Assembly (NCBI GenBank): GCA_030429485.1
Contig: JAUIFD010000001.1
Location: 1-64,000 of the forward strand
Source of the DNA: Phycisphaerae bacterium
GTDB taxonomy: Bacteria; Planctomycetota; Phycisphaerae; Phycisphaerales; UBA1924
Direction: 5' to 3'
DNA: 64,000 nucleotides
In this document: in pieces, positions 1 to 64,000 of the stretch
Position numbering within the stretch: position 1 is the stretch's first letter
Layout: every line of letters begins with the position of its first letter
The notes under the pieces: model-generated
Database searches by the model: none
Told to the model about the DNA's origin: nothing
Seen by the model: the letters and a program-made list of their open reading frames with translations, nothing else
Program-made: the position numbers and the translations under genes

Positions 1-825
1 AGGCTCGCCCCTCGCACTCCGCCGGAGCTGGCCAGCCTATGTGAGAAGGCGATGGGCCGCCGGCCGGAGGACCGGTACGCCGGCGCGGCGGAGCTCGCCG
101 CCGACCTCCGCGCGTTCCTCGAGAACCGGGTCGTCCAGGCGCACGGCGCGGGCGCCCTGCGCGAGATGCGGAAATGGGTCGAGCGGAACCGCGTCGTCGC
201 GCTGACCGCGCTCCTCGCCGTCTTGTCGATCGTGGCCGTCGTCTCGCTCGCCTGGTTCGAGCTCCGCGACGAGCGCGACGCGACGGGCCGCGAGGCGCGG
301 CGAGCTAAGGAAGCTCTGCGCCGCGCGGACGAGGAAGCCGAGAAGGCCGCCGATGCGCTCTTCAACGCGCTCGGCGGCGAGGGCATGCTCGGCAAGGTCG
401 GCGGGATGATCCTGAAGTTCATCGGCTCCTCGCCGCAGTCGCAGGCGCTCGCCAAGATCATGCTGATGGAGACCATGTCCCGAGCGGAAGACCTCATGGC
501 CCTCCAGGTGGGCGGGATCGGCGATCTGATGGAAGTACTGATCGACCAGCGCAACGAGGTCGTGATCGCCGACGTGCTCACCATCCGCGACGACGAGCCC
601 GACGTACGCGACATTGCGATCTTCTACGGCGCCGGGCACTTCCCGCACCTCGAGGAGCGCCTCGCCGAGGAGGGGTGGGAGCTGGAGGACTCGTTCTGGA
701 TTCCCGCGATCACCGTCGACATCACGGCTGCCGGCCTCGACCCGTCGCAGATCAACATGATGCGTTCCATGATCCGCTCGGCCCTTGACATGCAGCTCCA
801 GGCGATGGAAAGCGAGGCGCGGTAG
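1..825 (+). CDS. Ser/Thr protein kinase C-terminal part with TM anchor and TraB/GumN-like tail (5' partial)
   Basis: The reading frame is open from base 1, so the gene begins outside the window. The first 45 visible residues (PELASLCEKAMGRRPEDRY, then an AAELAADLRAFL helix) match the last helices of a Hanks-type Ser/Thr kinase domain. One transmembrane segment follows (about residues 65-86 of the visible part), then a short charged coiled coil and an extracytoplasmic region. That region holds QRNEVVIADVL and IAIFYGAGHFPHLEERL. The RN pair and the G-x-x-H of YGAGH resemble the C-terminal motifs of TraB/GumN-family proteins, but this assignment is inference. The next gene starts 10 bases after the stop. 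The kinase tail is secure; the distal domain is tentative. Confidence 0.75.
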   Translation, partial: RLAPRTPPELASLCEKAMGRRPEDRYAGAAELAADLRAFLENRVVQAHGAGALREMRKWVERNRVVALTALLAVLSIVAVVSLAWFELRDERDATGREARRAKEALRRADEEAEKAADALFNALGGEGMLGKVGGMILKFIGSSPQSQALAKIMLMETMSRAEDLMALQVGGIGDLMEVLIDQRNEVVIADVLTIRDDEPDVRDIAIFYGAGHFPHLEERLAEEGWELEDSFWIPAITVDITAAGLDPSQINMMRSMIRSALDMQLQAMESEAR

Positions 826-835
826 CCCGAGCGCG

Positions 836-1156
836 ATGAGGCTCCGGAGCGGGTACGCCCGGCAACGCCTGTGGTCCCGAATGGCGGCGCATGCGGCGGC
901 CGACCTCCTCGTGACGGCGTTCTGTCTCATTTGCCTGTTGGGCGCGAGTGAGGGCTCGGCGCCGGTGTTCGGCGTCATCCTGAGCGCAGCGGTCATCGCC
1001 GGCGTCGTGTGCTTCGCCTTCGCCGATGTTCGGCGAGCGCGGGCGGATACCGCGTACGAGCGGTGGCGCCTCAGCCACCGATGCTTGTGCGGGTACACCG
1101 TCTCGCGGATCTTGGAGCGATGTCCGGAGTGCGGGACGGAAGGGCCGACACTCTGA
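836..1156 (+). CDS. Small membrane protein with C-terminal zinc ribbon
   Basis: A 106-residue protein starting at ATG 836, 10 bases after the kinase stop; an upstream in-frame ATG at 785 would overlap the kinase gene and is less likely. Two hydrophobic segments (about residues 20-40 and 45-65) are followed by a cytoplasmic tail with CLCGY and CPECG. These form a C-x-C / C-x-x-C zinc ribbon like those on many planctomycete membrane proteins. Function is unknown. Position suggests co-transcription with the kinase. It converges with the operon on the other strand, 16 bases away. Confidence 0.6.
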   Translation: MRLRSGYARQRLWSRMAAHAAADLLVTAFCLICLLGASEGSAPVFGVILSAAVIAGVVCFAFADVRRARADTAYERWRLSHRCLCGYTVSRILERCPECGTEGPTL

Positions 1157-1172
1157 TCTCAAACGGTGTCGA

Positions 1173-1562
1173 TCACTGCTCGTTGCAGTCAAACCCGTAA
1201 TAGAACTTGCTCTCGACGATCTTCCCGCCCTTGACCCTGTAGTGCGCCGCCTCCTTCATCTCCATGCGCTGATTCGCGAACGGGCCCTGCTTCGCGGTCA
1301 CGTCCATGGTCATGAAGCAGACGAACTCATCGTCGTGCGGATACGGGCCGTCGACGTCGCCGCCGTGGATCTCGTGGTTCTCGACGAACCAGTCTGAGCC
1401 CGCGAGCAGGGCCGGCTTGCCCTTGGTGACGCGGCCCTTCGGCCCGCCTTCCATCGCCTCGATCGAGACGGCGTCATCCGCGTAGAGCTCTTCGATCGCC
1501 TTGCGGTGTTCGCCAGCCCTGCACAGTTCGACAAGGCGCTTGCCAACAGTCATGGTGTCCAT
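1173..1562 (-). CDS. SnoaL-like / NTF2-fold family protein
   Basis: A 129-residue protein. The start at 1562 (MDTMTVGKRL) is chosen because an AAGGA ribosome-binding site lies just upstream. The sequence pattern, an N-terminal helix with LVELCRAGEHRKAIEELYADDAV followed by beta-rich segments, a conserved WF and a final GGKIVESKFYY, is typical of the SnoaL-like/nuclear transport factor 2 fold. That fold serves enzymes or small-molecule binding proteins. The substrate cannot be told. It is the last gene of the TetR-headed operon, 47 bases after the preceding gene. Confidence 0.7.
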   Translation of the reverse strand: MDTMTVGKRLVELCRAGEHRKAIEELYADDAVSIEAMEGGPKGRVTKGKPALLAGSDWFVENHEIHGGDVDGPYPHDDEFVCFMTMDVTAKQGPFANQRMEMKEAAHYRVKGGKIVESKFYYGFDCNEQ

Positions 1563-1609
1563 GTGATGTTCCTTCTGTGGTTCCTTAGCGCGGGGATACC
1601 GGCGTGAGT

Positions 1610-2185
1610 CTACTGGAGTCTCTCCTTGCGGATCCATGCGCCGTCCATCATCTGGTTCCAGGACGCTTCGGAGCCCGCAGGGCGGGCCCAGACGCGCCAG
1701 AGATACCGGTCGCCCTTGAGTTCGACCTCTTGGCGGATCGTCATCTCGCCGGTCGGCATGCTGGTGTTCCACTCCGCGAAGAGAACGGGGTCGCCATCGT
1801 CCGACTCGCGTATCTCGTTGGTGATCGCTCGGGCGGTGCCGTCGTAGGTGAACCCGTATGACGTGAACTCGCCCGTCTCCTTGTCGATCGACATCACCGT
1901 GAGGTAGCGCTGGTACTTCTCGCCATCTTCATTGATGGCGATCACCTTCGACTCCACGAACTGCCCGTTGAGTCCGACGCGGTACTCGTTGCGCGCCCAG
2001 ATCGGGCTTCCGTCGGCCCACGCGCCGTCGATCTCGTACGCGTGCCCGACGAGCGGGGCGAGGACGGCGTAGCGCTCATCGAGCTTGGGTGAATCGTCGA
2101 ACACGCCGCGGGAACCGAAGCCCAATGCGCCGAGTACGACGACACCGAGCACGCCCATCATGAGAGTCTTGCGTTGCATCATCAT
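1610..2185 (-). CDS. Membrane-anchored or exported lipocalin-like protein of unknown function
   Basis: 191 residues. An N-terminal hydrophobic stretch after MMMQRKTLMM (about residues 8-27) acts as signal peptide or anchor. It is followed by a beta-rich domain whose spacing (LVGHAYEIDG, NEYRVGLNGQFVES, QRYLTVMSIDKETGEF, EMTIRQEVELKGDRY) resembles DUF1579-like or other lipocalin-type barrels. Three ATG codons stand in a row, preceded by AGGAGA; I kept the first. It lies 21 bases after the tetR stop and is probably repressed by that regulator. No catalytic motif was recognised. Confidence 0.6.
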   Translation of the reverse strand: MMMQRKTLMMGVLGVVVLGALGFGSRGVFDDSPKLDERYAVLAPLVGHAYEIDGAWADGSPIWARNEYRVGLNGQFVESKVIAINEDGEKYQRYLTVMSIDKETGEFTSYGFTYDGTARAITNEIRESDDGDPVLFAEWNTSMPTGEMTIRQEVELKGDRYLWRVWARPAGSEASWNQMMDGAWIRKERLQ

Positions 2186-2206
2186 CCGTCTCCTGTCTGA
2201 GGTGAA

Positions 2207-2815
2207 TCAGGTGTGCAGCCCCGACTCGCGCCGGGCCTCCGTTTCGAGCAGATCGAGATACGCGCGCAGTTGTCCAACGGACTGATCGAACGGCTCAAGC
2301 GAATCGCGAGCCCGCGCCTGCATGATGCCGCCTTCCATCACCGTGAGGATGAAGCGCGAGAGCGCGCGCCGATCGCACGCCGCAGGCAGGCGCTCCCCCG
2401 CGGCCTCAAGCCACGCCAGAATCGAGTCGGCCCAACCCTCAAAGTTGCGATCGATCTCGACCCTCGCCTGAGGGTTCGTGTCGGCCACTTCCAGCGCGAG
2501 GTTGCCGATCGGGCACCCCTGGCGGCACCCGCTCGCCTCCATCCCGCCCCGATACCACGCGAGCAGCGCGAAGACGCGCTCGATCGGGTCGGCCACTTCG
2601 CGCTCGATCGGGTCCATGACGACCGGGCGGAGCAGTTGCTGGTACCGAGTCAGCACCCCGAGCAGCAGCGCCTCCTTGTTGGGGAACGCGTGGTAGAGGC
2701 TCCCGGCGTGGGCGTTGGCCTCGCGGAGGATGGTCGCGACGCCAGTCGAGCCGTACCCCTGCTCGTAGAACAGCCGCATCGCCGCCTCCAGAATCCGCTC
2801 GCGTGTCTCGCTCAC
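2207..2815 (-). CDS. TetR/AcrR family transcriptional repressor
   Basis: 202 residues. The N-terminal HTH is clear: ETRERILEAAMRLFYEQGY, then GVATILREANAHAGSLYHAF and PNKEALLLGVL. The C-terminal ligand domain has two cysteines (SGCRQGCPIGNLAL), a pattern common in TetR proteins that regulate reductases or small inducible operons. GTG 2815 is taken as start because AAGGA sits 8 bases upstream; ATG codons at 2869 and 2857 in frame would place the translated region on top of the promoter and operators. It heads an operon with the two genes downstream and probably represses itself. Confidence 0.85.
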   Translation of the reverse strand: MSETRERILEAAMRLFYEQGYGSTGVATILREANAHAGSLYHAFPNKEALLLGVLTRYQQLLRPVVMDPIEREVADPIERVFALLAWYRGGMEASGCRQGCPIGNLALEVADTNPQARVEIDRNFEGWADSILAWLEAAGERLPAACDRRALSRFILTVMEGGIMQARARDSLEPFDQSVGQLRAYLDLLETEARRESGLHT

Positions 2816-2826
2816 CGGCTTTGTCC

Positions 2827-2842
2827 TTGAGTGATCGTTCAA
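2827..2842. promoter_or_regulatory. TetR operator site 1
   Basis: TTGAGTGATCGTTCAA is an imperfect 16-base palindrome of the form TTGA-N2-GATC-N2-TCAA. It lies between the -10 box and the GTG start of the tetR gene, and recurs almost exactly at 2858-2873. Confidence 0.65.
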
Positions 2843-2843
2843 G

Positions 2844-2873
2844 ATAGTACCCCGCATTTGAGCGATCATTCAA
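2844..2873 (-). promoter_or_regulatory. Promoter of the tetR operon
   Basis: Reading the minus strand, TTGAAT (2873-2868) and TACTAT (2849-2844) are separated by 18 bases and resemble -35 and -10 boxes. The -35 box is the edge of operator 2 and the -10 box lies between the two operators, so a bound repressor would block the polymerase. Confidence 0.55.
2858..2873. promoter_or_regulatory. TetR operator site 2
   Basis: TTGAGCGATCATTCAA, the second copy of the palindrome. It is 31 bases from site 1 start to start, about three helical turns, so two repressor dimers could bind on the same face. It overlaps the -35 box. Confidence 0.65.
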
Positions 2874-2976
2874 GTCCCCCAGAGATCACGCGAGGCTCGT
2901 CGATCGTCCGATAGGTAGACTTGTGTCGGGAGGCGAACCGCCGGGCGTGCGCCACGGCGTGAGGAGTATCTCGAAC

Positions 2977-3516
2977 ATGCTGTCCGCGACTGTGTCGACG
3001 CGCTGTGCCCGTGCCTGCTTGGCGCTCGCGCTCTTCGCGTCCTCTGCCGGAGCCGATCCGCTCGAGCTCGTGATCGATCTGTCGGCTCAGACGATCGACT
3101 GGGTCGATGGCACGTCGGTCTCGCGCATGCCGGGGGTCGACGACACCCGGTTTGGCACGATGAGCGGCGTGGATGCGGCCTTCACTTCCCCGCTCGCGTC
3201 CTACGCCGGCCCTGGAGTGTTGACGCAAGTCGCGCTCGACCTTGACCCCACGGGGCGCGCGATCATCGGCGTCGGGCTGGTGACCACAGGCATGCCTGGC
3301 GTCGGGGACTCCTTTTCGGGCACGCCCGACGTGGGTGCATCGCCGGTCTTCGCGGCGGGCGGGTTTGACACCCTATCCAGCCTCGGACGCACGTCCTACT
3401 TGCTCCCGCCTGTTGGTTCATGGGACAGCGGCGTGCGCGTGACGGTCGTCCCGTGCATGGGAGTCGTGCCGGTGGCGCTTGCGTGCGTGGTCACGGGCGC
3501 GCGGCGGCGCCGATAG
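2977..3516 (+). CDS. Exported protein with PEP-CTERM-like C-terminal tail
   Basis: 179 residues from ATG 2977, preceded by GAGGAG at suitable spacing; an in-frame GTG at 2923 is a less likely start. It has a signal peptide (LACLALALFASSAGA type, cleavage near ADPLE), a beta-rich low-charge body, and a tail of VPCMGVVPVALACVV plus GARRRR. The hydrophobic helix ending in four basic residues is the PEP-CTERM plan, but the usual VPEP is replaced by VPCMG. Probably a surface or envelope protein handled by an exosortase-like system. Substrate and function are unknown. Confidence 0.55.
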   Translation: MLSATVSTRCARACLALALFASSAGADPLELVIDLSAQTIDWVDGTSVSRMPGVDDTRFGTMSGVDAAFTSPLASYAGPGVLTQVALDLDPTGRAIIGVGLVTTGMPGVGDSFSGTPDVGASPVFAAGGFDTLSSLGRTSYLLPPVGSWDSGVRVTVVPCMGVVPVALACVVTGARRRR

Positions 3517-3527
3517 GCGGAGCCGCG

Positions 3528-5117
3528 TCACAGCCCGGGCGGGCGGAGGTGCTTGCGGCTTGCCGCGCGGTAGGCCGTGAGCACACCAAGCGCCAGAAAC
3601 AGCGCGTGATTGCCGAACTTGGTTGACAGATCGCGGACCGCGATCCAGGTGTCTTTCGCCGGCGTGAGCCACGCGTGCGAGTAGGCGAGGTAGGTCGCGG
3701 GCCAGACGACGCCCGCGTAGAGCGCGAGCGTGAGCGCGCCCGCGGCGATCCCGAGCGCTGTCGAGCCACGCCCAGCGGCGCGCGCCGCGGTGAGCCCCAG
3801 CGCAAGCCCGGCCGGCCAGGCGAGGATGTCGAATCGGTCGTGCGTCATCCACGCGAGCGCGAGCCAAGCCGATGCAATCACGAGGCACACCGGCGCCAGC
3901 GCGAGCCACCCGAGGATCGTGCGCTCCGGCGGATGTGCCGCGTCGGGCAGCGGGGCGGTCGGGCGCGCCGGGGTGTCATGCCCGAAGCGCGCGCGCAACT
4001 CGGCGAGGCGCGGATCTGAAGGGACCGCGCCAGCCGGCGCGGCGTTCGCGCGACCGTCGCCGCCGTGGGCGGATCGGTATTCGCCGACCATGCGCAGGTA
4101 GCGGGCCGCCCGCGCGCGGAAGTCGTCGGTCCACTCCAGCCCGAGATCAGCGTACGCGCGCTCAAGCTCGGCGAGCGGATCGGCGACGAGGTCCTGGTAT
4201 CGAGCCCGCGCCACACGCGCGCCGCACGAATCCGCATCCCGCAGAAACTTCGCCTCCGTGCGCGCGTACTCGTCGATCAGCCGCTCGCGCAGCTCTTGCT
4301 CGTCCGGCGCGTCCTCGAGCAGAAAGCCGGCAAGACGCCGGTGCAGCGAGAGGTTGGAGCGCATCACCGGCTCGGGCTCGCGCGAGACGTGTATGCAGCG
4401 GACACGATCGGCCCCGAGCAGGTCGGTGAGCTCCGCGAGGCGCGCGGTGTGGCTCGGTGTTTTGAGCAGGATCGCCTTGTCCGTGCGCCCGAAGGGCGTG
4501 CGCGTGATCTTCCATAGGAACACCCGCGTGGCGTGCCGCCAGCGCGACATCTCCCGGTCGGTGAGCGCACGCAGGTCGTGGAAGCGTCCCCAGTGCTCAG
4601 CTCGCGAGGGGAAGACCAGACGCCCCGGGAGCGAACTCGCCAGCGCGAGGTTGCACGCGGCGAAGTCGTCTTCCGCCGGCCAATCCGGGCCGAAGGGCAC
4701 GTCATCCTGCGGACGCTTATTCGGAAGAAACGGGATGAGTGCTGCGCGCAGCAGCGCCCACGAGAGCCACCACCCGTGCGGGGCGAGCGCCTGATTCCAT
4801 CGCGGCGTCGTGAAGCGGGGGTCGCACGAGAGCAGGTTGTGCAGGTGCGTCGTGCCGGAGCGGTAATACCCGACGACGATGACGACGCCGGGCGCATGAT
4901 CGAAGTGCGCGGCTCGCGCGCGCAGCACGGGGGCAAGCGCAACGCGCTCGGGGAGCGTGAGGAGCGTGCCGAAGGCGGAGCCCGTAAGCGCCCACGCGAG
5001 GCGCGCCCAGTAGCGTGGCGTCACGCGCCAGCGCGCGTCGGCGAGCAGGCGCGCCCAGACATCGAGCGGCGCGAAAGCCATGAAGTGGTTGACGAGCGGC
5101 GCGATGGGCGAGCGCAC
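3528..5117 (-). CDS. Sulfotransferase fused to a C-terminal membrane domain
   Basis: 529 residues from GTG 5117, one base after the stop of the preceding ExbB-like gene. Residues 84-90 (YYRSGTT) form the 5'-phosphosulfate loop of PAPS-dependent sulfotransferases, and HVSREPEPVMRSNLSLHRR fits the 3'-phosphate-binding strand and helix. Residues 1-340 form the sulfotransferase domain. From about residue 395 there are about four hydrophobic segments (ILGWLALAPVCLVIASAW onward). The acceptor is not evident. The fusion suggests a membrane-bound enzyme acting on a lipid or an envelope glycan, which is inference. Confidence 0.8.
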   Translation of the reverse strand: MRSPIAPLVNHFMAFAPLDVWARLLADARWRVTPRYWARLAWALTGSAFGTLLTLPERVALAPVLRARAAHFDHAPGVVIVVGYYRSGTTHLHNLLSCDPRFTTPRWNQALAPHGWWLSWALLRAALIPFLPNKRPQDDVPFGPDWPAEDDFAACNLALASSLPGRLVFPSRAEHWGRFHDLRALTDREMSRWRHATRVFLWKITRTPFGRTDKAILLKTPSHTARLAELTDLLGADRVRCIHVSREPEPVMRSNLSLHRRLAGFLLEDAPDEQELRERLIDEYARTEAKFLRDADSCGARVARARYQDLVADPLAELERAYADLGLEWTDDFRARAARYLRMVGEYRSAHGGDGRANAAPAGAVPSDPRLAELRARFGHDTPARPTAPLPDAAHPPERTILGWLALAPVCLVIASAWLALAWMTHDRFDILAWPAGLALGLTAARAAGRGSTALGIAAGALTLALYAGVVWPATYLAYSHAWLTPAKDTWIAVRDLSTKFGNHALFLALGVLTAYRAASRKHLRPPGL

Positions 5118-5118
5118 G

Positions 5119-5766
5119 CTAACTCCCGCCCGAAGCTCGCCCGGTCGCGGCGGCGGCCGCCGCGGCGCCGAGCGCTTCGAGGCGTCCGACGCAGCGCGAC
5201 GCCTGCGCGCGCGCGAGCACGTGCGGGAAGAGCGTGATGAGCGCGATGATGAGCCCGAAGGCGGTGGTGTAGAGCGCCTCGGCGATGCCGCCCGCGCCCC
5301 CCGCCGGATCGGGCGTCGAGGATTCGACCCCGAGCAGGCGGAACGAGCGGATGATGCCCGTGACGGTGCCGAGGATCCCGAGCATGGGCGCGGCGGTGAT
5401 GATCGCGGACATCAGCGCTGCAAATCGATCGATTTGTCTGCGAGAGGATTCGATCAGTTCGTAGGCGTGGGCTTCGACCGCCGCGGGGGAGCCGACGGAT
5501 GCGGTATCGAGCAGCGCCGCCGCCGCCCTGCCGTAGAGCGAGCCGTCCTGCTCGGCGAGGGCTCCAGCGCCGCGGAGGTCGCCCGTGCGGGCCTTGGCGG
5601 TGAGGGCTTCGATCGCCTTGCGGCGGCGGCGGGAGTGGAGCCCGGTCCAGAAGAGCGCCCGCTCTGCCGCGAGCGCGACCGCGATGAAGCTCATCGCGAG
5701 CAGCGGGTACATCACCCACCCGCCGGCGATGAAGACAGAGCGCAGGGTCGCGATGGCGTCGGCCAT
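5119..5766 (-). CDS. MotA/TolQ/ExbB family proton channel protein
   Basis: 215 residues from ATG 5766 (MADAIATLRSVFIAGGW). The family signature is present: an N-terminal segment VMYPLLAMSFIAVALAAERA, a cytoplasmic loop, then ITAAPMLGILGTVTGIIRSF and a last segment TTAFGLIIALITLFPHV. ExbB/TolQ proteins normally work with an ExbD/TolR partner to pass proton-motive force to the outer membrane, but no such partner is adjacent. The next gene on this strand is the sulfotransferase fusion, and ispA starts divergently 37 bases away. The role is unknown beyond family. Confidence 0.85.
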   Translation of the reverse strand: MADAIATLRSVFIAGGWVMYPLLAMSFIAVALAAERALFWTGLHSRRRRKAIEALTAKARTGDLRGAGALAEQDGSLYGRAAAALLDTASVGSPAAVEAHAYELIESSRRQIDRFAALMSAIITAAPMLGILGTVTGIIRSFRLLGVESSTPDPAGGAGGIAEALYTTAFGLIIALITLFPHVLARAQASRCVGRLEALGAAAAAAATGRASGGS

Positions 5767-5803
5767 GGGGTGGAGGGTACATTGCCCGCGGGACGGAGGC
5801 CGA

Positions 5804-6727
5804 ATGATCGTGGCGACCGGAGAAGAACTGCGGGCGAGGCTTGCGTCGATCGCGACGCAGGTTGACGCGTGGCTCGAGCGGGCGGTCGATGGGCTCGATC
5901 TGCCCGCCAATCTCGACGAGGCGGTGCGCTACGCCCTGCTCGGCGGGGGCAAGCGCGTGCGCCCCGGGCTCGCGTGGCTCGCGGCGGAGGCTGCTGGGGC
6001 GAAGAGCGGTGAGGTCGCCTTGCCTTCGGGCGGGGCGGTCGAACTCGTGCACGCGTTCAGCCTGGTGCACGACGACCTGCCCGCGATGGACGACGACGAT
6101 CTGCGTCGCGGTCGGCCCACCCTGCATGTGCACGCCGGCGAGGCGATGGCGATCCTCGCGGGCGATCTGATGCTGTCCGCTGCGTACGAGATGCTCGCGC
6201 GCGGGGCGGATTCCGGCGTCGGCGCGGTGCTCTGCAACGAACTGGCGATCGGCACGCGGGGCATGATCGCGGGGCAGGTGCTCGACACGCTCGGCGAGCC
6301 CGGCGCCGAGCGGCGCGAGCCTCTGGAGCAGCTCGAGCGCATCCACCGCCTGAAGACGGGCGCGCTGATCCGTGCGGCGATGCGGATGGGCGCGATCGCG
6401 GGTCTGGCCAAGGCTGAGGGCGGGGTTCCGGGCGAGAAGCACCCGGTGCTCGTCGCGATCACCGGATACGCCGAGTCGATCGGGCTGATGTTCCAGGTGG
6501 TGGACGACCTATTGGATGTGGAGCAGGAGGCGTCGGAGGTCGGGAAGCGGACGGGCAAGGACGAGGCCGCCGGCAAGCTGACCTACCCGGGTCTCCTCGG
6601 GGTGGAGGGCGCTCGCGGGCGCGTCCGGGAACTGCTGGACGCGTCGCTCGGGTCGCTCGAAGGGCTGGGCGACCGGGGTGTTGAACTCGCGGATGTCGCC
6701 CGCGCGCTCGCCTCTCGCAAGAAGTAG
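5804..6727 (+). CDS. ispA: Polyprenyl diphosphate synthase (farnesyl/geranylgeranyl type)
   Basis: 307 residues from ATG 5804 with GGAGG upstream. Trans-prenyltransferase motifs are clear: LLGGGKRVRPGL, the first Asp-rich motif VHDDLPAMDDDDLRRGRPT, GDLMLSAAYEML, KTGALIRAAMRMG and the second Asp-rich motif VVDDLLDVEQ followed by GKRTGKDEAAGKLTYPGL. The enzyme condenses isopentenyl diphosphate with allylic diphosphates. Product chain length cannot be fixed by eye; farnesyl or geranylgeranyl diphosphate is likely. It lies 117 bases upstream of dxs, a common isoprenoid arrangement. Confidence 0.92.
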   Translation: MIVATGEELRARLASIATQVDAWLERAVDGLDLPANLDEAVRYALLGGGKRVRPGLAWLAAEAAGAKSGEVALPSGGAVELVHAFSLVHDDLPAMDDDDLRRGRPTLHVHAGEAMAILAGDLMLSAAYEMLARGADSGVGAVLCNELAIGTRGMIAGQVLDTLGEPGAERREPLEQLERIHRLKTGALIRAAMRMGAIAGLAKAEGGVPGEKHPVLVAITGYAESIGLMFQVVDDLLDVEQEASEVGKRTGKDEAAGKLTYPGLLGVEGARGRVRELLDASLGSLEGLGDRGVELADVARALASRKK

Positions 6728-6844
6728 CGAACGAGAAGGGGGCGAAAGGCGAACGAGGGGAGCGAACCGGCGCGACCGGCGAGCCCTACACTGATTTCAG
6801 AAGATCGTGAAAGCCGCGGATGTGCCCGGCTCGCAGGAGGCGTG

Positions 6845-8857
6845 ATGACGATCCTGAGCAAACTCCGCTCCCCCGCCGACCTGCGCGAGCTCCCGCTCGA
6901 TGATCTCGATGTCGTCGCGAGTGAGATCCGTGAGGCGATCATCAACCGTGTGAGCCAGACCGGGGGGCATCTTGCGCCCAACCTCGGCGTGGTGGAGCTC
7001 ACCATCGCGCTGCACCGCGTATTCGACTTCGGGCACGACCGATTGCTCTTCGATGTCGGGCACCAGTGCTATCCGCACAAGCTGCTGACCGGACGTTTGC
7101 CCATGCTCGACGCCCTGCGCACGCGGCGTGGGATGGCGGGCTTCCCGGAGCCGCGCGAGTCGGCCTTTGACCTGTTCAGCGTGGGGCACGCGGGGACGGG
7201 CATCTCGACCGCGGTGGGGATGGCGCGGGGCGACACGCTCGCGGGCGACGCCTACGAGCCCAACGAGCGTCCGGACGGGCGACGCGTCGTGACGCTGATC
7301 GGCGACGCGTCGATCGTCAACGGCGTGGCGATGGAGGGGCTCAACAACGCGGGCACGCTCAAGCGGCAGTTCCTGGTCATTCTGAATGACAACGGGATGT
7401 CGATCTCGAAGCCGCAGGGCGCGGTGTCGCAGTACTTCAATCGCGTGCGTCTGAGCCACACCTACGCCGACTTCAAGAAAGCGGGCAAGCAGGTGCTCAA
7501 GCACGTGCCGGGTGGATCGATGCTGGGCGAGGCGTACCACCGCGCCGGCGAGATGACCAAGGCGATGATCGCGCACCGCGGCGAGCACATCGGGTGGTTC
7601 GAGCACTTCGGGCTGGTGACGGTGGGGCCGATCGACGGGCACAACATCCGCGAGCTGATCGAGTTTCTGTCGGAGGCTCGCGAGTTTGACCGCCCGATGG
7701 TGCTGCACGTGAAGACGCAGAAGGGCAAGGGCCTGCCCTACGCCGAGGAGGACGCGACGACCTTCCACTCGCCGCCGGCGCACCGGTACGACCCGGATTC
7801 GTGCCGGGTGGAGATCCAGAGTTCGGGTCGGTCGTTTACCACGGCGGTCGGCGAGGCGATGGTGGGGGTGATGGAGCGCGACGAGAAGGTCGTCGCGTGC
7901 ACGGCCGCGATGCCGGGCGGCACGGGCATGGACAAGGTGCTCGAGGCGTTCCCGGAGCGTTCCTGGGACGTGGGCATCTGCGAATCGCACGCGATGGACA
8001 TGATGGCCGGGCTCGCGAAGACGGGGGCCAAGCCGTTCTTCGCGGTGTATGCGACGTTCCTTCAGCGGGCGTTCGATCAGGCGTTTCAGGAGGTCTCACT
8101 CCAGGGCTTGTCGGTGCGTTTGCTGCTCGATCGGGCGGGGCTCGTGGGGGGCGATGGCGCGGTGCATCACGGGTTCTGCGACGTTTCGATCTTGCGGACG
8201 CTCCCCGGCGCGTGCCTGACCGCCGCGATCGACGAGCCGAGCCTGATCGCGGCGATCGAGTTCATGCGCGGGTATGAGGAAGGGCTCAGTGCCGTGCGCT
8301 ACCCACGCGACGCGGTGAGCGGGCGGCTTGCGGCGAGTGCTTGCCCGGCGTTTGAGCTGGGCAAGGCGCGGTGCCTGACGCCCGAGCTCGACGTGCTCTC
8401 GGGCGAGAGCGAGTCGAAGATGCCGGACGTCGCGGTGCTGGCGTTCGGCACGCCCGCGATCGCGGCGCTCGACGCCGCGGACGCGCTCGCGGACGACTAC
8501 CGGGTTGGTGTGTGGGACGCGCGCTTCGCCAAGCCGGTGGATGCGAAGCTCGTGCGTGCGCTCCTGTCGCGCAACATCCCCGTGGTGACGGTCGAGGACC
8601 ACTCGGTGGTCGGCGGATTTGGAGCCGCGGTGCTGGAGTGTGCGGGCGAACTCGGGCTCGACGCGTCGCACGTGGTGCGTCTGGGGCTGCCCGACGCGTG
8701 GGTGTACCAGGACTCGCGCAAGGCTCAGCTCGCCGAGGTCGGGATCGACGCAGCGGGCATCACGCGGGCGGTGCGCACCGCGGTGGACCTGCGACGGAGC
8801 GGTGCGCCTGGCGGGGCGTTGCGGACGCCGACCGAGGGCGTGACGCGGGTGGGTTGA
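6845..8857 (+). CDS. dxs: 1-deoxy-D-xylulose-5-phosphate synthase
   Basis: About 670 residues. ATG 6845 is preferred over the adjacent GTG 6842 because AGGAGG is only one base from the latter. It joins pyruvate and glyceraldehyde 3-phosphate in the first step of the MEP isoprenoid pathway. Visible motifs: VGHQCYPHKLLTGR, the thiamine-diphosphate-binding GDASIVNGVAMEGLNNAG with ILNDNGMSIS, KTQKGKGLPYAE, the transketolase central domain with DRAGLVGGDGAVHHG, and the C-terminal domain with VTVEDHSVVGGFG. Follows the prenyl synthase gene on the same strand. Confidence 0.96.
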   Translation: MTILSKLRSPADLRELPLDDLDVVASEIREAIINRVSQTGGHLAPNLGVVELTIALHRVFDFGHDRLLFDVGHQCYPHKLLTGRLPMLDALRTRRGMAGFPEPRESAFDLFSVGHAGTGISTAVGMARGDTLAGDAYEPNERPDGRRVVTLIGDASIVNGVAMEGLNNAGTLKRQFLVILNDNGMSISKPQGAVSQYFNRVRLSHTYADFKKAGKQVLKHVPGGSMLGEAYHRAGEMTKAMIAHRGEHIGWFEHFGLVTVGPIDGHNIRELIEFLSEAREFDRPMVLHVKTQKGKGLPYAEEDATTFHSPPAHRYDPDSCRVEIQSSGRSFTTAVGEAMVGVMERDEKVVACTAAMPGGTGMDKVLEAFPERSWDVGICESHAMDMMAGLAKTGAKPFFAVYATFLQRAFDQAFQEVSLQGLSVRLLLDRAGLVGGDGAVHHGFCDVSILRTLPGACLTAAIDEPSLIAAIEFMRGYEEGLSAVRYPRDAVSGRLAASACPAFELGKARCLTPELDVLSGESESKMPDVAVLAFGTPAIAALDAADALADDYRVGVWDARFAKPVDAKLVRALLSRNIPVVTVEDHSVVGGFGAAVLECAGELGLDASHVVRLGLPDAWVYQDSRKAQLAEVGIDAAGITRAVRTAVDLRRSGAPGGALRTPTEGVTRVG

Positions 8858-8871
8858 CCTGAACCGCCGGA

Positions 8872-10215
8872 TTACTCAGGCGCCGCCGGCAACCCCACGC
8901 CTCGGATCCAGATCGTGCCGCCCCAGGCGGAGTCGATGTCGAGCGTTTGGGCGAGCACGTCCGTTGAGGGCACAAACTCGAAGTCCGCGACGCTCGCGTC
9001 GAAGTCGTCCGGCAGGTCGTGCCCGGAGGACATGACGCTGCTCCCGTTGCCGCCGGCGCCGGTTGCGGTCGCGACCGCGAGCGAGTGTCCGTCGCCCCAG
9101 TGCATGACGACGCGATACGCCGAGGGCAGGGGGGCGTCCTGGATGCGGATGGCGAGGGAGAGCGACTTGCCGCCGTCGGCATCGGTCCGGACTTGAGCGC
9201 GCGAGATCGTGACCGCCTCCGCCATCGCCTCGCGTGCGGATTCATCCTCGATGAGCGTGTAGAGCGGTGCGTCGGGCGCGACCACGTTGAGCGGGATCGT
9301 CTGCTGGCGCTCCGAGACCGCGAGCGGCGGGGTGCCCATGGCGGTGCGCACCTCGACCGCGTACGCGAGTTCCAGCACGTGTTCGCCGGGCTCGTCGAGG
9401 GTCAGTGCGTTGGAGGAGATCCTGCCGCCACCCCCGCCGCCTGACATGCCGATCGCCCCGCCGCCGAGCACTCCGAGCGTCGGTTCGCCGTCGAGTCGGC
9501 AATCACGCTCTTGGACGGTGAACCAGTACGTCGCGCCGCCCAGGCGCATCTCGCCGAAGTCGATGGTGACGTTGGAGTCGTCACCCGCGCGCAGCGTGTC
9601 CCGCACGAGCACCTGTGTGCCGATGCAGCGTCCGTAGTACGTATCCATCGCGGCTTGGTCCAGCACGCCGGTGGAACCGGCGTATTCCACGATGTCGCCG
9701 TACCCCGTCGCCCACGACGCGGTGGGGTCGCCCTGGAGATCGAGCGCGATCCTCGCGAGGCGCCCGAGGCGCTCGTCGTCGGTTCTGCCCTTGAGCACAC
9801 GTGACGCGAGCTCGTCGATGACGCCCTGGTCGAAGGACGCGCCGAACCCTCGCATCTCCTGCTCAAGGAGCCACGCGGGCTTGATCGTGTTCCAGTTGAA
9901 CGACGATGCGGCGCCCCATGTCAACGCGCCGGCCGCGACGAGGGCGACCGTGAGCCCGAGCATGCCCAACGCGACCGCGCCGCGGCGCTTGCGCCGGGCG
10001 CCATCGCGCACGGCCTTCGGACGGGCGAGGTCGGCGGAGCACTCAGGGCAATGCGCGGGGCGCGGATCGAGCCCGATCAGGTCGTACCGACACCTTCGGC
10101 AGACGGGATGGTCATCGACGCGCCGCCCGCGCCACCCGATGACGAGCATCGCAAGGGAGATCACGCCGATGGCGATCACTGCAGCGAGGACGATCGGAGC
10201 GAGCGACATTCCCAT
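8872..10215 (-). CDS. Zinc-ribbon membrane protein of unknown function
   Basis: 447 residues; starts at 10215 or 10209 are both possible and no strong ribosome-binding site decides. An N-terminal TM segment (IVLAAVIAIGVISLAMLVIGW) precedes CRRCRYDLIGLDPRPAHCPEC, a C-x-x-C zinc ribbon of the type widespread in planctomycetes. A second TM (about residues 82-104) precedes a large extracytoplasmic beta-rich domain with a glycine run (MSGGGGGGRISS). No enzymatic motif was recognised. It lies downstream of phoU on the same strand with a 72-base gap and converges with dxs. Confidence 0.7.
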   Translation of the reverse strand: MGMSLAPIVLAAVIAIGVISLAMLVIGWRGRRVDDHPVCRRCRYDLIGLDPRPAHCPECSADLARPKAVRDGARRKRRGAVALGMLGLTVALVAAGALTWGAASSFNWNTIKPAWLLEQEMRGFGASFDQGVIDELASRVLKGRTDDERLGRLARIALDLQGDPTASWATGYGDIVEYAGSTGVLDQAAMDTYYGRCIGTQVLVRDTLRAGDDSNVTIDFGEMRLGGATYWFTVQERDCRLDGEPTLGVLGGGAIGMSGGGGGGRISSNALTLDEPGEHVLELAYAVEVRTAMGTPPLAVSERQQTIPLNVVAPDAPLYTLIEDESAREAMAEAVTISRAQVRTDADGGKSLSLAIRIQDAPLPSAYRVVMHWGDGHSLAVATATGAGGNGSSVMSSGHDLPDDFDASVADFEFVPSTDVLAQTLDIDSAWGGTIWIRGVGLPAAPE

Positions 10216-10287
10216 CGGCCCAGTGTCGCGGCGTGCGCACGGGTGTCAACCCTGGCCCGATTGAGATTCGGTCGCGGCGCGTCGGGG

Positions 10288-11013
10288 CTACGCGATGTTG
10301 CGCTTTGGCTTGGTGTGGCGGATGATCTCGCCCGTCGCGAGGTAGACGACGTCCTCGGCGATGTTCGCCATCAGATCGCCCACTCGCTCGAGTTCGCGCG
10401 CCACTCGGCAGATGGCGAGGCCCACCTCGGGGTGCGACGGATCGGCGCGCATGAGCGCGATCGTCTCTTCGTGCGTGCGGTCGTGCAGGCGGTCGAGCGT
10501 CTTGTCTGACAGCACGATCCTGCGCGCCGTCTCGACGTCCTCGTCCACCACCGCACGCAGCAGATTCTGACACACGATCGGCACCCGCTCGCCCAGCTCG
10601 ATCAACGCCATCGGCCATGCGGGCGCGAGATCGGGCTCCAGCCTCATCGCTACCTTTGCGATGGAGCACGCGTGGTCGGCCACGCGCTCGATGTCCGCGT
10701 TGACCTTCAGCACGAACGCCAGACGCCGAAAGTCGCGAGCCATGGGCTGCTGGAGCGCGAGCAGGCGGTAGCACTCGGCCTCGATCGCCACTTCCTCCGC
10801 ATCGATGCGGTCGTCCCGCTGGCGCAGCGCGCGCGCACGCTCGGCGTCGAGCTCCCACAACGCCGCGACCGCCTGGTTGAGCATCCCGATCGCCATCGAC
10901 GCCTCGCGCACCAGGCGGCGCTGAATCGCGAGCAACTCCTCGCCGAACTGCGATCGCGGGGGCGGCGAGGAACGTGGGATATCCGGGCGGTTCGGCGGCA
11001 ACTGGGCGTCCAT
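10288..11013 (-). CDS. phoU: Phosphate signalling protein PhoU
   Basis: 241 residues. The two-repeat helical PhoU fold is evident: ALRQRDDRIDAEEVAIEAECYRLLALQQPMARDFRRL with VLKVNADIERVADHACSIAKVA, repeated in looser form as VLSDKTLDRLHDRTHEETIALM and ARELERVGDLMANIAEDVVYLATGE. The second ERVGDLMANIAED motif is the metal-binding signature. PhoU modulates the Pst transporter and PhoR/PhoB-type signalling. No pst or pho sensor genes are in the window, so it acts in trans. An N-terminal Pro-rich extension of about 20 residues is extra. Confidence 0.92.
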   Translation of the reverse strand: MDAQLPPNRPDIPRSSPPPRSQFGEELLAIQRRLVREASMAIGMLNQAVAALWELDAERARALRQRDDRIDAEEVAIEAECYRLLALQQPMARDFRRLAFVLKVNADIERVADHACSIAKVAMRLEPDLAPAWPMALIELGERVPIVCQNLLRAVVDEDVETARRIVLSDKTLDRLHDRTHEETIALMRADPSHPEVGLAICRVARELERVGDLMANIAEDVVYLATGEIIRHTKPKRNIA

Positions 11014-11108
11014 CCTGGGTCTATCGGCAAGCGAGCGGATAACCTAGGAATGATCCGGCGTTCGGGGAAGTGGGATGCACTGATTTGGCCGAGCGATGTG
11101 AAGGTTGC

Positions 11109-11897
11109 ATGCAGAATGGCTCGCTCAATCCCGCCCAGCGCCTCGTCCGGGCCGGGTTTGGCCCGTTGTCAGGGCGGGTCGGGAACGCCGTCAAGACCGT
11201 CGAGCGTCTGGCGACACCCGCGCCAGCGGCTGGGGCGCAAGACGAGCTTCGTTACTGGATCGACGCGGCTGCGGGCCGGGCGGGGCTGCCCGGGCCGCTC
11301 TGGGAGACGTTCGGTCGTTGGCAGCGGACGCGCCTCTTCGAACTCGGTGATCGTCTTGGGCTCGCAAGTGGTCTCGTGCCGGGTGAGGCGATCACCGGCC
11401 CGCTCGCGGCGTGGTGCGCGCGCCAGCGCGTGGTCGAGATCGGTCCGGGGCCGCACCCAGCGGTTTGCGAAGCGAGGTGGCGGTCGGCGATCGCGGTGGA
11501 CCCGCTGGCGGACCGCTACCTCGAGCACGGGCTTGTGCCGCCGCACGCGGATCGCGTGGTGTGGATCGATGCGCCGGGTGAGCGCATCCCGCTCGCGTCG
11601 GGGTCGGCCGACCTTGTGATCTGCGAGAACTGCCTTGACCATGTGCGCTCGCCGGAGGCGGTCGTGCGCGAGATGCGCCGGCTGTTGCGCGAGGGAGGGC
11701 TCGTGTGGGTTCTGGTCGACATGATGGACGAGGGCGACGAGCTGCACCCACACCCGTTCGACGAGGCACGGGTGCGTGCGCTCTTTGCTGCGGGTGGTTT
11801 CGAGGTGCAGTGGGCGGCGGTCTGGGACGGGCACTCGCACCCGCGCGCGCACGGGCAGTGGCGTGCGCTTCTGCGGGCAGCGAATCGAGAGGGATGA
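11109..11897 (+). CDS. Class I SAM-dependent methyltransferase
   Basis: 262 residues from ATG 11109 (AAGG five bases upstream); an in-frame upstream start at 11070 exists. RVVEIGPGPHP is motif I of a Rossmann methyltransferase, IAVDPLADRY gives the acidic residue at the end of beta 2, and SADLVICENCLDHVRSPEAVVREMRRLLREGGLVWVLVDM is the methyltransf_11-type core. The substrate is unknown. The N-terminal helical region (about 90 residues) has no recognised domain. It is followed within 3 bases by the peptidase gene, suggesting co-transcription. Confidence 0.8.
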   Translation: MQNGSLNPAQRLVRAGFGPLSGRVGNAVKTVERLATPAPAAGAQDELRYWIDAAAGRAGLPGPLWETFGRWQRTRLFELGDRLGLASGLVPGEAITGPLAAWCARQRVVEIGPGPHPAVCEARWRSAIAVDPLADRYLEHGLVPPHADRVVWIDAPGERIPLASGSADLVICENCLDHVRSPEAVVREMRRLLREGGLVWVLVDMMDEGDELHPHPFDEARVRALFAAGGFEVQWAAVWDGHSHPRAHGQWRALLRAANREG

Positions 11898-11900
11898 TGG

Positions 11901-12563
11901 ATGGGTAGCCGATGGTGGGTTGCGGAAGCGTGGGCGAGCTCTCCGATGTTCCTCTTTGAGTGGGTGTTCTGGGTGATCTTCTCGATCACGCTGCACGAGC
12001 TTGGGCACGGGTGGGCGGCGATCCGGGCAGGCGATCGCACGCCGATCGAGCTCGGGCACATGACGTGGAACCCACTCGTGCACATGGGGCAGATGAGCCT
12101 GCTCATGTTCGCGATCGTCGGGATCGCCTGGGGGGCGATGCCGGTGAACCCGTCGCGCTTTCGTGGGCGTTGGGACGACGCGATCGTGGCGCTCGCCGGG
12201 CCGGCGATGAACCTGCTGCTCGCGCTCGCTTGTGTCATCGTCGCTTCGTTGTGGAACGCCTTTGCGCTGTCGCGCGTCCCGGAGCACGTTGCGAGCAACG
12301 TCGACCTGCTCTTCACCTGGGGTGCGGTGCTCAACTTCGTTCTGCTGTTCTTTAACCTGATCCCGGTGCCGCCTCTCGATGGGTCGCGGGTCGCTGCGAC
12401 GTTCTTTCCTTCATACGACCGCGTGCTGGGCACCGAACAGGGGCGGATGATCGCCCTGTTCGCGTTCATCGCGCTGTTCTGGTTCGGCGGGGAGTACCTT
12501 TTCGCCGGGGCTGCTTTCGCCACTGGGACGCTTATGGGTTTGCTCGGATTCGTCCTGCCTTGA
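11901..12563 (+). CDS. Site-2 protease (M50-like) family membrane peptidase
   Basis: 220 residues with about five TM segments. ITLHELGHGWAAIRAG carries the HExxH zinc motif within the first membrane segment, and FFNLIPVPPLDGSRV is the NPxPxxDG-type second motif that supplies the third zinc ligand. This compact form, without PDZ or CBS domains, is common in bacteria and its substrates are mostly unknown. It starts 3 bases after the methyltransferase gene. Confidence 0.85.
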   Translation: MGSRWWVAEAWASSPMFLFEWVFWVIFSITLHELGHGWAAIRAGDRTPIELGHMTWNPLVHMGQMSLLMFAIVGIAWGAMPVNPSRFRGRWDDAIVALAGPAMNLLLALACVIVASLWNAFALSRVPEHVASNVDLLFTWGAVLNFVLLFFNLIPVPPLDGSRVAATFFPSYDRVLGTEQGRMIALFAFIALFWFGGEYLFAGAAFATGTLMGLLGFVLP

Positions 12564-12573
12564 CGGTATTCTG

Positions 12574-12849
12574 ATGGCGATGGCTCGTCGCCGGTCGAAC
12601 CGGACACGGTTCTCCCCGATCGTGATCGGGGCGGCCGTGTTCTCGATCGTGTCGGGGCTCGTCTTCGCCGGGTGGGTCGCCTCGCGCGACCCGGCGGTCA
12701 TCGATCGGTTCTCGGATGATGGGGGCACCGATCTGGGCGGGTCCGGCCCCTCCGCGACCGGCGGCGGCTCTCCCGAGATTCAGCCCAACGCGGGGCACGA
12801 GGGCACGCCGATCGAGTTTGACCCCAAGCACCTCGACGAGTTCCGGTAA
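12574..12849 (+). CDS. Small single-pass membrane protein, hypothetical
   Basis: 91 residues. A basic N-terminus (MARRRSNRTRF) is followed by one TM segment (PIVIGAAVFSIVSGLVFAGWV) and a Gly/Ser/Asp-rich tail ending FDPKHLDEFR. The tail would lie outside the membrane. It starts 10 bases after the peptidase gene; a second ATG at 12580 is an alternative start. No family is recognised. Confidence 0.5.
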   Translation: MAMARRRSNRTRFSPIVIGAAVFSIVSGLVFAGWVASRDPAVIDRFSDDGGTDLGGSGPSATGGGSPEIQPNAGHEGTPIEFDPKHLDEFR

Positions 12850-12933
12850 TCCCCCGGGCGCAAACCGGCAACCCCCGCCCGCGCCGGTGCGAATGACCCT
12901 GCGTCGCATCCACCCCCCTCGGAAGGTCTCGTG

Positions 12934-14370
12934 ATGAAGCGTTCGGGTCGCACGCTGTCGGTCGTCCTCACTCTGGTGGGCGGCTCCGCCTCCGCGCAGT
13001 TCGTGGATGCCCCGAGCGATCCCGCGCCCGATCTCGAGACGGTGTACTACGACTGGGTCCGCGACGACGGCGTGCTCGCGGGCGGGCGGACCGAGTTGGT
13101 GATCGACCGCGGGGTGTATCCGACGCCGGGCGTCGCCGGCGTGCAGCTCATCGGGACGTTCGCCGAGAGCGACGCGCTGCCCAACCGCGTGGATGTTGTC
13201 TTTGTGGGCGACGGGTACACCGCGGGTGAGCTCGGGCTCTACGCGGTGCAGGCCGACAGCTTCGCGGACGAGTTCTTTTCGTACGAGCCGTTCACGAGCT
13301 ACCGCCCGCTCTTTCAGGTGCATCGGGTCGATGTGGTCTCGAACGAATCGGGCGTGGACAACGATCCGTCGAGGGGGATCAATCGTGACACCGCGCTTGA
13401 TATGGCGTACTGGTGCAACAACACGGAGCGCCTGCTCTGTGTCAACGTGGGCAAGGCGTACTCCTACGCCGCCACCGCCCCGTATCTCGATGTCGTGGTC
13501 GCGATCGCCAACTCGTCGAAGTACGGCGGCGCGGGGTACCCGTCGAGCGATCTCGCCACCGCTGCGGCAGGCAACGGCGCCGCGGTTGACATCGTGATCC
13601 ACGAGCTCGGGCACGCGTTGGGCGACCTCGCGGACGAGTACACCTACGGCGGGCCGACCAACTACACGGGGCCCGAGCCTTCCGCTCCCAACGCGTCGGT
13701 CTATGACTCGACCACCATGCATTCGCTGCAGCGCAAGTGGTATCGGTGGATCGGGACGAGCATGTCGGGCTTTGATAACCCGGTGTCCACGTACGAGGGC
13801 TGCAACTACTCGGTCAACGGCATCTACCGCCCGTCGAACAACTCGATGATGCGGGCGCTTAACCGCCCGTTCAACCTCCCGTCCGCCGAGGCGCTGATCG
13901 TGCAGATCTACAGGCTTGTGGACGTGATCGACGCCCACGCGCCGCAGTCGCCCGCGCCGCCCGCCGACAGCTCGCTCTGGGTCGACCCGGTCGACCCGCT
14001 GACGGGCACGATCGAGATCGGGTGGACACTCAACGGGGCGCCGGTCGGCGATGGGAGCGCCACGCTCGACCTCGCACCGCTGGGCGCCCGAGCGGGCGAT
14101 GTGGTTCGGGCGACTGTCGTCGACGCCACGCCGTGGGTGCGCAACGAGACCGATCGCGCCAATCACATGACGCACACCGTGCAGTGGACGCTGGGGCAGG
14201 TCGCCTGCCCGGCCGACCTGACCGGCGAGGGTGACGTCAACGTCAATGACTTCTTCGAGTTCCTGTCGCTCTATCAGGCCGGGGATGTGCGGGCTGACTT
14301 TGTGCCCGGTGGCGGGATCAACACCATCGACTTCTTCGCGTTCTTGGCGGCGTACCAGCAGGGGTGCTGA
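12934..14370 (+). CDS. Secreted M64-family metallopeptidase with C-terminal dockerin-like domain
   Basis: 478 residues from ATG 12934 (GGAAGG upstream; the adjacent GTG 12931 is less well spaced). Signal peptide SVVLTLVGGSASAQF. RVDVVFVGDGYTAGE and HELGHALGDLADEYTYGG match M64 (IgA-peptidase-like) enzymes, where HExxHxxxxxADEY binds zinc. The tail has two short repeats, CPADLTGEGDVNVNDFFEFLSLYQAGD and a shorter ADF...INTIDFFAFLAAYQQGC, resembling the Gly-Cys-ending dockerin-type tail of many secreted planctomycete proteins. Likely an exported, anchored protease. Confidence 0.85.
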   Translation: MKRSGRTLSVVLTLVGGSASAQFVDAPSDPAPDLETVYYDWVRDDGVLAGGRTELVIDRGVYPTPGVAGVQLIGTFAESDALPNRVDVVFVGDGYTAGELGLYAVQADSFADEFFSYEPFTSYRPLFQVHRVDVVSNESGVDNDPSRGINRDTALDMAYWCNNTERLLCVNVGKAYSYAATAPYLDVVVAIANSSKYGGAGYPSSDLATAAAGNGAAVDIVIHELGHALGDLADEYTYGGPTNYTGPEPSAPNASVYDSTTMHSLQRKWYRWIGTSMSGFDNPVSTYEGCNYSVNGIYRPSNNSMMRALNRPFNLPSAEALIVQIYRLVDVIDAHAPQSPAPPADSSLWVDPVDPLTGTIEIGWTLNGAPVGDGSATLDLAPLGARAGDVVRATVVDATPWVRNETDRANHMTHTVQWTLGQVACPADLTGEGDVNVNDFFEFLSLYQAGDVRADFVPGGGINTIDFFAFLAAYQQGC

Positions 14371-14389
14371 GGGCTAGCCTTGGGCTCGC

Positions 14390-15889
14390 ATGACCGAGCC
14401 GAGCCCACTTGAGCCTCCCCCGCACCTGACGAGCGCGCAGTTCCGCGAGCTCGGGAAGCGCGCCGTTGATTGGGTCGCGGACTACCTGGAGCGTGTGGAG
14501 CGATTGCCGGTGCGATCACCCGACGCGCCGGGCGCCGGGCTCGCGCGCCTGCCCGAGTCGCCACCGGATGATGGGCTCGGCGGTGCGAGCGACCCGCTTG
14601 GCGCGTGGGATGCGGTGTTTGATGATCTCACCCGTGTGATCGAGCCTGGGTTGACGCACTGGCAGCACCCGTCGTTCTTTGGGTACTTCCCGTGCAACGC
14701 CTCGGGGCCCGCGGTGGTGGGGGAGCTGCTCAGCGCGGGGCTCGGCGTGCAAGGCATGCTCTGGGCGACGAGCCCGATCGCGACCGAACTCGAGACCCGT
14801 GTGCTCGACTGGTGCGCGGAGATGTTCGGCCTGCCCTCGGCGTTCCGATCGTCCGGGGCGGGCGGCGGGGTGATCCAGGGGACCGCGAGCGAGGCGACGC
14901 TCTGTGCGCTCACGGCGGCTCGGGCGCGGGCGGTGGAAAGCGATGCTGCTCAGGATCGGTGCGTGGCATATGCGTCTGATCAGGCGCACTCGTCGGTGCT
15001 CAAGGCCGCGATGATCGCGGGGCTCGCGCGCGGGCCGGATGATCGCGAGCGCGTGCGTCTGATCGGGACGGACGAGTCTGGGCGCATGCGGGTGAAGATG
15101 CTGCGCGAGGCGATCGAGGCGGACCGTGCGCGCGGGCTGGCGCCAACGTTTGTTTGCGCGACGATGGGTACAACCGGCACCGGGGCGTTCGACTCGATCG
15201 ACGAGATCGCGGGCGTGGTGGGTGAGTGTGCACCCGGAGCATGGCTGCATGTGGACGGCGCGTGGGCGGGGTGTGCGCTGGTGTGTCCCGAGCATCGCGC
15301 GATCGCGAAGGGGATCGAGCGGGCCGATTCGTTCTGCACGAACCCGCACAAGTGGTTGCTGACCAACTTTGATTGCGACCTGTTCTGGGTGCGCGATCGC
15401 GCGGCCCTCACGCGGGCGCTCGCGATCACGCCGGAGTACTTGCGCAACGCGCCGACCGACGCGGGCGCGGTGGTCGACTATCGCGACTGGCAGGTGCCGC
15501 TCGGACGCAGGTTCCGAGCGCTCAAGCTGTGGCTCGTGATCCGGCACTACGGCGTGGAGGGTCTGCGTGCGCACATCCGGCAGCACGTGGAGTGGGCGTC
15601 CTGGATCGAGGGTCGCGTACGTGCTGACGGGCGGTTTGCGTTGGCGGCGCCTCGGGCGCTTGGTCTGGTGTGTTTCCGGCTCGTCGCGGGCGACGCCGCG
15701 ACGCGCACGCTCATGGATCGGATCAACGCCTCCGGACGAGCGTTCTTCTCGCACGCGACCGCCGTCGGGCGCGATGGAGAGCCGACGATGTTCATCCGGA
15801 TGGCGATCGGCGCGACACGGACGGAGTTCGAGCACGTGCGCCACGCGTGGGAGCTGGTCGTGCGCACGGCTCAGGAGGTGCTCGGGTAA
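14390..15889 (+). CDS. PLP-dependent aromatic-L-amino-acid decarboxylase family protein
   Basis: 499 residues. Group II decarboxylase features are clear: THWQHPSFFGYFP near the N-terminus, GVIQGTASEATLCAL for cofactor phosphate, HVDGAWAG with the Asp that contacts the pyridine nitrogen, and TNPHKWLLTNFDC with the Schiff-base lysine. Such enzymes decarboxylate DOPA, 5-hydroxytryptophan, tryptophan, tyrosine or phenylalanine. The exact substrate cannot be read from motifs. The stop overlaps the start of rsmD (TAATG). Confidence 0.9.
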   Translation: MTEPSPLEPPPHLTSAQFRELGKRAVDWVADYLERVERLPVRSPDAPGAGLARLPESPPDDGLGGASDPLGAWDAVFDDLTRVIEPGLTHWQHPSFFGYFPCNASGPAVVGELLSAGLGVQGMLWATSPIATELETRVLDWCAEMFGLPSAFRSSGAGGGVIQGTASEATLCALTAARARAVESDAAQDRCVAYASDQAHSSVLKAAMIAGLARGPDDRERVRLIGTDESGRMRVKMLREAIEADRARGLAPTFVCATMGTTGTGAFDSIDEIAGVVGECAPGAWLHVDGAWAGCALVCPEHRAIAKGIERADSFCTNPHKWLLTNFDCDLFWVRDRAALTRALAITPEYLRNAPTDAGAVVDYRDWQVPLGRRFRALKLWLVIRHYGVEGLRAHIRQHVEWASWIEGRVRADGRFALAAPRALGLVCFRLVAGDAATRTLMDRINASGRAFFSHATAVGRDGEPTMFIRMAIGATRTEFEHVRHAWELVVRTAQEVLG

Positions 15890-16497
15890 TGCGGATCATC
15901 GGAGGGGCGTTCCGGCGTCGTCAGCTTGCGAGCCCACCGGACGGGACGCCGACGCGCCCGATGCCGGACCATGTGCGCGAGGCGATCTACAACCTGCTGC
16001 GCGGGCACTTTGAGGGCGAGACGGTGTACGACGGGTTCTCCGGCACGGGTTCGGTGGGGCTCGAAGCGGTGAGTCGGGGGGCGTCGCGCGTCGTGCTGGT
16101 GGAGAAGGACAAACGTGTCGCGGGCGTGCTGCGTGAGAACATTGAGACACTCGGCGTCGGTGAGCGGTGCGAGGTCGTGGTGGGCGATGCGCTCGGCGCG
16201 GGCGCGCTCGCGCGGTGTCCGGATCCGGTGCATGTTGTGTTCTTTGATCCGCCGTACGCGATGACGCGCGACGCCGGCTCGTGGCGGCGCGTGTGTGCGC
16301 AGTTCTCGAAGCTCGTCGGGCGGTTGGATGAGACGGGGTATGCCGTGTTGCGCACACCGTGGCCGGCGGTGCGTGAGGTTGGGGCGGAACGAGAGCACGA
16401 GAGCCTTGAGTTGACCATCGAGGGCGCGGTAGGGCCCGAAACGCACGCGTACGGCACGACTGCGGTGCATCTTTACATGCGCGACCGAGGCGAGTGA
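15889..16497 (+). CDS. rsmD: 16S rRNA (guanine(966)-N(2))-methyltransferase RsmD
   Basis: 202 residues from ATG 15889, which overlaps the stop of the decarboxylase gene. MRIIGGAFRRRQL and RPMPDHVREAIYNLL match the N-terminal RsmD signature (RIIxGxxxGRxL, RPTxxxVREalfN). DGFSGTGSVGLEAVSRGA is SAM motif I, VEKDKR follows, and FFDPPYAM is the DPPY catalytic motif of N2-guanine methyltransferases. It methylates G966 of 16S rRNA in the assembling 30S subunit. Length fits the family. Confidence 0.92.
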   Translation: MRIIGGAFRRRQLASPPDGTPTRPMPDHVREAIYNLLRGHFEGETVYDGFSGTGSVGLEAVSRGASRVVLVEKDKRVAGVLRENIETLGVGERCEVVVGDALGAGALARCPDPVHVVFFDPPYAMTRDAGSWRRVCAQFSKLVGRLDETGYAVLRTPWPAVREVGAEREHESLELTIEGAVGPETHAYGTTAVHLYMRDRGE

Positions 16498-16549
16498 TCA
16501 AGCGTCCCGCTGTGATTCTGCGCGGCAGTTGTGAGTTGTCAGGCGACCA

Positions 16550-16578
16550 TTGGCAAGTGGCGGGGTTCTTGGTATGCT
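16550..16578 (+). promoter_or_regulatory. Sigma70-type promoter for the 122-residue gene
   Basis: TTGGCA (16550-16555) and TATGCT (16573-16578) are 17 bases apart, a near-consensus pair that stands out in this GC-rich sequence. The gene begins 46 bases downstream. Confidence 0.55.
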
Positions 16579-16623
16579 CGATGTTGGTTCGCGGGTTCGC
16601 CCGCGCCGTAGACGGAGGCGCGT

Positions 16624-16992
16624 ATGCACCGACCCCTCCTGCACCCGGTCGAGTATCCCGACGATGGCGGGCCCGAGCCGGTCCCGGTCAACCGCAAGGG
16701 CGAACCGACACCGGAGGCTCAGCCGACGAGCAAGATCCGATTCGGGAGCGAGGTCAAGCGGCACGAGGACAGTTGGAATCGCACGCCGAACACGCCGGGC
16801 ACCGGCGCGATTCATGTGCGCAGCTTCCGGGCGAAGCTTTCCGATGACGCCCTTGCTTACCTCGATCAGCAGATCAACGAGTGGCTCGACGCGCACCCGC
16901 AGTATGAGGTGAAGATCGTGACGACCGCGATCGGCGAGTGGAGCACGAAGCTCGGCAAGGAGCCGGGGATCATCGTTAACGTCTGGGTGTGA
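16624..16992 (+). CDS. Small conserved hypothetical protein (possibly Cse60-like C-terminal domain)
   Basis: 122 residues. GGAGG lies just before the ATG and a good promoter lies 46 bases upstream. The N-terminal half is hydrophilic and proline-rich. The C-terminal half (ALAYLDQQINEWLDAHPQYEV, KIVTTAIGEWS, PGIIVNVWV) forms a compact alpha-beta unit recalling the small Cse60-type domain found in sporulation-associated proteins of Firmicutes. The resemblance rests on the INEWL pattern and is weak. No TM or signal peptide, so it is cytoplasmic. Function unknown. Confidence 0.6.
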   Translation: MHRPLLHPVEYPDDGGPEPVPVNRKGEPTPEAQPTSKIRFGSEVKRHEDSWNRTPNTPGTGAIHVRSFRAKLSDDALAYLDQQINEWLDAHPQYEVKIVTTAIGEWSTKLGKEPGIIVNVWV

Positions 16993-16996
16993 CCGG

Positions 16997-17019
16997 GCCT
17001 GCCGAGTAGGACGGCAGGC
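16997..17019 (+). terminator. Hairpin after the 122-residue gene
   Basis: Arms GCCTGCCG and CGGCAGGC (8 perfect base pairs) enclose a 7-base loop, 4 bases after the stop codon. There is no clear T-run, so it could terminate, or stabilise the 3' end. Confidence 0.45.
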
Positions 17020-17058
17020 GGTGTCCCGCGCCGACCCTTTCTGGGTGTGTCGTTCTTT

Positions 17059-17088
17059 GTTCGGAACTGCGGCGGGGTGATTCCGAAC
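17059..17088. repeat. Inverted repeat upstream of the giant TPR operon
   Basis: GTTCGGAA (17059-17066) and TTCCGAAC (17081-17088) are perfect inverted arms with a 14-base spacer, about 120 bases before the first gene of the 16.6 kb operon. It could be an operator or a leader hairpin. Confidence 0.5.
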
Positions 17089-17206
17089 CAAGCTCTCGGC
17101 CAAATTGCGGTTGATTCTGGACTTCCGCGATCCCCGCGGCAGGGTGACCGGTACCTTGCGTGTGCTGCACGCGCGCCGGGGTGCGATGGCTGGGAGGGTC
17201 ACGTCC

Positions 17207-20200
17207 ATGCTTCGATTGTCACTTGTGATATGCGCCTGCGTGTTTGGGGTGCTGTCTCCACTCGCGGTGGCCCAGGAGGCACGTGATGACGGGCCGCCTG
17301 CTCAGGCGGAGCGCTATTACGACGCGCTGGTGCGGCGCCCGGAGCCGGGGTACGTCTTCGACCGGTTCTGCCGGGCATGGCTCGGGGCGGCGTCGAGCGA
17401 TTCGCTCGAGGAGTACCTCACCCAGCGGGCGGAGGAAGGCGATGCAGCGGAGCAGTTGCTGCTCGCGTTCTACATGGCCCGCGAAGGGCGCAACGTCGAG
17501 GCGATCGAGCGCTTTCGTAAGACGCTCGCCGAGCATCCGGAGTACGCGTCGGCCTGGTACGAGAAGGCGCGCGTTGAGGCCGCGACGCTCGACTTCGAGA
17601 CGGCGCTCTCGGATCTCGACCACGCCGCAGAGGCGGTGGGTGCGGACAACGAGCTCGCGCTCAAAGTCGCGAAGCTGCGCGGGCGATTGCTGGCGCGCAC
17701 AGGGAGGCGTGAGGAAGCATGGGCGCTCTGGGCGGCGATGATCGAGACGTACCCCGATGACGAGTTGCTCGCGGAGGACCTCGTGCAGCTTCAGGCCGAC
17801 GAGGGCCTCATCGACGAGGCACTCGTGACGCTTGACGGGCTGATCGAGCGCACGCGAGATCCGCTCGATCGGGTCGCGCGTCGTCTGTGGTCGGGGGAGT
17901 TGCACATCCGTGCGAATCGGCGCGACGCGGCAGTGGAGACCTTCGTCGGGGCGTTGGTGGACACCGGCGCGGGCACGTGGCTCGAGCGGGAGTTGCTCGC
18001 CCGGATCGAGCGGGCGTACCGGAGTGAAGACGATCTCACCGCGCTGCGAGACAAGCTCGCGGAGTTGCGCGACCAGGAGCCGCAGCGTCTGGGCGTGGCG
18101 CAGCATCTCGCGCGGGTGCAGGCGGAGACCGGCGACATCGACGGCGCCGTCGCGACGTGGGAGGCGATCTTGGCGCGCGCTCCCGGCGATCGGGAGATCC
18201 GGACGGCGTACGCGCGCATGCTGTGGGAGGCCGGACAGAACGACCGCGCGATCGTGCAGCTCGAGGCGCTGCTCGAACGGTGGCCTGACGATTCCTCGCT
18301 GCGTCTGCGCCTGGCGGGCCTTCGCGCGGAGACGGGCGATCGCGACGGAGCGGTGCGCGACATGCGGGCGTACCTGAATGGCGCTGGGACGGACGTCTCG
18401 GTGTACGTGAACGCGGCTCGCACGCTACAGCGGCTAGGCGTTGAGGACGCGGCCGAGACGATCATGCGTGAGATGGTCGGGCACGACCCCTCGGACGCGG
18501 CGCGGCGGTTCGCGTTGGCGGAGTTTCTCTTTGATACCGACAAGGGAGGCGAGGCGGTCGCGATCTGGCGTGAGGTCGGGGCGGGGAGTGCGGACGGTGC
18601 GACGGTCGTGCTCGCGGGGCGTGCGCTGCTCAACCGGGGCAAGGCGCGCGAGGCGCTGGACGTACTCGGCGCACGGGCAGCGGACTTCGAGGGCGACACG
18701 TCGTACTTGGCGCTGGCGACCGAAGCTGCGATCGCGGGGCGCGAACCCGAGCGAGCGATCGCATGGGCGAGGTCCTGGGCCGAAGCCGCGGACGACGCGT
18801 CGGCCTTTGAGAACGCGGTCGCCGCGGCGGGTCGGGCGGCGAAGGCGGCGAAGGCGGAGCAGGCGCTCGCGGATGAGCTGAGCAACCTGGGGGCGGAGCG
18901 AACCGCAGCGCAGGCGTGCCTGCTCGCGGAGGTGTACGAGCAGCTCGGGCGTTACGACGATGCCGACCGGACCCTCGCAGCCGAGAGCGACGAGCGAGCG
19001 ATGCGATATCGCGTGCGTTTGCTCGCGGGGCGGGGTGAACACGGGCGTGCGGCGGATGCGATGGAGGCGCTGATCGAGCGGGGCAGTGGGCGGGCGGATG
19101 CTGTCCGCGATCTGGTGACGCTCCTGGAGCGGGCGGGGCGCACGAGCGATGCGCTCGATTGGATCGGGCGTTGGAAGGAGCTGCTTCCCGGCGCGACCTC
19201 GCCGTGGCTGCGCGAGGCGGAACTGCATCGAAGCCAGGGCGATCAGGACGCGGCGCTGGCGTGCCTGGAGCGCGCGTATCGGCAGTTCCCGAATGACATG
19301 ACGGTCGCGTCGTCGCTTGGCGCCGCGTACGAGGACGCCGGGCAGGTCAACGACGCGGAACGCATTTACTGGGACCTGTACGACGCTGCGGAATCGACGG
19401 CGACGCGGGTGCAGTGGGCGGGGCGGCTCGCGGAGGTCGCGGAGTGGTCGGGACGAACGGATCATCTTGTGCAGACCCTGAACGAGCGGCGTGAGGCCAA
19501 CCGCACCAGCATCGTGCCGCTGCTGGCGTTGGCGGAGGTGCATCGGGTCGCGGACCGGTACGAGGAGAGGCGCGAGGCGCTGATTGAGGCGTCGCGGGTC
19601 GACCCGGAGAACATCGACCTGCTCTTGCGGCTCGCATCGGTCGAGCAGCAGGAAGGCGACGTGGACCGCGCGATCGCAACGCTCCGGCGCGCCGCAAGCG
19701 CGGACCAGACCGGGCGCGTGCGCGAGCGCATCGCTGAGGCTCTCGTGCGCGACGGTCGGATCGAGGAGGCGCTGGCGGAGTTGACGACCTCAGACGTCGC
19801 GATGGACGCGTCGGGTGCGCTGCGGTTCGTCGATGCGCTCGCGGCGCAGGAGGCGTGGGCCGAATCGGCGGCGCTGCTCGCGCCATTCGCCGCGCAGTCG
19901 GACGACATGCAGGTGTGGTACGCGTACGGGGTCGTGCTCGAGGAGAGCGAACGCACCCATGAGGCGTGCGACGCGTTCATGCGCGTGCTGGAGTGCGAGC
20001 AGGAGCCGGCGACGGGCGCGGCTGCGCCGTCGGCGTACCTCTCGATGTGGCGTTCGTACTACGAGGGTGTGCTGCCGGAAGAGGCGTTCGAGCTGATCGA
20101 TCAGTTCGAGAGTGCGAGCATGGCGTATTCGCACCAGGGCGGCGGCGGGTACTACGCGATGATGCTGGGCGGCAGCTCGCAGGGCACGACCGTTCACTTG

Positions 20201-23200
20201 CCGGGCTCGGTGCGTGAGGGACGTTCGCTCGCGCTCTCGCACCTGGGGCAGCTGGCGTCAGAAGTCGATGACCACGAGCGGGAGCAGCTTGTCGCGGATG
20301 CCGAGGCGCGGGGCGTCGCGCTCGCGAGCCTGCTGCTGGCCGATGGCGGCTTCGACGCGGAGAGTTGGTGGGATGCGGACGTGCTCGCCGAGCATGCCGA
20401 GCACGATGGCGTGCTTGCGCTCTACGTGATCTACGGCTCATCGTGGGGCGGTGAGGGCGATCCGGAGTTGCTCGAGCGCGCGGTCGAGCGCTTCGGCGGG
20501 CAGCAGTCGGTGCTGGAGCTTGCGGCGCGGCTCACGTTGTTGGAGACGCTCGAAGAGGAGAAGGTCACGGAAGCCTGGGACGATCTCGTCGCGCTTATCG
20601 ATGGTATAGACGAGCCGCACCCGCTCGCGGTGTACTTCATGGCGGCGGTGCTCGATGGCGAGACCCTCTCCATCCCGCTCGATGATGATCGCCGCGACTA
20701 TCTGAGTCGGACGGTTCGCTCCTGGTACTCGGAGTCGGACCGCGCAAGCCCGTTCCAGGACCAGCTCTTCTCGACGGTGCTCAACATGGCGGCCGAGCAG
20801 GAGGATTGGGAGGGCGTTGGGGAGCTGCTGGAAGAGGAGATCGCGGCGCACCGTGGCTCGGGGATCGTGGCAAGAGCCTCGCAGGCGGCCCAGATGATGC
20901 GGATGTACGGCGGCATGGGCGGCGGGCAGGAGTCGATCGAGCCGTTGGGATTCCCGCCAAGCGGGCTGACCGGCGTGCCCGATTCGGTGATCGGGGCAGT
21001 CGGGGGCGGGATGTACGGCGACTACGGCGGCATCGACGCCGAAGAGACGCTTCTCGTCTTGGGCGACGGGGCTGATCCGATGCTCGTTGCGTTGCTGGCG
21101 GGCGTGAGCCACGACAGTGAGCGCGTTGCTGTGGCGCTGGCGGAGTTACTCGATGCGCCGGAGCCGTCGCTCGATGCGTTCATGCTCGCGGCGGGGTGGG
21201 CGGGCGAGGAGGGCGAGCCGGCGCGCGCGGTGTCGCTCCTTGAGCAAGCGTCGTACCTCCCGATGTCACGGCCGACGCGCGAGCGGATCGACAGGGCGAC
21301 CGTCGCGTATGCGCTGGAGACCGACCTGACGGGCCCGGTGGCCGAGTCCGGGCGGCGTGCTGCGATGCGTTTGCTGTACGCGGCTCGCTCGCCGCAGGCG
21401 CGCGGAGCGCTCGTTGGCGCGTTGGAGCAGCTTGGGCTCGAGGATGAAGCGGAGCGCGAACGCGAGCGATTGGCGGCTCAGCCGGCCCAGCCTCGTGGGG
21501 GGTACTACCCCGGCGCTCCCGCGACTTCAGACATCGATCGGATCCGCGAGATGATCGACGACGGGCGCACCGACGCGGCTGTGCGCCTCGCGGTGCGCCA
21601 GCTCGAGCAGTTCGGCGCGTTGGCGCTGGCCGGTCAGTATCAGATGATGCAGCGCTGGGGTGAGGAGGACGAGGCGGCGCGCCTGCGTCGTGTGATTGAG
21701 AGGGCCGAACTTGCCGCACGCGTGCTCGAGGAAGCCGATCCGGGCGAGAGCGCAAACGCCCGTCAACTCGCGAGCTTTGGCGGAGTGCTCGAGGTGTATG
21801 GCGAGGCGGAGCGGGCGGAGCAGGCGTACGCACGGGCGCTCGAACTCCGGTACGAGGCCATGCCCGCGGCCCGCGTGATCCTGATGCGGACGGAACGCGA
21901 GGCGTTCGACCAAGCGGCGGCGGTGCTGGATCTCGCGGATGAGCGTCAATCCGCGGAGGTCGGCGCTCAGCTCCAACAGGTGATCGCCATGTCGATGGGC
22001 GATGGAGAGGAGGAGCTCTTCCGTCTCGGCGAGCTCGCGCTGTGCTGGCTCGGGATGACCGAAGGCGTGGGGGAGCGTGACGCGAGCTGGATCGCCGGCG
22101 TGGTCCAGGGGCTCGCCAACCTGCGCAGCGTGGATGGCGTCGAGGTGCCGCCGCTCTACGCGAACGAGCGCGAGGTCGACGAGGACGCCGTCGAAGCCGA
22201 CCAGCGTCGAAACGCGCTCCACACGCGGCTTGTCGAGGCGATGCTGGAGGTTGAGTCGATCAGTGGATCGGCATTCCCGCACCGCCTCGCGCTTGCCGAA
22301 CTGGAAGGCGACGACCTGAGCGAGCTCGTCGATGTCGCGAGGGTGGCGGTCGGGCTAGACCTCGACGTCTCGCAGCTCCAGCAGATGGTGTATTCGTCGT
22401 ACATGTTCGGCATGTACGGCGAGGACAAGGTCGAGACGATCCGGTTGCGATCCGCGCTGGAGTTTCTCGCGGAGCGGGCGGCGGAGAGTCCGGAACTCGC
22501 CGAGGAAGTGCACGGGATGCTCGATGGGCGGATGCGTCGCGAGCGCACCGCGCAGTTTGACGGGCTCCGTGCGCTCTATGGCGCCGGTGAGGAGGCGTTC
22601 GCAGAAGCTGCGGAGGACTATCTCGGCGCGAGTGTCTCGCCGATGACCATGATGGAGGATCGTCTGGGGACCGTGGTCGACATCCTCGAACGCCGCGGCC
22701 TGGCGCCGACGCTGATCCTGGATGTGGTCGTGGAGTATGTGAGCGACTCGGACCGCGCATCGGGCATGGGCTTCGGGATGGGGGATGCTGCCCTGAGCGG
22801 GTACGTCAGCGCGGTGATCGAGCACGGCGGGTACGACGCGGGGCGCCGGGTTGTGGAGGCGCTCGCGGAGCATCTGGTGGGGCCGGCCGACGAGCGTGCC
22901 GCGTTGATCGAGCAGCACTACGACCCGGAGCGGGGTGGATCGACGCGCACGGCGAACGGGCGGATGCACGCGTTCGTCGAAGCGATCACGCCGCTCCTGC
23001 AGTCGGAGCGGACGATCTGGATCGCGCTCGAGTACTACGAGCCGTTCGACGATCCCGAGTCGTCGTATCAGATGCAGTGGGCGAGCAGCGTGGTGAGCCA
23101 GGCGATGATGCGCACGATGGAAGATGAAGACGCGGGGCCGGTGCTCGCATTGCTCGAGCATTCGCCGGTCATCGGAGAGTTGCGACGGTTCCGCACGTAT

Positions 23201-25951
23201 CCGGTGGCGTGGAGTGAGGCGAGCATCTTCTCCTCGTTCACGATGCCGACGACGCCGGAGGTGAAGAAGCAGATGCTCGGTTGGCTCGGTGAGCGGGAGC
23301 CGCGCACGATCGGCGTCGTGCTCTTGGAGGGCGCGCTGCGAGAGGACCCGTGGGCGAAGCGGCTTGAAGCGATGGCGCCGTGGAGCGAGGCTCTGCTCGA
23401 GGCGGACGCGAAGGTGATCGAGGAGATCGCTCAGATCGTGCCGCCGCACCGGGCCCTGCCTGAGGGCCTCTCGCCCGAGGCGCACGCGGTGGCCGATCGG
23501 CTCTACGGCTTCGTCGGCTCGAAGCTGGACGCCGAGTTCGCGGAGTTGATGGAGACGACGCGCATCGACAGCGACGAGGCCTGGCAGATCGCGAGGCGCG
23601 CGGGCGAGACCCTCGTCTCGCTCTGCCGGGCTGATCGCGAAGCGGACGCCAGTGCGCTCGCCGAGCACCTGATGCCGCTCATGAACCGGTCGAGCCAGCG
23701 CCAGGGACGGTCGGGGTACGACGCGCGCGTGATGCTCGCCGAGACGCTCTGGCAGAGCGCCGGTGGCGACGCCGCAGCGACAGCTCTGGGCGTGTGGGTG
23801 TTTGACCAGGCCGATGCGGCTCAGAGCCCGAACGCCCTCTGGAGCGCGCTCTCGATGGTGCGATGGGAGGCCGAGCCGATCGACGGGGGGAACGAGCAGG
23901 CGGGGAAGACCTGTGCCATGCTCCGAGCGATCCGCGACGCGCTGCCCGAGGGGACCGACGCGCTTCTCGCGGCGCCCGACTTGGCGAAGGTGATGGCGCA
24001 GTTTGCTTCAGATGAAGACATCGCGAGCCTGAGCGTGTGGATTGAGGCCGCGGCGGCGAGCGAACCGGAAGAGCCTTTCTGGAGAGAGGCGCGCGGCGCG
24101 GTTGCGCTGAGTGCGACACTCATCAAGAGAGACTCAGAAGGCGATGACAGTGGCGGCGAGCCGGACGCTGTTGCCGTGATCGACGGCGCAGAGCTGGACG
24201 GCTATCTGGCGGCCGTCGCGGCGCGTGAGGATGCGCCCGCGAGTGTGCGCCTCCGGGTGGTGAGCATGCCGCTCTCGGAGCATGCCGAGCAGCTGCCGAT
24301 GGCCTCCGTTGCTGCGCCGGCGCTGGCTGTCCAAGCTATGCGCGATGAGCCGGAGTCGATTGAAGCCGACTGGGTGCTTCCGGTGGCGATCCAGCTCGCC
24401 CACGCGGTGCAGAGCGACGCGGGCCGGCGGGCGGAAGCGATCGACTTCTTGGATGCGCTGCTACGCGCGGCGTCTCGGTCAGCCGGCCTCGTGGGCGCGC
24501 CTCGGGCATTCACGCTCGGCGCCCCCGACTACTCCACGCCCAACACCCTGGGGATCGAGGCCTTGCGGCTGGCGCTCGCGGCGGGCTCGCCCAATCACGC
24601 GCGGCGTCTGCTCAACAACCAGGACGGAGCGCTCGCGCAATCGATCGCGGCGTGGGCCATGCTCGTCGAGCAGGGCGAGGTCGAGCAGGCGGTGACGGTG
24701 ATCGATCGGTACTGGGATGAGGCGGTCGTCTCGTACCCCGATGGGATCACGTACTCGGGCGCGATCGACGCTCGTCTGGATGAGGTGCTCGGGGCCGTGT
24801 CCGGCGATGACGCCCGCTGCATGGCACGCATCGCTTTGGGTTCGCTCCCGGACCCGGATGGGCCGTTGGAGTTTGCGGATCGCGCGGAGCGCGTCGCCGG
24901 ACTTGTCGAGGTGTTCCGCGGGCACGAGTTTGGGGACGAGAAGGGACGACTCGCGACGCTCGCGGTGCTCACGTCGTCGGAGCCGGGGCTTGAACTCGCG
25001 GGGCCGGACGCGATTCAGGCGGTCGCGAACTTCGACGAGCTGACCTACGACGAGGCGCAGGACCGGTGGGACCGGACGACGCCGGAGTTCGAGGTGCTCT
25101 ACGCAGCGGCCCGCGCCGCGATGCGGACCGGGCGCGAGCAGTTGATCGCGGGCGAGATCCTGCGGCTCGCGAACTACGAGAGCGGATACTGGGTCTGGCG
25201 GGTGCTGGAGTCGCTCCAGGACATCTTCTCCGAGGAGTTCATGGATCGCGCCGATGCGATCTCGCTCGCTGAAGCGCTCGAGATGACGGACCTCGCCGGC
25301 TTGATCGTGTATCCGCGTGAGGATTGGAAGCGCCCCGCCCGCGACGAGGTCTTTGCGCTGCACTTCCTGCTGCGCACGCTCGGTGAGGGTGAGGGTGGAT
25401 TCGACGCGTGGCTGGAGCGTGAGGAGATCGAGCCGGACATGCAGCAACTCGAGGTGGAGATCATGTCCACGCTGCTCGGGCGACTTCTCGCCGACGACTT
25501 GCTTACGCCCGACGATCGCCTGGCGAGAATCCGGCTGGTCTTCGGGAGTGAACACGTGCAACGCGCGTTCGACGACCACGACTCGGTGTTCGAGGAGTTG
25601 CATCGCCCGGGCGCATTGACGAGCGAGCAGATCGCCGAGCACGGCGTTGAGCTGGCGGAGCTGTTGAGTGATGAGGCGTGGATGGCCCTGGCGTTCGGGG
25701 CCGCGGAGGCCGATCTTGGTGAGATGGCCGATGACGCATGGCGCCGGGTGATGGAGTCGAAGACCTCGATGGACGATCGGCTCCATTACATCGGTCATAT
25801 CATGGATTCGAAGCGGTTTGCGCTCGCGTCGGCGTATCTCGAAGGGCTTGAGCCCGCGACCGAGGAGTTGAGGGAGAAGCACGCGGGCTTGGTTCGGCGC
25901 GCGAACGACGGGATGGAGGGACGTTTGCATGAAGACTCCGATGAAGACTGA
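17207..25951 (+). CDS. Giant exported TPR-type repeat protein (2,914 residues)
   Basis: ATG 17207 is preceded by GGGAGG and followed by a clean signal peptide (LRLSLVICACVFGVLSPLAVAQE, cleavage near residue 22), so the protein is exported, probably periplasmic. The first 950 residues are rows of TPR-like helices (ALVTLDGLIERTRDPLDR, AVATWEAILARAPGDRE, AIVQLEALLERWPDDSS). Later parts are helical and more divergent. Short Gly/Met/Tyr-rich inserts break the repeats near residues 973-1000, 1230-1280 and 1425-1445. No enzymatic motif was found. It heads an operon with MoxR and VWA genes and is likely a scaffold partner; that role is inferred. Confidence 0.8.
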   Translation: MLRLSLVICACVFGVLSPLAVAQEARDDGPPAQAERYYDALVRRPEPGYVFDRFCRAWLGAASSDSLEEYLTQRAEEGDAAEQLLLAFYMAREGRNVEAIERFRKTLAEHPEYASAWYEKARVEAATLDFETALSDLDHAAEAVGADNELALKVAKLRGRLLARTGRREEAWALWAAMIETYPDDELLAEDLVQLQADEGLIDEALVTLDGLIERTRDPLDRVARRLWSGELHIRANRRDAAVETFVGALVDTGAGTWLERELLARIERAYRSEDDLTALRDKLAELRDQEPQRLGVAQHLARVQAETGDIDGAVATWEAILARAPGDREIRTAYARMLWEAGQNDRAIVQLEALLERWPDDSSLRLRLAGLRAETGDRDGAVRDMRAYLNGAGTDVSVYVNAARTLQRLGVEDAAETIMREMVGHDPSDAARRFALAEFLFDTDKGGEAVAIWREVGAGSADGATVVLAGRALLNRGKAREALDVLGARAADFEGDTSYLALATEAAIAGREPERAIAWARSWAEAADDASAFENAVAAAGRAAKAAKAEQALADELSNLGAERTAAQACLLAEVYEQLGRYDDADRTLAAESDERAMRYRVRLLAGRGEHGRAADAMEALIERGSGRADAVRDLVTLLERAGRTSDALDWIGRWKELLPGATSPWLREAELHRSQGDQDAALACLERAYRQFPNDMTVASSLGAAYEDAGQVNDAERIYWDLYDAAESTATRVQWAGRLAEVAEWSGRTDHLVQTLNERREANRTSIVPLLALAEVHRVADRYEERREALIEASRVDPENIDLLLRLASVEQQEGDVDRAIATLRRAASADQTGRVRERIAEALVRDGRIEEALAELTTSDVAMDASGALRFVDALAAQEAWAESAALLAPFAAQSDDMQVWYAYGVVLEESERTHEACDAFMRVLECEQEPATGAAAPSAYLSMWRSYYEGVLPEEAFELIDQFESASMAYSHQGGGGYYAMMLGGSSQGTTVHLPGSVREGRSLALSHLGQLASEVDDHEREQLVADAEARGVALASLLLADGGFDAESWWDADVLAEHAEHDGVLALYVIYGSSWGGEGDPELLERAVERFGGQQSVLELAARLTLLETLEEEKVTEAWDDLVALIDGIDEPHPLAVYFMAAVLDGETLSIPLDDDRRDYLSRTVRSWYSESDRASPFQDQLFSTVLNMAAEQEDWEGVGELLEEEIAAHRGSGIVARASQAAQMMRMYGGMGGGQESIEPLGFPPSGLTGVPDSVIGAVGGGMYGDYGGIDAEETLLVLGDGADPMLVALLAGVSHDSERVAVALAELLDAPEPSLDAFMLAAGWAGEEGEPARAVSLLEQASYLPMSRPTRERIDRATVAYALETDLTGPVAESGRRAAMRLLYAARSPQARGALVGALEQLGLEDEAERERERLAAQPAQPRGGYYPGAPATSDIDRIREMIDDGRTDAAVRLAVRQLEQFGALALAGQYQMMQRWGEEDEAARLRRVIERAELAARVLEEADPGESANARQLASFGGVLEVYGEAERAEQAYARALELRYEAMPAARVILMRTEREAFDQAAAVLDLADERQSAEVGAQLQQVIAMSMGDGEEELFRLGELALCWLGMTEGVGERDASWIAGVVQGLANLRSVDGVEVPPLYANEREVDEDAVEADQRRNALHTRLVEAMLEVESISGSAFPHRLALAELEGDDLSELVDVARVAVGLDLDVSQLQQMVYSSYMFGMYGEDKVETIRLRSALEFLAERAAESPELAEEVHGMLDGRMRRERTAQFDGLRALYGAGEEAFAEAAEDYLGASVSPMTMMEDRLGTVVDILERRGLAPTLILDVVVEYVSDSDRASGMGFGMGDAALSGYVSAVIEHGGYDAGRRVVEALAEHLVGPADERAALIEQHYDPERGGSTRTANGRMHAFVEAITPLLQSERTIWIALEYYEPFDDPESSYQMQWASSVVSQAMMRTMEDEDAGPVLALLEHSPVIGELRRFRTYPVAWSEASIFSSFTMPTTPEVKKQMLGWLGEREPRTIGVVLLEGALREDPWAKRLEAMAPWSEALLEADAKVIEEIAQIVPPHRALPEGLSPEAHAVADRLYGFVGSKLDAEFAELMETTRIDSDEAWQIARRAGETLVSLCRADREADASALAEHLMPLMNRSSQRQGRSGYDARVMLAETLWQSAGGDAAATALGVWVFDQADAAQSPNALWSALSMVRWEAEPIDGGNEQAGKTCAMLRAIRDALPEGTDALLAAPDLAKVMAQFASDEDIASLSVWIEAAAASEPEEPFWREARGAVALSATLIKRDSEGDDSGGEPDAVAVIDGAELDGYLAAVAAREDAPASVRLRVVSMPLSEHAEQLPMASVAAPALAVQAMRDEPESIEADWVLPVAIQLAHAVQSDAGRRAEAIDFLDALLRAASRSAGLVGAPRAFTLGAPDYSTPNTLGIEALRLALAAGSPNHARRLLNNQDGALAQSIAAWAMLVEQGEVEQAVTVIDRYWDEAVVSYPDGITYSGAIDARLDEVLGAVSGDDARCMARIALGSLPDPDGPLEFADRAERVAGLVEVFRGHEFGDEKGRLATLAVLTSSEPGLELAGPDAIQAVANFDELTYDEAQDRWDRTTPEFEVLYAAARAAMRTGREQLIAGEILRLANYESGYWVWRVLESLQDIFSEEFMDRADAISLAEALEMTDLAGLIVYPREDWKRPARDEVFALHFLLRTLGEGEGGFDAWLEREEIEPDMQQLEVEIMSTLLGRLLADDLLTPDDRLARIRLVFGSEHVQRAFDDHDSVFEELHRPGALTSEQIAEHGVELAELLSDEAWMALAFGAAEADLGEMADDAWRRVMESKTSMDDRLHYIGHIMDSKRFALASAYLEGLEPATEELREKHAGLVRRANDGMEGRLHEDSDED

Positions 25952-27644
25952 GCCGAACGCCCGCGAGGTTGGAAGCGTGGAAGCGCTGATCGCGCGCACA
26001 AAGCACCAGCTCAACCGCGCTCGCGCGGTGCGGATTGCGCTGCTCGCGTGCGCAGTCGGGGGCGCAGCGGCGGCGATCGGCGGAGGGGCGTTCTTGCTCG
26101 CGGGCGCGCGGGTGCCGGTCGTCCTCTATGTGGTCGTCCTCGTGTGCAGCGCCGCGATTGCCTGGGCGGCGTGGGTGATCGAACGGGTGGGCGATCGGGC
26201 TGCGGCACAGTTTCTCGACAAGAGCTTCGGGCTCGACGACGGGCTCACGACCAGCCTGGACCTCCATCACACGCACGCGGGCGGCGCGTTCGGCGCGCTC
26301 CAGGTGGCGTGGGCGGCGCGCCGGGCGGAGGGACTTGAGCCGACGCCCCTGATGCCCAAGCCGGGGCGGCTGCTCATCGCCGGCGCGATCCTCCTGCCGA
26401 CGCTCGCGGTGTCGCTCGGGTTTGCGCCGGAGTCGGCAGCGGTCGTCGCGGAGCGCGAGCGATTTGCGCGCACCCTGGTGCTCTCGGCCGAACTCAATAA
26501 GGGGATCGGAGAGGCGATCGAGGACACGATCGCGTCAGCCGATGAGGAGGAGCTCGCGGAGCTCGAGCCCAATGAGCTGCGCGAGCTGGCCGACGCGCTC
26601 GAGATGTCGGGCGAGCAGGCCGACCTGCTGCGTCAGTATGCGGAGATGGAGCACGAGCTCGCGGCTCGGGCTGAGGCGCTGCAGGCGCCCCGCGCCGAGG
26701 AGCTGATGGCGCGCGCCGGCGAGGCGCTCTCCGAGGGCGACGAGACGGCGCGCCTCGGGCGCATGCTTGAAGAGAAGCGGTTCGACGAGGCGGCGAAGGA
26801 GCTCGAGAAGTTCAAGCCCGCGCCCGAAGTCACGGCGGAAGACCTGGCGAGGCGGCGCGAGGAAGCCGAGCGACTCAAGAAGCTGACCAAGCGCCTCGCC
26901 GACGCCCGGCGGCGCATGGATGCAGCCCAGAGCGCCGCGGGCAAGCCGTCACGCAGCGCGTCGGACCGTTCGGCGAACACGGACGACGCACAGACGGGGC
27001 GGTTGTCGTCGCGCAAGGGCGGGACGACGTCGACGAACGACGACCAAGGTCGCCCGATCGAGGGCGAGATTCGCGAGATGGAGGAGGCGGTCGAGGAGCT
27101 CGAGCGGGCGCTCGCGGAGTGCGAGCACGGCGCGTGTGAGCAGGGCGAACTCAACGAGGCGTCGGACAAGCTCAAGCGCGCGCGCAGCGCCGTGAACTCG
27201 ATGCAGGGCGAGCTGCGCAAGCTCGGCGCGAAGCAGCGGGCGCGATCGAAGCTGAGCAAGCTGCGCTCGACGCTCGCGCAGTGCCAGAGCACCGTCGCCG
27301 GGCAGAGCCAGAGCCCGTTCGCCGGCGGGCGCGAGGCGGGGCAGGGGTCGGCGAAGTCGCAGAACGCGGAAGTCAACCGCGACGATGGGCGTCAGCTTGA
27401 TCTGCAGGGGATCCAGGGGCAAGGCCCGTCGGAGCTGGAGGTCGAGGAGGCGGATTCGGGGTCGGGCGTCACGACGCGCGGCGAGGCGGCCCGCAATGTC
27501 GACTATCAGCGCCAGTTTGAGTCTTTCGTCGAACGCCCGGACGTGCCTGACGCACTCAAGGAAGGCGTGCGCGAGTATCTGGAGCGCATCCATCGCGGAC
27601 CCGCGGACGCGGGATCGACCGATGAGGAGGACGGCACACGATGA
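25929..27644 (+). CDS. Membrane protein with long cytoplasmic or periplasmic coiled coil (Bat-operon type)
   Basis: 571 residues; the start overlaps the previous gene by 23 bases and has GGAGG upstream. Three TM segments (about residues 36-60, 66-86 and 143-163) are followed by a long Glu/Ala/Arg-rich coiled coil (AEMEHELAARAEALQ, LARRREEAERLKKLTKRL, EMEEAVEELERALAECEHG) and a low-complexity Ser/Gln/Gly stretch. The end has a conserved-looking block, QRQFESFVERPDVPDALKEGVREYLE. The plan resembles the DUF4175-like proteins that sit beside MoxR/VWA genes. It overlaps moxR by ATGA. Confidence 0.65.
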   Translation: MKTPMKTEPNAREVGSVEALIARTKHQLNRARAVRIALLACAVGGAAAAIGGGAFLLAGARVPVVLYVVVLVCSAAIAWAAWVIERVGDRAAAQFLDKSFGLDDGLTTSLDLHHTHAGGAFGALQVAWAARRAEGLEPTPLMPKPGRLLIAGAILLPTLAVSLGFAPESAAVVAERERFARTLVLSAELNKGIGEAIEDTIASADEEELAELEPNELRELADALEMSGEQADLLRQYAEMEHELAARAEALQAPRAEELMARAGEALSEGDETARLGRMLEEKRFDEAAKELEKFKPAPEVTAEDLARRREEAERLKKLTKRLADARRRMDAAQSAAGKPSRSASDRSANTDDAQTGRLSSRKGGTTSTNDDQGRPIEGEIREMEEAVEELERALAECEHGACEQGELNEASDKLKRARSAVNSMQGELRKLGAKQRARSKLSKLRSTLAQCQSTVAGQSQSPFAGGREAGQGSAKSQNAEVNRDDGRQLDLQGIQGQGPSELEVEEADSGSGVTTRGEAARNVDYQRQFESFVERPDVPDALKEGVREYLERIHRGPADAGSTDEEDGTR

Positions 27645-28642
27645 CGGGACTGACAACCGACGATGTCCGTGCTGCGGAGTCGGCCGCGGCGGACTTCGTC
27701 GCGACGTTCGAGCGCATCCGCGCGGAGGTCGCGAAGCTGATCGTGGGGCAGCGCGAGGTGGTCGAGCACGTGCTCATCGCGATCGCGTGCCAGGGGCACG
27801 TGCTGCTCGAGGGCGTGCCCGGGCTCGGGAAGACGACGCTCGTGACGACGCTGGGCAAGGCGATGCACCTGGACTGCGGGCGCATCCAGTTCACGCCCGA
27901 CCTGCTGCCGGCCGACGTGGTGGGATCGATGATCCTCGCGGAACGCTCGGGCGAGAAAGTGCTCGAGTTTCAGCGCGGTCCGGTGTTCACCAACCTGCTG
28001 CTCGCTGACGAGATCAACCGCGCCACGCCCAAGACGCAGTCGGCGCTGCTCGAGACGATGCAGGAGCGGTCGGTGACGGTCGCCGGGCGCACGATGCCGC
28101 TCGATCGCCCGTTCTTCGTGCTCGGCACGCAGAACCCGATCGAGTCGGACGGCACATACCCCTTGCCCGAGGCGCAGCTCGACCGGTTCTTCTTCAAGCT
28201 CCACGTGCCTATGCCGGATGAGAGCGAGCTCGAGACCATCCTGCAGCGGACGGGCGGGGTGGAGCTCCCGGAGGTGTCGGCGGTCGCGACGGGCGAGGAG
28301 ATTCTCGCGATGGGCGAGACGCTGCGGCGCGTGCCGATCGAGTCGGGCGTGCAGCGCAACCTGATCCGGATGGTGCGTCGATCGCATCCGAGCGACGCGG
28401 ACGCGCCGGAGTCGGTGAAGAAGTTTGTGCGCCACGGGGCGTCGCCGCGCGCAGCGCAGGCGATGCTCGCGGCGGCGCGGGCGCGGGCGCTGCTCGCGGG
28501 GCGGTATCACGTGAGCGGGGCGGACGTGCGTTCGGTGGCGCCGGCGGCGATGCGCCACCGCCTGATCCTGAGCTTCGAGGGCGAGGCTGAGGGTGTGCGC
28601 ACCGACGACATCATCGCGGACGTGCTGGCGACGCTCGACTGA
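27641..28642 (+). CDS. MoxR-family AAA+ ATPase
   Basis: 333 residues. Walker A is GVPGLGKTT (58-66), Walker B is LLLADEINRA with PKTQSALLETMQE after it, and sensor 1 is GTQNPIESDGTYPLPEAQLDRF. This is the MoxR type of AAA+ ATPase, which usually works with VWA-domain proteins to mature or remodel client complexes. Its start overlaps the stop of the coiled-coil gene (ATGA), and the DUF58 gene follows 16 bases later, so the genes are translated together. Confidence 0.93.
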   Translation: MTGLTTDDVRAAESAAADFVATFERIRAEVAKLIVGQREVVEHVLIAIACQGHVLLEGVPGLGKTTLVTTLGKAMHLDCGRIQFTPDLLPADVVGSMILAERSGEKVLEFQRGPVFTNLLLADEINRATPKTQSALLETMQERSVTVAGRTMPLDRPFFVLGTQNPIESDGTYPLPEAQLDRFFFKLHVPMPDESELETILQRTGGVELPEVSAVATGEEILAMGETLRRVPIESGVQRNLIRMVRRSHPSDADAPESVKKFVRHGASPRAAQAMLAAARARALLAGRYHVSGADVRSVAPAAMRHRLILSFEGEAEGVRTDDIIADVLATLD

Positions 28643-28658
28643 CCACGGGAGTGCGGAC

Positions 28659-29540
28659 GTGAGTCGCGAGCGGACAAGCCTGACCGACCCAGCGTTCATC
28701 CAGCGCCTGGAGACGCTGGCGTTGCTTGCGCGGCGTGTGCTTGGGGGCAAGCTGCAATCGAAGCGGCGCACGACGCGCAAGGGCGCGGGCGTCACGTTTG
28801 CGGACCACGCGGAGTATCACATCGGCGACGACCATCGCGCGATCGACTGGCGGGTGTACGGGCGTCTGGAGCACCTGGTCATCAAGCTCTTCGAGCTCGA
28901 GGAAGACATGACGCTGGTGATCCTGCTCGACGCGAGCCGATCGATGGAGTCGAAGTTCGACCACGCGAAGCGCCTCGCCGCGGCGTTGGCGTACGTCGCG
29001 CTCGCGGGGCACGACCAGGTGGTGATCTACTCGCTCGGGGAGCGTCTGGGCCCGCTGGTGGAGCCGGCGCGCGGGCGGGCGAAGCTGCTGACCATGCTGC
29101 GCACGCTCGAGCGGGCCGAGTGCAAGGGTGTGGATTCGGACTTCACGGCATGCTGCAAGGCGGCGCACGCGCGACACCGCCGGCGCTCGATGGTGCTGCC
29201 GATCTCGGACTTCCTCTTCCCGGGCGGGTTCGACAAGGGGTTGAGCCTGCTTCGCTCGGGTCGGCACGAGGTGTTCGCGATCCAGGTGCAGGACGAGGGC
29301 GACACGCGGTGCGACCTGCGAGGCGACGCGGAGCTTGTGTGCGTGGAGACCGGCGAGCACAGGCGGGTGACCGTTTCGCCGACCGAGGCGCGGGCGTACG
29401 AGCAGGCGGTGCGCGAGTGGAACGAGTCGCTCCGTGCGTCGTGCGTGCAGCGTCACGTGGGGCTCGTGTCGACGACGACGGACGTGGCGTTTGACGACAT
29501 CCTTCAGCGGATCCTCCGGCGCGGCGGGTTGGTCGCGTGA
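28659..29540 (+). CDS. DUF58 domain protein (VWA-like)
   Basis: 293 residues from GTG 28659 with GGGAG upstream. The DUF58 core EYHIGDDHRAIDWRVYGRLEHLVIKLFE is followed by the VWA-like strand VILLDASRSMESKF, with a metal-site DxSxSM motif at residues 91-96. These proteins are constant partners of MoxR ATPases. No TM segment, so it is cytoplasmic, unlike the following two proteins. The stop overlaps the GTG start of the next gene. Confidence 0.9.
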   Translation: MSRERTSLTDPAFIQRLETLALLARRVLGGKLQSKRRTTRKGAGVTFADHAEYHIGDDHRAIDWRVYGRLEHLVIKLFELEEDMTLVILLDASRSMESKFDHAKRLAAALAYVALAGHDQVVIYSLGERLGPLVEPARGRAKLLTMLRTLERAECKGVDSDFTACCKAAHARHRRRSMVLPISDFLFPGGFDKGLSLLRSGRHEVFAIQVQDEGDTRCDLRGDAELVCVETGEHRRVTVSPTEARAYEQAVREWNESLRASCVQRHVGLVSTTTDVAFDDILQRILRRGGLVA

Positions 29541-31333
29541 CGTTTCTTTCGCCGGGATTCCTGTGGGCGTTTGCGCTGGCGGCGCCGCTGGTGGCGGTCT
29601 ATCTGCTGAAGGTGCGCCCGCGCCGTCACGCGGTGTCGGCGTTGTTTCTGTGGGATCGTGTGTTCGTGGAGCGCCGGTCCTCGTCTCTGTTGCGCCGGCT
29701 GCGCGACGCGATCTCGCTCGCGATGCTGCTGGCGGTGCTCATCGCGCTCGCGCTGGGGGCGGCGCGTCCGCGCTTCGACGGCACGGACCACCGGGACGTG
29801 CTCCTGATCGTGGATCGCTCGGTGAGCATGGGCGAGAGCGACGACGGGGCGACCCGCCTGGACCGGGCGAAACGCGAGGCTGAGCGGGTGCTGGCGGCGC
29901 TCCCGGCGGGGCGGCGCGGTGGCGTTGCGGCGCTCGATGATCGGCTCGATTTCCTCTGCTTTTTCACGGCTGATCGGCGGCGCCTTCGCGATGCGGTCCG
30001 CTCGATCACGCAGACCGACTTGCCCTCGGATCGGCGGGCGCTCTCCTCAATCGATCAGCTCGACGACCTCGCGGAGCGCGTGCGGATCGTGCTGGTCTCC
30101 GACGGCGTGGGTGAGCGATTCGAGATTCCGGAGGGCGTGGAGTGCCTCGCGATCGGCGATGCGCCGGCGGTCAACGCGGGGTTTGTCGTCGCGGACCTGG
30201 TGTTTGACGCGGACTCGGGCGGGATTGCGCTGCTCTTTCAGATCGGCGCAAGTGTGGGCGTCGCGAGCGATGCGGCGGCGGACGTGACGCTCTTGCGCGA
30301 CGGGGCGCCGATCAAGATCATGCGGACCGAGATCGCCCCTGGGATCAACGAGCCGCAATACTACACGCTGCCCGGCGAGTCGGGCGAGTATGCGCTGCGC
30401 CTCGACATGGCGGGCGGGCTCGGCGCTGACGACATGGCGTATCTGGTGGCGCACAACCCGCCTGCGATGCGCGTGGGGCTCGCGATCAGCAACCCGTATT
30501 TCTATGCGCACGCGGTGAGCGCGTTCGAGCGGGCCGAGCGGCTGATGACGCTGACCACGGAGACCGCGGGGGCGGACGTGGTGGTGGCGAGCGGCGATGC
30601 GGCTCGGGCTTCGGCGGATGGCGACGGGCCGCGCTTGGGGTATGTGGTGTTTGCGCCGCCGGTCGAGTCGGTGTGGGCGGAGGACGTGGGGGAGGCGATC
30701 GAGTCGCCGATCGCGCGCGCGCACGTCGACGATCATCCGGCGTTTCGGTATCTGCCGATCGAACTGCTCGCGTTTGCGGGGGCGCGCGCCATGCGTGCGC
30801 CCGAGGGCGCAGCCGTGCTCGTGGAGGATGCGTCGGGCGTGCCGCTCGTGTGGCAGATGCGCGCGGGCGAGAAGCCCGCGCTGGTGTTCAACATGGACCC
30901 GGCGCTGGGTGACTTCGTTCTGAGCCCGTACTTCCCGCTCCTGATTCGTGGGGCGGCGACGCACCTCGCGGGGCGGAATATCCCGCCCGCGTCAACGTAC
31001 GCGACGGGCTCAGCTGGCGTCGGCGCGGGGCTCTCAGCGGATGAGGGGCGGCGCGTCACGGCGCCGGATCAGGAAGTGCGGACGGTGGACGCGGGCGGGG
31101 CGGTCGTGTTTGAGCGGGCGGGGTTCTATTCGCTCGAGAGCCGAACGGGCGCGCGCACGCTCGCGGCGAGCGTGTTGCACCGCGGCGAGACGACAGACGC
31201 GCCGCTTGAGCCGCTCCCAGAGGCGCCGGTCGGGCTTGCGCGGGGGCGTCCGGTCTGGGTGTTGCTCGCGGTTGCGGCGCTGATCGTGCTGGTTGCGGAG
31301 GAGCTGCTCTACCACCGAAGGAAGGTGGGCTGA
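29537..31333 (+). CDS. BatA-like membrane protein with VWA domain
   Basis: 598 residues from GTG 29537, overlapping the DUF58 stop (GTGA). FLSPGFLWAFALAAPLVAVYLLKVRPRRHAVSALFLW is the N-terminal aerotolerance-regulator (BatA) signature, with a second TM at about residues 56-76. The VWA domain has its metal motif at VDRSVSMGE (93-99) and runs to about residue 240. A beta-rich extracytoplasmic region and a last TM (VLLAVAALIVLVAEELLYH) follow. It probably passes a MoxR-driven change across the membrane; clients are unknown. Confidence 0.87.
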   Translation: MTFLSPGFLWAFALAAPLVAVYLLKVRPRRHAVSALFLWDRVFVERRSSSLLRRLRDAISLAMLLAVLIALALGAARPRFDGTDHRDVLLIVDRSVSMGESDDGATRLDRAKREAERVLAALPAGRRGGVAALDDRLDFLCFFTADRRRLRDAVRSITQTDLPSDRRALSSIDQLDDLAERVRIVLVSDGVGERFEIPEGVECLAIGDAPAVNAGFVVADLVFDADSGGIALLFQIGASVGVASDAAADVTLLRDGAPIKIMRTEIAPGINEPQYYTLPGESGEYALRLDMAGGLGADDMAYLVAHNPPAMRVGLAISNPYFYAHAVSAFERAERLMTLTTETAGADVVVASGDAARASADGDGPRLGYVVFAPPVESVWAEDVGEAIESPIARAHVDDHPAFRYLPIELLAFAGARAMRAPEGAAVLVEDASGVPLVWQMRAGEKPALVFNMDPALGDFVLSPYFPLLIRGAATHLAGRNIPPASTYATGSAGVGAGLSADEGRRVTAPDQEVRTVDAGGAVVFERAGFYSLESRTGARTLAASVLHRGETTDAPLEPLPEAPVGLARGRPVWVLLAVAALIVLVAEELLYHRRKVG

Positions 31334-33849
31334 TGCAGCTCGCGGATACGTCGCCGCTCTGGCTCTTGGCGCCGATCGCGGTGGCGCTGGCGGTGGCGTG
31401 GCGTCTGTCGCTCGTGGATCGTCCGCGGGCGAAGCGGGTGGCGTCGGCGTGCGCGCGCGTGGTGGCGGTGGTGCTGGTCGTGTTGGCGTTGTGCGGGCCG
31501 ACGATCGAGCGGGCGACGAGGCGGGCGCACGTCGCGTTTCTGGTGGATCTGTCGGCATCGGTGAGCTTGGAGGATGCGAGGCGAGCGCTCGACGACATCG
31601 ACCGGGCGATCGGCGGGCTTGAGCCGGGGGATACGTGGTCGCTCACGAGCTTTGGGACGACGCCGAGGTCGCACGAGAGTTCGGACGAGATGCGTGCGAT
31701 TCTGGACGCGTGGGCGGAGCGTGCGCCGGACGACCGGTTCCAGTCGGCGTCGGACCTTGGGCGTGCGCTGGATGCGGCGCGTCTCACGATGCCGGCTGAT
31801 GCGGCGCGTCGGGTGGTGGTGCTGTCGGACGGGCGGATCGGGGAGGATGCGGCGCTCGATGCGGCGATGGCGCGTCTGGAGCGCGAGCATGTGGATGTGC
31901 GGTTTGGTGCGCTGGCGACGCTCAAGCATCCGGAGGTCGCGGTGGCGGGGATCGTGCCGAGCCCGCGGTATGCGCACGAGGGCGAGCTTGTGCGGCTTCG
32001 GGTGGATGTGCGCGCGAATCTGGATACGAATGCCGAGGTGCGTCTGTCGCACCGCGGCGTGATCATTGCGCGGCGCGAGGTGGAGCTGGCGAGCGACGAG
32101 GCGACGAGCGTCGAGTTTACGGTGCCGATGGTGACGCCCGGGCGGAGCATCTGGCGTGCGGAGGTTTCGGCGGCGGAGGATTACTTCGCGGTGAACAACA
32201 GCGCGGAGTGCACGGTGGATGTGTCGGGTCGGCCGCGTGTGCTCGTGATCCACACGGAGCCGCGGGAGATGCGTGAGTTTGAGCGTGCGATGGCGCAGCA
32301 GGACGTTGTGGTGGAGGTGCGTGAGCCGACGGGTCTTCCGACTTCCATGCGCGAGCTGCTCGCGTTTGACGCGGTGGTGCTCGCCAAAGCGCCGGCGACG
32401 GATTTCGAGCCGCAGCAGCTCGCGATGCTGAGGCGGTACGTGTCTGATTTCGCGGGCGGGCTCGCGATGTTTGGTTCGGACGACAGCTTCGGGCTTGGCG
32501 GGTACTACCAGACGCCGATTGAAGAGGCGCTTCCGCTCGTGTCGCGGTTTGAGAAGGAGAAGGAGCAGCCTTCGATGGCGATGGTGATCGTCATCGACAA
32601 GTCGGGGAGTATGAGCGGTGCGCCGATTGCGCTTGCGCGGCAGGCGGCGAAGGCGGCGGTCGATCTGCTGGGGCCGCGCGATCAGATCGGGGTGGTCGCG
32701 TTTGACGGGCAGGCGTTTGTGGCGCTCGACATGACGCACGCGATCGATCGCGAGACGATCAAGTCTTCGATCGACCGGATTGGCGCGGGCGGCGGGACGT
32801 TCATGTATGCGGGGATGAACCAGGCGCGCGAGATGCTCCAGGGGGTCGCGGCCCAGATCAAACACATGATCGTGCTCGGCGACGGGATGACGCAGCCGGC
32901 GGACCACGAAGGGCTTGTGCGCGATCTGACGGACTTCGGCGTGACGGTGTCGACGGTGGCGCTCGGGCCGCAGGCGGATCGGGCGCTCCTGGCGGGGCTT
33001 GCGGAGCGTGGGCACGGGCGTTACTACGAGACGTCGGACCCCAACAACGTGCCGCAGATCTTCACGCGCGAGACGATGCAGGCATCGCGTTCGGCGATCA
33101 AGGAAGACCTGTTCTCGTCAGTGCAGATCGCGGATCACCCGTTGCTGGAGGGATTCTCGGAGGCGTCACTCCCGTTCTCACTCGGCTTTGTGATGACGCG
33201 GGCGAAGCCGACCGCACAGATGTTGCTGGCGACCGACACGGGCGAGCCGCTGCTCGCGGTGAGTAACTACGGGCTCGGCACGACGCTCGCGTTTACGAGT
33301 GATCTGACGACGCGTTGGGGCGCCGAGTGGGTGGCGTGGCCGGACTTCGGGCGCTTCTGGGCGCAGGCGCTGCGCGCGCTCGTGCGCCGCGCCGACGCGG
33401 ACCAGTTGCGCATGATGGAGCGTGTGGACCGTGATGTATGGGTAATCGAGGCTTGGGAGCCGAGGGGGGCCGCATCAGCGGGGAGACCCGCGAGCTTCAC
33501 CGCAGAAGTGTCAGACGACGCCGGGCGCTCCGACAATGCGGAGGTGCGTCTGAGCGGTATCGGGCGTCACATTGTGCGAGTGCCGCTTGAGTCGAGCGAT
33601 CGCTTGACGTTGCGCGTCACCGATGCGACTTCGGGAGCGCTGCGCGTGGTGCATCACGAGCGGGGGTATCCGCGGGAATACGACCTCACGGGGCGCGTCG
33701 CGCCGGCGCTCGCTCGCGCGGGTGGCTTCGATCCGGCGCTGGTGCGGGAAGGGCTGGCGGGGGAGCGCCGGCGCGTGGAGTTGGCGCCGTGGTTCTTGGT
33801 GGGCGCCATCCTCGCGTCGATTGTGAGCATCGTGTTTCGGCGTGCGTGA
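31333..33849 (+). CDS. Large membrane protein with two VWA domains and a glutamine-amidotransferase-like domain
   Basis: 838 residues; its ATG shares the last base of the previous stop. Two N-terminal TMs (about 8-25, 39-57) are followed by a first VWA domain with VDLSASVSLE (71-80), an Ig-like beta region, and a class I amidotransferase-like region (PRVLVIHTEPRE to MFGSDDSFGLGGYY) without an obvious catalytic Cys. The second VWA domain has MVIVIDKSGSMSG near residue 420. A C-terminal TM (FLVGAILASIVSIVFR) ends it. It closes the operon. Such proteins are known beside MoxR genes in planctomycetes; the role is undefined. Confidence 0.85.
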   Translation: MQLADTSPLWLLAPIAVALAVAWRLSLVDRPRAKRVASACARVVAVVLVVLALCGPTIERATRRAHVAFLVDLSASVSLEDARRALDDIDRAIGGLEPGDTWSLTSFGTTPRSHESSDEMRAILDAWAERAPDDRFQSASDLGRALDAARLTMPADAARRVVVLSDGRIGEDAALDAAMARLEREHVDVRFGALATLKHPEVAVAGIVPSPRYAHEGELVRLRVDVRANLDTNAEVRLSHRGVIIARREVELASDEATSVEFTVPMVTPGRSIWRAEVSAAEDYFAVNNSAECTVDVSGRPRVLVIHTEPREMREFERAMAQQDVVVEVREPTGLPTSMRELLAFDAVVLAKAPATDFEPQQLAMLRRYVSDFAGGLAMFGSDDSFGLGGYYQTPIEEALPLVSRFEKEKEQPSMAMVIVIDKSGSMSGAPIALARQAAKAAVDLLGPRDQIGVVAFDGQAFVALDMTHAIDRETIKSSIDRIGAGGGTFMYAGMNQAREMLQGVAAQIKHMIVLGDGMTQPADHEGLVRDLTDFGVTVSTVALGPQADRALLAGLAERGHGRYYETSDPNNVPQIFTRETMQASRSAIKEDLFSSVQIADHPLLEGFSEASLPFSLGFVMTRAKPTAQMLLATDTGEPLLAVSNYGLGTTLAFTSDLTTRWGAEWVAWPDFGRFWAQALRALVRRADADQLRMMERVDRDVWVIEAWEPRGAASAGRPASFTAEVSDDAGRSDNAEVRLSGIGRHIVRVPLESSDRLTLRVTDATSGALRVVHHERGYPREYDLTGRVAPALARAGGFDPALVREGLAGERRRVELAPWFLVGAILASIVSIVFRRA

Positions 33850-33917
33850 CACGCGAGAGGCGCTGCGGATTCACTGCCGGCCAAGGCACCTCGGTCACCG
33901 GCTTGTCGCTGGGCCAA

Positions 33918-33990
33918 AGCCGCCTGCCGGACTCGAACCGGCGACCGTCGGTTTACAAAACCGAAGCTCTACCAACTGAGCTAAGGCGGC
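33918..33990 (-). tRNA. tRNA-Thr (anticodon UGU)
   Basis: On the minus strand a complete cloverleaf folds: acceptor arms GCCGCCT and AGGCGGC, D arm GCTC/GAGC, anticodon stem TCGGT/ACCGA around loop TTTGTAA, and T arm GCCGG-TTCGAGT-CCGGC. The anticodon is TGT, reading ACA. The 73-base gene has no encoded CCA. It faces the end of the VWA operon. Confidence 0.96.
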
Positions 33991-34143
33991 GTGCGGTTAA
34001 TCCTACGCTCGCACGCGGGCCTGCTCCGGTGCATGTCACTCCTGGCGAGGGGGTGCCCGTCGTCCGGGTGCCTGCGTCGCCGGGCCGGGGCGCCTCGGAT
34101 GGTCGTTCGCCGAACACGGCTCGCGGGCTCGCGTAGTCAGAGG

Positions 34144-34659
34144 ATGGCACGCTCACCCGCCGCTCGCGCGTTCTATGCCCGTCAGGTCGCGATCATCGCG
34201 GCATCGGCCGTCGGCGCGGGCGCGGTCATGGGCGCTGGCGCTGTGGCTGGCTTCACGCTCTGGTTTGGGCAGGATGATGGGCTCGCGACGGCGGTGGGGT
34301 ACGCGATCTCGCTTGCGCCCTTCGCCGCCGCCGGGGGCGCGTGCCTCGGCGTGGTGTCGCTCGCCTACCTCCTGCCGCTCCTGCTTGTCACCGATCTGCG
34401 CCGTTCGCTCGCGACGGTTATGGGCGTCTCGATGCCCGTCGGGATCGGGCTTGGCGTGGTCAATCCGGGCATCGGGGCGTTTGCGGCGCGCCTCATCCAG
34501 ATCGCTGTCGCGGCGGGTTGCGCGGCTGGGTTCCGCGTGATCCCCAAGGCCTTCGCGTGGGACGGGTCGTGCTGGGAGTGCGGATACGGGCGGGCCGGGC
34601 TTCCGCGGGGCGTGCCGTGCCCTGAGTGCGGCGACCTCCCGCCGCCCGGGCGGGATTGA
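34144..34659 (+). CDS. Membrane protein with C-terminal zinc ribbon
   Basis: 171 residues from ATG 34144, with in-frame codons reaching further upstream over the tRNA flank that I regard as non-coding. About four TM segments (AIIAASAVGAGAVMGAGAV, YAISLAPFAAAGGACLGVV, LAYLLPLLLVTDL, and a C-terminal one around GVVNPGIGAFAARLIQIAV) precede CWECGYGRAGLPRGVPCPECG, the planctomycete-style ribbon. Function unknown. The next gene starts 76 bases downstream. Confidence 0.6.
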   Translation: MARSPAARAFYARQVAIIAASAVGAGAVMGAGAVAGFTLWFGQDDGLATAVGYAISLAPFAAAGGACLGVVSLAYLLPLLLVTDLRRSLATVMGVSMPVGIGLGVVNPGIGAFAARLIQIAVAAGCAAGFRVIPKAFAWDGSCWECGYGRAGLPRGVPCPECGDLPPPGRD

Positions 34660-34735
34660 CTCCGCGGTTCCGATGGCGGGGAGGATGCCGTACGCTGTCG
34701 ATCCCGGACGACCCGGGCAGCGAGGGCCGGCGGCG

Positions 34736-35584
34736 ATGAGCGATCAAGCGAAGAGGTGCGTGGGGTGTGGGGTGGATTGCTCCGATCGCCCGCGGGTGAA
34801 AGACAAGAACGGGCGCTATCTGTGCCGGTCGTGTTACGACGCTCGCAAGGCGACGCGCCCGTCAGAGAGCGATGTCGCGACCAAGGGCCTTCCGGTCGTC
34901 GATTCCGGGGCGCAGACGGGCACCCGCCCTCCCGTTGCCGATGGGCTTGACGAGGGGTACGGGCTGGCGAGCGATGAGCCGCGGCGAGCGCCCTCCGCGG
35001 GCGCTCCGAGCGACGCGGATGTGATGGCCAACCTCCTCGCGGAGGACCTCAACCCCGGCACCGAGCAGTGCCCGGAGTGCAGGGCGCGGATCAAGCAGGG
35101 CGCCGTCATCTGCAGCAACTGCGGGTACAACAAGGTGACGGGCAAAGCGGTGCAGACGCGTGTGCTCAAGGCGCTTGAGGCGAAGGAGTCCAAGGGCAGC
35201 GGGCGCACTCGAACCCTCGAGATCCCCGGATGGGTCATCCCGACCGTGGTCGCTGCTGGATACTGCGGGCTCGGGTACTACGCGACGATTGACGAGATGG
35301 CGTGGATGGCGTGGATGGTCACCGCGGGGGTGTTCTTTCTCGCGTGCTACGTGTGGGGGCTCGTCGCGGCGTTCCAAGAGGGTGAGACAACCTGGGGTGT
35401 GATGGGGATCGTTGGTGCGTTCTGCTGCGCGCCGCTCCAACTCGTGTTCATCATCTGGTCGATTCTCCAGACGCATCGCCCGGTCATGTCGGGGCTCATG
35501 CTGGTGAACTTCATCTCCTATGTCGCGGCGTTGATTGTCGGGCATACGACATGGGACAGCCTGTCGCAGTACATGGAGCCATAG
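34736..35584 (+). CDS. Membrane protein with two zinc-ribbon modules
   Basis: 282 residues from ATG 34736 (MSDQAKRCVGCG). The N-terminus has CVGCGVDC...YLCRSC, then a disordered linker, then CPECRARIKQGAVICSNCGYN, giving two four-cysteine zinc sites. Four TM segments follow (about residues 160-176, 188-212, 221-243, 255-272). No enzymatic motif. The protein may sense or scaffold at the membrane, which is speculation. The next gene starts within 10 bases of its end. Confidence 0.65.
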   Translation: MSDQAKRCVGCGVDCSDRPRVKDKNGRYLCRSCYDARKATRPSESDVATKGLPVVDSGAQTGTRPPVADGLDEGYGLASDEPRRAPSAGAPSDADVMANLLAEDLNPGTEQCPECRARIKQGAVICSNCGYNKVTGKAVQTRVLKALEAKESKGSGRTRTLEIPGWVIPTVVAAGYCGLGYYATIDEMAWMAWMVTAGVFFLACYVWGLVAAFQEGETTWGVMGIVGAFCCAPLQLVFIIWSILQTHRPVMSGLMLVNFISYVAALIVGHTTWDSLSQYMEP

Positions 35585-35592
35585 GAGACACG

Positions 35593-36750
35593 TTGGGGGT
35601 CCTTCAAGGCGAACGCGTGGTTTTCACCGGTCGGCTTGCGTCGATGTCGCGCCGTCGGGCCGAAGCGCTTGTTCTCAGTCTCGGCGCCGAGGTTACGTCG
35701 AGTGTCTCGGGTCGCACCACGCTCGTCGTGATCGGCGCGCGCGGATGGCCCTTGCGTCCCGACGGCGGGCTTTCCGTCGCGATCGAGCGTGCCGAGCGTC
35801 TTCGTGCGCGAGGCTCGCGTTTGCGGGTCGTGTCCGAGGATCAGTTCCTTGAACTCACCGGATCGCGCGAGACGCGCGAGGTTCCGGCGAAGCTCTACAC
35901 CGCGGAGCAGGTGAGCGAACTGGTCGGCGCGGACGTCGCCGAGATTCAGCGGTGGGAGCGTCTGGGGCTCGTGCGCGCCGATGGCGAGGGGCGGTTCGAC
36001 TTTCAGGACATCGTGTCGCTGCGCGCGATCTCGGAGCTGATCGGGCGTGGTGTGGATCCGGCGAGCGTCACACGGTCCTTGCGATCGCTCGCCCAGTTCG
36101 TCACAGGCACCGAACACTCAATCGCGCAGCTGCGGATCGTCGCGGAGGGATCGGGTGAACTCGCCGCGCAGATCGGGGAAGCGCTCGTTGCGCCCGATGG
36201 GCAACACCTCTTCGATTTCGAGAAGCCGGTTGGGCCGGCGCCTTCCCAACTCGAGCACAAGACGGACCGAGCCGCCTTGGCGCCGCCGCCGATCGGCAAC
36301 GCACGCGCGTTCCTTGAGCAGGCCGCGGAGTGGGAGGAGGAGGAGCGATACGACGTCGCGGCTGACCTCTATCGGCGTGCGATCGCACGAGACCCTGGAT
36401 CATCGACGCTGCACTTCAATCTCGCGAACGCTGTGCGCCTTCTGGGGCGCGCCGAAGCGGCGGAGGAGCTCTATCGCCTTGCGGTGGCGCTCGACCCGGA
36501 GAACGCGGTCGCGTGGTACAACCTCGCCGACATCCTCGAAGAGGACGACCGTCTGGAGGACGCCGCAGCCTGTCTGCGCGAGGCGGTGCGTGCGTCGCCC
36601 GGATTTGCGGATGCGCACTTCAACCTGGCGACGTGCCTCGAAGCGATGGAGCGAGAGGACGAGGCCGCGCAGCACTGGCGCGCGTACTTGCGCGAGGACC
36701 CGACGAGCGAGTGGTCACAGATCGCGCGGGCGCGCCTTGCTGGTGCCTAG
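35593..36750 (+). CDS. BRCT-MerR-type HTH-TPR fusion protein
   Basis: About 385 residues. TTG 35593 is preferred because AGGAGA lies 4 bases upstream; an ATG at 35551 would overlap the previous gene and lacks a ribosome-binding site. Order of domains: BRCT (GERVVFTGRLASMSRRRAEALV, GAEVTSSVSGRTTLVVIG, about residues 5-95), a MerR-like winged HTH (YTAEQVSELVGADVAEIQRWERLGLV, 105-170), a linker, then three TPR-like repeats (ALYRRAIARDPGSS style, 235-380). BRCT modules usually occur in DNA-repair proteins. The combination suggests a nucleic-acid-linked regulator; function unknown. Confidence 0.75.
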   Translation: MGVLQGERVVFTGRLASMSRRRAEALVLSLGAEVTSSVSGRTTLVVIGARGWPLRPDGGLSVAIERAERLRARGSRLRVVSEDQFLELTGSRETREVPAKLYTAEQVSELVGADVAEIQRWERLGLVRADGEGRFDFQDIVSLRAISELIGRGVDPASVTRSLRSLAQFVTGTEHSIAQLRIVAEGSGELAAQIGEALVAPDGQHLFDFEKPVGPAPSQLEHKTDRAALAPPPIGNARAFLEQAAEWEEEERYDVAADLYRRAIARDPGSSTLHFNLANAVRLLGRAEAAEELYRLAVALDPENAVAWYNLADILEEDDRLEDAAACLREAVRASPGFADAHFNLATCLEAMEREDEAAQHWRAYLREDPTSEWSQIARARLAGA

Positions 36751-36762
36751 AGATCGACTCAG

Positions 36763-37398
36763 CTAGCGACGCCGGCGCAAGCCCGCGAGCCCCGCGAGCG
36801 CGACAGTGCCGACGACTCCGGGTGTCGGCAGGGCGTACTGCACGTGGTCGAGCTCAATACCCCCGCCGGTGTTGCTGAGGTGAATCGAGCCCACACCACC
36901 GGCGTAGGAGATGCCGTAGAAGCGATCGTCGACCGTCGTGCCGCCGAAGGTGTTGTCGGCGTGATTGCCCGAGACCGTGCCGAGCGAGTTGCCCGCGGTG
37001 TCGAACGCCTCGAACGTGATCGGGCCGCTGCCGTCCGTCCAGACGATCCCGACGTTGGTCGGCGTGAATCCGATCGCGACGGGGTCGAAGGTGAATGTGA
37101 CGCCGACGGCCCCTGAGCCGGAGAACCACGACCACCCGGCCTGCCCGAGTCCGTCGATGCTCCCGTCGTCGCCGTCGACCGAATCCGTGTTGCCGCCCGG
37201 GCCAAATGGCCCGCCCGCGCTCCCGATCGCCCCCGGCAGCGAGAAGACCCCGCCCTCCATATCGGCGTACGCAAAGCCAGTGCGCCCCGCGAAGGGGCTG
37301 TCAGCGGTGCTGAAGTAGGGCGTCGGCCCGAGGAGGGTCTGTCCAAACGACGCGGAAGCAACCGCACCACAAACCACGACGCAACCAAATCGGCGCAT
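36763..37398 (-). CDS. PEP-CTERM sorting domain protein
   Basis: 211 residues; start at MRRFGC, with AGGAG 6 bases upstream. A signal peptide (VVVCGAVASASFGQ) leads to a beta-sandwich-like body with NTDSVDGDDGSIDG and a final ALPTPGVVGTVALAGLAGLRRRR. This is a standard short PEP-CTERM tail: a Pro motif, a hydrophobic helix and four arginines. Probably exported and surface-attached through an exosortase system, which is not in this window. Convergent with the BRCT gene, 12 bases apart. Confidence 0.75.
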   Translation of the reverse strand: MRRFGCVVVCGAVASASFGQTLLGPTPYFSTADSPFAGRTGFAYADMEGGVFSLPGAIGSAGGPFGPGGNTDSVDGDDGSIDGLGQAGWSWFSGSGAVGVTFTFDPVAIGFTPTNVGIVWTDGSGPITFEAFDTAGNSLGTVSGNHADNTFGGTTVDDRFYGISYAGGVGSIHLSNTGGGIELDHVQYALPTPGVVGTVALAGLAGLRRRR

Positions 37399-37544
37399 AG
37401 ACATCTCCTCTCGCGTCAGCACTTCCAATGTGCCCCATCACCGGGCTGCGGCAAGGGAACCCACGTCGACATGCGCAATCCGGGGGAACCGAGGGCCAGC
37501 GAAAGCCCGTGCCCGCGGCAGAACCCCTCGCCGTACCGTATGCC

Positions 37545-39281
37545 ATGCCCACGCTGCCACCGCTTCCAGGTGCTCGTCCGGTCCGCGCTCCCCGTGGCTC
37601 GACCCTCCGATGCAAGACCTGGCAGGCCGAAGCCGCCCTCCGCATGCTCATGAACAACCTCGACCCAGAGGTCGCCGAGCATCCGGATGCCCTGGTGGTC
37701 TACGGGGGGCGTGGGCAGGCGGCCCGCTCGTGGGCCGCGTTCGACGCCATTGTCGCGAGCCTCGAATCGCTCGAGCCCGATGAGACCTTGCTTGTCCAGT
37801 CGGGCAAGCCCGTCGGCATCGTGCGCACGCACGCGGACGCGCCGCGCGTGCTCATCGCCAACTCCAACCTCGTGCCACACTGGGCGACGCAGACGCACTT
37901 CGACGAGCTCGCTGCGAAGGGCCTGGTGATGTTCGGGCAGATGACCGCGGGCTCGTGGATCTACATCGGCACGCAGGGCATCTTGCAGGGCACGTACGAG
38001 ACTTTCGCCGAGGCGGCGCGCACGCGCTTCGGCGGGTCGCTCGCCGGCACGCTCACCGTGACCGCCGGCTGCGGCGGGATGGGCGGCGCCCAGCCGCTCT
38101 CCGTCACCCTCAACGGCGGTGCGTGCCTCATCGCCGATGTCGACCACACGCGACTCCAGCGCCGTCTCGACGATCGCTATCTCACCGAATACGAGCGCAC
38201 GTGGACTATCGATGAGGCGATCGACCGTGCGCTCGTGCACAAGCAAGCCCAGCGCGCAGTCTCCGTTGGTGTGTGTGCCAACGCGGTGGACCTGCTCGCA
38301 CGGCTCGTCGAACGCGACATCACGCCCGAACTCCTGACCGATCAGACCTCCGCGCATGATCCGCTCGTGGGGTATGTGCCGGAAGGGCTGAGCTTTGAGG
38401 AAGCGGGCGAGCTTCGTGCATGCAACGCGGGTGAGTATGTGCGTCGCTCGATGGACACGATGGAGCGGCACGTGCGCCTGATGGTGGACCTCCAATCGCG
38501 CGGCGCCATCACCTTCGACTATGGCAACAACATCCGCCAACGCGCGAAAGACAACGGGTTTGACAACGCCTTCGCCTTCCCCGGGTTTGTGCCCGCGTTT
38601 ATCCGCCCGCAGTTCTGCGTGGGGCGCGGGCCGTTCCGTTGGGCAGCTCTCTCCGGCGAGCCGACGGACATCTACAAGACCGACCACGCCCTGCTCATGC
38701 TCTTCCCCGAAGACGCGGGCGACTACAACCAGCGCCTCCACCGATGGATCAAGGGTTGCCACGCCAACCCCGATGCGCTCGTCGCCGGGCGATTCGACGA
38801 GTGCGAGCCGAGCTTTGCGTTCCAGGGGCTGCCCGCGCGCATCTGCTGGTTCGGGCTTGGCGAGCGCGACAAGGCCGGGGCGCTCTTCAACGAGATGGTC
38901 GCCCGCGGCCAACTCGCAGCCCCGATCGTCATCGGGCGAGACCACCTCGACTGCGGCTCGGTCGCGAGCCCCAACCGCGAGACCGAAGCGATGAAGGACG
39001 GCACCGACGCTGTGTCGGACTGGGCGATCCTCAACGCGATGGTCAACGTCGCGAGCGGCGCGAGCTGGGTCAGCTTCCACCACGGCGGGGGCGTGGGCAT
39101 CGGGTTCAGTCAGCACGCCGGACAGGTCATCGTCGCCGACGGCACACCGGAAGCAACGGCACGCCTCCAACGCGTGCTGACGAACGATCCGATGATGGGC
39201 ATCTTTCGACACGCGGATGCGGGGTACGAAGAGGCGCGCGGGTGCGGGCGCGAGCAGGGTGTGCGGATACCCATGGAGTAG
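37545..39281 (+). CDS. hutU: Urocanate hydratase
   Basis: 578 residues from ATG 37545. It converts urocanate to imidazolonepropionate in histidine breakdown, using NAD. The N-terminus [34 protein letters not shown] is diagnostic, and [55 protein letters not shown] and [19 protein letters not shown] match urocanase. A usual length is about 555. First gene of the hut cluster here; no hutH (histidine ammonia-lyase) is in the window. A piece of its 3' end recurs at 39570-39599. Confidence 0.96.
39242..39271 (+). repeat. Direct repeat copy 1 (3' end of hutU)
   Basis: This 30-base stretch near the hutU stop matches 39570-39599 at 27 of 30 positions. Similarity resumes weakly about 10 bases later (GTAGGCTGCG here against GTAAGCTGCG at 39614). 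Confidence 0.7.
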
Positions 39282-39317
39282 GCTGCGAGAGATGGGCCGA
39301 GTGGCGGGAGTGTCGGG

Positions 39318-39617
39318 ATGGCGCGCTGGTTGCGAGTAATCGGTGAGTTGCTCTGGGACTGGCTCGGCTACCTTGGGTTCTGCTTTCGACACATGGCTTG
39401 GGTGTTGATCGCGGCAACCCTGTTGTGGCTCATCCTCTACCTTGTATCCCCCGCCAAGTTCTCTTGGAGGCCGCTGTGCATCGCGCTGGGTGTCGGGGTG
39501 GTCTTCGCGCTCTATCCCGCTTGGGATGAACACGGGGGCCGCGTCGGGGCCCGGCGACGTTCCGCGGGCGTGCAGGCGCGAGCAGGGCGTGGGGATACCG
39601 AAGGCGGAGCTGGGTAA
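39318..39617 (+). CDS. Small membrane ORF between hutU and hutG, hypothetical
   Basis: 99 residues with two TM segments (GYLGFCFRHMAWVLIAATLLWLILYLV and LCIALGVGVVFALYP, by hydrophobicity), then an Arg/Gly/Ala-rich tail. The tail overlaps the second copy of the hutU 3' end, but in a different frame. No family is recognised, and its reality as a gene is uncertain. It may be an inserted segment between hut genes. Confidence 0.35.
   Translation: MARWLRVIGELLWDWLGYLGFCFRHMAWVLIAATLLWLILYLVSPAKFSWRPLCIALGVGVVFALYPAWDEHGGRVGARRRSAGVQARAGRGDTEGGAG
39570..39599 (+). repeat. Direct repeat copy 2 (hutU-tail copy)
   Basis: Second copy of the 30-base hutU-tail sequence. In the hutU frame it still reads CRREQGVGIP, comparable to [10 protein letters not shown] at the true hutU end. 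It lies just before hutG. Confidence 0.7.
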
Positions 39618-39626
39618 GCTGCGCCC

Positions 39627-40601
39627 GTGAGTGAATCGCACATGCACCACGGCGAGTGGCCGGTGGACGTGAACGCCTCCCGCTTCGCGGCGGGTATCGA
39701 GCGGGCGGCTTGGCCACCCGAGCCCGGCTCGTGCGCGAATCGCGTTGGCCTGCTCGGCCTGCCTGACGACCTTGGCGTGCAGCTCAACCACGGCAGGCCC
39801 GGTGCCGCGGAGGGGCCAACGGCCTTTCGCGGTGCGCTCGCGCGGTACGGGGCGCTCGAGAGCGAACCCGCGCACGCCATACCGCGCGTCGTGGACTTTG
39901 GCGACGCGCTTCCGCTGCAGGTGGCCGAGCCCGCGGCCCTCGACGAGACCCACCGGCGCGTGACCGCGGCAGCACGCGCCATCGCGGAATCCGGATACCT
40001 CCCCGTCGCCATCGGCGGCGGACACGACCTCACCTTCGCCTTCGTCCGCGGCGTGCTCGAAGCTTGCGGAATGACGGAGCCCGGGAGCGCAAGCGACCAG
40101 GGAGGGCCGGGCTCAATCGGCCCGCGCTTGTCGGGCGTCTACTTCGACGCTCACCTCGACGTGCGCGCCGAGCCCGGCTCCGGCATGCCATTCCGCCGCC
40201 TCATCGAGGCATGCGGCGTCGGGTCGCTCACCGTCTGCGGGCTCGATGAGCTCTCCAACACACGCGAGCACGCGACGTGGTTCCAGGAACACGGTGGGCG
40301 AAGATACGACGGCCCGCCCGAGTCGTTCGCTTGGCCGAGCACGCCCACGTTCGTCAGCTTCGATCTCGATGTGATCGATCAGGCGTTCGCCCCGGGCGTG
40401 AGCGCGATGAGCCCGTGCGGGTGGACGCCCGACCTCGCGGCCCGATGGTGCCGGGCTGCGGGGCGCAACCCGACCACGATCTGCTTCGACATCATGGAGC
40501 TGAGCCCGGTGCATGATGAGCGCGGGCGCACCGCGCGTCTGGCAGCCCGTCTATTCCTGGAGTTCCTGCGAGGGGTCTCCGAACGAGGCACGCCCGCGTG
40601 A
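39627..40601 (+). CDS. hutG: Formimidoylglutamase (ureohydrolase family)
   Basis: 324 residues from GTG 39627. It splits N-formimino-glutamate into glutamate and formamide. The arginase-type binuclear manganese motifs are GGGHD, DAHLDVR and FVSFDLDVIDQAFAPGVS. Its place between hutU and hutI separates it from agmatinase and arginase. The N-terminal PDDLGVQLNHGRPGAAEGP fits hutG. It overlaps hutI by 4 bases. Confidence 0.9.
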   Translation: MSESHMHHGEWPVDVNASRFAAGIERAAWPPEPGSCANRVGLLGLPDDLGVQLNHGRPGAAEGPTAFRGALARYGALESEPAHAIPRVVDFGDALPLQVAEPAALDETHRRVTAAARAIAESGYLPVAIGGGHDLTFAFVRGVLEACGMTEPGSASDQGGPGSIGPRLSGVYFDAHLDVRAEPGSGMPFRRLIEACGVGSLTVCGLDELSNTREHATWFQEHGGRRYDGPPESFAWPSTPTFVSFDLDVIDQAFAPGVSAMSPCGWTPDLAARWCRAAGRNPTTICFDIMELSPVHDERGRTARLAARLFLEFLRGVSERGTPA

Positions 40602-41824
40602 GCGTGCTCATCCACAACGCGCGTCTCGTGACGCTCGCGGGCGACTCCGACGCGCGCACGGGCGTCGCCATGCGAGATACTGGTGTCATTGAGCGCGGGT
40701 GGGTGCACACCGAAGGTGATCACATCGTGGCGCTCGGCTCAGGACAAGTGCCGGAGGAACATCGCTTGCGAGCCGCGCGAGTGATCGACGCCGACGGGCG
40801 CGCACTGCTCCCGGGGTTCGTCGATTGCCACACGCACGCATGCTGGGCGGGTGATCGACTCGACGAGTGGGAGATGCGCCTGCGCGGGGCGACGTACCTT
40901 GAGCTTCTCGAAGCCGGCGGCGGGATCATGTCCACCGTTCGGGCTGTTCGCGCCGCGAGCGAGGACGAACTGTCTGAGTCGCTGCTCGAGCGCCTCGCCG
41001 CCATGCTCGCCGAGGGCACGACGAGCGTGGAGGTCAAGAGCGGATACGGGCTGACGACCTGCGACGAACTCAAGATGCTCCGCGCCATCGTGCGTGCAGG
41101 CGAGCGCTGGCCCGGAACGCTCGTGCCGACTGCGTGCATCGGGCACGCGCTCGATCCTGACCTGCCGGACCACGTCGAGCGCGCGATCGCGGAGACCCTG
41201 CCCGCGGTGACCGCCGAGTTTCCCGGCATCGCAATCGACGCCTATTGCGAGCGGGGCGCGTGGTCGTTGGAAGATTGCCGTCGACTGTTCGATGCGGCCC
41301 GGGCCGCAGGGCATCCGTGCCGCGTCCATGCCGACCAGTTCCACGCACTCGGCATGCTCGACCTCGCGATCGAGCGAGAGTTCGTGAGCGTCGACCACCT
41401 CGAGGCGACCGACACCGAGGGGCTCGCGCGCCTCGCCTCGAGCGAGACCTTCGGCGTGATGCTCCCGTGCTCGGGGTTCCACGTCGATCAGCGCTACGCC
41501 AACGGGCGCGAGTTCCTCGACGCCGGCGGGCGCCTCGCGATCGCGACCAACTGCAACCCCGGGAGCGCCCCGTGCGTCTCCATGCCCATGGCGATGGCGC
41601 TCGCGGTGCGCGAACTCGGGCTCACACCCTCCGAGACGATCCTCGCCGCGACGCGAAGCCCATCCGCGCTGCTCTCGCTCGAAGATCGCGGCCGAATCGC
41701 CCAGGGGGCGCGAGCCGACCTCGTCGTCCTTCGCCACCAGGACGAGCGTGAACTCGCGCACGCGTTCGGCGGCGGACAGATTCACACGGTGGTGTGCGGT
41801 GGCGCCGTCATCGAACGCGACTAG
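40598..41824 (+). CDS. hutI: Imidazolonepropionase
   Basis: 408 residues from GTG 40598, overlapping the hutG stop. It hydrolyses 4-imidazolone-5-propionate to formiminoglutamate. The amidohydrolase metal motif is LPGFVDCHTHACWAGDR, then the family motif GGGIMSTVRAVRAASEDEL, KSGYGLTT, VHADQFHALGML, SVDHLEATD and ATNCNPGSAP. With hutU and hutG it gives a route from urocanate to glutamate and formamide. Confidence 0.95.
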   Translation: MSVLIHNARLVTLAGDSDARTGVAMRDTGVIERGWVHTEGDHIVALGSGQVPEEHRLRAARVIDADGRALLPGFVDCHTHACWAGDRLDEWEMRLRGATYLELLEAGGGIMSTVRAVRAASEDELSESLLERLAAMLAEGTTSVEVKSGYGLTTCDELKMLRAIVRAGERWPGTLVPTACIGHALDPDLPDHVERAIAETLPAVTAEFPGIAIDAYCERGAWSLEDCRRLFDAARAAGHPCRVHADQFHALGMLDLAIEREFVSVDHLEATDTEGLARLASSETFGVMLPCSGFHVDQRYANGREFLDAGGRLAIATNCNPGSAPCVSMPMAMALAVRELGLTPSETILAATRSPSALLSLEDRGRIAQGARADLVVLRHQDERELAHAFGGGQIHTVVCGGAVIERD

Positions 41825-41830
41825 CCGCGC

Positions 41831-42118
41831 TCAACCTTCAAGATCGAGGCGCGGACGTTGCTGGGAAGCCTGCGTCCCATCCCGCGAGTAGGCGGGGTGC
41901 TCTTCGTGGTCTTCCCGCGCCTCTTCGGAGTCGTTGTCTTTGACGGCGCGCACAGGGTCGGCGAGCTCCACCTGGTCCACCGGCTCCCGGGCGTCCGACG
42001 ACGCGGACTCGGAGGCCGGCGGCGCCTTCTTCGTCCGCTGCTTCTCACGCGCCGACGCACGTTCCGCGTGGGTCGCCCCTGAGACCGACTGGCTGGCGGC
42101 CGTGCCGAAGACGCTCAT
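41831..42118 (-). CDS. Small charged, disordered protein, hypothetical
   Basis: 95 residues starting MSVFGTAASQSVSGATHAE. The body is rich in Ala/Ser/Glu/Lys/Asp with no hydrophobic core, and the C-terminal half (AVRAVKDNDSEEAREDHEEHPAYS...LDLEG) looks like a conserved motif. No TM or signal peptide. A longer frame extends upstream but overlaps the divergent prepilin gene, so I start at 42118; the ribosome-binding site is weak. I do not recognise a named family. Confidence 0.5.
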   Translation of the reverse strand: MSVFGTAASQSVSGATHAERASAREKQRTKKAPPASESASSDAREPVDQVELADPVRAVKDNDSEEAREDHEEHPAYSRDGTQASQQRPRLDLEG

Positions 42119-42260
42119 GTACTGAGGATCGGCAGATTCGGCGCTCCACCTTGATGCGGCTCGACCGGGGCCGCCAACTATGCCCCGAGGGGCGAACCGG
42201 AGCGATCTGACCGAGGTATAACGGACGCGGGGACCACGAATCCCGAGAACGGAGGTCCGC

Positions 42261-43151
42261 ATGCGCATGTGGAACGGGCTTCGCCGCAGGCGCCGACGCG
42301 ATGCCGGGTTCACCATTACCGAGCTTGTCGTGGCGCTCACCACCGGTGCGGGTGCGGTCGGCGTCGCGGGCGTCGCGTGCAGCGGGGTGCGCGCCGACGC
42401 GCGTGCCGCGGATGAGGAGATCAGGCTCAGAGGCACGCTGCAAGGCCTGGTGCTCTACTCGCAGAACAACCGAGACGACTTTCCTCTCCCTTCGAAGGTG
42501 GACCGGCAGAACGCGACGGTGCGCGCCAAGGAACCGACCACGAAGGACACCACCTCCAACATCTTCTCGATACTGATTTGGCAGGGGTTCATCCCGACTG
42601 AGATCCTCATCTCGCCGGCGGAGGTCAATCCGAACATCAAGGACTTCAGGGGTTACGTGTTCGACGAGCCGCCAACGGCGGCCCGGCCGGCATTTGCGGC
42701 GTGGGACCCGGCGTTCAACGCCGACTTTATGCGCGACGACGTGCCGGGCGGCATGAGCTACGCGCACATGCTCCCTTCGGGCAAGCGATGGAAGTACTGG
42801 AACAACACGCGCGACGGTGCGTGGCCTCCGGTGCTCGCGAGCCGCGGACCGAAGATCGACCGCGTGGTCTACCGCTCCGACGGCTCCGCGCTCGGCATCC
42901 CCGCGGATCCTCAGTCAAACACGATCCGGATGTGGGCGCCGGAGGGCCAGTGGTCCGGGTGCATCGCGGGGCGGATGGGCCTCTGGTCGATGGCGCCGCG
43001 CGATGGCCTGTACACGACAACCGAGGGCGAGAGGCTCGGCGACGTGCTCTTCTACGACGAGCCCTGGGACGCGGAAGGTGAGAACGCCTATCTGAGTATC
43101 TTCGTCGAGGCGGGGCGCGAGCCCGCGGATTTCAAGGCGATCTGGGACTGA
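42261..43151 (+). CDS. Prepilin-type N-terminal cleavage/methylation domain protein
   Basis: 296 residues from ATG 42261 with GGAGG six bases upstream. The leader RRRRRDAG is followed by GFTITELVVALTTGAGAVGVAGVA, the type IV prepilin cleavage and hydrophobic helix motif (cleavage after G, E at +5). The remaining part is a globular beta-rich region resembling the pseudopilin-like proteins abundant in planctomycetes. It is likely to reach the cell surface by a type II secretion or pilus-like machine. That machine is not in the window. Confidence 0.85.
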   Translation: MRMWNGLRRRRRRDAGFTITELVVALTTGAGAVGVAGVACSGVRADARAADEEIRLRGTLQGLVLYSQNNRDDFPLPSKVDRQNATVRAKEPTTKDTTSNIFSILIWQGFIPTEILISPAEVNPNIKDFRGYVFDEPPTAARPAFAAWDPAFNADFMRDDVPGGMSYAHMLPSGKRWKYWNNTRDGAWPPVLASRGPKIDRVVYRSDGSALGIPADPQSNTIRMWAPEGQWSGCIAGRMGLWSMAPRDGLYTTTEGERLGDVLFYDEPWDAEGENAYLSIFVEAGREPADFKAIWD

Positions 43152-43173
43152 CGAAGGTCGGAGGAGTGTTCGC

Positions 43174-43959
43174 TTACACGCCGATCGTGTTCACGCCGCA
43201 GTCCACGTAGATGTTCTCGCCGGTGACGCCCGAGGCGAGTTCCGACGCGAGGTACACGGCTGTGCGTCCGACGTCCTCGCCCTCGACGTTGCGCCGTAGG
43301 GGCGCGCGTTCCTGGTTGTGCGTCTCGATGTCGGAAACGCCCCCGACGGCGGACGAGGCGAGCGTGCGGAGATACCCGCCCGAGATGGTGTTGACGCGGA
43401 CGCCCTGCTCGCCCAACTCTGCCGCGAGGTAGCGCGCGGTGCACTCGAGCGCCGCCTTCGCGACGCCCATCACGTTGTACCCCGGCACGACCTTTTCAGC
43501 CCCGTAGTAGCTCATCGCCATGATCGAGCCGCCGCCGGAGCGGGCCATGATCGGGGCGGCGTAGCGCGCCATCGCGACAAGCGAGTATGCGGAGATGTCG
43601 ATCGCGCTCAGGTACGCCTGCCTCGGCGTCAGGTTGAACTTGCCCTTCTCGAGCCACTCGCGGTCGGCGAACGCGATCGAGTGCACGAGGACGTGCATGG
43701 TGTCGAACGACTCGGTGTAGCGCTCGAAGACGCCGGCGATCTCCTCGTCCGAGCCCGCGTCCATCGGCACGAGCCAAGGGTCGGCGATGCCGAGCTTGTC
43801 CACCGCACGGGCAGTCCTGCGTTCGTTCTTCTCGCCGGGCAGGTGGGTGAAGGCGCACTGGCACCCGTGGTCCGTCAGAGCCCTGGCGATATGCCAGGCG
43901 TACGAACGTTCGTTGGCGACGCCGACGATCAGGGCACGCTTGTTGTCGAGCAGTTGCAT
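43174..43959 (-). CDS. fabI: Enoyl-[acyl-carrier-protein] reductase (NADH), FabI
   Basis: 261 residues. It reduces trans-2-enoyl-ACP in fatty acid elongation. The FabI-type SDR signs are N-terminal KRALIVGVANERSYAWHIA, the catalytic Y-x6-K in YNVMGVAKAALE, SIAFADREW for cofactor, and the C-terminal VRVNTISGGYLRT. It is last in a three-gene run with a coiled-coil ORF 19 bases upstream and the CapD-like gene before that. Confidence 0.94.
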   Translation of the reverse strand: MQLLDNKRALIVGVANERSYAWHIARALTDHGCQCAFTHLPGEKNERRTARAVDKLGIADPWLVPMDAGSDEEIAGVFERYTESFDTMHVLVHSIAFADREWLEKGKFNLTPRQAYLSAIDISAYSLVAMARYAAPIMARSGGGSIMAMSYYGAEKVVPGYNVMGVAKAALECTARYLAAELGEQGVRVNTISGGYLRTLASSAVGGVSDIETHNQERAPLRRNVEGEDVGRTAVYLASELASGVTGENIYVDCGVNTIGV

Positions 43960-43978
43960 CGCGAACGATAGGGAGCGA

Positions 43979-44299
43979 TCACTCGAGCGCGAGACGGTCG
44001 GATTCGAGCGTCCAGCGCAGGTCGGCGAGCAGGCGGTCGATCATCTCGATCATGCGGCGGGTCGACTCGATCGCGTTGTCGATCGAGGAACGCCCGGTCA
44101 CGCGCGAGAGCAGGTCGGTCTGTCGGAGGTCAGCGAGGCGCCTCTCGGAGGCGCTCTTGGCGGCGATGAGCCCATCGAGGAGGCGCTGGGCCTTCGCCCG
44201 CGCCTCGACCGTCTCGTGTAGGAGTTGCTCCGCTTCTGGCAAGGCCTGATCCTCCCAGGGTGAGTCGACATTGTGGGCGCTCAAGGCCGAGGGTGGCAA
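43979..44299 (-). CDS. Short coiled-coil protein, hypothetical
   Basis: 106 residues from a TTG start (44299), 6 bases after the preceding gene; no ATG is in frame nearby. It is almost entirely helical (EAEQLLHETVEARAKAQRLLDGL, ASERRLADLRQTDLLS, SIDNAIESTRRMIEMIDRLLADL). It lies between the CapD-like gene and fabI. No function is evident. Confidence 0.55.
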   Translation of the reverse strand: MPPSALSAHNVDSPWEDQALPEAEQLLHETVEARAKAQRLLDGLIAAKSASERRLADLRQTDLLSRVTGRSSIDNAIESTRRMIEMIDRLLADLRWTLESDRLALE

Positions 44300-44305
44300 G
44301 TCCCC

Positions 44306-45517
44306 CTACGCCGCAGCGGTGATCGCAGTCTGTTCGGCGAATTCGGGGAGAAGCTGGCGCAGGATGCGGAGCACCTGCTCGCGCGGCGCCCGCGGGCCGA
44401 GCGTCTGCACCAGCGCCAACGCGGACTCACCATGGAACGGTCCCTCCGGCGCGACGCACGCCCGGATCCCGGGGTGCGGGGTCGGGGCGAGTTCCTCAGC
44501 GTCGTAGGCGAGCTGCTCGTGGAGCTTCTCGCCCGGGCGCGCGCCCGTGCAGGTGATGTCGATCTCCGGGCGACCCGAGCCGATCGCGTGCGACACGACG
44601 ATCCCCGTGGGGAGGCGGGGCTCAAACCCGTGCGCTCGCACGAATCGCTCGGCGAGCGACACGATCTGGATGGGCTTGCCCATGTCGAGCACGTAGACCG
44701 GCGCGGTCGCCGACGCGGGATCGGTCATGGCGGCGGCCTGGAGCACGAGCGTCGCGGCTTCGTGGATCGTCATGAAGTAGCGCGTCATGCGCGCATCGGT
44801 GATCGTCAGCGGGCCGCCCGAAGCGAGCTGCGCCGACCACACCTGGAGCACGCTCGCGGCCGACCCGAGCACGTTGCCGAACCGGACCATAGCGAAGGTC
44901 GCGGGCGCGCGCACGCTCGCGTCGCCCCAGCGCTCGCGCTCGGTTTGGTGCAGCCATCCGACATAGCGCTCCGCGAGGCGCTTGGTCGCGCCCATGACGC
45001 TCGTGGGGCGCACAGCCTTGTCGGTCGAGATGAGCACGAACCGCGCGCCGGCGATCTCCGTCGTCGCGTCGGCGACCGACGCTGTCCCGAGCGCGTTGTT
45101 GATCACCGCGAGGTGCGGGTGGTCTTCCATGAGCGGGACGTGCTTGTGTGCCGCAGCGTGGAGCACGACATCGGGGCGCAGCTCCGTCACCAGCTCGCGC
45201 GTGCCCTCGCGATCCACGACGTCGTGCAGCACGGCCCGCACGTCGAGGTGCGGGTGCCGCTCGCGCAGCTGGCGGTCGATCTCGAAGAGCGCGTTCTCCG
45301 AGCGCTCCATGAGGGCGAGGGTCTCGGGCTGAAACTCCGCGACGAGGCGGGCCAGGGCCGACCCGATCGACCCGCCCGCGCCGGTGATGAGCACGCGTCG
45401 GCGTCGGATGAGCCGACCGACCGCGTCGGGATCGAGGGCGTGGGGCGTGCGGGCGATGAGGCGGGCGAGGTCGAGCGGGGGGCCCCAGGCGCGAAGTCCG
45501 GTCGAGGGTGCGTCCAT
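44306..45517 (-). CDS. CapD/PglF-type nucleoside-diphosphate sugar dehydratase/epimerase
   Basis: 403 residues, no TM domain. RRRRVLITGAGGSIGSALARLV is the NAD-binding Rossmann motif; HAAAHKHVPLMEDHP and ISTDKAVRPTSVMGATKRLAERY are diagnostic for the CapD/FlaA1/PglF branch of the extended SDRs (catalytic T/D/K in place of the usual Tyr). These enzymes make 4,6-dehydrated or epimerised UDP-sugars for glycans. It starts divergently from ruvA (87 bases apart). Substrate unknown; manC nearby would fit sugar-nucleotide supply. Confidence 0.88.
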   Translation of the reverse strand: MDAPSTGLRAWGPPLDLARLIARTPHALDPDAVGRLIRRRRVLITGAGGSIGSALARLVAEFQPETLALMERSENALFEIDRQLRERHPHLDVRAVLHDVVDREGTRELVTELRPDVVLHAAAHKHVPLMEDHPHLAVINNALGTASVADATTEIAGARFVLISTDKAVRPTSVMGATKRLAERYVGWLHQTERERWGDASVRAPATFAMVRFGNVLGSAASVLQVWSAQLASGGPLTITDARMTRYFMTIHEAATLVLQAAAMTDPASATAPVYVLDMGKPIQIVSLAERFVRAHGFEPRLPTGIVVSHAIGSGRPEIDITCTGARPGEKLHEQLAYDAEELAPTPHPGIRACVAPEGPFHGESALALVQTLGPRAPREQVLRILRQLLPEFAEQTAITAAA

Positions 45518-45604
45518 GGGGGGCGTATCGGCGCACCCGGGGCGACGGGGTTGGGCGCGAGGTCACGTCAATGCCCGCGGGGGCGAAGGTCGATAGGTTG
45601 AGGC

Positions 45605-46255
45605 ATGATCCGCGCTCTCTTCGGCACCCTGACCGCACTCGACCCGATAACCAGGGCGGCCCTCGTCCGCATCGAGCAGGCGGGGATCGAGTACGAGGTG
45701 CTCCTCCCGGCGTACCTGGCTGACCGGCTGGCGTCGGCGGAGATGGGCTCGCCCGTGTCGCTCCGCACGCACCACGTGCTGGAGACCGCGACGCAGGGGG
45801 CGAGCTACGTGCCGAGACTGATGGGCTTTGGGTCGGAGTCGGAGCGCCGGTTCTTCGAGGTGTTCACGACGGTCAAGGGTGTGGGCGCGCGCAAGGCGCT
45901 CAAGGCGATGGCGCGCCCCCCGGGCGAGATCGCAGCAGCGATCGCGGCGAAGGACGCGAAGGCGCTGACCGCGCTGCCCGAGATCGGCAAGCGACTCGCG
46001 GAGACGATCATCGCGGAGCTTTCGGGCAAGGTGGACGCGTTTGTCGATCCGGGCGTCGGCGGTGCGATGGTGGAGACCAAAGGCGCCGGCCTCGCGCGCG
46101 CGCCGGGGGCGGTGGGCGACGCGATCGCGACGCTCATCGCGCTCGGCGAATCGCCCGCGGACGCGGAACGCCGGATCGAGGCCGCGGTGGCGAGGCTGGG
46201 CGGTGACGAGCATGGCGCGGAAGCACTGGTGCAGGCGGCGCTGGGGGGGGCGTAG
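45605..46255 (+). CDS. ruvA: Holliday junction branch migration protein RuvA
   Basis: 216 residues. RuvA binds Holliday junctions and guides the RuvB motor. The N-terminal OB-fold starts MIRALFGTLTAL, the two helix-hairpin-helix motifs are TTVKGVGARKALKAM and LPEIGKRLAETIIAEL, and the C-terminal RuvB-binding domain is DAIATLIALGESPADAERRIEAAV. ruvB and ruvC are not in the window. A run of eight G residues lies in the last codons. Confidence 0.93.
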   Translation: MIRALFGTLTALDPITRAALVRIEQAGIEYEVLLPAYLADRLASAEMGSPVSLRTHHVLETATQGASYVPRLMGFGSESERRFFEVFTTVKGVGARKALKAMARPPGEIAAAIAAKDAKALTALPEIGKRLAETIIAELSGKVDAFVDPGVGGAMVETKGAGLARAPGAVGDAIATLIALGESPADAERRIEAAVARLGGDEHGAEALVQAALGGA

Positions 46256-46291
46256 GTTGCAGCGCACCTGGCGCGAGGAGACTGTGGAGAA

Positions 46292-46310
46292 CACAGGCGA
46301 GACGCCTGTG
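46292..46310. repeat. Hairpin 1 upstream of manC
   Basis: CACAGGCG and CGCCTGTG form an 8-base-pair stem with a 3-base loop; outer GTGG (46284-46287) and CCAC (46311-46314) could extend it. It looks like a REP-type element of the kind dispersed between genes. Confidence 0.55.
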
Positions 46311-46342
46311 CCACGAGGGGCGGTAGGCAAGAGGCCGACGAG

Positions 46343-46366
46343 CACTGACCGCAGAGCAGGTCAGTG
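46343..46366. repeat. Hairpin 2 upstream of manC
   Basis: CACTGACC and GGTCAGTG form an 8-base-pair stem with an 8-base loop, 32 bases after hairpin 1 and also followed by a GCAC sequence. Confidence 0.5.
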
Positions 46367-46424
46367 GCACGGTGTTGTTGACCGCGTCGGGCTTTGTTGA
46401 CGACGCGGTGAGGTTGGAGGTTGG

Positions 46425-47549
46425 ATGCGGTATGCGATGATCATGGCGGGGGGCGCGGGAACTCGGCTCTGGCCGATGAGCCGACAAGGGCTTCCGAAGC
46501 AGCTCATCCCGTTTATTCGGCGCCCGGGGAGCGAGCGCGCGGTGTCGCTGCTCGAGCTTTCTGCGGGTCGGCTCGCGGCCATCGTGCCGGAGGAGCGCCG
46601 GTTTATCTGTACGGGTGAGCGGTATCGCGACTCGATCCGCGAGCGCGTGCCGGGGTTCACGGACGATCGCATCCTGGGCGAGCCCGCTGCGCGGGATACG
46701 GTCAACGCGGTCGGGTTTGCGGCAGCGGTGTTCGAGAAGCTCGATCCCGACGCGGTGTTCTGCGTGTTGACCGCGGACCACATCATCGAGCCGCAGCAAG
46801 ACTTTGCCGACGCGATCGATCTCGGGTTTCGCCTTGTGGAGGACGACGCGTCGCGCCTGGTCACCTTCGGCATCATGCCGACCGAGCCGGCGACGGGATT
46901 CGGGTATATCCACCGTGCGGAGGCGATCGAGGGATATGAGCCGTTGCGCACGGGTGGCGGCGCGTTCCGCGTGCAGCAGTTTGTGGAGAAGCCCGACCTC
47001 GCGACCGCGGAGCGGTACGTCGCGAGCGGCGAATACGGGTGGAACGCGGGGATGTTTGTCTTCAGTGCGCGCACGGTGATGGAGTGCCTGTCGCGATTCA
47101 AGCCGGAGTCGTACGAAGGGCTCAAGCGGATCCAGGACGCGTGGGGGACGCCCGAGGGCGAGGGGGTGCTGGGCGAGGTGTACCCGGCGCTGCCGAGAGT
47201 GTCGGTGGACTATGCGATCATGGAGCCTGCGTCGCGCGACGATCGCGTGACGGTGTGCGGCGTGGACATGGACGTGCGGTGGCTCGACGTCGGCTCGTGG
47301 CCGAGCTATGCCGAGACGCTCGAGCCCGACGCTGCGGGCAACCGGGCGAACGCGCCCGAGCACGTGGTGATGCACGACAGCTCGGGGAATCTGGTGGTGT
47401 CGGGCGGTACCGGCGCGCACGCGATCGCGCTGCTCGGGTGTGAGGACCTGATCGTGGTGCACACGGATGATGCGACGCTGATCATGCCGAGGGAGCGGGC
47501 GCAGGATTTGAAGGCGCTGCACGGGAAGGTGGGGGAGGGGTTGAAGTAG
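46425..47549 (+). CDS. manC: Mannose-1-phosphate guanylyltransferase
   Basis: 374 residues from ATG 46425 with GGAGG upstream. It makes GDP-mannose from mannose-1-phosphate and GTP. The nucleotidyltransferase signature is MAGGAGTRLWPMSRQGLPKQLIPF, with TADHIIEP for the metal/GTP site and QQFVEKPDLATAERYV. It is the short form without the phosphomannose isomerase domain. Two hairpins lie in the 169-base gap after ruvA. GDP-mannose would feed cell-surface glycans. Confidence 0.9.
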   Translation: MRYAMIMAGGAGTRLWPMSRQGLPKQLIPFIRRPGSERAVSLLELSAGRLAAIVPEERRFICTGERYRDSIRERVPGFTDDRILGEPAARDTVNAVGFAAAVFEKLDPDAVFCVLTADHIIEPQQDFADAIDLGFRLVEDDASRLVTFGIMPTEPATGFGYIHRAEAIEGYEPLRTGGGAFRVQQFVEKPDLATAERYVASGEYGWNAGMFVFSARTVMECLSRFKPESYEGLKRIQDAWGTPEGEGVLGEVYPALPRVSVDYAIMEPASRDDRVTVCGVDMDVRWLDVGSWPSYAETLEPDAAGNRANAPEHVVMHDSSGNLVVSGGTGAHAIALLGCEDLIVVHTDDATLIMPRERAQDLKALHGKVGEGLK

Positions 47550-47643
47550 CGCGGGCCTGTCTCGCTACATGACCCTACGTTGCCCTATGGGCGACACGGC
47601 GACTGGGAAGTCGACGCCCCAACGACAACGTGCCGCGCCTCGT

Positions 47644-48645
47644 TTACGCGACGGCCTCCAGCAGCACCACCGCGAACCACCTACGTTCGTCGGTCCACCA
47701 CCCTGTCACGCGGAGCCCGGAAGCCGCGGCCTCTTCGCGGATCGTCGCTTCGGTGAACTTGTGGGAGTGCTCGGTGTGGATGCGTTCGCCATGCTCGATG
47801 TGGTATTCGCTTCCGAGCACGGCGCCTTCCTGGGGCTCGGTGCATTCGAGCCCCATCTCGATGCGCGAGCGTGCTTCGGACCAATCGGCTCGGTACCGGA
47901 ACGTATCGCGGTCGAGCCCGGCGTCGAGCTCACGGTTCATGCGGTCAATAAGGTTGTAGTTGAATTCGGCGGTCACGCCGGCGGAGTCGTCGTATGCGGC
48001 CCGGAGCACGTCGCGGTCCTTGACGAGGTCGAAGCCGATGAGCGCACGACCGTCGTCGCCTTTCGCGATGAAGTCGGCGAACGAGTCGAGCAGGTCTTTG
48101 CGGACCGCGCGGACCATGTTGCCGATGGTCGAGCCGGGGAAGAAGATGAGGCGACGATCCTCGGGGAGACCTTCGAGGTACCTGAGCCCCGTCGCGAACT
48201 CGCCACAGACCGGGTGGATGTCGGTGTCGGGGAAATGGCGCGCGATACGCTCGCTCGATTCAGCGAGCGCGGATCGGCTGATCTCGAGTGGTGCGAATGC
48301 TCGGGGCCTGTCGAGGGCGCTGAGCAGTGTCTCCGCTTTGGTGCCGTCGCCAGAGCCGGGCTCGACGACGACGCTGCCGGCGCCGATGCGCTCGGCGATT
48401 TCATCCATGCACTGTTCGTAGATGGCGTGCTCGGTGCGCGTGGGGTAGTAGTCGTTGGTCTCGCAGATCTGCTCGAACAGTCGGCTGCCGCGCGCGTCGT
48501 AGAGGTGCTTGGGCGGGATTGCCTTCTGGCCTTTGGGGGCGGTGAGCCCGTCGATGACATCTTGCTCGAAGGTATCGCGGAGTGTGGGGTCGCTCACCGT
48601 CTCGCGCAGATTGGCGAGAGACGAGTCGGCGCTTGAGGAGGACAT
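47644..48645 (-). CDS. egtD: L-histidine N(alpha)-methyltransferase (ergothioneine)
   Basis: 333 residues with GAGG just upstream of ATG 48645. EgtD trimethylates histidine to hercynine with SAM, the first step of ergothioneine synthesis. Diagnostic elements are IPPKHLYDARGSRLFEQI, TNDYYPTRTE, VVEPGSGDGTKAETLL (SAM site), FFPGSTIGNM and LIGFDLVKD. Follows egtB by 33 bases, so the two form an operon. Confidence 0.95.
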   Translation of the reverse strand: MSSSSADSSLANLRETVSDPTLRDTFEQDVIDGLTAPKGQKAIPPKHLYDARGSRLFEQICETNDYYPTRTEHAIYEQCMDEIAERIGAGSVVVEPGSGDGTKAETLLSALDRPRAFAPLEISRSALAESSERIARHFPDTDIHPVCGEFATGLRYLEGLPEDRRLIFFPGSTIGNMVRAVRKDLLDSFADFIAKGDDGRALIGFDLVKDRDVLRAAYDDSAGVTAEFNYNLIDRMNRELDAGLDRDTFRYRADWSEARSRIEMGLECTEPQEGAVLGSEYHIEHGERIHTEHSHKFTEATIREEAAASGLRVTGWWTDERRWFAVVLLEAVA

Positions 48646-48678
48646 GGAACCTCGTTTCCGGTTGAGGGTTCGTCGCGC

Positions 48679-49974
48679 TCAGACGGAGCGTGCGAGGCGG
48701 AGCCCGGCGAACTGCCAGCGCGATTCGGGCGAGAAGAAATTCCGGTATGTGTGGCGGATGTGCGTACGGGGCGTGGCGCACGATCCGCCGCGGAGCACGA
48801 ACGAGCCGCACATGAACTTCCCGTTGTACTCGCCGATCGCGCCCGGCAAAGGCGCATATCCGGGATAGGGCTCGTGCGCGGAGCGTGTCCACTCCCACAG
48901 GCCGCCAGCGAGTGATTGCATGCGTTCCACGGGAGCGGACGCGGACTTCGGGTGGATATCGCCGGATTCGAGGGAGTCGGCGGTGTCGAGCGCACCGCTC
49001 CATCGCTCGCTCGCGGCGTGTTCCCATTCGTGTTCGGTGGGGAGGCGCGCGCCGGCCCATCGTGCGAACGCGTCGGCTTCGAAGAAGCTGAGGTGTGCGA
49101 CGGGACGGTGCGGGTCGATCGGGAGTGTGCCGAACATCGTGAACTCGGTGTGGGCGTCGAGATCCCAATACAAGGGGCGCTCCCAACGCTCGCGCTGTAC
49201 CGCGGACCATCCCTCGTCGAGCCATAGGAGCGAACGTTCGTATCCGCCGTCGGCGATGAACTCGGCAAACTCGGCGTTGGTCACGGGTCTCGACGCGAGT
49301 TCGAAGGGCTCGAGGAAACGGCGATGGTGGGGGGTCTCGTTGTCGTACGCGAAGCGCTCGGAATCGTGCCCGATCCCGACGATGCCGCCTTGGTGCGCCA
49401 ACCAGTCGACCTCGCCGGGATTCGGCGCGGGCGCCGGAGCGTCGCGATCGACGTGGTAGCTCGGCTGGAGGGGGTTGGCGCGCAAGAGAAGTTTGGTATC
49501 CGTGAGCAGCAGCTCCTGGTGCTGTTGCTCGTGGTTGACGCCGAGCTCGACGAGTGAGGCGATCTCGATCACGTCGTCATCGGATGCCGTGCGCAGGAGT
49601 GTGGCGATGCGCTCGTCAACCACGTCGCGATACGCCATCACCTCGCCGACGCCCGGGCGTGTGAGGACGCCGCGCCGATCGCGAGGGTGCCGCTCGCCGA
49701 CGGCGTGGTAATAGGAGTTGAAGAGCACGCGGAACGCCTCGGCGTAGGGGCGGAAGCTGGTTTCGAATCGCTCGAGGATGAAGGTCTCGAAGAACCAGGT
49801 CGTGTGCGCGAGGTGCCACTTCGCCGGGCTTGCGCACGTGGCGACCTGCACCACCATGTCCTCGGCGTTGAGCGGTGCGCAGAGCGCGTTGGTGGCGCGA
49901 CGTGTGTGGAGGTATCGCGCGACGAGCGAGTCTCGGTCTACGGCTTCCGCGCGTGCGCTGCGGTCCGTCGTCAA
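48679..49974 (-). CDS. egtB: Hercynine oxygenase / sulfoxide synthase EgtB
   Basis: 431 residues from TTG 49974, with GGAGA about 5 bases upstream. EgtB joins a thiol to hercynine using Fe and O2. The N-terminal DinB-like domain has the iron histidines in KWHLAHTTWFFE and NHEQQHQELLL. The C-terminal FGE-sulfatase-like domain has LPTEHEWEHAA, GGLWEWT and VLRGGSCATPRTHIRHTYRNFF. Whether cysteine or gamma-glutamylcysteine is the thiol cannot be told; no egtA, egtC or egtE homologue is here. Confidence 0.93.
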   Translation of the reverse strand: MTTDRSARAEAVDRDSLVARYLHTRRATNALCAPLNAEDMVVQVATCASPAKWHLAHTTWFFETFILERFETSFRPYAEAFRVLFNSYYHAVGERHPRDRRGVLTRPGVGEVMAYRDVVDERIATLLRTASDDDVIEIASLVELGVNHEQQHQELLLTDTKLLLRANPLQPSYHVDRDAPAPAPNPGEVDWLAHQGGIVGIGHDSERFAYDNETPHHRRFLEPFELASRPVTNAEFAEFIADGGYERSLLWLDEGWSAVQRERWERPLYWDLDAHTEFTMFGTLPIDPHRPVAHLSFFEADAFARWAGARLPTEHEWEHAASERWSGALDTADSLESGDIHPKSASAPVERMQSLAGGLWEWTRSAHEPYPGYAPLPGAIGEYNGKFMCGSFVLRGGSCATPRTHIRHTYRNFFSPESRWQFAGLRLARSV

Positions 49975-50103
49975 ACCGTCTCCGATGCGATCAGAGTGCG
50001 GCGAGAGGCGACGCTCCCACGCGACGCCCGGATGGGCAGCCTAGCCGAACGCTGAAGGCGACGCCACAATCGCGCGGGAAACGCTGTATTTGATGAGTAT
50101 GCG

Positions 50104-51090
50104 CTAATCTGAGGCGCTGTCGCTCGCGCGACGCGCTTTGCCGATGGCCTTGGCCTTGCCGATGGTGCGTGCACGCCTCGGTCGCACCGCGGGTGCCTTG
50201 GGCTCTTCGGGCGGCGGGCTTTCTTCGACGGGCGTCTCGGTCGGCGTCTCGGCCGTGTCGGTCTCGGCGCGTGCTGCAGCACCGGAGATTACTTCATAGC
50301 ACGTGGCGAGCAAACCGACCATCGGAAAGCCGCGCTGGAACGGGCTGGGGCCGAGGCGTCGCAGGAGTACGTGACTCGCTTCGGGGCGCGTCAGCGGGAG
50401 TTCGAGCGATGCGAGTTCGTCGCCTGCCTGCCAGAATCGGCGAGGGTCTTCGGCCGCGCCTTCCGCAGAGAGCGACGGCGCGTAGACAGGTGTCGCTTCC
50501 CCTCCGCCTGCGCTGAGCTGGCGCCGTTGGCGCATGCGCTCGATGAGTTCCTCCGAGGCGAGCCCGCGCAGGCCGAAGATCAGGAACGGATCGGTGGCGA
50601 GCCGGTCAGCGACCAGCAGCGCGGCGCACAGCGCGTGCTTGCACCATGCGCCGGGGTCGCGTTTGCCGCGCACGCAGGTGCAAGTCGGGCGCATCTCGGC
50701 GCCGGTCGGAAACAAGTGGAGCCCGAAGGGTGCGAAGGCGTCCTCGATCGTCGGGGGGAGTTCGCCGGAGAGGAGCTTGGCGGCGTAGAGCGCCTGCTCG
50801 CTCATCGAGTTCACCACGCGCCCCCACGCGCTCTCGTCGATCTTGCCGATCTCGATACGCACGGCGTAGGCGGCGCGCAGGCGGCCCTGCACGGACCCGG
50901 CGACGAGCCCGGGATCGAGCCCGAGCCTCCGGATCTGTCCTGCCTTGGCGTACTCCATCGCCTCGGACAGGTTGCCTGAAGGTGCGGCCGCTTCGAGCAA
51001 GCGCAGCCAGCGCTGGGTGGCCCAGTGTCCCGGAAGTTTGCCTTCACGGTCGGAGAGACGCACGCCGCCGCGCACCTTGCGCGGGTGCAT
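50104..51090 (-). CDS. SWIM zinc-finger domain protein
   Basis: 328 residues from ATG 51090, with GAGGAG 6 bases upstream; the open frame continues further but that part is noise. RPTCTCVRGKRDPGAWCKHALCAALLVAD is a SWIM-type C-x-C...C-x-H zinc finger (about residues 180-205), which binds DNA or protein. The surrounding helices (FGLRGLASEELIERMRQRR) match the standalone SWIM proteins often encoded beside SNF2 helicases, but none lies here. The Pro/Lys/Ala-rich C-terminus is histone-tail-like. It lies 85 bases after rplI on the same strand. Confidence 0.75.
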   Translation of the reverse strand: MHPRKVRGGVRLSDREGKLPGHWATQRWLRLLEAAAPSGNLSEAMEYAKAGQIRRLGLDPGLVAGSVQGRLRAAYAVRIEIGKIDESAWGRVVNSMSEQALYAAKLLSGELPPTIEDAFAPFGLHLFPTGAEMRPTCTCVRGKRDPGAWCKHALCAALLVADRLATDPFLIFGLRGLASEELIERMRQRRQLSAGGGEATPVYAPSLSAEGAAEDPRRFWQAGDELASLELPLTRPEASHVLLRRLGPSPFQRGFPMVGLLATCYEVISGAAARAETDTAETPTETPVEESPPPEEPKAPAVRPRRARTIGKAKAIGKARRASDSASD

Positions 51091-51175
51091 CGTCGGCTCC
51101 TCGATGCGCCGCAGCGGGCGCGACCCAGGCGGAATCCGTTCCGGGGGTTTGTTCGACGTCAATCTGCGCTCCCCG

Positions 51176-51769
51176 TCACCCCTCGGCGGGCGTTTCCGAC
51201 GCCTCGGGCTTGGGCTCTTCGCTCGGGGCCTTCGTCTTCTTCGAGTTCTTGGGCTTCTCGATGAGGTTGCCCTCGTTGTCGAACTCCATCTCGTCGCGCT
51301 CTTCCTCGAGCTTGCGGTCGGCCTCGACCCACACATGCACCGCCGTCTCGAGATCGGAGTCGAACTTGACGGTCACTTCGTAGTCGCCGATGCGCTTGAT
51401 GGTGTGCGGGAGGCGGACCTCGCGGGGCCTGACGGCGAATCCGAGCGACGTGAGGGCGGCGGAGAGGTCCTGCTGCGTGACCGAGCCGTAGAGCACGCCC
51501 TGGTCGTTGCAGGAGCGCTCGAGCGTCATCTCGAGGCCCTCCATCTTCGCGATGAGCTGCTCGCGTTCGGAGCGGAGGGCAGCCATCTCCTTCTGCGCCT
51601 CGGCGCGGGCCGAGGCCAGTTCCGCGAGACGCTCATCCGAGGGCGTCGTCGCGAGCCCAAGGGGGAGCAGGTAGTTGCGGGCGTACCCGAGACGCACCTT
51701 GACGACATCGCCCACGATGCCGAGGTTGTCGACGTTGGACGTGAGAAGGAGCTGAACGTTCTTCGCCAT
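51176..51769 (-). CDS. rplI: Large ribosomal subunit protein bL9, extended
   Basis: 197 residues from ATG 51769 (GAGGA upstream). MAKNVQLLLTSNVDNLGIVGDVVKVRLGYARNYLLPLGLA is the bL9 N-terminal domain, followed by the long helix and the C-terminal domain (LYGSVTQQDLSAALTSLGF, IKRIGDYEVTVKFDSDLETAVHVWV). bL9 is usually about 150 residues; here roughly 47 more residues form an acidic then Lys/Pro/Glu-rich tail. The usual neighbours rpsF, ssb and rpsR are absent. Confidence 0.95.
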   Translation of the reverse strand: MAKNVQLLLTSNVDNLGIVGDVVKVRLGYARNYLLPLGLATTPSDERLAELASARAEAQKEMAALRSEREQLIAKMEGLEMTLERSCNDQGVLYGSVTQQDLSAALTSLGFAVRPREVRLPHTIKRIGDYEVTVKFDSDLETAVHVWVEADRKLEEERDEMEFDNEGNLIEKPKNSKKTKAPSEEPKPEASETPAEG

Positions 51770-51857
51770 GATGATCCTCGCTGTCCTGGCCTCGCGTGTG
51801 GCGTACGCTCGGCGAGTTAAGGAGCCGGTCGAGCTTGTGGGCGGCCCCAACGTGCTT

Positions 51858-51875
51858 GCAGCGGACACCCGCTGC
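51858..51875. repeat. Hairpin in the rplI upstream region
   Basis: GCAGCGG and CCGCTGC (7 base pairs) enclose a 4-base loop, about 90 bases upstream of rplI in its likely leader. It could be a leader regulatory hairpin or part of a divergent promoter region. Confidence 0.4.
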
Positions 51876-51976
51876 GATCGCAACAATAGCGCTCATCCAG
51901 GGTCTCGTCCGCCGAGGATGCAACCGCGGTCTTCCCCGCAGTTATCAACGAACCCACCACCGAGGAGCCACTCGCC

Positions 51977-52552
51977 ATGCGTCACCCCGCTCGATTCGCG
52001 TTTCCTTTCGCACTCGCTGCCGGCACGATCCCGGTGCTCAGCGGGTGTGCGACCTCGCCGAAGACCGCCGACGCCCCGCCCGCGGCCGCCCCGTCGGCAC
52101 CGGCTGTCGAGGTGCATGAGGTCGGGCGTTTCCGGTTTGCCGGCCAGCCGGACGAGCAGACCCTCAGGCAGCAGATCACCGGTGACGGCGTCGGGCTTGT
52201 GGTCAACTGCCGGCGCGATTCGGAGATGGAGCGGGTGCCGTTCGACGAGGCTGCGCTGATTGATGATCTGGGCGCTGATTACGCCCGCATTCCGATGGCC
52301 GGCGACGCCGGGTACTCGCCCGCGCAGGTCGATGAGTTTGCACGCCTCGTGAGCAAGAGCTCGGGCCCCGTGCTCATCCATTGCGCCTCGGGCGGGCGGG
52401 CCCGGACGATCTGGACGGCCTACCTCGTCCGTTACGAGGGCAAGTCGATCGATGAGGCGATCGCTATGGCACGCCAGGCCGGAGCGAGCGACGACCCGCT
52501 TCAGCAGCTGCTGGGCGAGCCGTTGTCGACGGACTTCGCGCGGAATCGGTGA
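51977..52552 (+). CDS. Lipoprotein with tyrosine-phosphatase-like domain
   Basis: 191 residues. The lipobox VLSGC follows a signal peptide, so it is a lipoprotein. A proline-rich linker leads to a compact domain with VVNCRRDSEMERVPFDEAAL, ARIPMAGDAGYSPAQV and LIHCASGGRARTIWTAYLV. HCASGGRAR fits the C-x5-R phosphatase loop of dual-specificity phosphatases. An enzyme on the outside of the membrane is suggested, but the substrate is unknown. Its last 89 bases overlap the HTH-receiver gene on the other strand. Confidence 0.7.
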   Translation: MRHPARFAFPFALAAGTIPVLSGCATSPKTADAPPAAAPSAPAVEVHEVGRFRFAGQPDEQTLRQQITGDGVGLVVNCRRDSEMERVPFDEAALIDDLGADYARIPMAGDAGYSPAQVDEFARLVSKSSGPVLIHCASGGRARTIWTAYLVRYEGKSIDEAIAMARQAGASDDPLQQLLGEPLSTDFARNR

Positions 52553-53075
52553 GCGGCTTCCGAAGGAAGCCGTCGAAGGACTCGGCTCGGAGGGACTGGG
52601 CCTGGGCTTCCGTGAGCTTGGAGCTCATGCCGATGACCCGCGTCATCTGCAGTGCGTCCATGGTCCGCACGTCGCGTGCGATCTCGCTCCCGCTCGTGTC
52701 ACCCAGGTGAAGGTCCGCGATCAGCACGTGGGGGCGGAATCGGTGGCACTCGAGCCCAGCCCTGAACCCGGAGGTCACCGCCCGCACCTCGTATGAAGTT
52801 TGTTCGGACAGCACCTGCTCAAGGGTCCGGACGACCGATTCATCCGCGTCGGCGATGAGGACACGCGTGCGTCCGGAGTCGATGCCGTCGGTCGGGATCC
52901 CGTGGGCCTTCATGAACTTAAGGAGTTCGGTCAGGGGGATCCGGCGGTCCTTGGAGCCCGGGATGCGGTACCCCTTCAGGGTTCCCGAATCGAACCACTT
53001 GGAAACCGTGCGCGGGGCCACATTGCAGATTTTGGCAACCTCGCCCGTGGTCAACACATCTCGGTCGGTTGTCAT
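52464..53075 (-). CDS. HTH plus receiver regulator, with read-through C-terminus
   Basis: 203 residues. The N-terminus is a MerR/excisionase-type HTH (TTGEVAKICNVAPRTVSKWFDSGTLKGYRIP, residues 8-60). A receiver domain follows, with VLIADADE acidic residues, LIADLHLGDTSG holding the phospho-acceptor Asp, VIGMSS and LRKP with the conserved Lys. After the Lys-Pro the last helix is missing; 25 low-complexity residues are antisense to the lipoprotein gene. It reverses the usual receiver-then-DNA-binding order. It is divergent from the HEAT protein gene. Confidence 0.8.
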   Translation of the reverse strand: MTTDRDVLTTGEVAKICNVAPRTVSKWFDSGTLKGYRIPGSKDRRIPLTELLKFMKAHGIPTDGIDSGRTRVLIADADESVVRTLEQVLSEQTSYEVRAVTSGFRAGLECHRFRPHVLIADLHLGDTSGSEIARDVRTMDALQMTRVIGMSSKLTEAQAQSLRAESFDGFLRKPLTDSARSPSTTARPAAAEAGRRSLRPGVP

Positions 53076-53226
53076 TTGGTGTTCTCACCTCGCGCGGGTT
53101 CCGCGACCCCCCGTCGGGGACGGCCTACCGCATCCATCGACCGCTCGGGGGCGGGTCTTGACGGCGGTGGCGGTCGCGAGGAGCTTCTTGGGCGGGTCCT
53201 GGTCCGGGAACAGGGAACCACCTTCG

Positions 53227-53256
53227 TTGACACTCGAAGATCGGCACGGCTAGATT
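53227..53256 (+). promoter_or_regulatory. Promoter for the secreted HEAT-type protein
   Basis: TTGACA (53227-53232) and TAGATT (53251-53256) are 18 bases apart, a good sigma70-type match. It lies in the 308-base divergent gap between the HTH-receiver and HEAT genes, about 128 bases before the GTG start. Nothing else was recognised in this gap. Confidence 0.6.
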
Positions 53257-53383
53257 GCGGCACCCGCGGGCGCGCCGGTCGCGATCCAACGGGCGTCGCG
53301 GCCCGGGTCGCCCGATCGCGGGACCGGCGGTGGCGACGTTTCCCCCTTCCTCCATTGGCCTCGGCCGATCAAGGAGCCTGATC

Positions 53384-55567
53384 GTGCGGCAGACCCTTCT
53401 TTCTGCTCTCCTTCTCATCCTGCCCGCGGGTGGGATTGTCACTTCACCCGCGATCGCGATGCAGGAAGGCGTGCCGACCGAGCTCGACGAGCAGGTGGCG
53501 GACTTCATCCACTACGTGAAGATCGCGCGGTACGACGTCGCGAAGGACTTCGGATATCTCATCATCGACGCGGACGTCTCGCCCGAGGCGTTCGTCGACG
53601 CGATCGAGTCGGGTCGGTTCCAGGATCAGACCGATCGCTTCCGCGACGCGGTGGGGCTTGCGCTCCAGGTCGATGACTTCCCTGAACTCGCCGAGGTTGC
53701 CGCGTCGCTCGAGGAGCTGTTTGAGGACGGCAAGCTCCAGCGGGCTCGGAACCCCGACGAGGTCACCCGCAACATCGAGATGCTGACTGCGAACATGCGC
53801 GGGCGAGACATCGGCACCCAGCGGCTCGTGCAGGCGGGTGAGTACGCCGTGCCGCAGCTGTTCGACGCGCTGCTCGATTCGGCCGACGCGGTGCGCCAGG
53901 AGCGGGTGCGGCAGGTGCTCATCGCGATGCAGGCGCAGGCGGTGATGCCGCTGAGCGTGGCGCTCGAGAATGTGCGGCCGGAAGAGCAGTTGATCGTGCT
54001 CGACGTGCTGGGGCGGATCCGGTACGACCAGTCGGTGCCGTTCATCCAGTCGGTGCGGGCGTCGACGGATTCGCCCGAGGTGCGGACTGCCGCGGACGCG
54101 GCCCTGAGCCGCTTGGGCGCGAGAGCGGCCGATGAACTCGGTGGGGCCTGGAGCTTTGCGTCGCTGGCGGAGCGGTACTACGACGAGCAGACGGGTGTCA
54201 CGAGCTTCCCGGGCGAGGAGTATCAGCTTCTGTGGAGCTATCTGCCGGAGGCGCCGGCGCGATCGCTGATCGCGACGCCGATCCGCTCGGAGGTGTACCA
54301 CGAGGCGATGGCGATGCGGCTGACCGAGCGTGCGCTCGAGGGAGCGCCGCAGAGCGTTGACGCACTCGCGCTCTGGGTGGCGGCCAATCTTCGCCGCGAG
54401 ATCGAGACGCCCGAGGGGTACGACAACCCGGCCTACGCCGCGGATCGGCGTGAGGCGATGTACTTCGCGGTCGCGTCGGGTATGAGCGTTTCGCAGCGGG
54501 TGCTCGCACGAGCTCTGGATGATCGCAACACGATGCTCGCGCGTCGCGCGATCGACGCGATGTCGCGCACCGCCGGCGGTTCGTCGCTCTGGTCGAGCGC
54601 GGAGGGGCGTCAGCCCCTGCTCGAGGCGCTGAGCTACCCGAATCGCCGGGTGCAGTACGACGCGGCTTTGACGCTCGGCGCCGCGCAGCCGAAGCAGACG
54701 TTCGCCGGCGCCGAGCGCGTGGTGCCGCTGCTCGCGGGCGCGGTGCGCGACGCGACGAGCCGCTACGCCCTCGTGCTCGCGGACGATGCCGAGGTGTACC
54801 AGGGCTACCGGACGATGCTGGAGAACGACGGGTTCACGGTGCTTCCGCGTTCGTCGTCGATCGGAGAGGCGTACGACTCGGTGGTCTCGGTGCCGGCGGT
54901 CGATCTGGTCGTCACCGCGGTCAGCAAGGACAGGGCGATGGCTGCTCTGCCCGAGGTTCATGGCTCGTCGCGTCTGGCGGCTGCGCCGGTGCTGATGATG
55001 CTCCCCCGGCGCGAAGCCGCGGAGCTGAGCCCGCGGTTTGAGCGCGACCGGACGGTGTTCGTGCGTGCGATGGACCTGAGCCCGCAGCAGTTCGCCGCGG
55101 CGACTGAGCAACTGCTCGAGGATGCTGTCGGCGGCGTGATCGATCCGGAGGAGGCTGCCGATTACGCGGATCGCTCGATCCGTGTGCTCCGTGATCTCGC
55201 GGTGTCGCGCAACGAGGCGCTGCCGATCGCCGAGGCGACCGGCCCGCTGATCGCGGCGATGGGTGAGGTCGATGGCGAGCTCGAGCAGCGGATCGCGGAG
55301 GTGCTGGCGTGGGTAGACCGCGCCGATGCGCAGCAGGCGATCGTGGACGCCGCGATGACCGCCTCGGGCGAGCAGCGGATCGCGATGCTCGGCGTCGCGG
55401 CCGGTTCGGCGCAGCGGTTCGGCAACAAGCTGGAGGAGCGGCAGGTGCAGCGGGTGATCGATCTCGCCCTCAACGCGACGGGCGAGGAGGGCACCGCCGC
55501 TGCGGCGCTCATGGGATCGCTCAATCTCGCGAACGACCAGGTGTTGCCACTCGTTCTCGGCGACTGA
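53384..55567 (+). CDS. Secreted HEAT-repeat-type protein with degenerate receiver-like module
   Basis: 727 residues from GTG 53384 (AAGGAG 7 bases upstream). Signal peptide LLSALLLILPAGGIVTSPAIA. The body consists of HEAT-like helical repeats (AVPQLFDALLDSADAVRQ, IVLDVLGRIRYDQSVPFIQSV, NRRVQYDAALTLGAAQP). Residues about 459-583 look like a receiver fold: SRYALVLADDAEVYQGYRTM, VDLVVTAVSKDR, APVLMML, but the phospho-acceptor Asp is replaced (VTAV). More helices follow. Probably periplasmic; function unknown. Confidence 0.75.
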   Translation: MRQTLLSALLLILPAGGIVTSPAIAMQEGVPTELDEQVADFIHYVKIARYDVAKDFGYLIIDADVSPEAFVDAIESGRFQDQTDRFRDAVGLALQVDDFPELAEVAASLEELFEDGKLQRARNPDEVTRNIEMLTANMRGRDIGTQRLVQAGEYAVPQLFDALLDSADAVRQERVRQVLIAMQAQAVMPLSVALENVRPEEQLIVLDVLGRIRYDQSVPFIQSVRASTDSPEVRTAADAALSRLGARAADELGGAWSFASLAERYYDEQTGVTSFPGEEYQLLWSYLPEAPARSLIATPIRSEVYHEAMAMRLTERALEGAPQSVDALALWVAANLRREIETPEGYDNPAYAADRREAMYFAVASGMSVSQRVLARALDDRNTMLARRAIDAMSRTAGGSSLWSSAEGRQPLLEALSYPNRRVQYDAALTLGAAQPKQTFAGAERVVPLLAGAVRDATSRYALVLADDAEVYQGYRTMLENDGFTVLPRSSSIGEAYDSVVSVPAVDLVVTAVSKDRAMAALPEVHGSSRLAAAPVLMMLPRREAAELSPRFERDRTVFVRAMDLSPQQFAAATEQLLEDAVGGVIDPEEAADYADRSIRVLRDLAVSRNEALPIAEATGPLIAAMGEVDGELEQRIAEVLAWVDRADAQQAIVDAAMTASGEQRIAMLGVAAGSAQRFGNKLEERQVQRVIDLALNATGEEGTAAAALMGSLNLANDQVLPLVLGD

Positions 55568-55607
55568 TTTCTCGCTGGTTGCGATCGTGCTGGGTCTATC
55601 CTGACGC

Positions 55608-56402
55608 ATGCCAGGGATGGACTACGCCGACTACCTCGCGCTCGATCAGGTGCTCGACGCGCAGCACCCTCGATCGAACCATCACGACGAGATGCTGTTC
55701 ATCATTCAGCATCAGACGACGGAGCTGTGGTTTCGTCTGATCATCCACGAGCTCCAGGCCGCGATCGAGCACGTGCGTCGGGATCAGCTTGAGCCGACCT
55801 TCAAGATCCTGGCCCGGATCAAGCACATCGCGGCGCAGCTGCTCGACCAGTGGAGCGTGCTCGCGACGCTCACGCCGACCGAGTACGGTCAGTTCCGCGG
55901 AGCGCTGGGGCAGGCGTCGGGGTTGCAGTCGGCGCAGTTCCGCCACGTCGAGTTTCTGCTCGGGAAGAAGAACGCGGGTGTGCTCAAGATGCAGGAGCAC
56001 CGACCGGAAACGCACGCTGTGCTCGCCGAGGCGCTGGAGCGTCCGAGCCTGTACGACGAGTTCATGCGGTATCTGGCGCGGCGGGGGCTCCCCGTGCCGC
56101 GCGAGGTGCTCGAGCGCGACGTGACGCAGCCCTGGGAGGAGAGCGAGGGCGTGATCGAGGTCTTTAAGATCATCTACGACAACCCGCGCGAGCACTGGGA
56201 CGCGTACGAGATGGGTGAGAAGCTCGTCGATCTCGACGAGGCGTTCGCGCTGTGGCGTTTCCGCCACGTGAAGGTGGTCGAGCGGATCATCGGCTTCAAG
56301 ACGGGCACGGGCGGCACGCCGGGCGTGTCGTACCTGCGCCGCATCGTGGATGAGCGTCTATTCCCCGAACTCTGGGACGTGCGGACGCGGATGGGGACGT
56401 AG
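55608..56402 (+). CDS. kynA: Tryptophan 2,3-dioxygenase
   Basis: 264 residues. The haem enzyme opens the tryptophan indole ring to N-formylkynurenine. [42 protein letters not shown] is diagnostic (distal His and substrate residues), and [30 protein letters not shown] holds the proximal haem His and the substrate loop. No other kynurenine pathway gene is adjacent. Ends 16 bases before the small membrane gene on the other strand. Confidence 0.95.
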
Positions 56403-56418
56403 GGCGGTCGCCGACGAG

Positions 56419-56673
56419 CTACTTGGCTCGCCGGTCGCGCACGATTGCGATGACCGCGAACGTCAGTAGCAGCATCCCGGGCTCGATGAGGAGCCCAACC
56501 CACGCCCATCGCCACGAGCCTTGGATCGGCAGCGCGATGATCGCCAGCGCCGCGAGGACGCCTCCAACGAGCGGGAACATCGAGCCCTTTCGCCCCGGAA
56601 GCGCCAGCGACCAGTTGTACGAGACGGGTACGCATGCCATCGCAGCGAGGATCGCAAACAGCGCCCATGCCAC
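56419..56673 (-). CDS. Small three-TM membrane protein, hypothetical
   Basis: 84 residues with three hydrophobic segments (ALFAILAAMACVPVSYNWSL, FPLVGGVLAALAIIALPI, WVGLLIEPGMLLLTFAVIAIV) and a basic C-terminus. It lies 18 bases after the DoxX gene on the same strand. No motif is recognised. Confidence 0.5.
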   Translation of the reverse strand: MAWALFAILAAMACVPVSYNWSLALPGRKGSMFPLVGGVLAALAIIALPIQGSWRWAWVGLLIEPGMLLLTFAVIAIVRDRRAK

Positions 56674-56691
56674 CGGTGCGTGAGTCGAGGA

Positions 56692-57513
56692 TCAGTCCTT
56701 CTTTTTCCCGCCCGATTCGCCACCGCCGAAGGGATCGCCGAAGACGAGGCGGTCGAGGGCGAGCGAGCCCGAGCCGGTGCAGAAGAGGGCGAGCCCGCCC
56801 GCGGCACAGAGCAGTTGGAAGAACAGGTCCTTCCACGCGTACGCGAACAACTCGTGCTTCGGCAGGAAGCCGATCAGCGTCTCGCCGGACTGGATCGCGG
56901 GTCCGATCTGGGTCAGCCACATCGCGCCGAGCATGACGCCGAGGATCCCCGCCCCGCCGACGCGGGTGAGGAGCCCGAGGATCAGGAACCCGCCCGAGAT
57001 GATCTCGGTTACCGCGACGGCCCACGCCATGTAGACGGGCCAGGGGTCGAAGGGCTTGGTCGCGTCGGCGTCAAACCAGAGCGGCATCCTCGCGGTGCCG
57101 TCCTCGGCGGTGCCGGGGTAGATGCCGCGATGGAGCAAGAGGGTGACGTTGTGGAGGGCGAGGGCGTTGGTGCCGTTGGGGAAGTCGCCAGCCCCGAACT
57201 CGCCTACGGGCCCGTTGGGGTCGTGCTGCTGGTTGTACCGGATGTCGGCGGGGTCGTCCTCGTCGAGGGCGGGTGGGGGCGTGCGGTCGACGACTCCGTC
57301 CTGTGGCCGCCACGCGACAGGCTCGACGGGCGCGCTGCTGCCTGGGGTCACGATGTGGTAGTTGCCGAGGATGGCGGCGTCCTCGGGCTCGAAGTGCTGG
57401 GTGACCATCACCTTGCCGAAGCCAGCCCATAGGAAGATCAGGCCGAGAGCGAGGCGGAGAAAGATCGGCGCCGTATTGCAGGCGAGTCGTTCGCGCATCG
57501 TGGTTCCTGCCAT
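56692..57513 (-). CDS. DoxX-family membrane protein with large loop insert
   Basis: 273 residues; start at ATG 57513 (MAGTTMRERLA), with AGGAG 5 bases upstream. APIFLRLALGLIFLWAGFGKVM is the DoxX N-terminal signature, followed by three more TM segments (VYMAWAVAVTEIISGGFLILGLL, GVMLGAMWLTQIG, FFQLLCAAGGLALF). DoxX proteins relate to quinone/thiol redox functions in the membrane. Here about 100 extra residues, many acidic and Pro-rich, lie between TM1 and TM2. Ends in a Gly/Lys-rich tail. Confidence 0.8.
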   Translation of the reverse strand: MAGTTMRERLACNTAPIFLRLALGLIFLWAGFGKVMVTQHFEPEDAAILGNYHIVTPGSSAPVEPVAWRPQDGVVDRTPPPALDEDDPADIRYNQQHDPNGPVGEFGAGDFPNGTNALALHNVTLLLHRGIYPGTAEDGTARMPLWFDADATKPFDPWPVYMAWAVAVTEIISGGFLILGLLTRVGGAGILGVMLGAMWLTQIGPAIQSGETLIGFLPKHELFAYAWKDLFFQLLCAAGGLALFCTGSGSLALDRLVFGDPFGGGESGGKKKD

Positions 57514-57625
57514 GGCACTCCTCTCCGCTGGGCGCACGTCGCCCGGCACATCCCTCCCGGATGCTATCGGGTTTGTTGGGATTCAGGCTGCACGGATTGC
57601 CCGTTTGCCTAGCATCCCCCGACCC

Positions 57626-57712
57626 GGTGCGGTGGCCGAGCGGCTGAAGGCGACGCACTTGAAATGCGTTAAGGGCGCAAGCCCTTCGGGGGTTCGAATC
57701 CCTCCCGCACCG
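57626..57712 (+). tRNA. tRNA-Ser (anticodon UGA)
   Basis: Acceptor arms GGTGCGG and CCGCACC, anticodon stem ACGCA/TGCGT around CTTGAAA, the long class II variable arm (AAGGGC-GCAA-GCCCTT) and T arm GGGGGTTCGAATCCCTC all fold. The anticodon TGA reads UCA. The 87-base gene has no encoded CCA. Confidence 0.97.
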
Positions 57713-57729
57713 CTTGGAAGGAGTTTCTC

Positions 57730-57978
57730 ATGCGAACCGCTCTCATCATCGCCCTTGCAGGGCTCGCACTCGGCGCGTGCGATCAGCAGCCCCAGAACAT
57801 CCCGGGCCAGACCAAGCAGACCGTCGAGAACGTCGAAGACGCGATCAACGCCAATCAGCAGCGAGCGGTCGACGCGGCCGACGAGATCATGGGACGGCCC
57901 CGCCAGCCGGGAGACATCGTCGATACCGACGGCGATGGGATCCCGGATGATGAGGACGAGACGCCGAACGGAGGCTGA
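57730..57978 (+). CDS. Small lipoprotein with a calcium-binding-type Asp repeat
   Basis: 82 residues with AAGGAG before the ATG. LAGLALGAC is a lipobox; the mature part has a helix (TVENVEDAINANQQRAVDA) and ends in DTDGDGIPDDEDETP, like a thrombospondin type 3 or calcium-binding Asp repeat. It lies 17 bases after tRNA-Ser. Probably an envelope protein of unknown role. It converges with the next gene, 6 bases apart. Confidence 0.7.
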   Translation: MRTALIIALAGLALGACDQQPQNIPGQTKQTVENVEDAINANQQRAVDAADEIMGRPRQPGDIVDTDGDGIPDDEDETPNGG

Positions 57979-57984
57979 GCCGGC

Positions 57985-58692
57985 CTATGGCTCGATGAGC
58001 GTCATCTCCTCCATCGGGAGCGACGGTTGGCTCGACAGCTCGCCAATCGCGGGGCTGGCTGGCAGATCGGGTGGTGCGGTCATGCTTGGCGCCGGCGTGA
58101 AGGTCTGCGCGCCCAGACGGCTCGCGATCTCCGAGGCGAGGCGGGCCGAGAGGTCCTCGTCGCGCCGGATCGCCGTCCAGAACGATGAGCCGGCTCGCTC
58201 CGCAAACACCGGATCGCGAGCGTGTCGGCTAAGCGCGATGGCCTCGGTCTCAAGCCGCCAACCCACCTCGCGCCACCGGAGCAGGTAGACCTCCACGCTC
58301 GCGGTCATTTCGCCCGCGTCGCGGACATCGGGAGGCAGATACCCACCGCTTGAAGTGGGGGAGGTGGGCTCAAAGGTCACCCGCACCTCGCGCGCCTGCC
58401 GGTTCGAGAAGTCGTCCCATTCGTCCTTGAGCGAAGACTGCTCGCGATCCCAAAGCGTGACGAACCCCGCGGTCTCCTTGGGGTGCGTCGAGATCACGCC
58501 GGCCCCCGCATCCACTCGTTCCAAGTCGAATCGATAGTCCCGAAGCACATCGCGCGTGGCGTCGAAGGCGGCGTCGTATCGGCCTGGGGCAATCGCGAAA
58601 CTCGTCCCGCCGGTGGTGGCATGCCCGCACGCGCCGAGGGTGGAGGCGATCGCAGCGAGCGAGATCCCGAGCGGGGCGAGCGTTCCGTGCAT
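57985..58692 (-). CDS. Lipoprotein of unknown function
   Basis: 235 residues from ATG 58692, giving a signal peptide with lipobox STLGAC. The mature part has YDAAFDATRDVLRDYRFDLERVDAGAGVISTHP, which resembles the N-terminal pattern of small bacterial lipoproteins with a two-layer alpha-beta fold, followed by a beta-rich region and a Pro-rich tail. Divergent from the helicase gene. No known function. Confidence 0.6.
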   Translation of the reverse strand: MHGTLAPLGISLAAIASTLGACGHATTGGTSFAIAPGRYDAAFDATRDVLRDYRFDLERVDAGAGVISTHPKETAGFVTLWDREQSSLKDEWDDFSNRQAREVRVTFEPTSPTSSGGYLPPDVRDAGEMTASVEVYLLRWREVGWRLETEAIALSRHARDPVFAERAGSSFWTAIRRDEDLSARLASEIASRLGAQTFTPAPSMTAPPDLPASPAIGELSSQPSLPMEEMTLIEP

Positions 58693-58741
58693 CGATGGCG
58701 AGGATACCTCGTCGCGAGCGTGCTCGCGTAGACTCCCGACT

Positions 58742-61700
58742 GTGACGGCGTTGGCGGAGAAAGTCGCGGACGAGGGGCTGAACGAGGCGCAGCGGCGAGC
58801 CGTGGAGCACGACGCGGGTCCGCTCATCGTGCTCGCGGGCCCCGGCACCGGGAAGACTCGCGTGATCGCGCACCGCGCGGGCCACCTGATCGGCGCGCGA
58901 CGCGCCGAACCGGAGACGCTCCTCGCGCTCACGTTCACGGTCAAGGCCGCCGGCGAGCTTCGCCAGCGACTGGCCGATCTGGTCGGCGGTGTGCGGGCGG
59001 AGCGTCTCGAGGCCCGCACCTTTCACGGGCTCTGCTGGCGCCTGCTGCATCGTTTCCCGGATCTGACGGGGCTCGGGCCTGATCCGCAGCTCATCGACTC
59101 CGCGGTGCGGCGCCGCATGTTCCGCGAAGTGATCGAGCAGATCGGCGTGTATGGCGATCAGCGTTCTGGAGGGCTCGATGCGCTCGCCTCCCAGGCGGCG
59201 AGCTTTGTTCGCGAGTGCAACAACCACGCCGTGTCACCCGAGGAGGCGTTCGCCTTCGTGGGCGTGTGGACAGAACGGCTCGCGCGGCGCCAGAGGTCGG
59301 ACGGCACGCCAGGTGACGACGCCGATCTTGAGGATCAGGGCCACGCACTCGCTCGCTTCCGCGACGATGTGCGCGTGTTTGAGGCGTACGACGCCCTCCG
59401 GCGCGAGCGTGGATATACGTCGTTCGACGACATGCTGATCGACGCGGTGCGTCTGCTGCGCGACGCGGAGCCTGCCCGCGCCGCGGTGCGCGCACAGTGG
59501 CGGCACGTACTCGTTGACGAGTTCCAGGACGTCAACCGCGCGCAGATCGAGATGCTGCGCTTGCTGTGCCCACCGGAGCGCAACCCCGACCTCGCGGTCG
59601 TGGGTGACGACGATCAGGCGATCTACGCGTTCCGCGGCGCGGACGAGCGGGCCTTCGACCATTTCTCGCACATCTGGGAGGATCACACGGTCGTCGCGCT
59701 TGAGGAGAACTATCGCTCCGCGAAGCCGATTCTCGATGCGGCGGGGGCGATCATCGAGCGAGCGAATGCCCGCTTTGAGCCGGGGAAGACGTTGCGCCGT
59801 GCGCCTTCGCTCGGTCCGGACCCGGCCGACGCGGGCGTGCTCGCGGTCGACTACCCGAAGACCGAGCCGGGCCAGGAGGCGGAGGTGATCGCGCGCATGA
59901 TCGCCGAGGACCGGGCGAGGACCGGGCGTCCGTGGCGGGAGTTCGCGGTGCTCGCTCGATCCAAGCGCCACCTCGAAGATGTCGCCGCCGCGTTGCGTGA
60001 GGAGAGCGTGCCCCATGCGGTGATCCGCGAGGGCGACCTCAACGATGAGGATGCGGTCGGCGATGCGTTCGCGTGGGCGCGGCTGCTCCTTGAGCCCGAT
60101 GCCGCGTGGGCCGCCAGGCGATTGCTCACCAAGCCGCCGTTCTCGGTCCCCCCGGCGCGCGTGGTGCAGTGGGAGGGCGAGTATCGCGCGCAGCGATCCG
60201 ATGCCGAGCGTACCGATCGGGTGTTGAGTTTCGTCGAGTGGCTCGACCGCGAAGCCCACCACCCGGCCGCAAAGCGCTTTGTGCAACGCCTGCGCGAGCT
60301 GGGCGAGATCGTCGGTGCAACATCCGCGGTCGAGGCCGTCGACGCGATCGTGACAATCGGCGAGATCGCGCACGCGGACCTCTCCAACCCGCGCGGGCGC
60401 GCCGAGCGCGTCGAGGCCGTGATCGAGTTGCTCTCCTTCGTGCGGCGGGTGCAGCCGAACCTCACCGAGCCGGGCGATCTCAAGGCATTTCTCGACCACT
60501 TCAACGACCTGGAGAAGGGCGAGCGGTGCATCTCGAACTACGCGGGCGAGGAGGCCATCGAAGGAAGCGAGGACGATCCGGAGACCGATCGCGTCCGCCT
60601 GCTCACGGCCCACGCGGCCAAGGGGCTCGAGTTTGACACCGTCTTCCTCGTGCGCGTCTACCCGGCGCAGGGCGCCTTCCCCAACACACGCCGCGACGAG
60701 GAGAGCCCGCTGCCTGCGGGGCTCGTGCCCCACGAGGACGGGCGAGACGCGAAGACCCGTCGCAGCGACGAGGAGCGTCGGTTGTTCTACGTCGCGATGA
60801 CGCGCGCGGAGCGACGGCTTGTGCTGCTGAGCCGTGAGCAGGGCAGGAGTTCATCCACGCACTTCGCGCAGGAGCTGACGCTCCGGCGCGGTGGGTCGCT
60901 CGCCACAACGGGGAAGGCGGATCGGTGGCTCGCCCGGTCCGAAGCGCCCGGGCAGCAGGAGCTCTTTCCAAAGACGCTGATCGAACGCCGTCGCATCGCG
61001 ACCGATGCCGCGAACGCGCGCCGCGTGATTCGCCTCGACGCGGCGGCCGCGCTCGCGCGGGCGGAAGACTCCAAGGGGGAGAAGGACGAGCTGCGCGCCG
61101 CGATCCAGGAGCTGACGGCGGCGGCGCGGAGGATCGCCTCGATCGATGAAGAACTCGCCGCGGCGCGCGAACCGATCACGGATCTCTCCGAGTTGTTTGC
61201 GCCGATCAAGCCGCCCCTTGAGTTGAGCTTCACCACGATCAACGCCTACCTCACCTGTCCGAGGTGCTTCTATCTCCGCCATGTCATGCGGCTCGCCGAG
61301 CCGCCTTCGGATCACCTCGTGCTCGGCAACGCAACGCACGCGACGCTCGAGCGCTACTTCTCCCTGTGGCAGGCGGCCGAGCAGGGCGGCGGCGACCTTC
61401 CAACTCTGGAGACGCTCCGCGCGATCGCGGAAGCAAGGTTCGATGCCGCGGTGGCGCGGACCCCGGCGTCGTTGCGGGTGTCGCGGGCGGACGTGATCGC
61501 GCAGGCCGAAGCGGCGATCGAGTTGCACCGCCAACTCCCTCCGGGAGACAACATCCTGGACATCGAGCAGCGCGAGGTGTTCGACTTCGAGGTCGATGGC
61601 GTCACGCACCGCATTATCGCGAAGCTCGACCGCCTCGATCAGGAGGGGGCGCAGTACCGCATCATCGATTACAAGACCGGGCGGGCGAGGGACGAACTGG

Positions 61701-61978
61701 TCTCGCCGCAACCCGACGACCTCCAACTCGGTATCTATGCGCTCGCACTCCAGGCCCGCGATCCGGGCGCTCAGGGGGTCGCGGAGTACTGGGCGCTCAA
61801 GGGCCCGGTCCGTGGCTCGATCGCCCTTCGTGACCTGGACCTCGACGGCGTCCGCGCCAGGATCGGCGAGGCGACTCGTGGGATGCTCGCGGGACGGTTC
61901 CCCCAGAAGTGCCATCTCCCGCGGGAGAAAGGCAAGGAGCCTTGGCTCGGGGTGTGCGCGTTTCTCGGACCGGATTGA
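58742..61978 (+). CDS. UvrD/Rep-type helicase fused to PD-(D/E)XK nuclease
   Basis: 1,078 residues from GTG 58742; the start is uncertain because the ribosome-binding site is weak. LNEAQRRAVEHDAGPLIVLAGPGTGKTR holds Q motif and Walker A; VDEFQDVNRAQIEML is Walker B; DDDQAIYAFRGAD and EENYRS are motifs III and IV; TAHAAKGLEFDTVF and YVAMTRAERRL are motifs V and VI. The C-terminal region, from CPRCFYLRHVMRL to the catalytic RIIDYKTG, is a RecB-like PD-(D/E)XK nuclease. The design recalls AddA, but no addB neighbour is present. It likely processes DNA ends in repair. Confidence 0.9.
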   Translation: MTALAEKVADEGLNEAQRRAVEHDAGPLIVLAGPGTGKTRVIAHRAGHLIGARRAEPETLLALTFTVKAAGELRQRLADLVGGVRAERLEARTFHGLCWRLLHRFPDLTGLGPDPQLIDSAVRRRMFREVIEQIGVYGDQRSGGLDALASQAASFVRECNNHAVSPEEAFAFVGVWTERLARRQRSDGTPGDDADLEDQGHALARFRDDVRVFEAYDALRRERGYTSFDDMLIDAVRLLRDAEPARAAVRAQWRHVLVDEFQDVNRAQIEMLRLLCPPERNPDLAVVGDDDQAIYAFRGADERAFDHFSHIWEDHTVVALEENYRSAKPILDAAGAIIERANARFEPGKTLRRAPSLGPDPADAGVLAVDYPKTEPGQEAEVIARMIAEDRARTGRPWREFAVLARSKRHLEDVAAALREESVPHAVIREGDLNDEDAVGDAFAWARLLLEPDAAWAARRLLTKPPFSVPPARVVQWEGEYRAQRSDAERTDRVLSFVEWLDREAHHPAAKRFVQRLRELGEIVGATSAVEAVDAIVTIGEIAHADLSNPRGRAERVEAVIELLSFVRRVQPNLTEPGDLKAFLDHFNDLEKGERCISNYAGEEAIEGSEDDPETDRVRLLTAHAAKGLEFDTVFLVRVYPAQGAFPNTRRDEESPLPAGLVPHEDGRDAKTRRSDEERRLFYVAMTRAERRLVLLSREQGRSSSTHFAQELTLRRGGSLATTGKADRWLARSEAPGQQELFPKTLIERRRIATDAANARRVIRLDAAAALARAEDSKGEKDELRAAIQELTAAARRIASIDEELAAAREPITDLSELFAPIKPPLELSFTTINAYLTCPRCFYLRHVMRLAEPPSDHLVLGNATHATLERYFSLWQAAEQGGGDLPTLETLRAIAEARFDAAVARTPASLRVSRADVIAQAEAAIELHRQLPPGDNILDIEQREVFDFEVDGVTHRIIAKLDRLDQEGAQYRIIDYKTGRARDELVSPQPDDLQLGIYALALQARDPGAQGVAEYWALKGPVRGSIALRDLDLDGVRARIGEATRGMLAGRFPQKCHLPREKGKEPWLGVCAFLGPD

Positions 61979-62034
61979 ACACGGATGCCTCACGCAACAA
62001 AGCCCGCCAGCCGACTGTTAACCCCTGGACAACC

Positions 62035-63426
62035 TTGCGCAGCGTGACCCTCCTCATCCTGGTGCTTGTCTCGATGGCGTTGTCGCCCGTGCGCGCGCAG
62101 GATGCGCCGCTCCCGGCTCCCGGCCAGGCGGGGCGCGTGGTCGAACTCGCCCAGGACCCGCCGACCGGGCTCTGGCTCGCATGGCTCGATAACGGCGTTC
62201 GCGTGCTGCATCGGGCTTCCCCGGTCGACGACGGCCGGGTGCATGTGTCGCTGCTGATCGCGGGTGGCGAACTGCTCGAGACTCAGGATGACCGGGGGAT
62301 TGCGACAGCCGCTCGCCTCGCCTGGGACGGTCTTTCCGTCGAGGGGGCGGGGCAAGGCGACTTGCAGTCGTGGGTCGCGGGCCATGATCTCCGTTTGACG
62401 ACCACGGTTGGTCCGGACTCGATGGCGCTTCGCATCGATGCGCCGGCCGGGTCTCTCGCCGATGCTGTTGCGCTTGCGTATGCGCTTGTCCGCGCACCGG
62501 AGGTGCCGGCGGAGCAGTTCGATGAGTGGCAGCGAAAGGAGCGTGCGAGGCTCGCCGGCGGAGACGGCGTTTCTCCCGCGTTCGCGGCGCTGCTCGCGTC
62601 GACGCTCTTCCCCAAGGACGAGCCGCGATTGCACCCGATCGAGCGGGGTGACGTGGAGAAGCTCACCGCTGCGAAAGCGACGGCGTGGCTCCGGCGTCAG
62701 GCGGTGAATCCGATGGCGCTGGCGATCATCGGCGGGCCGGGCCCCGACCGTGCGCTCGACCTTGCTGCTGGGTACTTCGGTTCGCTCCCGGAGCGTTCGC
62801 GCATCGGGGCTCGCACGTTCGCCGACGCGAGGAAGCTCCCGCCGTTCCGTGGCCCCGCGTTCGCCGAACACGCCGACCCTCGCGTGGATGGGGCGATCGT
62901 GCTGCGCGGGTTCATCGGTGCGGACCTGACCGCGTTGCCTGATGCGCGGCGGCTGCGTTTGGCGGCGATGGTGCTCCGCACGCGACTCGCGGCGCTCGCG
63001 CCGCGCTTGCGGGCGCGGGAGGCGGACCTCGACGCGGGTTCCTTCGAGGGCGCGGAGTATCCGGGGTATGGGCTCTTCTGGATCCGGGCGCAGGTCCCGG
63101 CACGCGGGGTGGACCGCGCGCTCGACGCGTTTGATGCCGAGCTGACGAAGTTGGGCGCGCAGGGCCCGACGAAGACGGAACTCGAGGCAGCGCGAGCGCG
63201 TGTGTTCAGCGAGATCGAGACCCTGTTCGGGGATCCATCGTTCTGGGCCGACCGCCTGGCGCACATGGACTATCGGGGGATGTCGCCGAAGGACCTGGCG
63301 GCGCTGCAGTCGTCGTATGCGATGATCACCGCCGAGCAGGTGCGGGATGCGGTCGCGCGGCACAACACCGAGCCGCGCAGGATCACCGTTGTGCTGAAGG
63401 GCTCCGAGCCGGCCAAGGGTGATTAG
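62035..63426 (+). CDS. Secreted M16-like protein lacking the catalytic zinc motif
   Basis: About 463 residues from TTG 62035, giving a clean signal peptide (LRSVTLLILVLVSMALSPVRAQ). An in-frame TTG at 61975, overlapping the helicase stop, and GTG 62044 are other possible starts. The body follows M16 peptidase order, with WLDNGVRVLHRASP, VSLLIAGGELLETQDDRGIA and a C-terminal domain with IVLRGFIGADLTAL. At the normal HxxEH site it reads GIATAARLAWD, so zinc is probably not bound. It may be a binding or chaperone subunit. Confidence 0.7.
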   Translation: MRSVTLLILVLVSMALSPVRAQDAPLPAPGQAGRVVELAQDPPTGLWLAWLDNGVRVLHRASPVDDGRVHVSLLIAGGELLETQDDRGIATAARLAWDGLSVEGAGQGDLQSWVAGHDLRLTTTVGPDSMALRIDAPAGSLADAVALAYALVRAPEVPAEQFDEWQRKERARLAGGDGVSPAFAALLASTLFPKDEPRLHPIERGDVEKLTAAKATAWLRRQAVNPMALAIIGGPGPDRALDLAAGYFGSLPERSRIGARTFADARKLPPFRGPAFAEHADPRVDGAIVLRGFIGADLTALPDARRLRLAAMVLRTRLAALAPRLRAREADLDAGSFEGAEYPGYGLFWIRAQVPARGVDRALDAFDAELTKLGAQGPTKTELEAARARVFSEIETLFGDPSFWADRLAHMDYRGMSPKDLAALQSSYAMITAEQVRDAVARHNTEPRRITVVLKGSEPAKGD

Positions 63427-64000
63427 CCGGTTTCCCCGAGGGCGGCGATCGGTTCGGGAGCCTTGGCGCGAGCGCGTTCCTCGCCGTGGCGTGTGACGCA
63501 GTCGATCATCTCGTCGATCTCGTCGGTTACGAAGAGCAGATCGAGATCGCCTGGGCTGATGGTGCCTTCCGCGAGGAGGCGCTTCTCGAAGAACTGATCG
63601 AGCAGGGGGGCCCAGAACTCGCGCCCCATGAGCACGATGGGGAAGCGTCCGACCTTCCCGGTCTGGATGAGCGTGAGGGTCTCGAAGACCTCGTCCATGG
63701 TGCCGAAGCCGCCGGGGCACACGACGAAGGCCGTGGAGTACTTCACGAGCATGACCTTGCGCACGAAGAAGTAGTTGAACTCGACAAACTTGTCGAGGTA
63801 GGGGTTGGGTTCCTGCTCCATGGGCAGGGTGATGTTGCAGCCTATGGAGACGCCCGCTTCGTCGCGGGCGCCACGGTTGGCGGCCTCCATCACACCCGGA
63901 CCGCCGCCGGTCATGACGGCGAAGCCCGCACGCGCGAGAGCAGCTCCCGATTCGCGCGCGATCTTGTAGTAGCGGTGTTCCTCGCCGAATCGCGCCGAGC
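63423..64000 (-). CDS. LOG family protein (TIGR00730-type; 5' partial)
   Basis: The frame is open to the window edge, so the start is outside. SARFGEEHRYYKIARESG...MTGGGPGVMEAANRGA, PYLDKFVEFNYFFVRKVMLVKYSTAF and PGGFGTMDEVFETLTLIQTGK are the LOG family signatures; PGGxGTxxE is the catalytic/nucleotide motif. LOG proteins are cytokinin-riboside-monophosphate phosphoribohydrolases or related nucleotide 5'-monophosphate nucleosidases. Older annotations call them lysine decarboxylases, which is wrong. Its stop codon overlaps the end of the M16-like gene on the other strand by 4 bases. Confidence 0.9.
   Translation of the reverse strand, partial: SARFGEEHRYYKIARESGAALARAGFAVMTGGGPGVMEAANRGARDEAGVSIGCNITLPMEQEPNPYLDKFVEFNYFFVRKVMLVKYSTAFVVCPGGFGTMDEVFETLTLIQTGKVGRFPIVLMGREFWAPLLDQFFEKRLLAEGTISPGDLDLLFVTDEIDEMIDCVTRHGEERARAKAPEPIAALGETG

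Follow-up and report, generated by a model that had tools for sequence, protein, structure and literature searches.

Which process is served by a protein that carries a BRCT domain, a MerR-type helix-turn-helix (HTH) and TPR repeats in one chain? The question is raised by a gene in a stretch of 64,000 nucleotides of DNA from a Phycisphaerae bacterium, the whole of which is referred to here as the window. In this study, we analysed the domains of its product, the relatives of the protein and their gene neighbourhoods, and the Ku loci of the same phylum. A conserved extra gene that lies next to Ku in many families and whose product has modules for binding both DNA and proteins would add a component to a bacterial repair pathway.

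Results

The gene and its domains

The gene lies on the plus strand at positions 35551 to 36750 (from the ORF list, Pfam and a reading of the start region), and its product has 399 amino acids when counted from the ATG at 35551, from which residues are numbered throughout. The TTG at 35593 is an alternative and likely start. It stands directly after the stop codon of the preceding gene, and an AGGAG at positions 35583 to 35587, five bases upstream on the same strand, is a putative ribosome-binding site. The start at 35593 adopted in a preliminary description of this DNA is plausible for these reasons.

The BRCT region (residues 17–101; positions 35599 to 35853) scored 24.9 bits with Pfam PF00533 against a cut-off of 21.3, and the MerR-type HTH (residues 116–179; positions 35896 to 36087) scored 26.2 bits with MerR_1, PF13411, against a cut-off of 21.6. 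The TPR region (about residues 248–398; positions 36292 to 36744) was delimited by Pfam TPR models and by the helices of a single-sequence structural model; several TPR models matched at residues ~257 to 390, the best with 69.1 bits. Between the HTH and the TPR region, a linker (about residues 184–226; positions 36100 to 36228) carries a family motif, GQ....F (here G217, Q218 and F223), in which Q is kept in 65, G in 64 and F in 61 of 65 aligned rows.

As the single-sequence scores of the BRCT and MerR domains were modest, both were tested as profiles. A five-sequence profile of the BRCT-HTH half matched the BRCT domains of RFC1 (E 4.8e-6) and LigA (E 8.6e-6) in the PDB, while a 33-sequence HTH profile matched the MerR-type domains of GlnR (E 1.7e-10) and TnrA (E 1.8e-7) and also RacA, a MerR-type chromosome-anchoring protein (E 5.4e-4). 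When a family profile of 25 members was run against the PDB, 214 sequences were returned, and the best 60 of the 214 were TPR-type matches. In the single-sequence AlphaFold model of the window protein (mean pLDDT 59.2), the TPR part is confident, most pLDDT values from residue 271 onward exceeding 84, and the BRCT part is poor, with pLDDT below 50 across most of residues 1–113. The preliminary description had placed BRCT, a MerR-type HTH and TPR in a single protein, and this is confirmed: the N-terminal region does score as a BRCT domain and the HTH is of the MerR type, both by Pfam and by the profile matches, and the TPR part likewise exceeds the Pfam cut-offs.

Family members were also scanned singly with Pfam at E 1e-3, in sets of 25 and 39. 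TPR was found in all 64 members, MerR_1 in 22 of the 25 and 38 of the 39, and BRCT in only 12 and 11, respectively; a BRCT core is discernible in the alignment for most members without a Pfam BRCT match.

Spread of the family

Within the GTDB-type family of the window's genome (f1), a match at E 1e-8 was found in 7 of 163 genomes, five of them with BRCT, HTH and TPR and two with HTH and TPR only. A five-member profile at 1e-9 found a match in 17 of 400 genomes of the order and in 86 of 392 genomes of the phylum, presumably Planctomycetota, where many weak matches span only the BRCT part; matches above 118 bits occur in 49 of the 392. The BRCT-MerR-TPR protein is a conserved family. Among plasmids, 364 records matched, all of them over less than 80% of the BRCT-HTH query; a whole-protein scan of genome contigs gave two loci, both matching the TPR part only, and the PADLOC matches were weak and confined to TPR, BRCT or HTH parts. 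The order of the domains, said in the preliminary description to be unknown from described families, is real, and none of the open-access papers found in literature searches describes, by title or abstract, this architecture or a link between it and Ku or LigD.

Ku and LigD as neighbours in relatives

The loci of 64 relatives, the window excluded, were searched with custom profiles of Ku, LigD and the BRCT-MerR-TPR family. Ku and/or LigD lay beside the family gene in 22 of the 64 loci, which belong to 14 GTDB-type families (f1, f2, f6, f15, f23, f24, f27, f33, f38, f42, f48, f55, f64 and f72). Among these 22 linked loci, 21 have Ku upstream of the family gene, and in 19 the two genes share a strand. 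At most 2835 bases separate the two open frames, and some frames overlapped, partly because stop-to-stop frames were used. In two loci (L033 and L034), Ku, the family gene and LigD follow one another in this order on one strand, and Ku abuts the family gene. No fusion of the family protein with Ku or LigD was found in the 64 loci searched. With the LigD profile, a second, short ligase-like frame was seen upstream on the same strand in ten loci; the short frames of L109 (positions 7748–8668) and L112 (positions 6036–7082) are stand-alone ATP-dependent DNA ligases of roughly 300–350 amino acids according to Pfam, and they sit between Ku and the family gene.

A BRCT-bearing member together with a Ku placed independently by PF02735, on the same contig and beside the gene, was present in 17 of the 22 linked loci. 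Ku was likewise confirmed by PF02735 in L137 and L140, where the family member has no BRCT. Only pieces of Ku are found at L113 and L134, and PF02735 detected no Ku in the genome of the former and one on a different contig in that of the latter. L136 has LigD only; no Ku was found in its genome, and the N-terminal half of its family member is not readable in frame. Both Ku and LigD were confirmed by Pfam in sampled loci, the LigD of L031 being cut by the contig end. As several Ku-linked members (L137, L140 and those of f21 and f52) are without BRCT, this domain cannot be essential to the Ku link.

The BRCT domains were compared with that of RFC1 at four residues, which we take to be T415, G416, R423 and K458. 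At the aligned positions, the Ku-linked members have T in 16, G in 19, R in 16 (H in 3) and K in 10 of 19 rows, and the unlinked members, including the window protein, have T in 29, G in 38, H in 27 (R in 10) and K in 17 of 38 rows. The window protein itself carries T, G, R and Ala, the last in place of Lys.

Ku loci of the phylum

Ku (PF02735) was found in 47 of the 392 phylum genomes, and the Ku neighbourhoods of 41 of the 47 were examined (G571, G611, G639, G680, G715 and G726 were left out). A family member sits beside Ku in at least 18 of the 41, a count which is a lower bound since some Ku stretches are only 4 to 8 kb long; the other 23 examined loci contain no family member, and some of these are on short contigs. 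Included in the 18 are BRCT-less HTH-TPR members in f21 (four genomes), f33, f52 and f64, and a copy in an f32 genome (G607) that has BRCT and TPR and in which Pfam recognises no HTH. The same f32 genome has two family members, the unlinked L111 and L159 near Ku.

Within f1, Ku is present in 16 of 163 genomes, and these 16 include every one of the five that encode the full protein (hypergeometric P 4.8e-6, kinship not corrected). The family gene is adjacent to Ku in 4 of the 16 loci. As for the two f1 genomes with HTH and TPR only, G091 has Ku elsewhere and G092 has none.

The window copy and its surroundings

The window's genome encodes Ku and a three-domain LigD on another contig, C138, and the BRCT-MerR-TPR gene is beside neither of them. 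In an unrooted tree of 62 rows, built from the part after the BRCT, the window protein falls within a 12-row clade (support 100/100) in which nine rows are Ku-linked, and in a seven-row set (97/80) with four linked rows and the two BRCT-less f1 rows, L035 and L036. Downstream of the window gene, at positions 37428 to 41824, lie hutU, an arginase-family (hutG-like) gene and an amidohydrolase (hutI-like) gene; the ORF list has an opposite-strand ORF between the window gene and hutU. Upstream, a zinc-ribbon protein is encoded at positions 34673 to 35584. Linkage to zinc-ribbon genes had been proposed for checking in relatives, and it did not hold up, as this protein has no tblastn match at E 1e-5 across 105 loci. 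Elsewhere in the window, positions 58556 to 61978 encode a UvrD-type helicase with a PD-(D/E)XK nuclease domain, which is AddA-like, and positions 17105 to 25951 hold a 2948-amino-acid ORF with TPR-like repeats.

A group of relatives apart from Ku

In the 62-row tree, the 35 rows of f32, f73 and f99 form one group (support 100/98), and none of the 35 is beside Ku within the stretches fetched. At least five changes of the linked/unlinked label are needed on this unrooted tree. Together, f32 and f73 account for 34 of the 49 genomes with a match above 118 bits, and Ku is present in only 2 of these 34; of the remaining 15, 13 have Ku, in G578 as fragments only. With no Ku detected in 32 of the 34 f32 and f73 genomes, the occurrence of the family protein is not restricted to Ku-bearing genomes.

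The f32/f73/f99 group retains the HTH and the TPR. In 19 of 25 clustered f32 loci, the family gene is divergent from one neighbour gene, which is serine hydroxymethyltransferase (SHMT) in both cases tested with Pfam. A dyad, GGTAC-N5-GTACC (at most one mismatch), lies between SHMT and the family gene in eight of the nine loci L097 to L105 (not in L099), all from one f32 genus, close relatives and near-copies of each other. One weaker match to the dyad, further off, was seen in L094, and Rfam at gathering thresholds gave no match in L097, L099 or L102. This unlinked, mostly Ku-less group offers a ready reference for the function that the protein has by itself.

Discussion

Since many relatives are encoded beside Ku and LigD, the machinery for rejoining broken DNA ends probably includes this protein as a further, so far undescribed part. 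That it is an accessory component of non-homologous end joining (NHEJ), working with Ku and LigD and belonging to an undescribed family, is our leading reading, and we hold it tentatively. The protein would then probably act as a DNA-binding scaffold at the break. We envisage that: the MerR-type HTH would hold duplex DNA; the BRCT domain, of the RFC1/LigA type, might contact the 5'-phosphorylated end or a repair partner; the TPR tail might hold Ku, LigD or, where a cluster encodes it, the small ATP ligase; and ends and enzymes would thereby stay together. The domain make-up, the conservation of the family and the repeated Ku/LigD neighbourhood in 14 families support an accessory role in NHEJ. 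The earlier suggestion of a DNA-linked signalling protein survives in part: a DNA-linked role fits, but signalling is unsupported, the neighbourhoods of the relatives pointing to DNA end joining instead. The window copy is apart from the Ku-LigD locus, yet both are present in the genome and the protein branches inside a mostly Ku-linked clade. However, a role in end joining only is opposed by the 35-row group that is never beside Ku and by the 32 of 34 f32 and f73 genomes without Ku. Further counterpoints are that the window gene is unlinked, that 23 of the 41 Ku loci examined have no family member, that several Ku-linked members lack BRCT, that the 64 loci contain no fusion to Ku or LigD, and that the RFC1 lysine is an alanine in the window protein and kept in only 10 of 19 linked rows.

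The chief rival to the break-end scaffold, which we consider rather unlikely, is a MerR-type transcription regulator of the Ku and LigD genes, whose HTH would sit at the operon promoter and whose BRCT and TPR parts would switch the repair genes upon sensing DNA breaks or a partner. Regulators are often located in the operons they control, and the position of the family gene beside Ku and LigD fits this habit. The HTH is closest to those of GlnR and TnrA, which are one-component regulators, and the dyad between the family gene and the divergent SHMT gene in an unlinked genus would suit a regulator as well. However, this dyad is confined to near-copies in close relatives, and no consistent dyad was found upstream of Ku in the nine scorable regions: L110 scored above every one of 40 shuffles and L132 above all except three, and the other seven were ordinary. 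Regulation alone would not explain the BRCT domain either.

Third, and less probable again, the protein might bind DNA more generally, at breaks or in association with the chromosome; certain lineages would have recruited it to NHEJ clusters, and in the window's genome it would have this general role instead of one in NHEJ. Such a protein would agree with the HTH and TPR being kept in a large unlinked group of mostly Ku-less genomes, with the unlinked window copy and with the match of the HTH profile to RacA, but it sits less well with the branching of the window copy in a mostly Ku-linked clade and with the presence of Ku and LigD in its genome. The genes downstream in the window might instead suggest a regulator or member of histidine utilisation (hut), an idea to which we give very little credence. 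Although homologues of hutU and of the hutG-like and hutI-like genes also occur in the loci of two BRCT-less HTH-TPR members (L035 and L036), and in L036 the hutI-like gene precedes the family gene and shares its strand, these are only 2 of 105 loci, their arrangement differs, and the opposite-strand ORF separates the window gene from hutU.

The scaffold that we favour can be set beside known systems. The BRCT domains of RFC1 and LigA are the best PDB matches of the family BRCT, and the Thr-Gly pair and the Arg/His are largely kept; however, the family BRCT comes without a clamp-loader or ligase fusion, and the Lys is patchy and replaced by Ala in the window protein. According to one study, the isolated RFC1 BRCT binds recessed 5'-phosphate DNA tightly, and with whole RFC the difference between 5'-phosphate and 5'-hydroxyl is not measurable (PMC9293004). 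The family HTH resembles the GlnR/TnrA-type MerR regulators, but the family adds an N-terminal BRCT and a C-terminal TPR, and the inter-helix wing is shorter in the clade of the window protein.

Bacterial NHEJ is presented as Ku plus LigD in published abstracts, and relatives of the window protein are encoded beside these two; excerpts of three papers contain no description of a BRCT-MerR-TPR partner of this pathway (PMC7719229, PMC8656161, PMC9226535). In eukaryotes, excerpts of the literature tie BRCT to end joining in Pol lambda, Pol mu, TdT and ligase IV (PMC10386641, PMC9226535); a BRCT with a link to end joining is common to these proteins and the family, and the other domains differ. 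With more hesitation than for an accessory role as such, we suggest a scaffold convergent with these eukaryotic factors, in which an RFC1-type BRCT would grip the 5'-phosphorylated end, a repurposed MerR HTH the duplex, and the TPRs Ku, LigD and a small ATP ligase. NHEJ in these bacteria would then have three or four components. We regard the system as NHEJ by Ku and LigD to which an optional protein, from a family not yet described, has been added.
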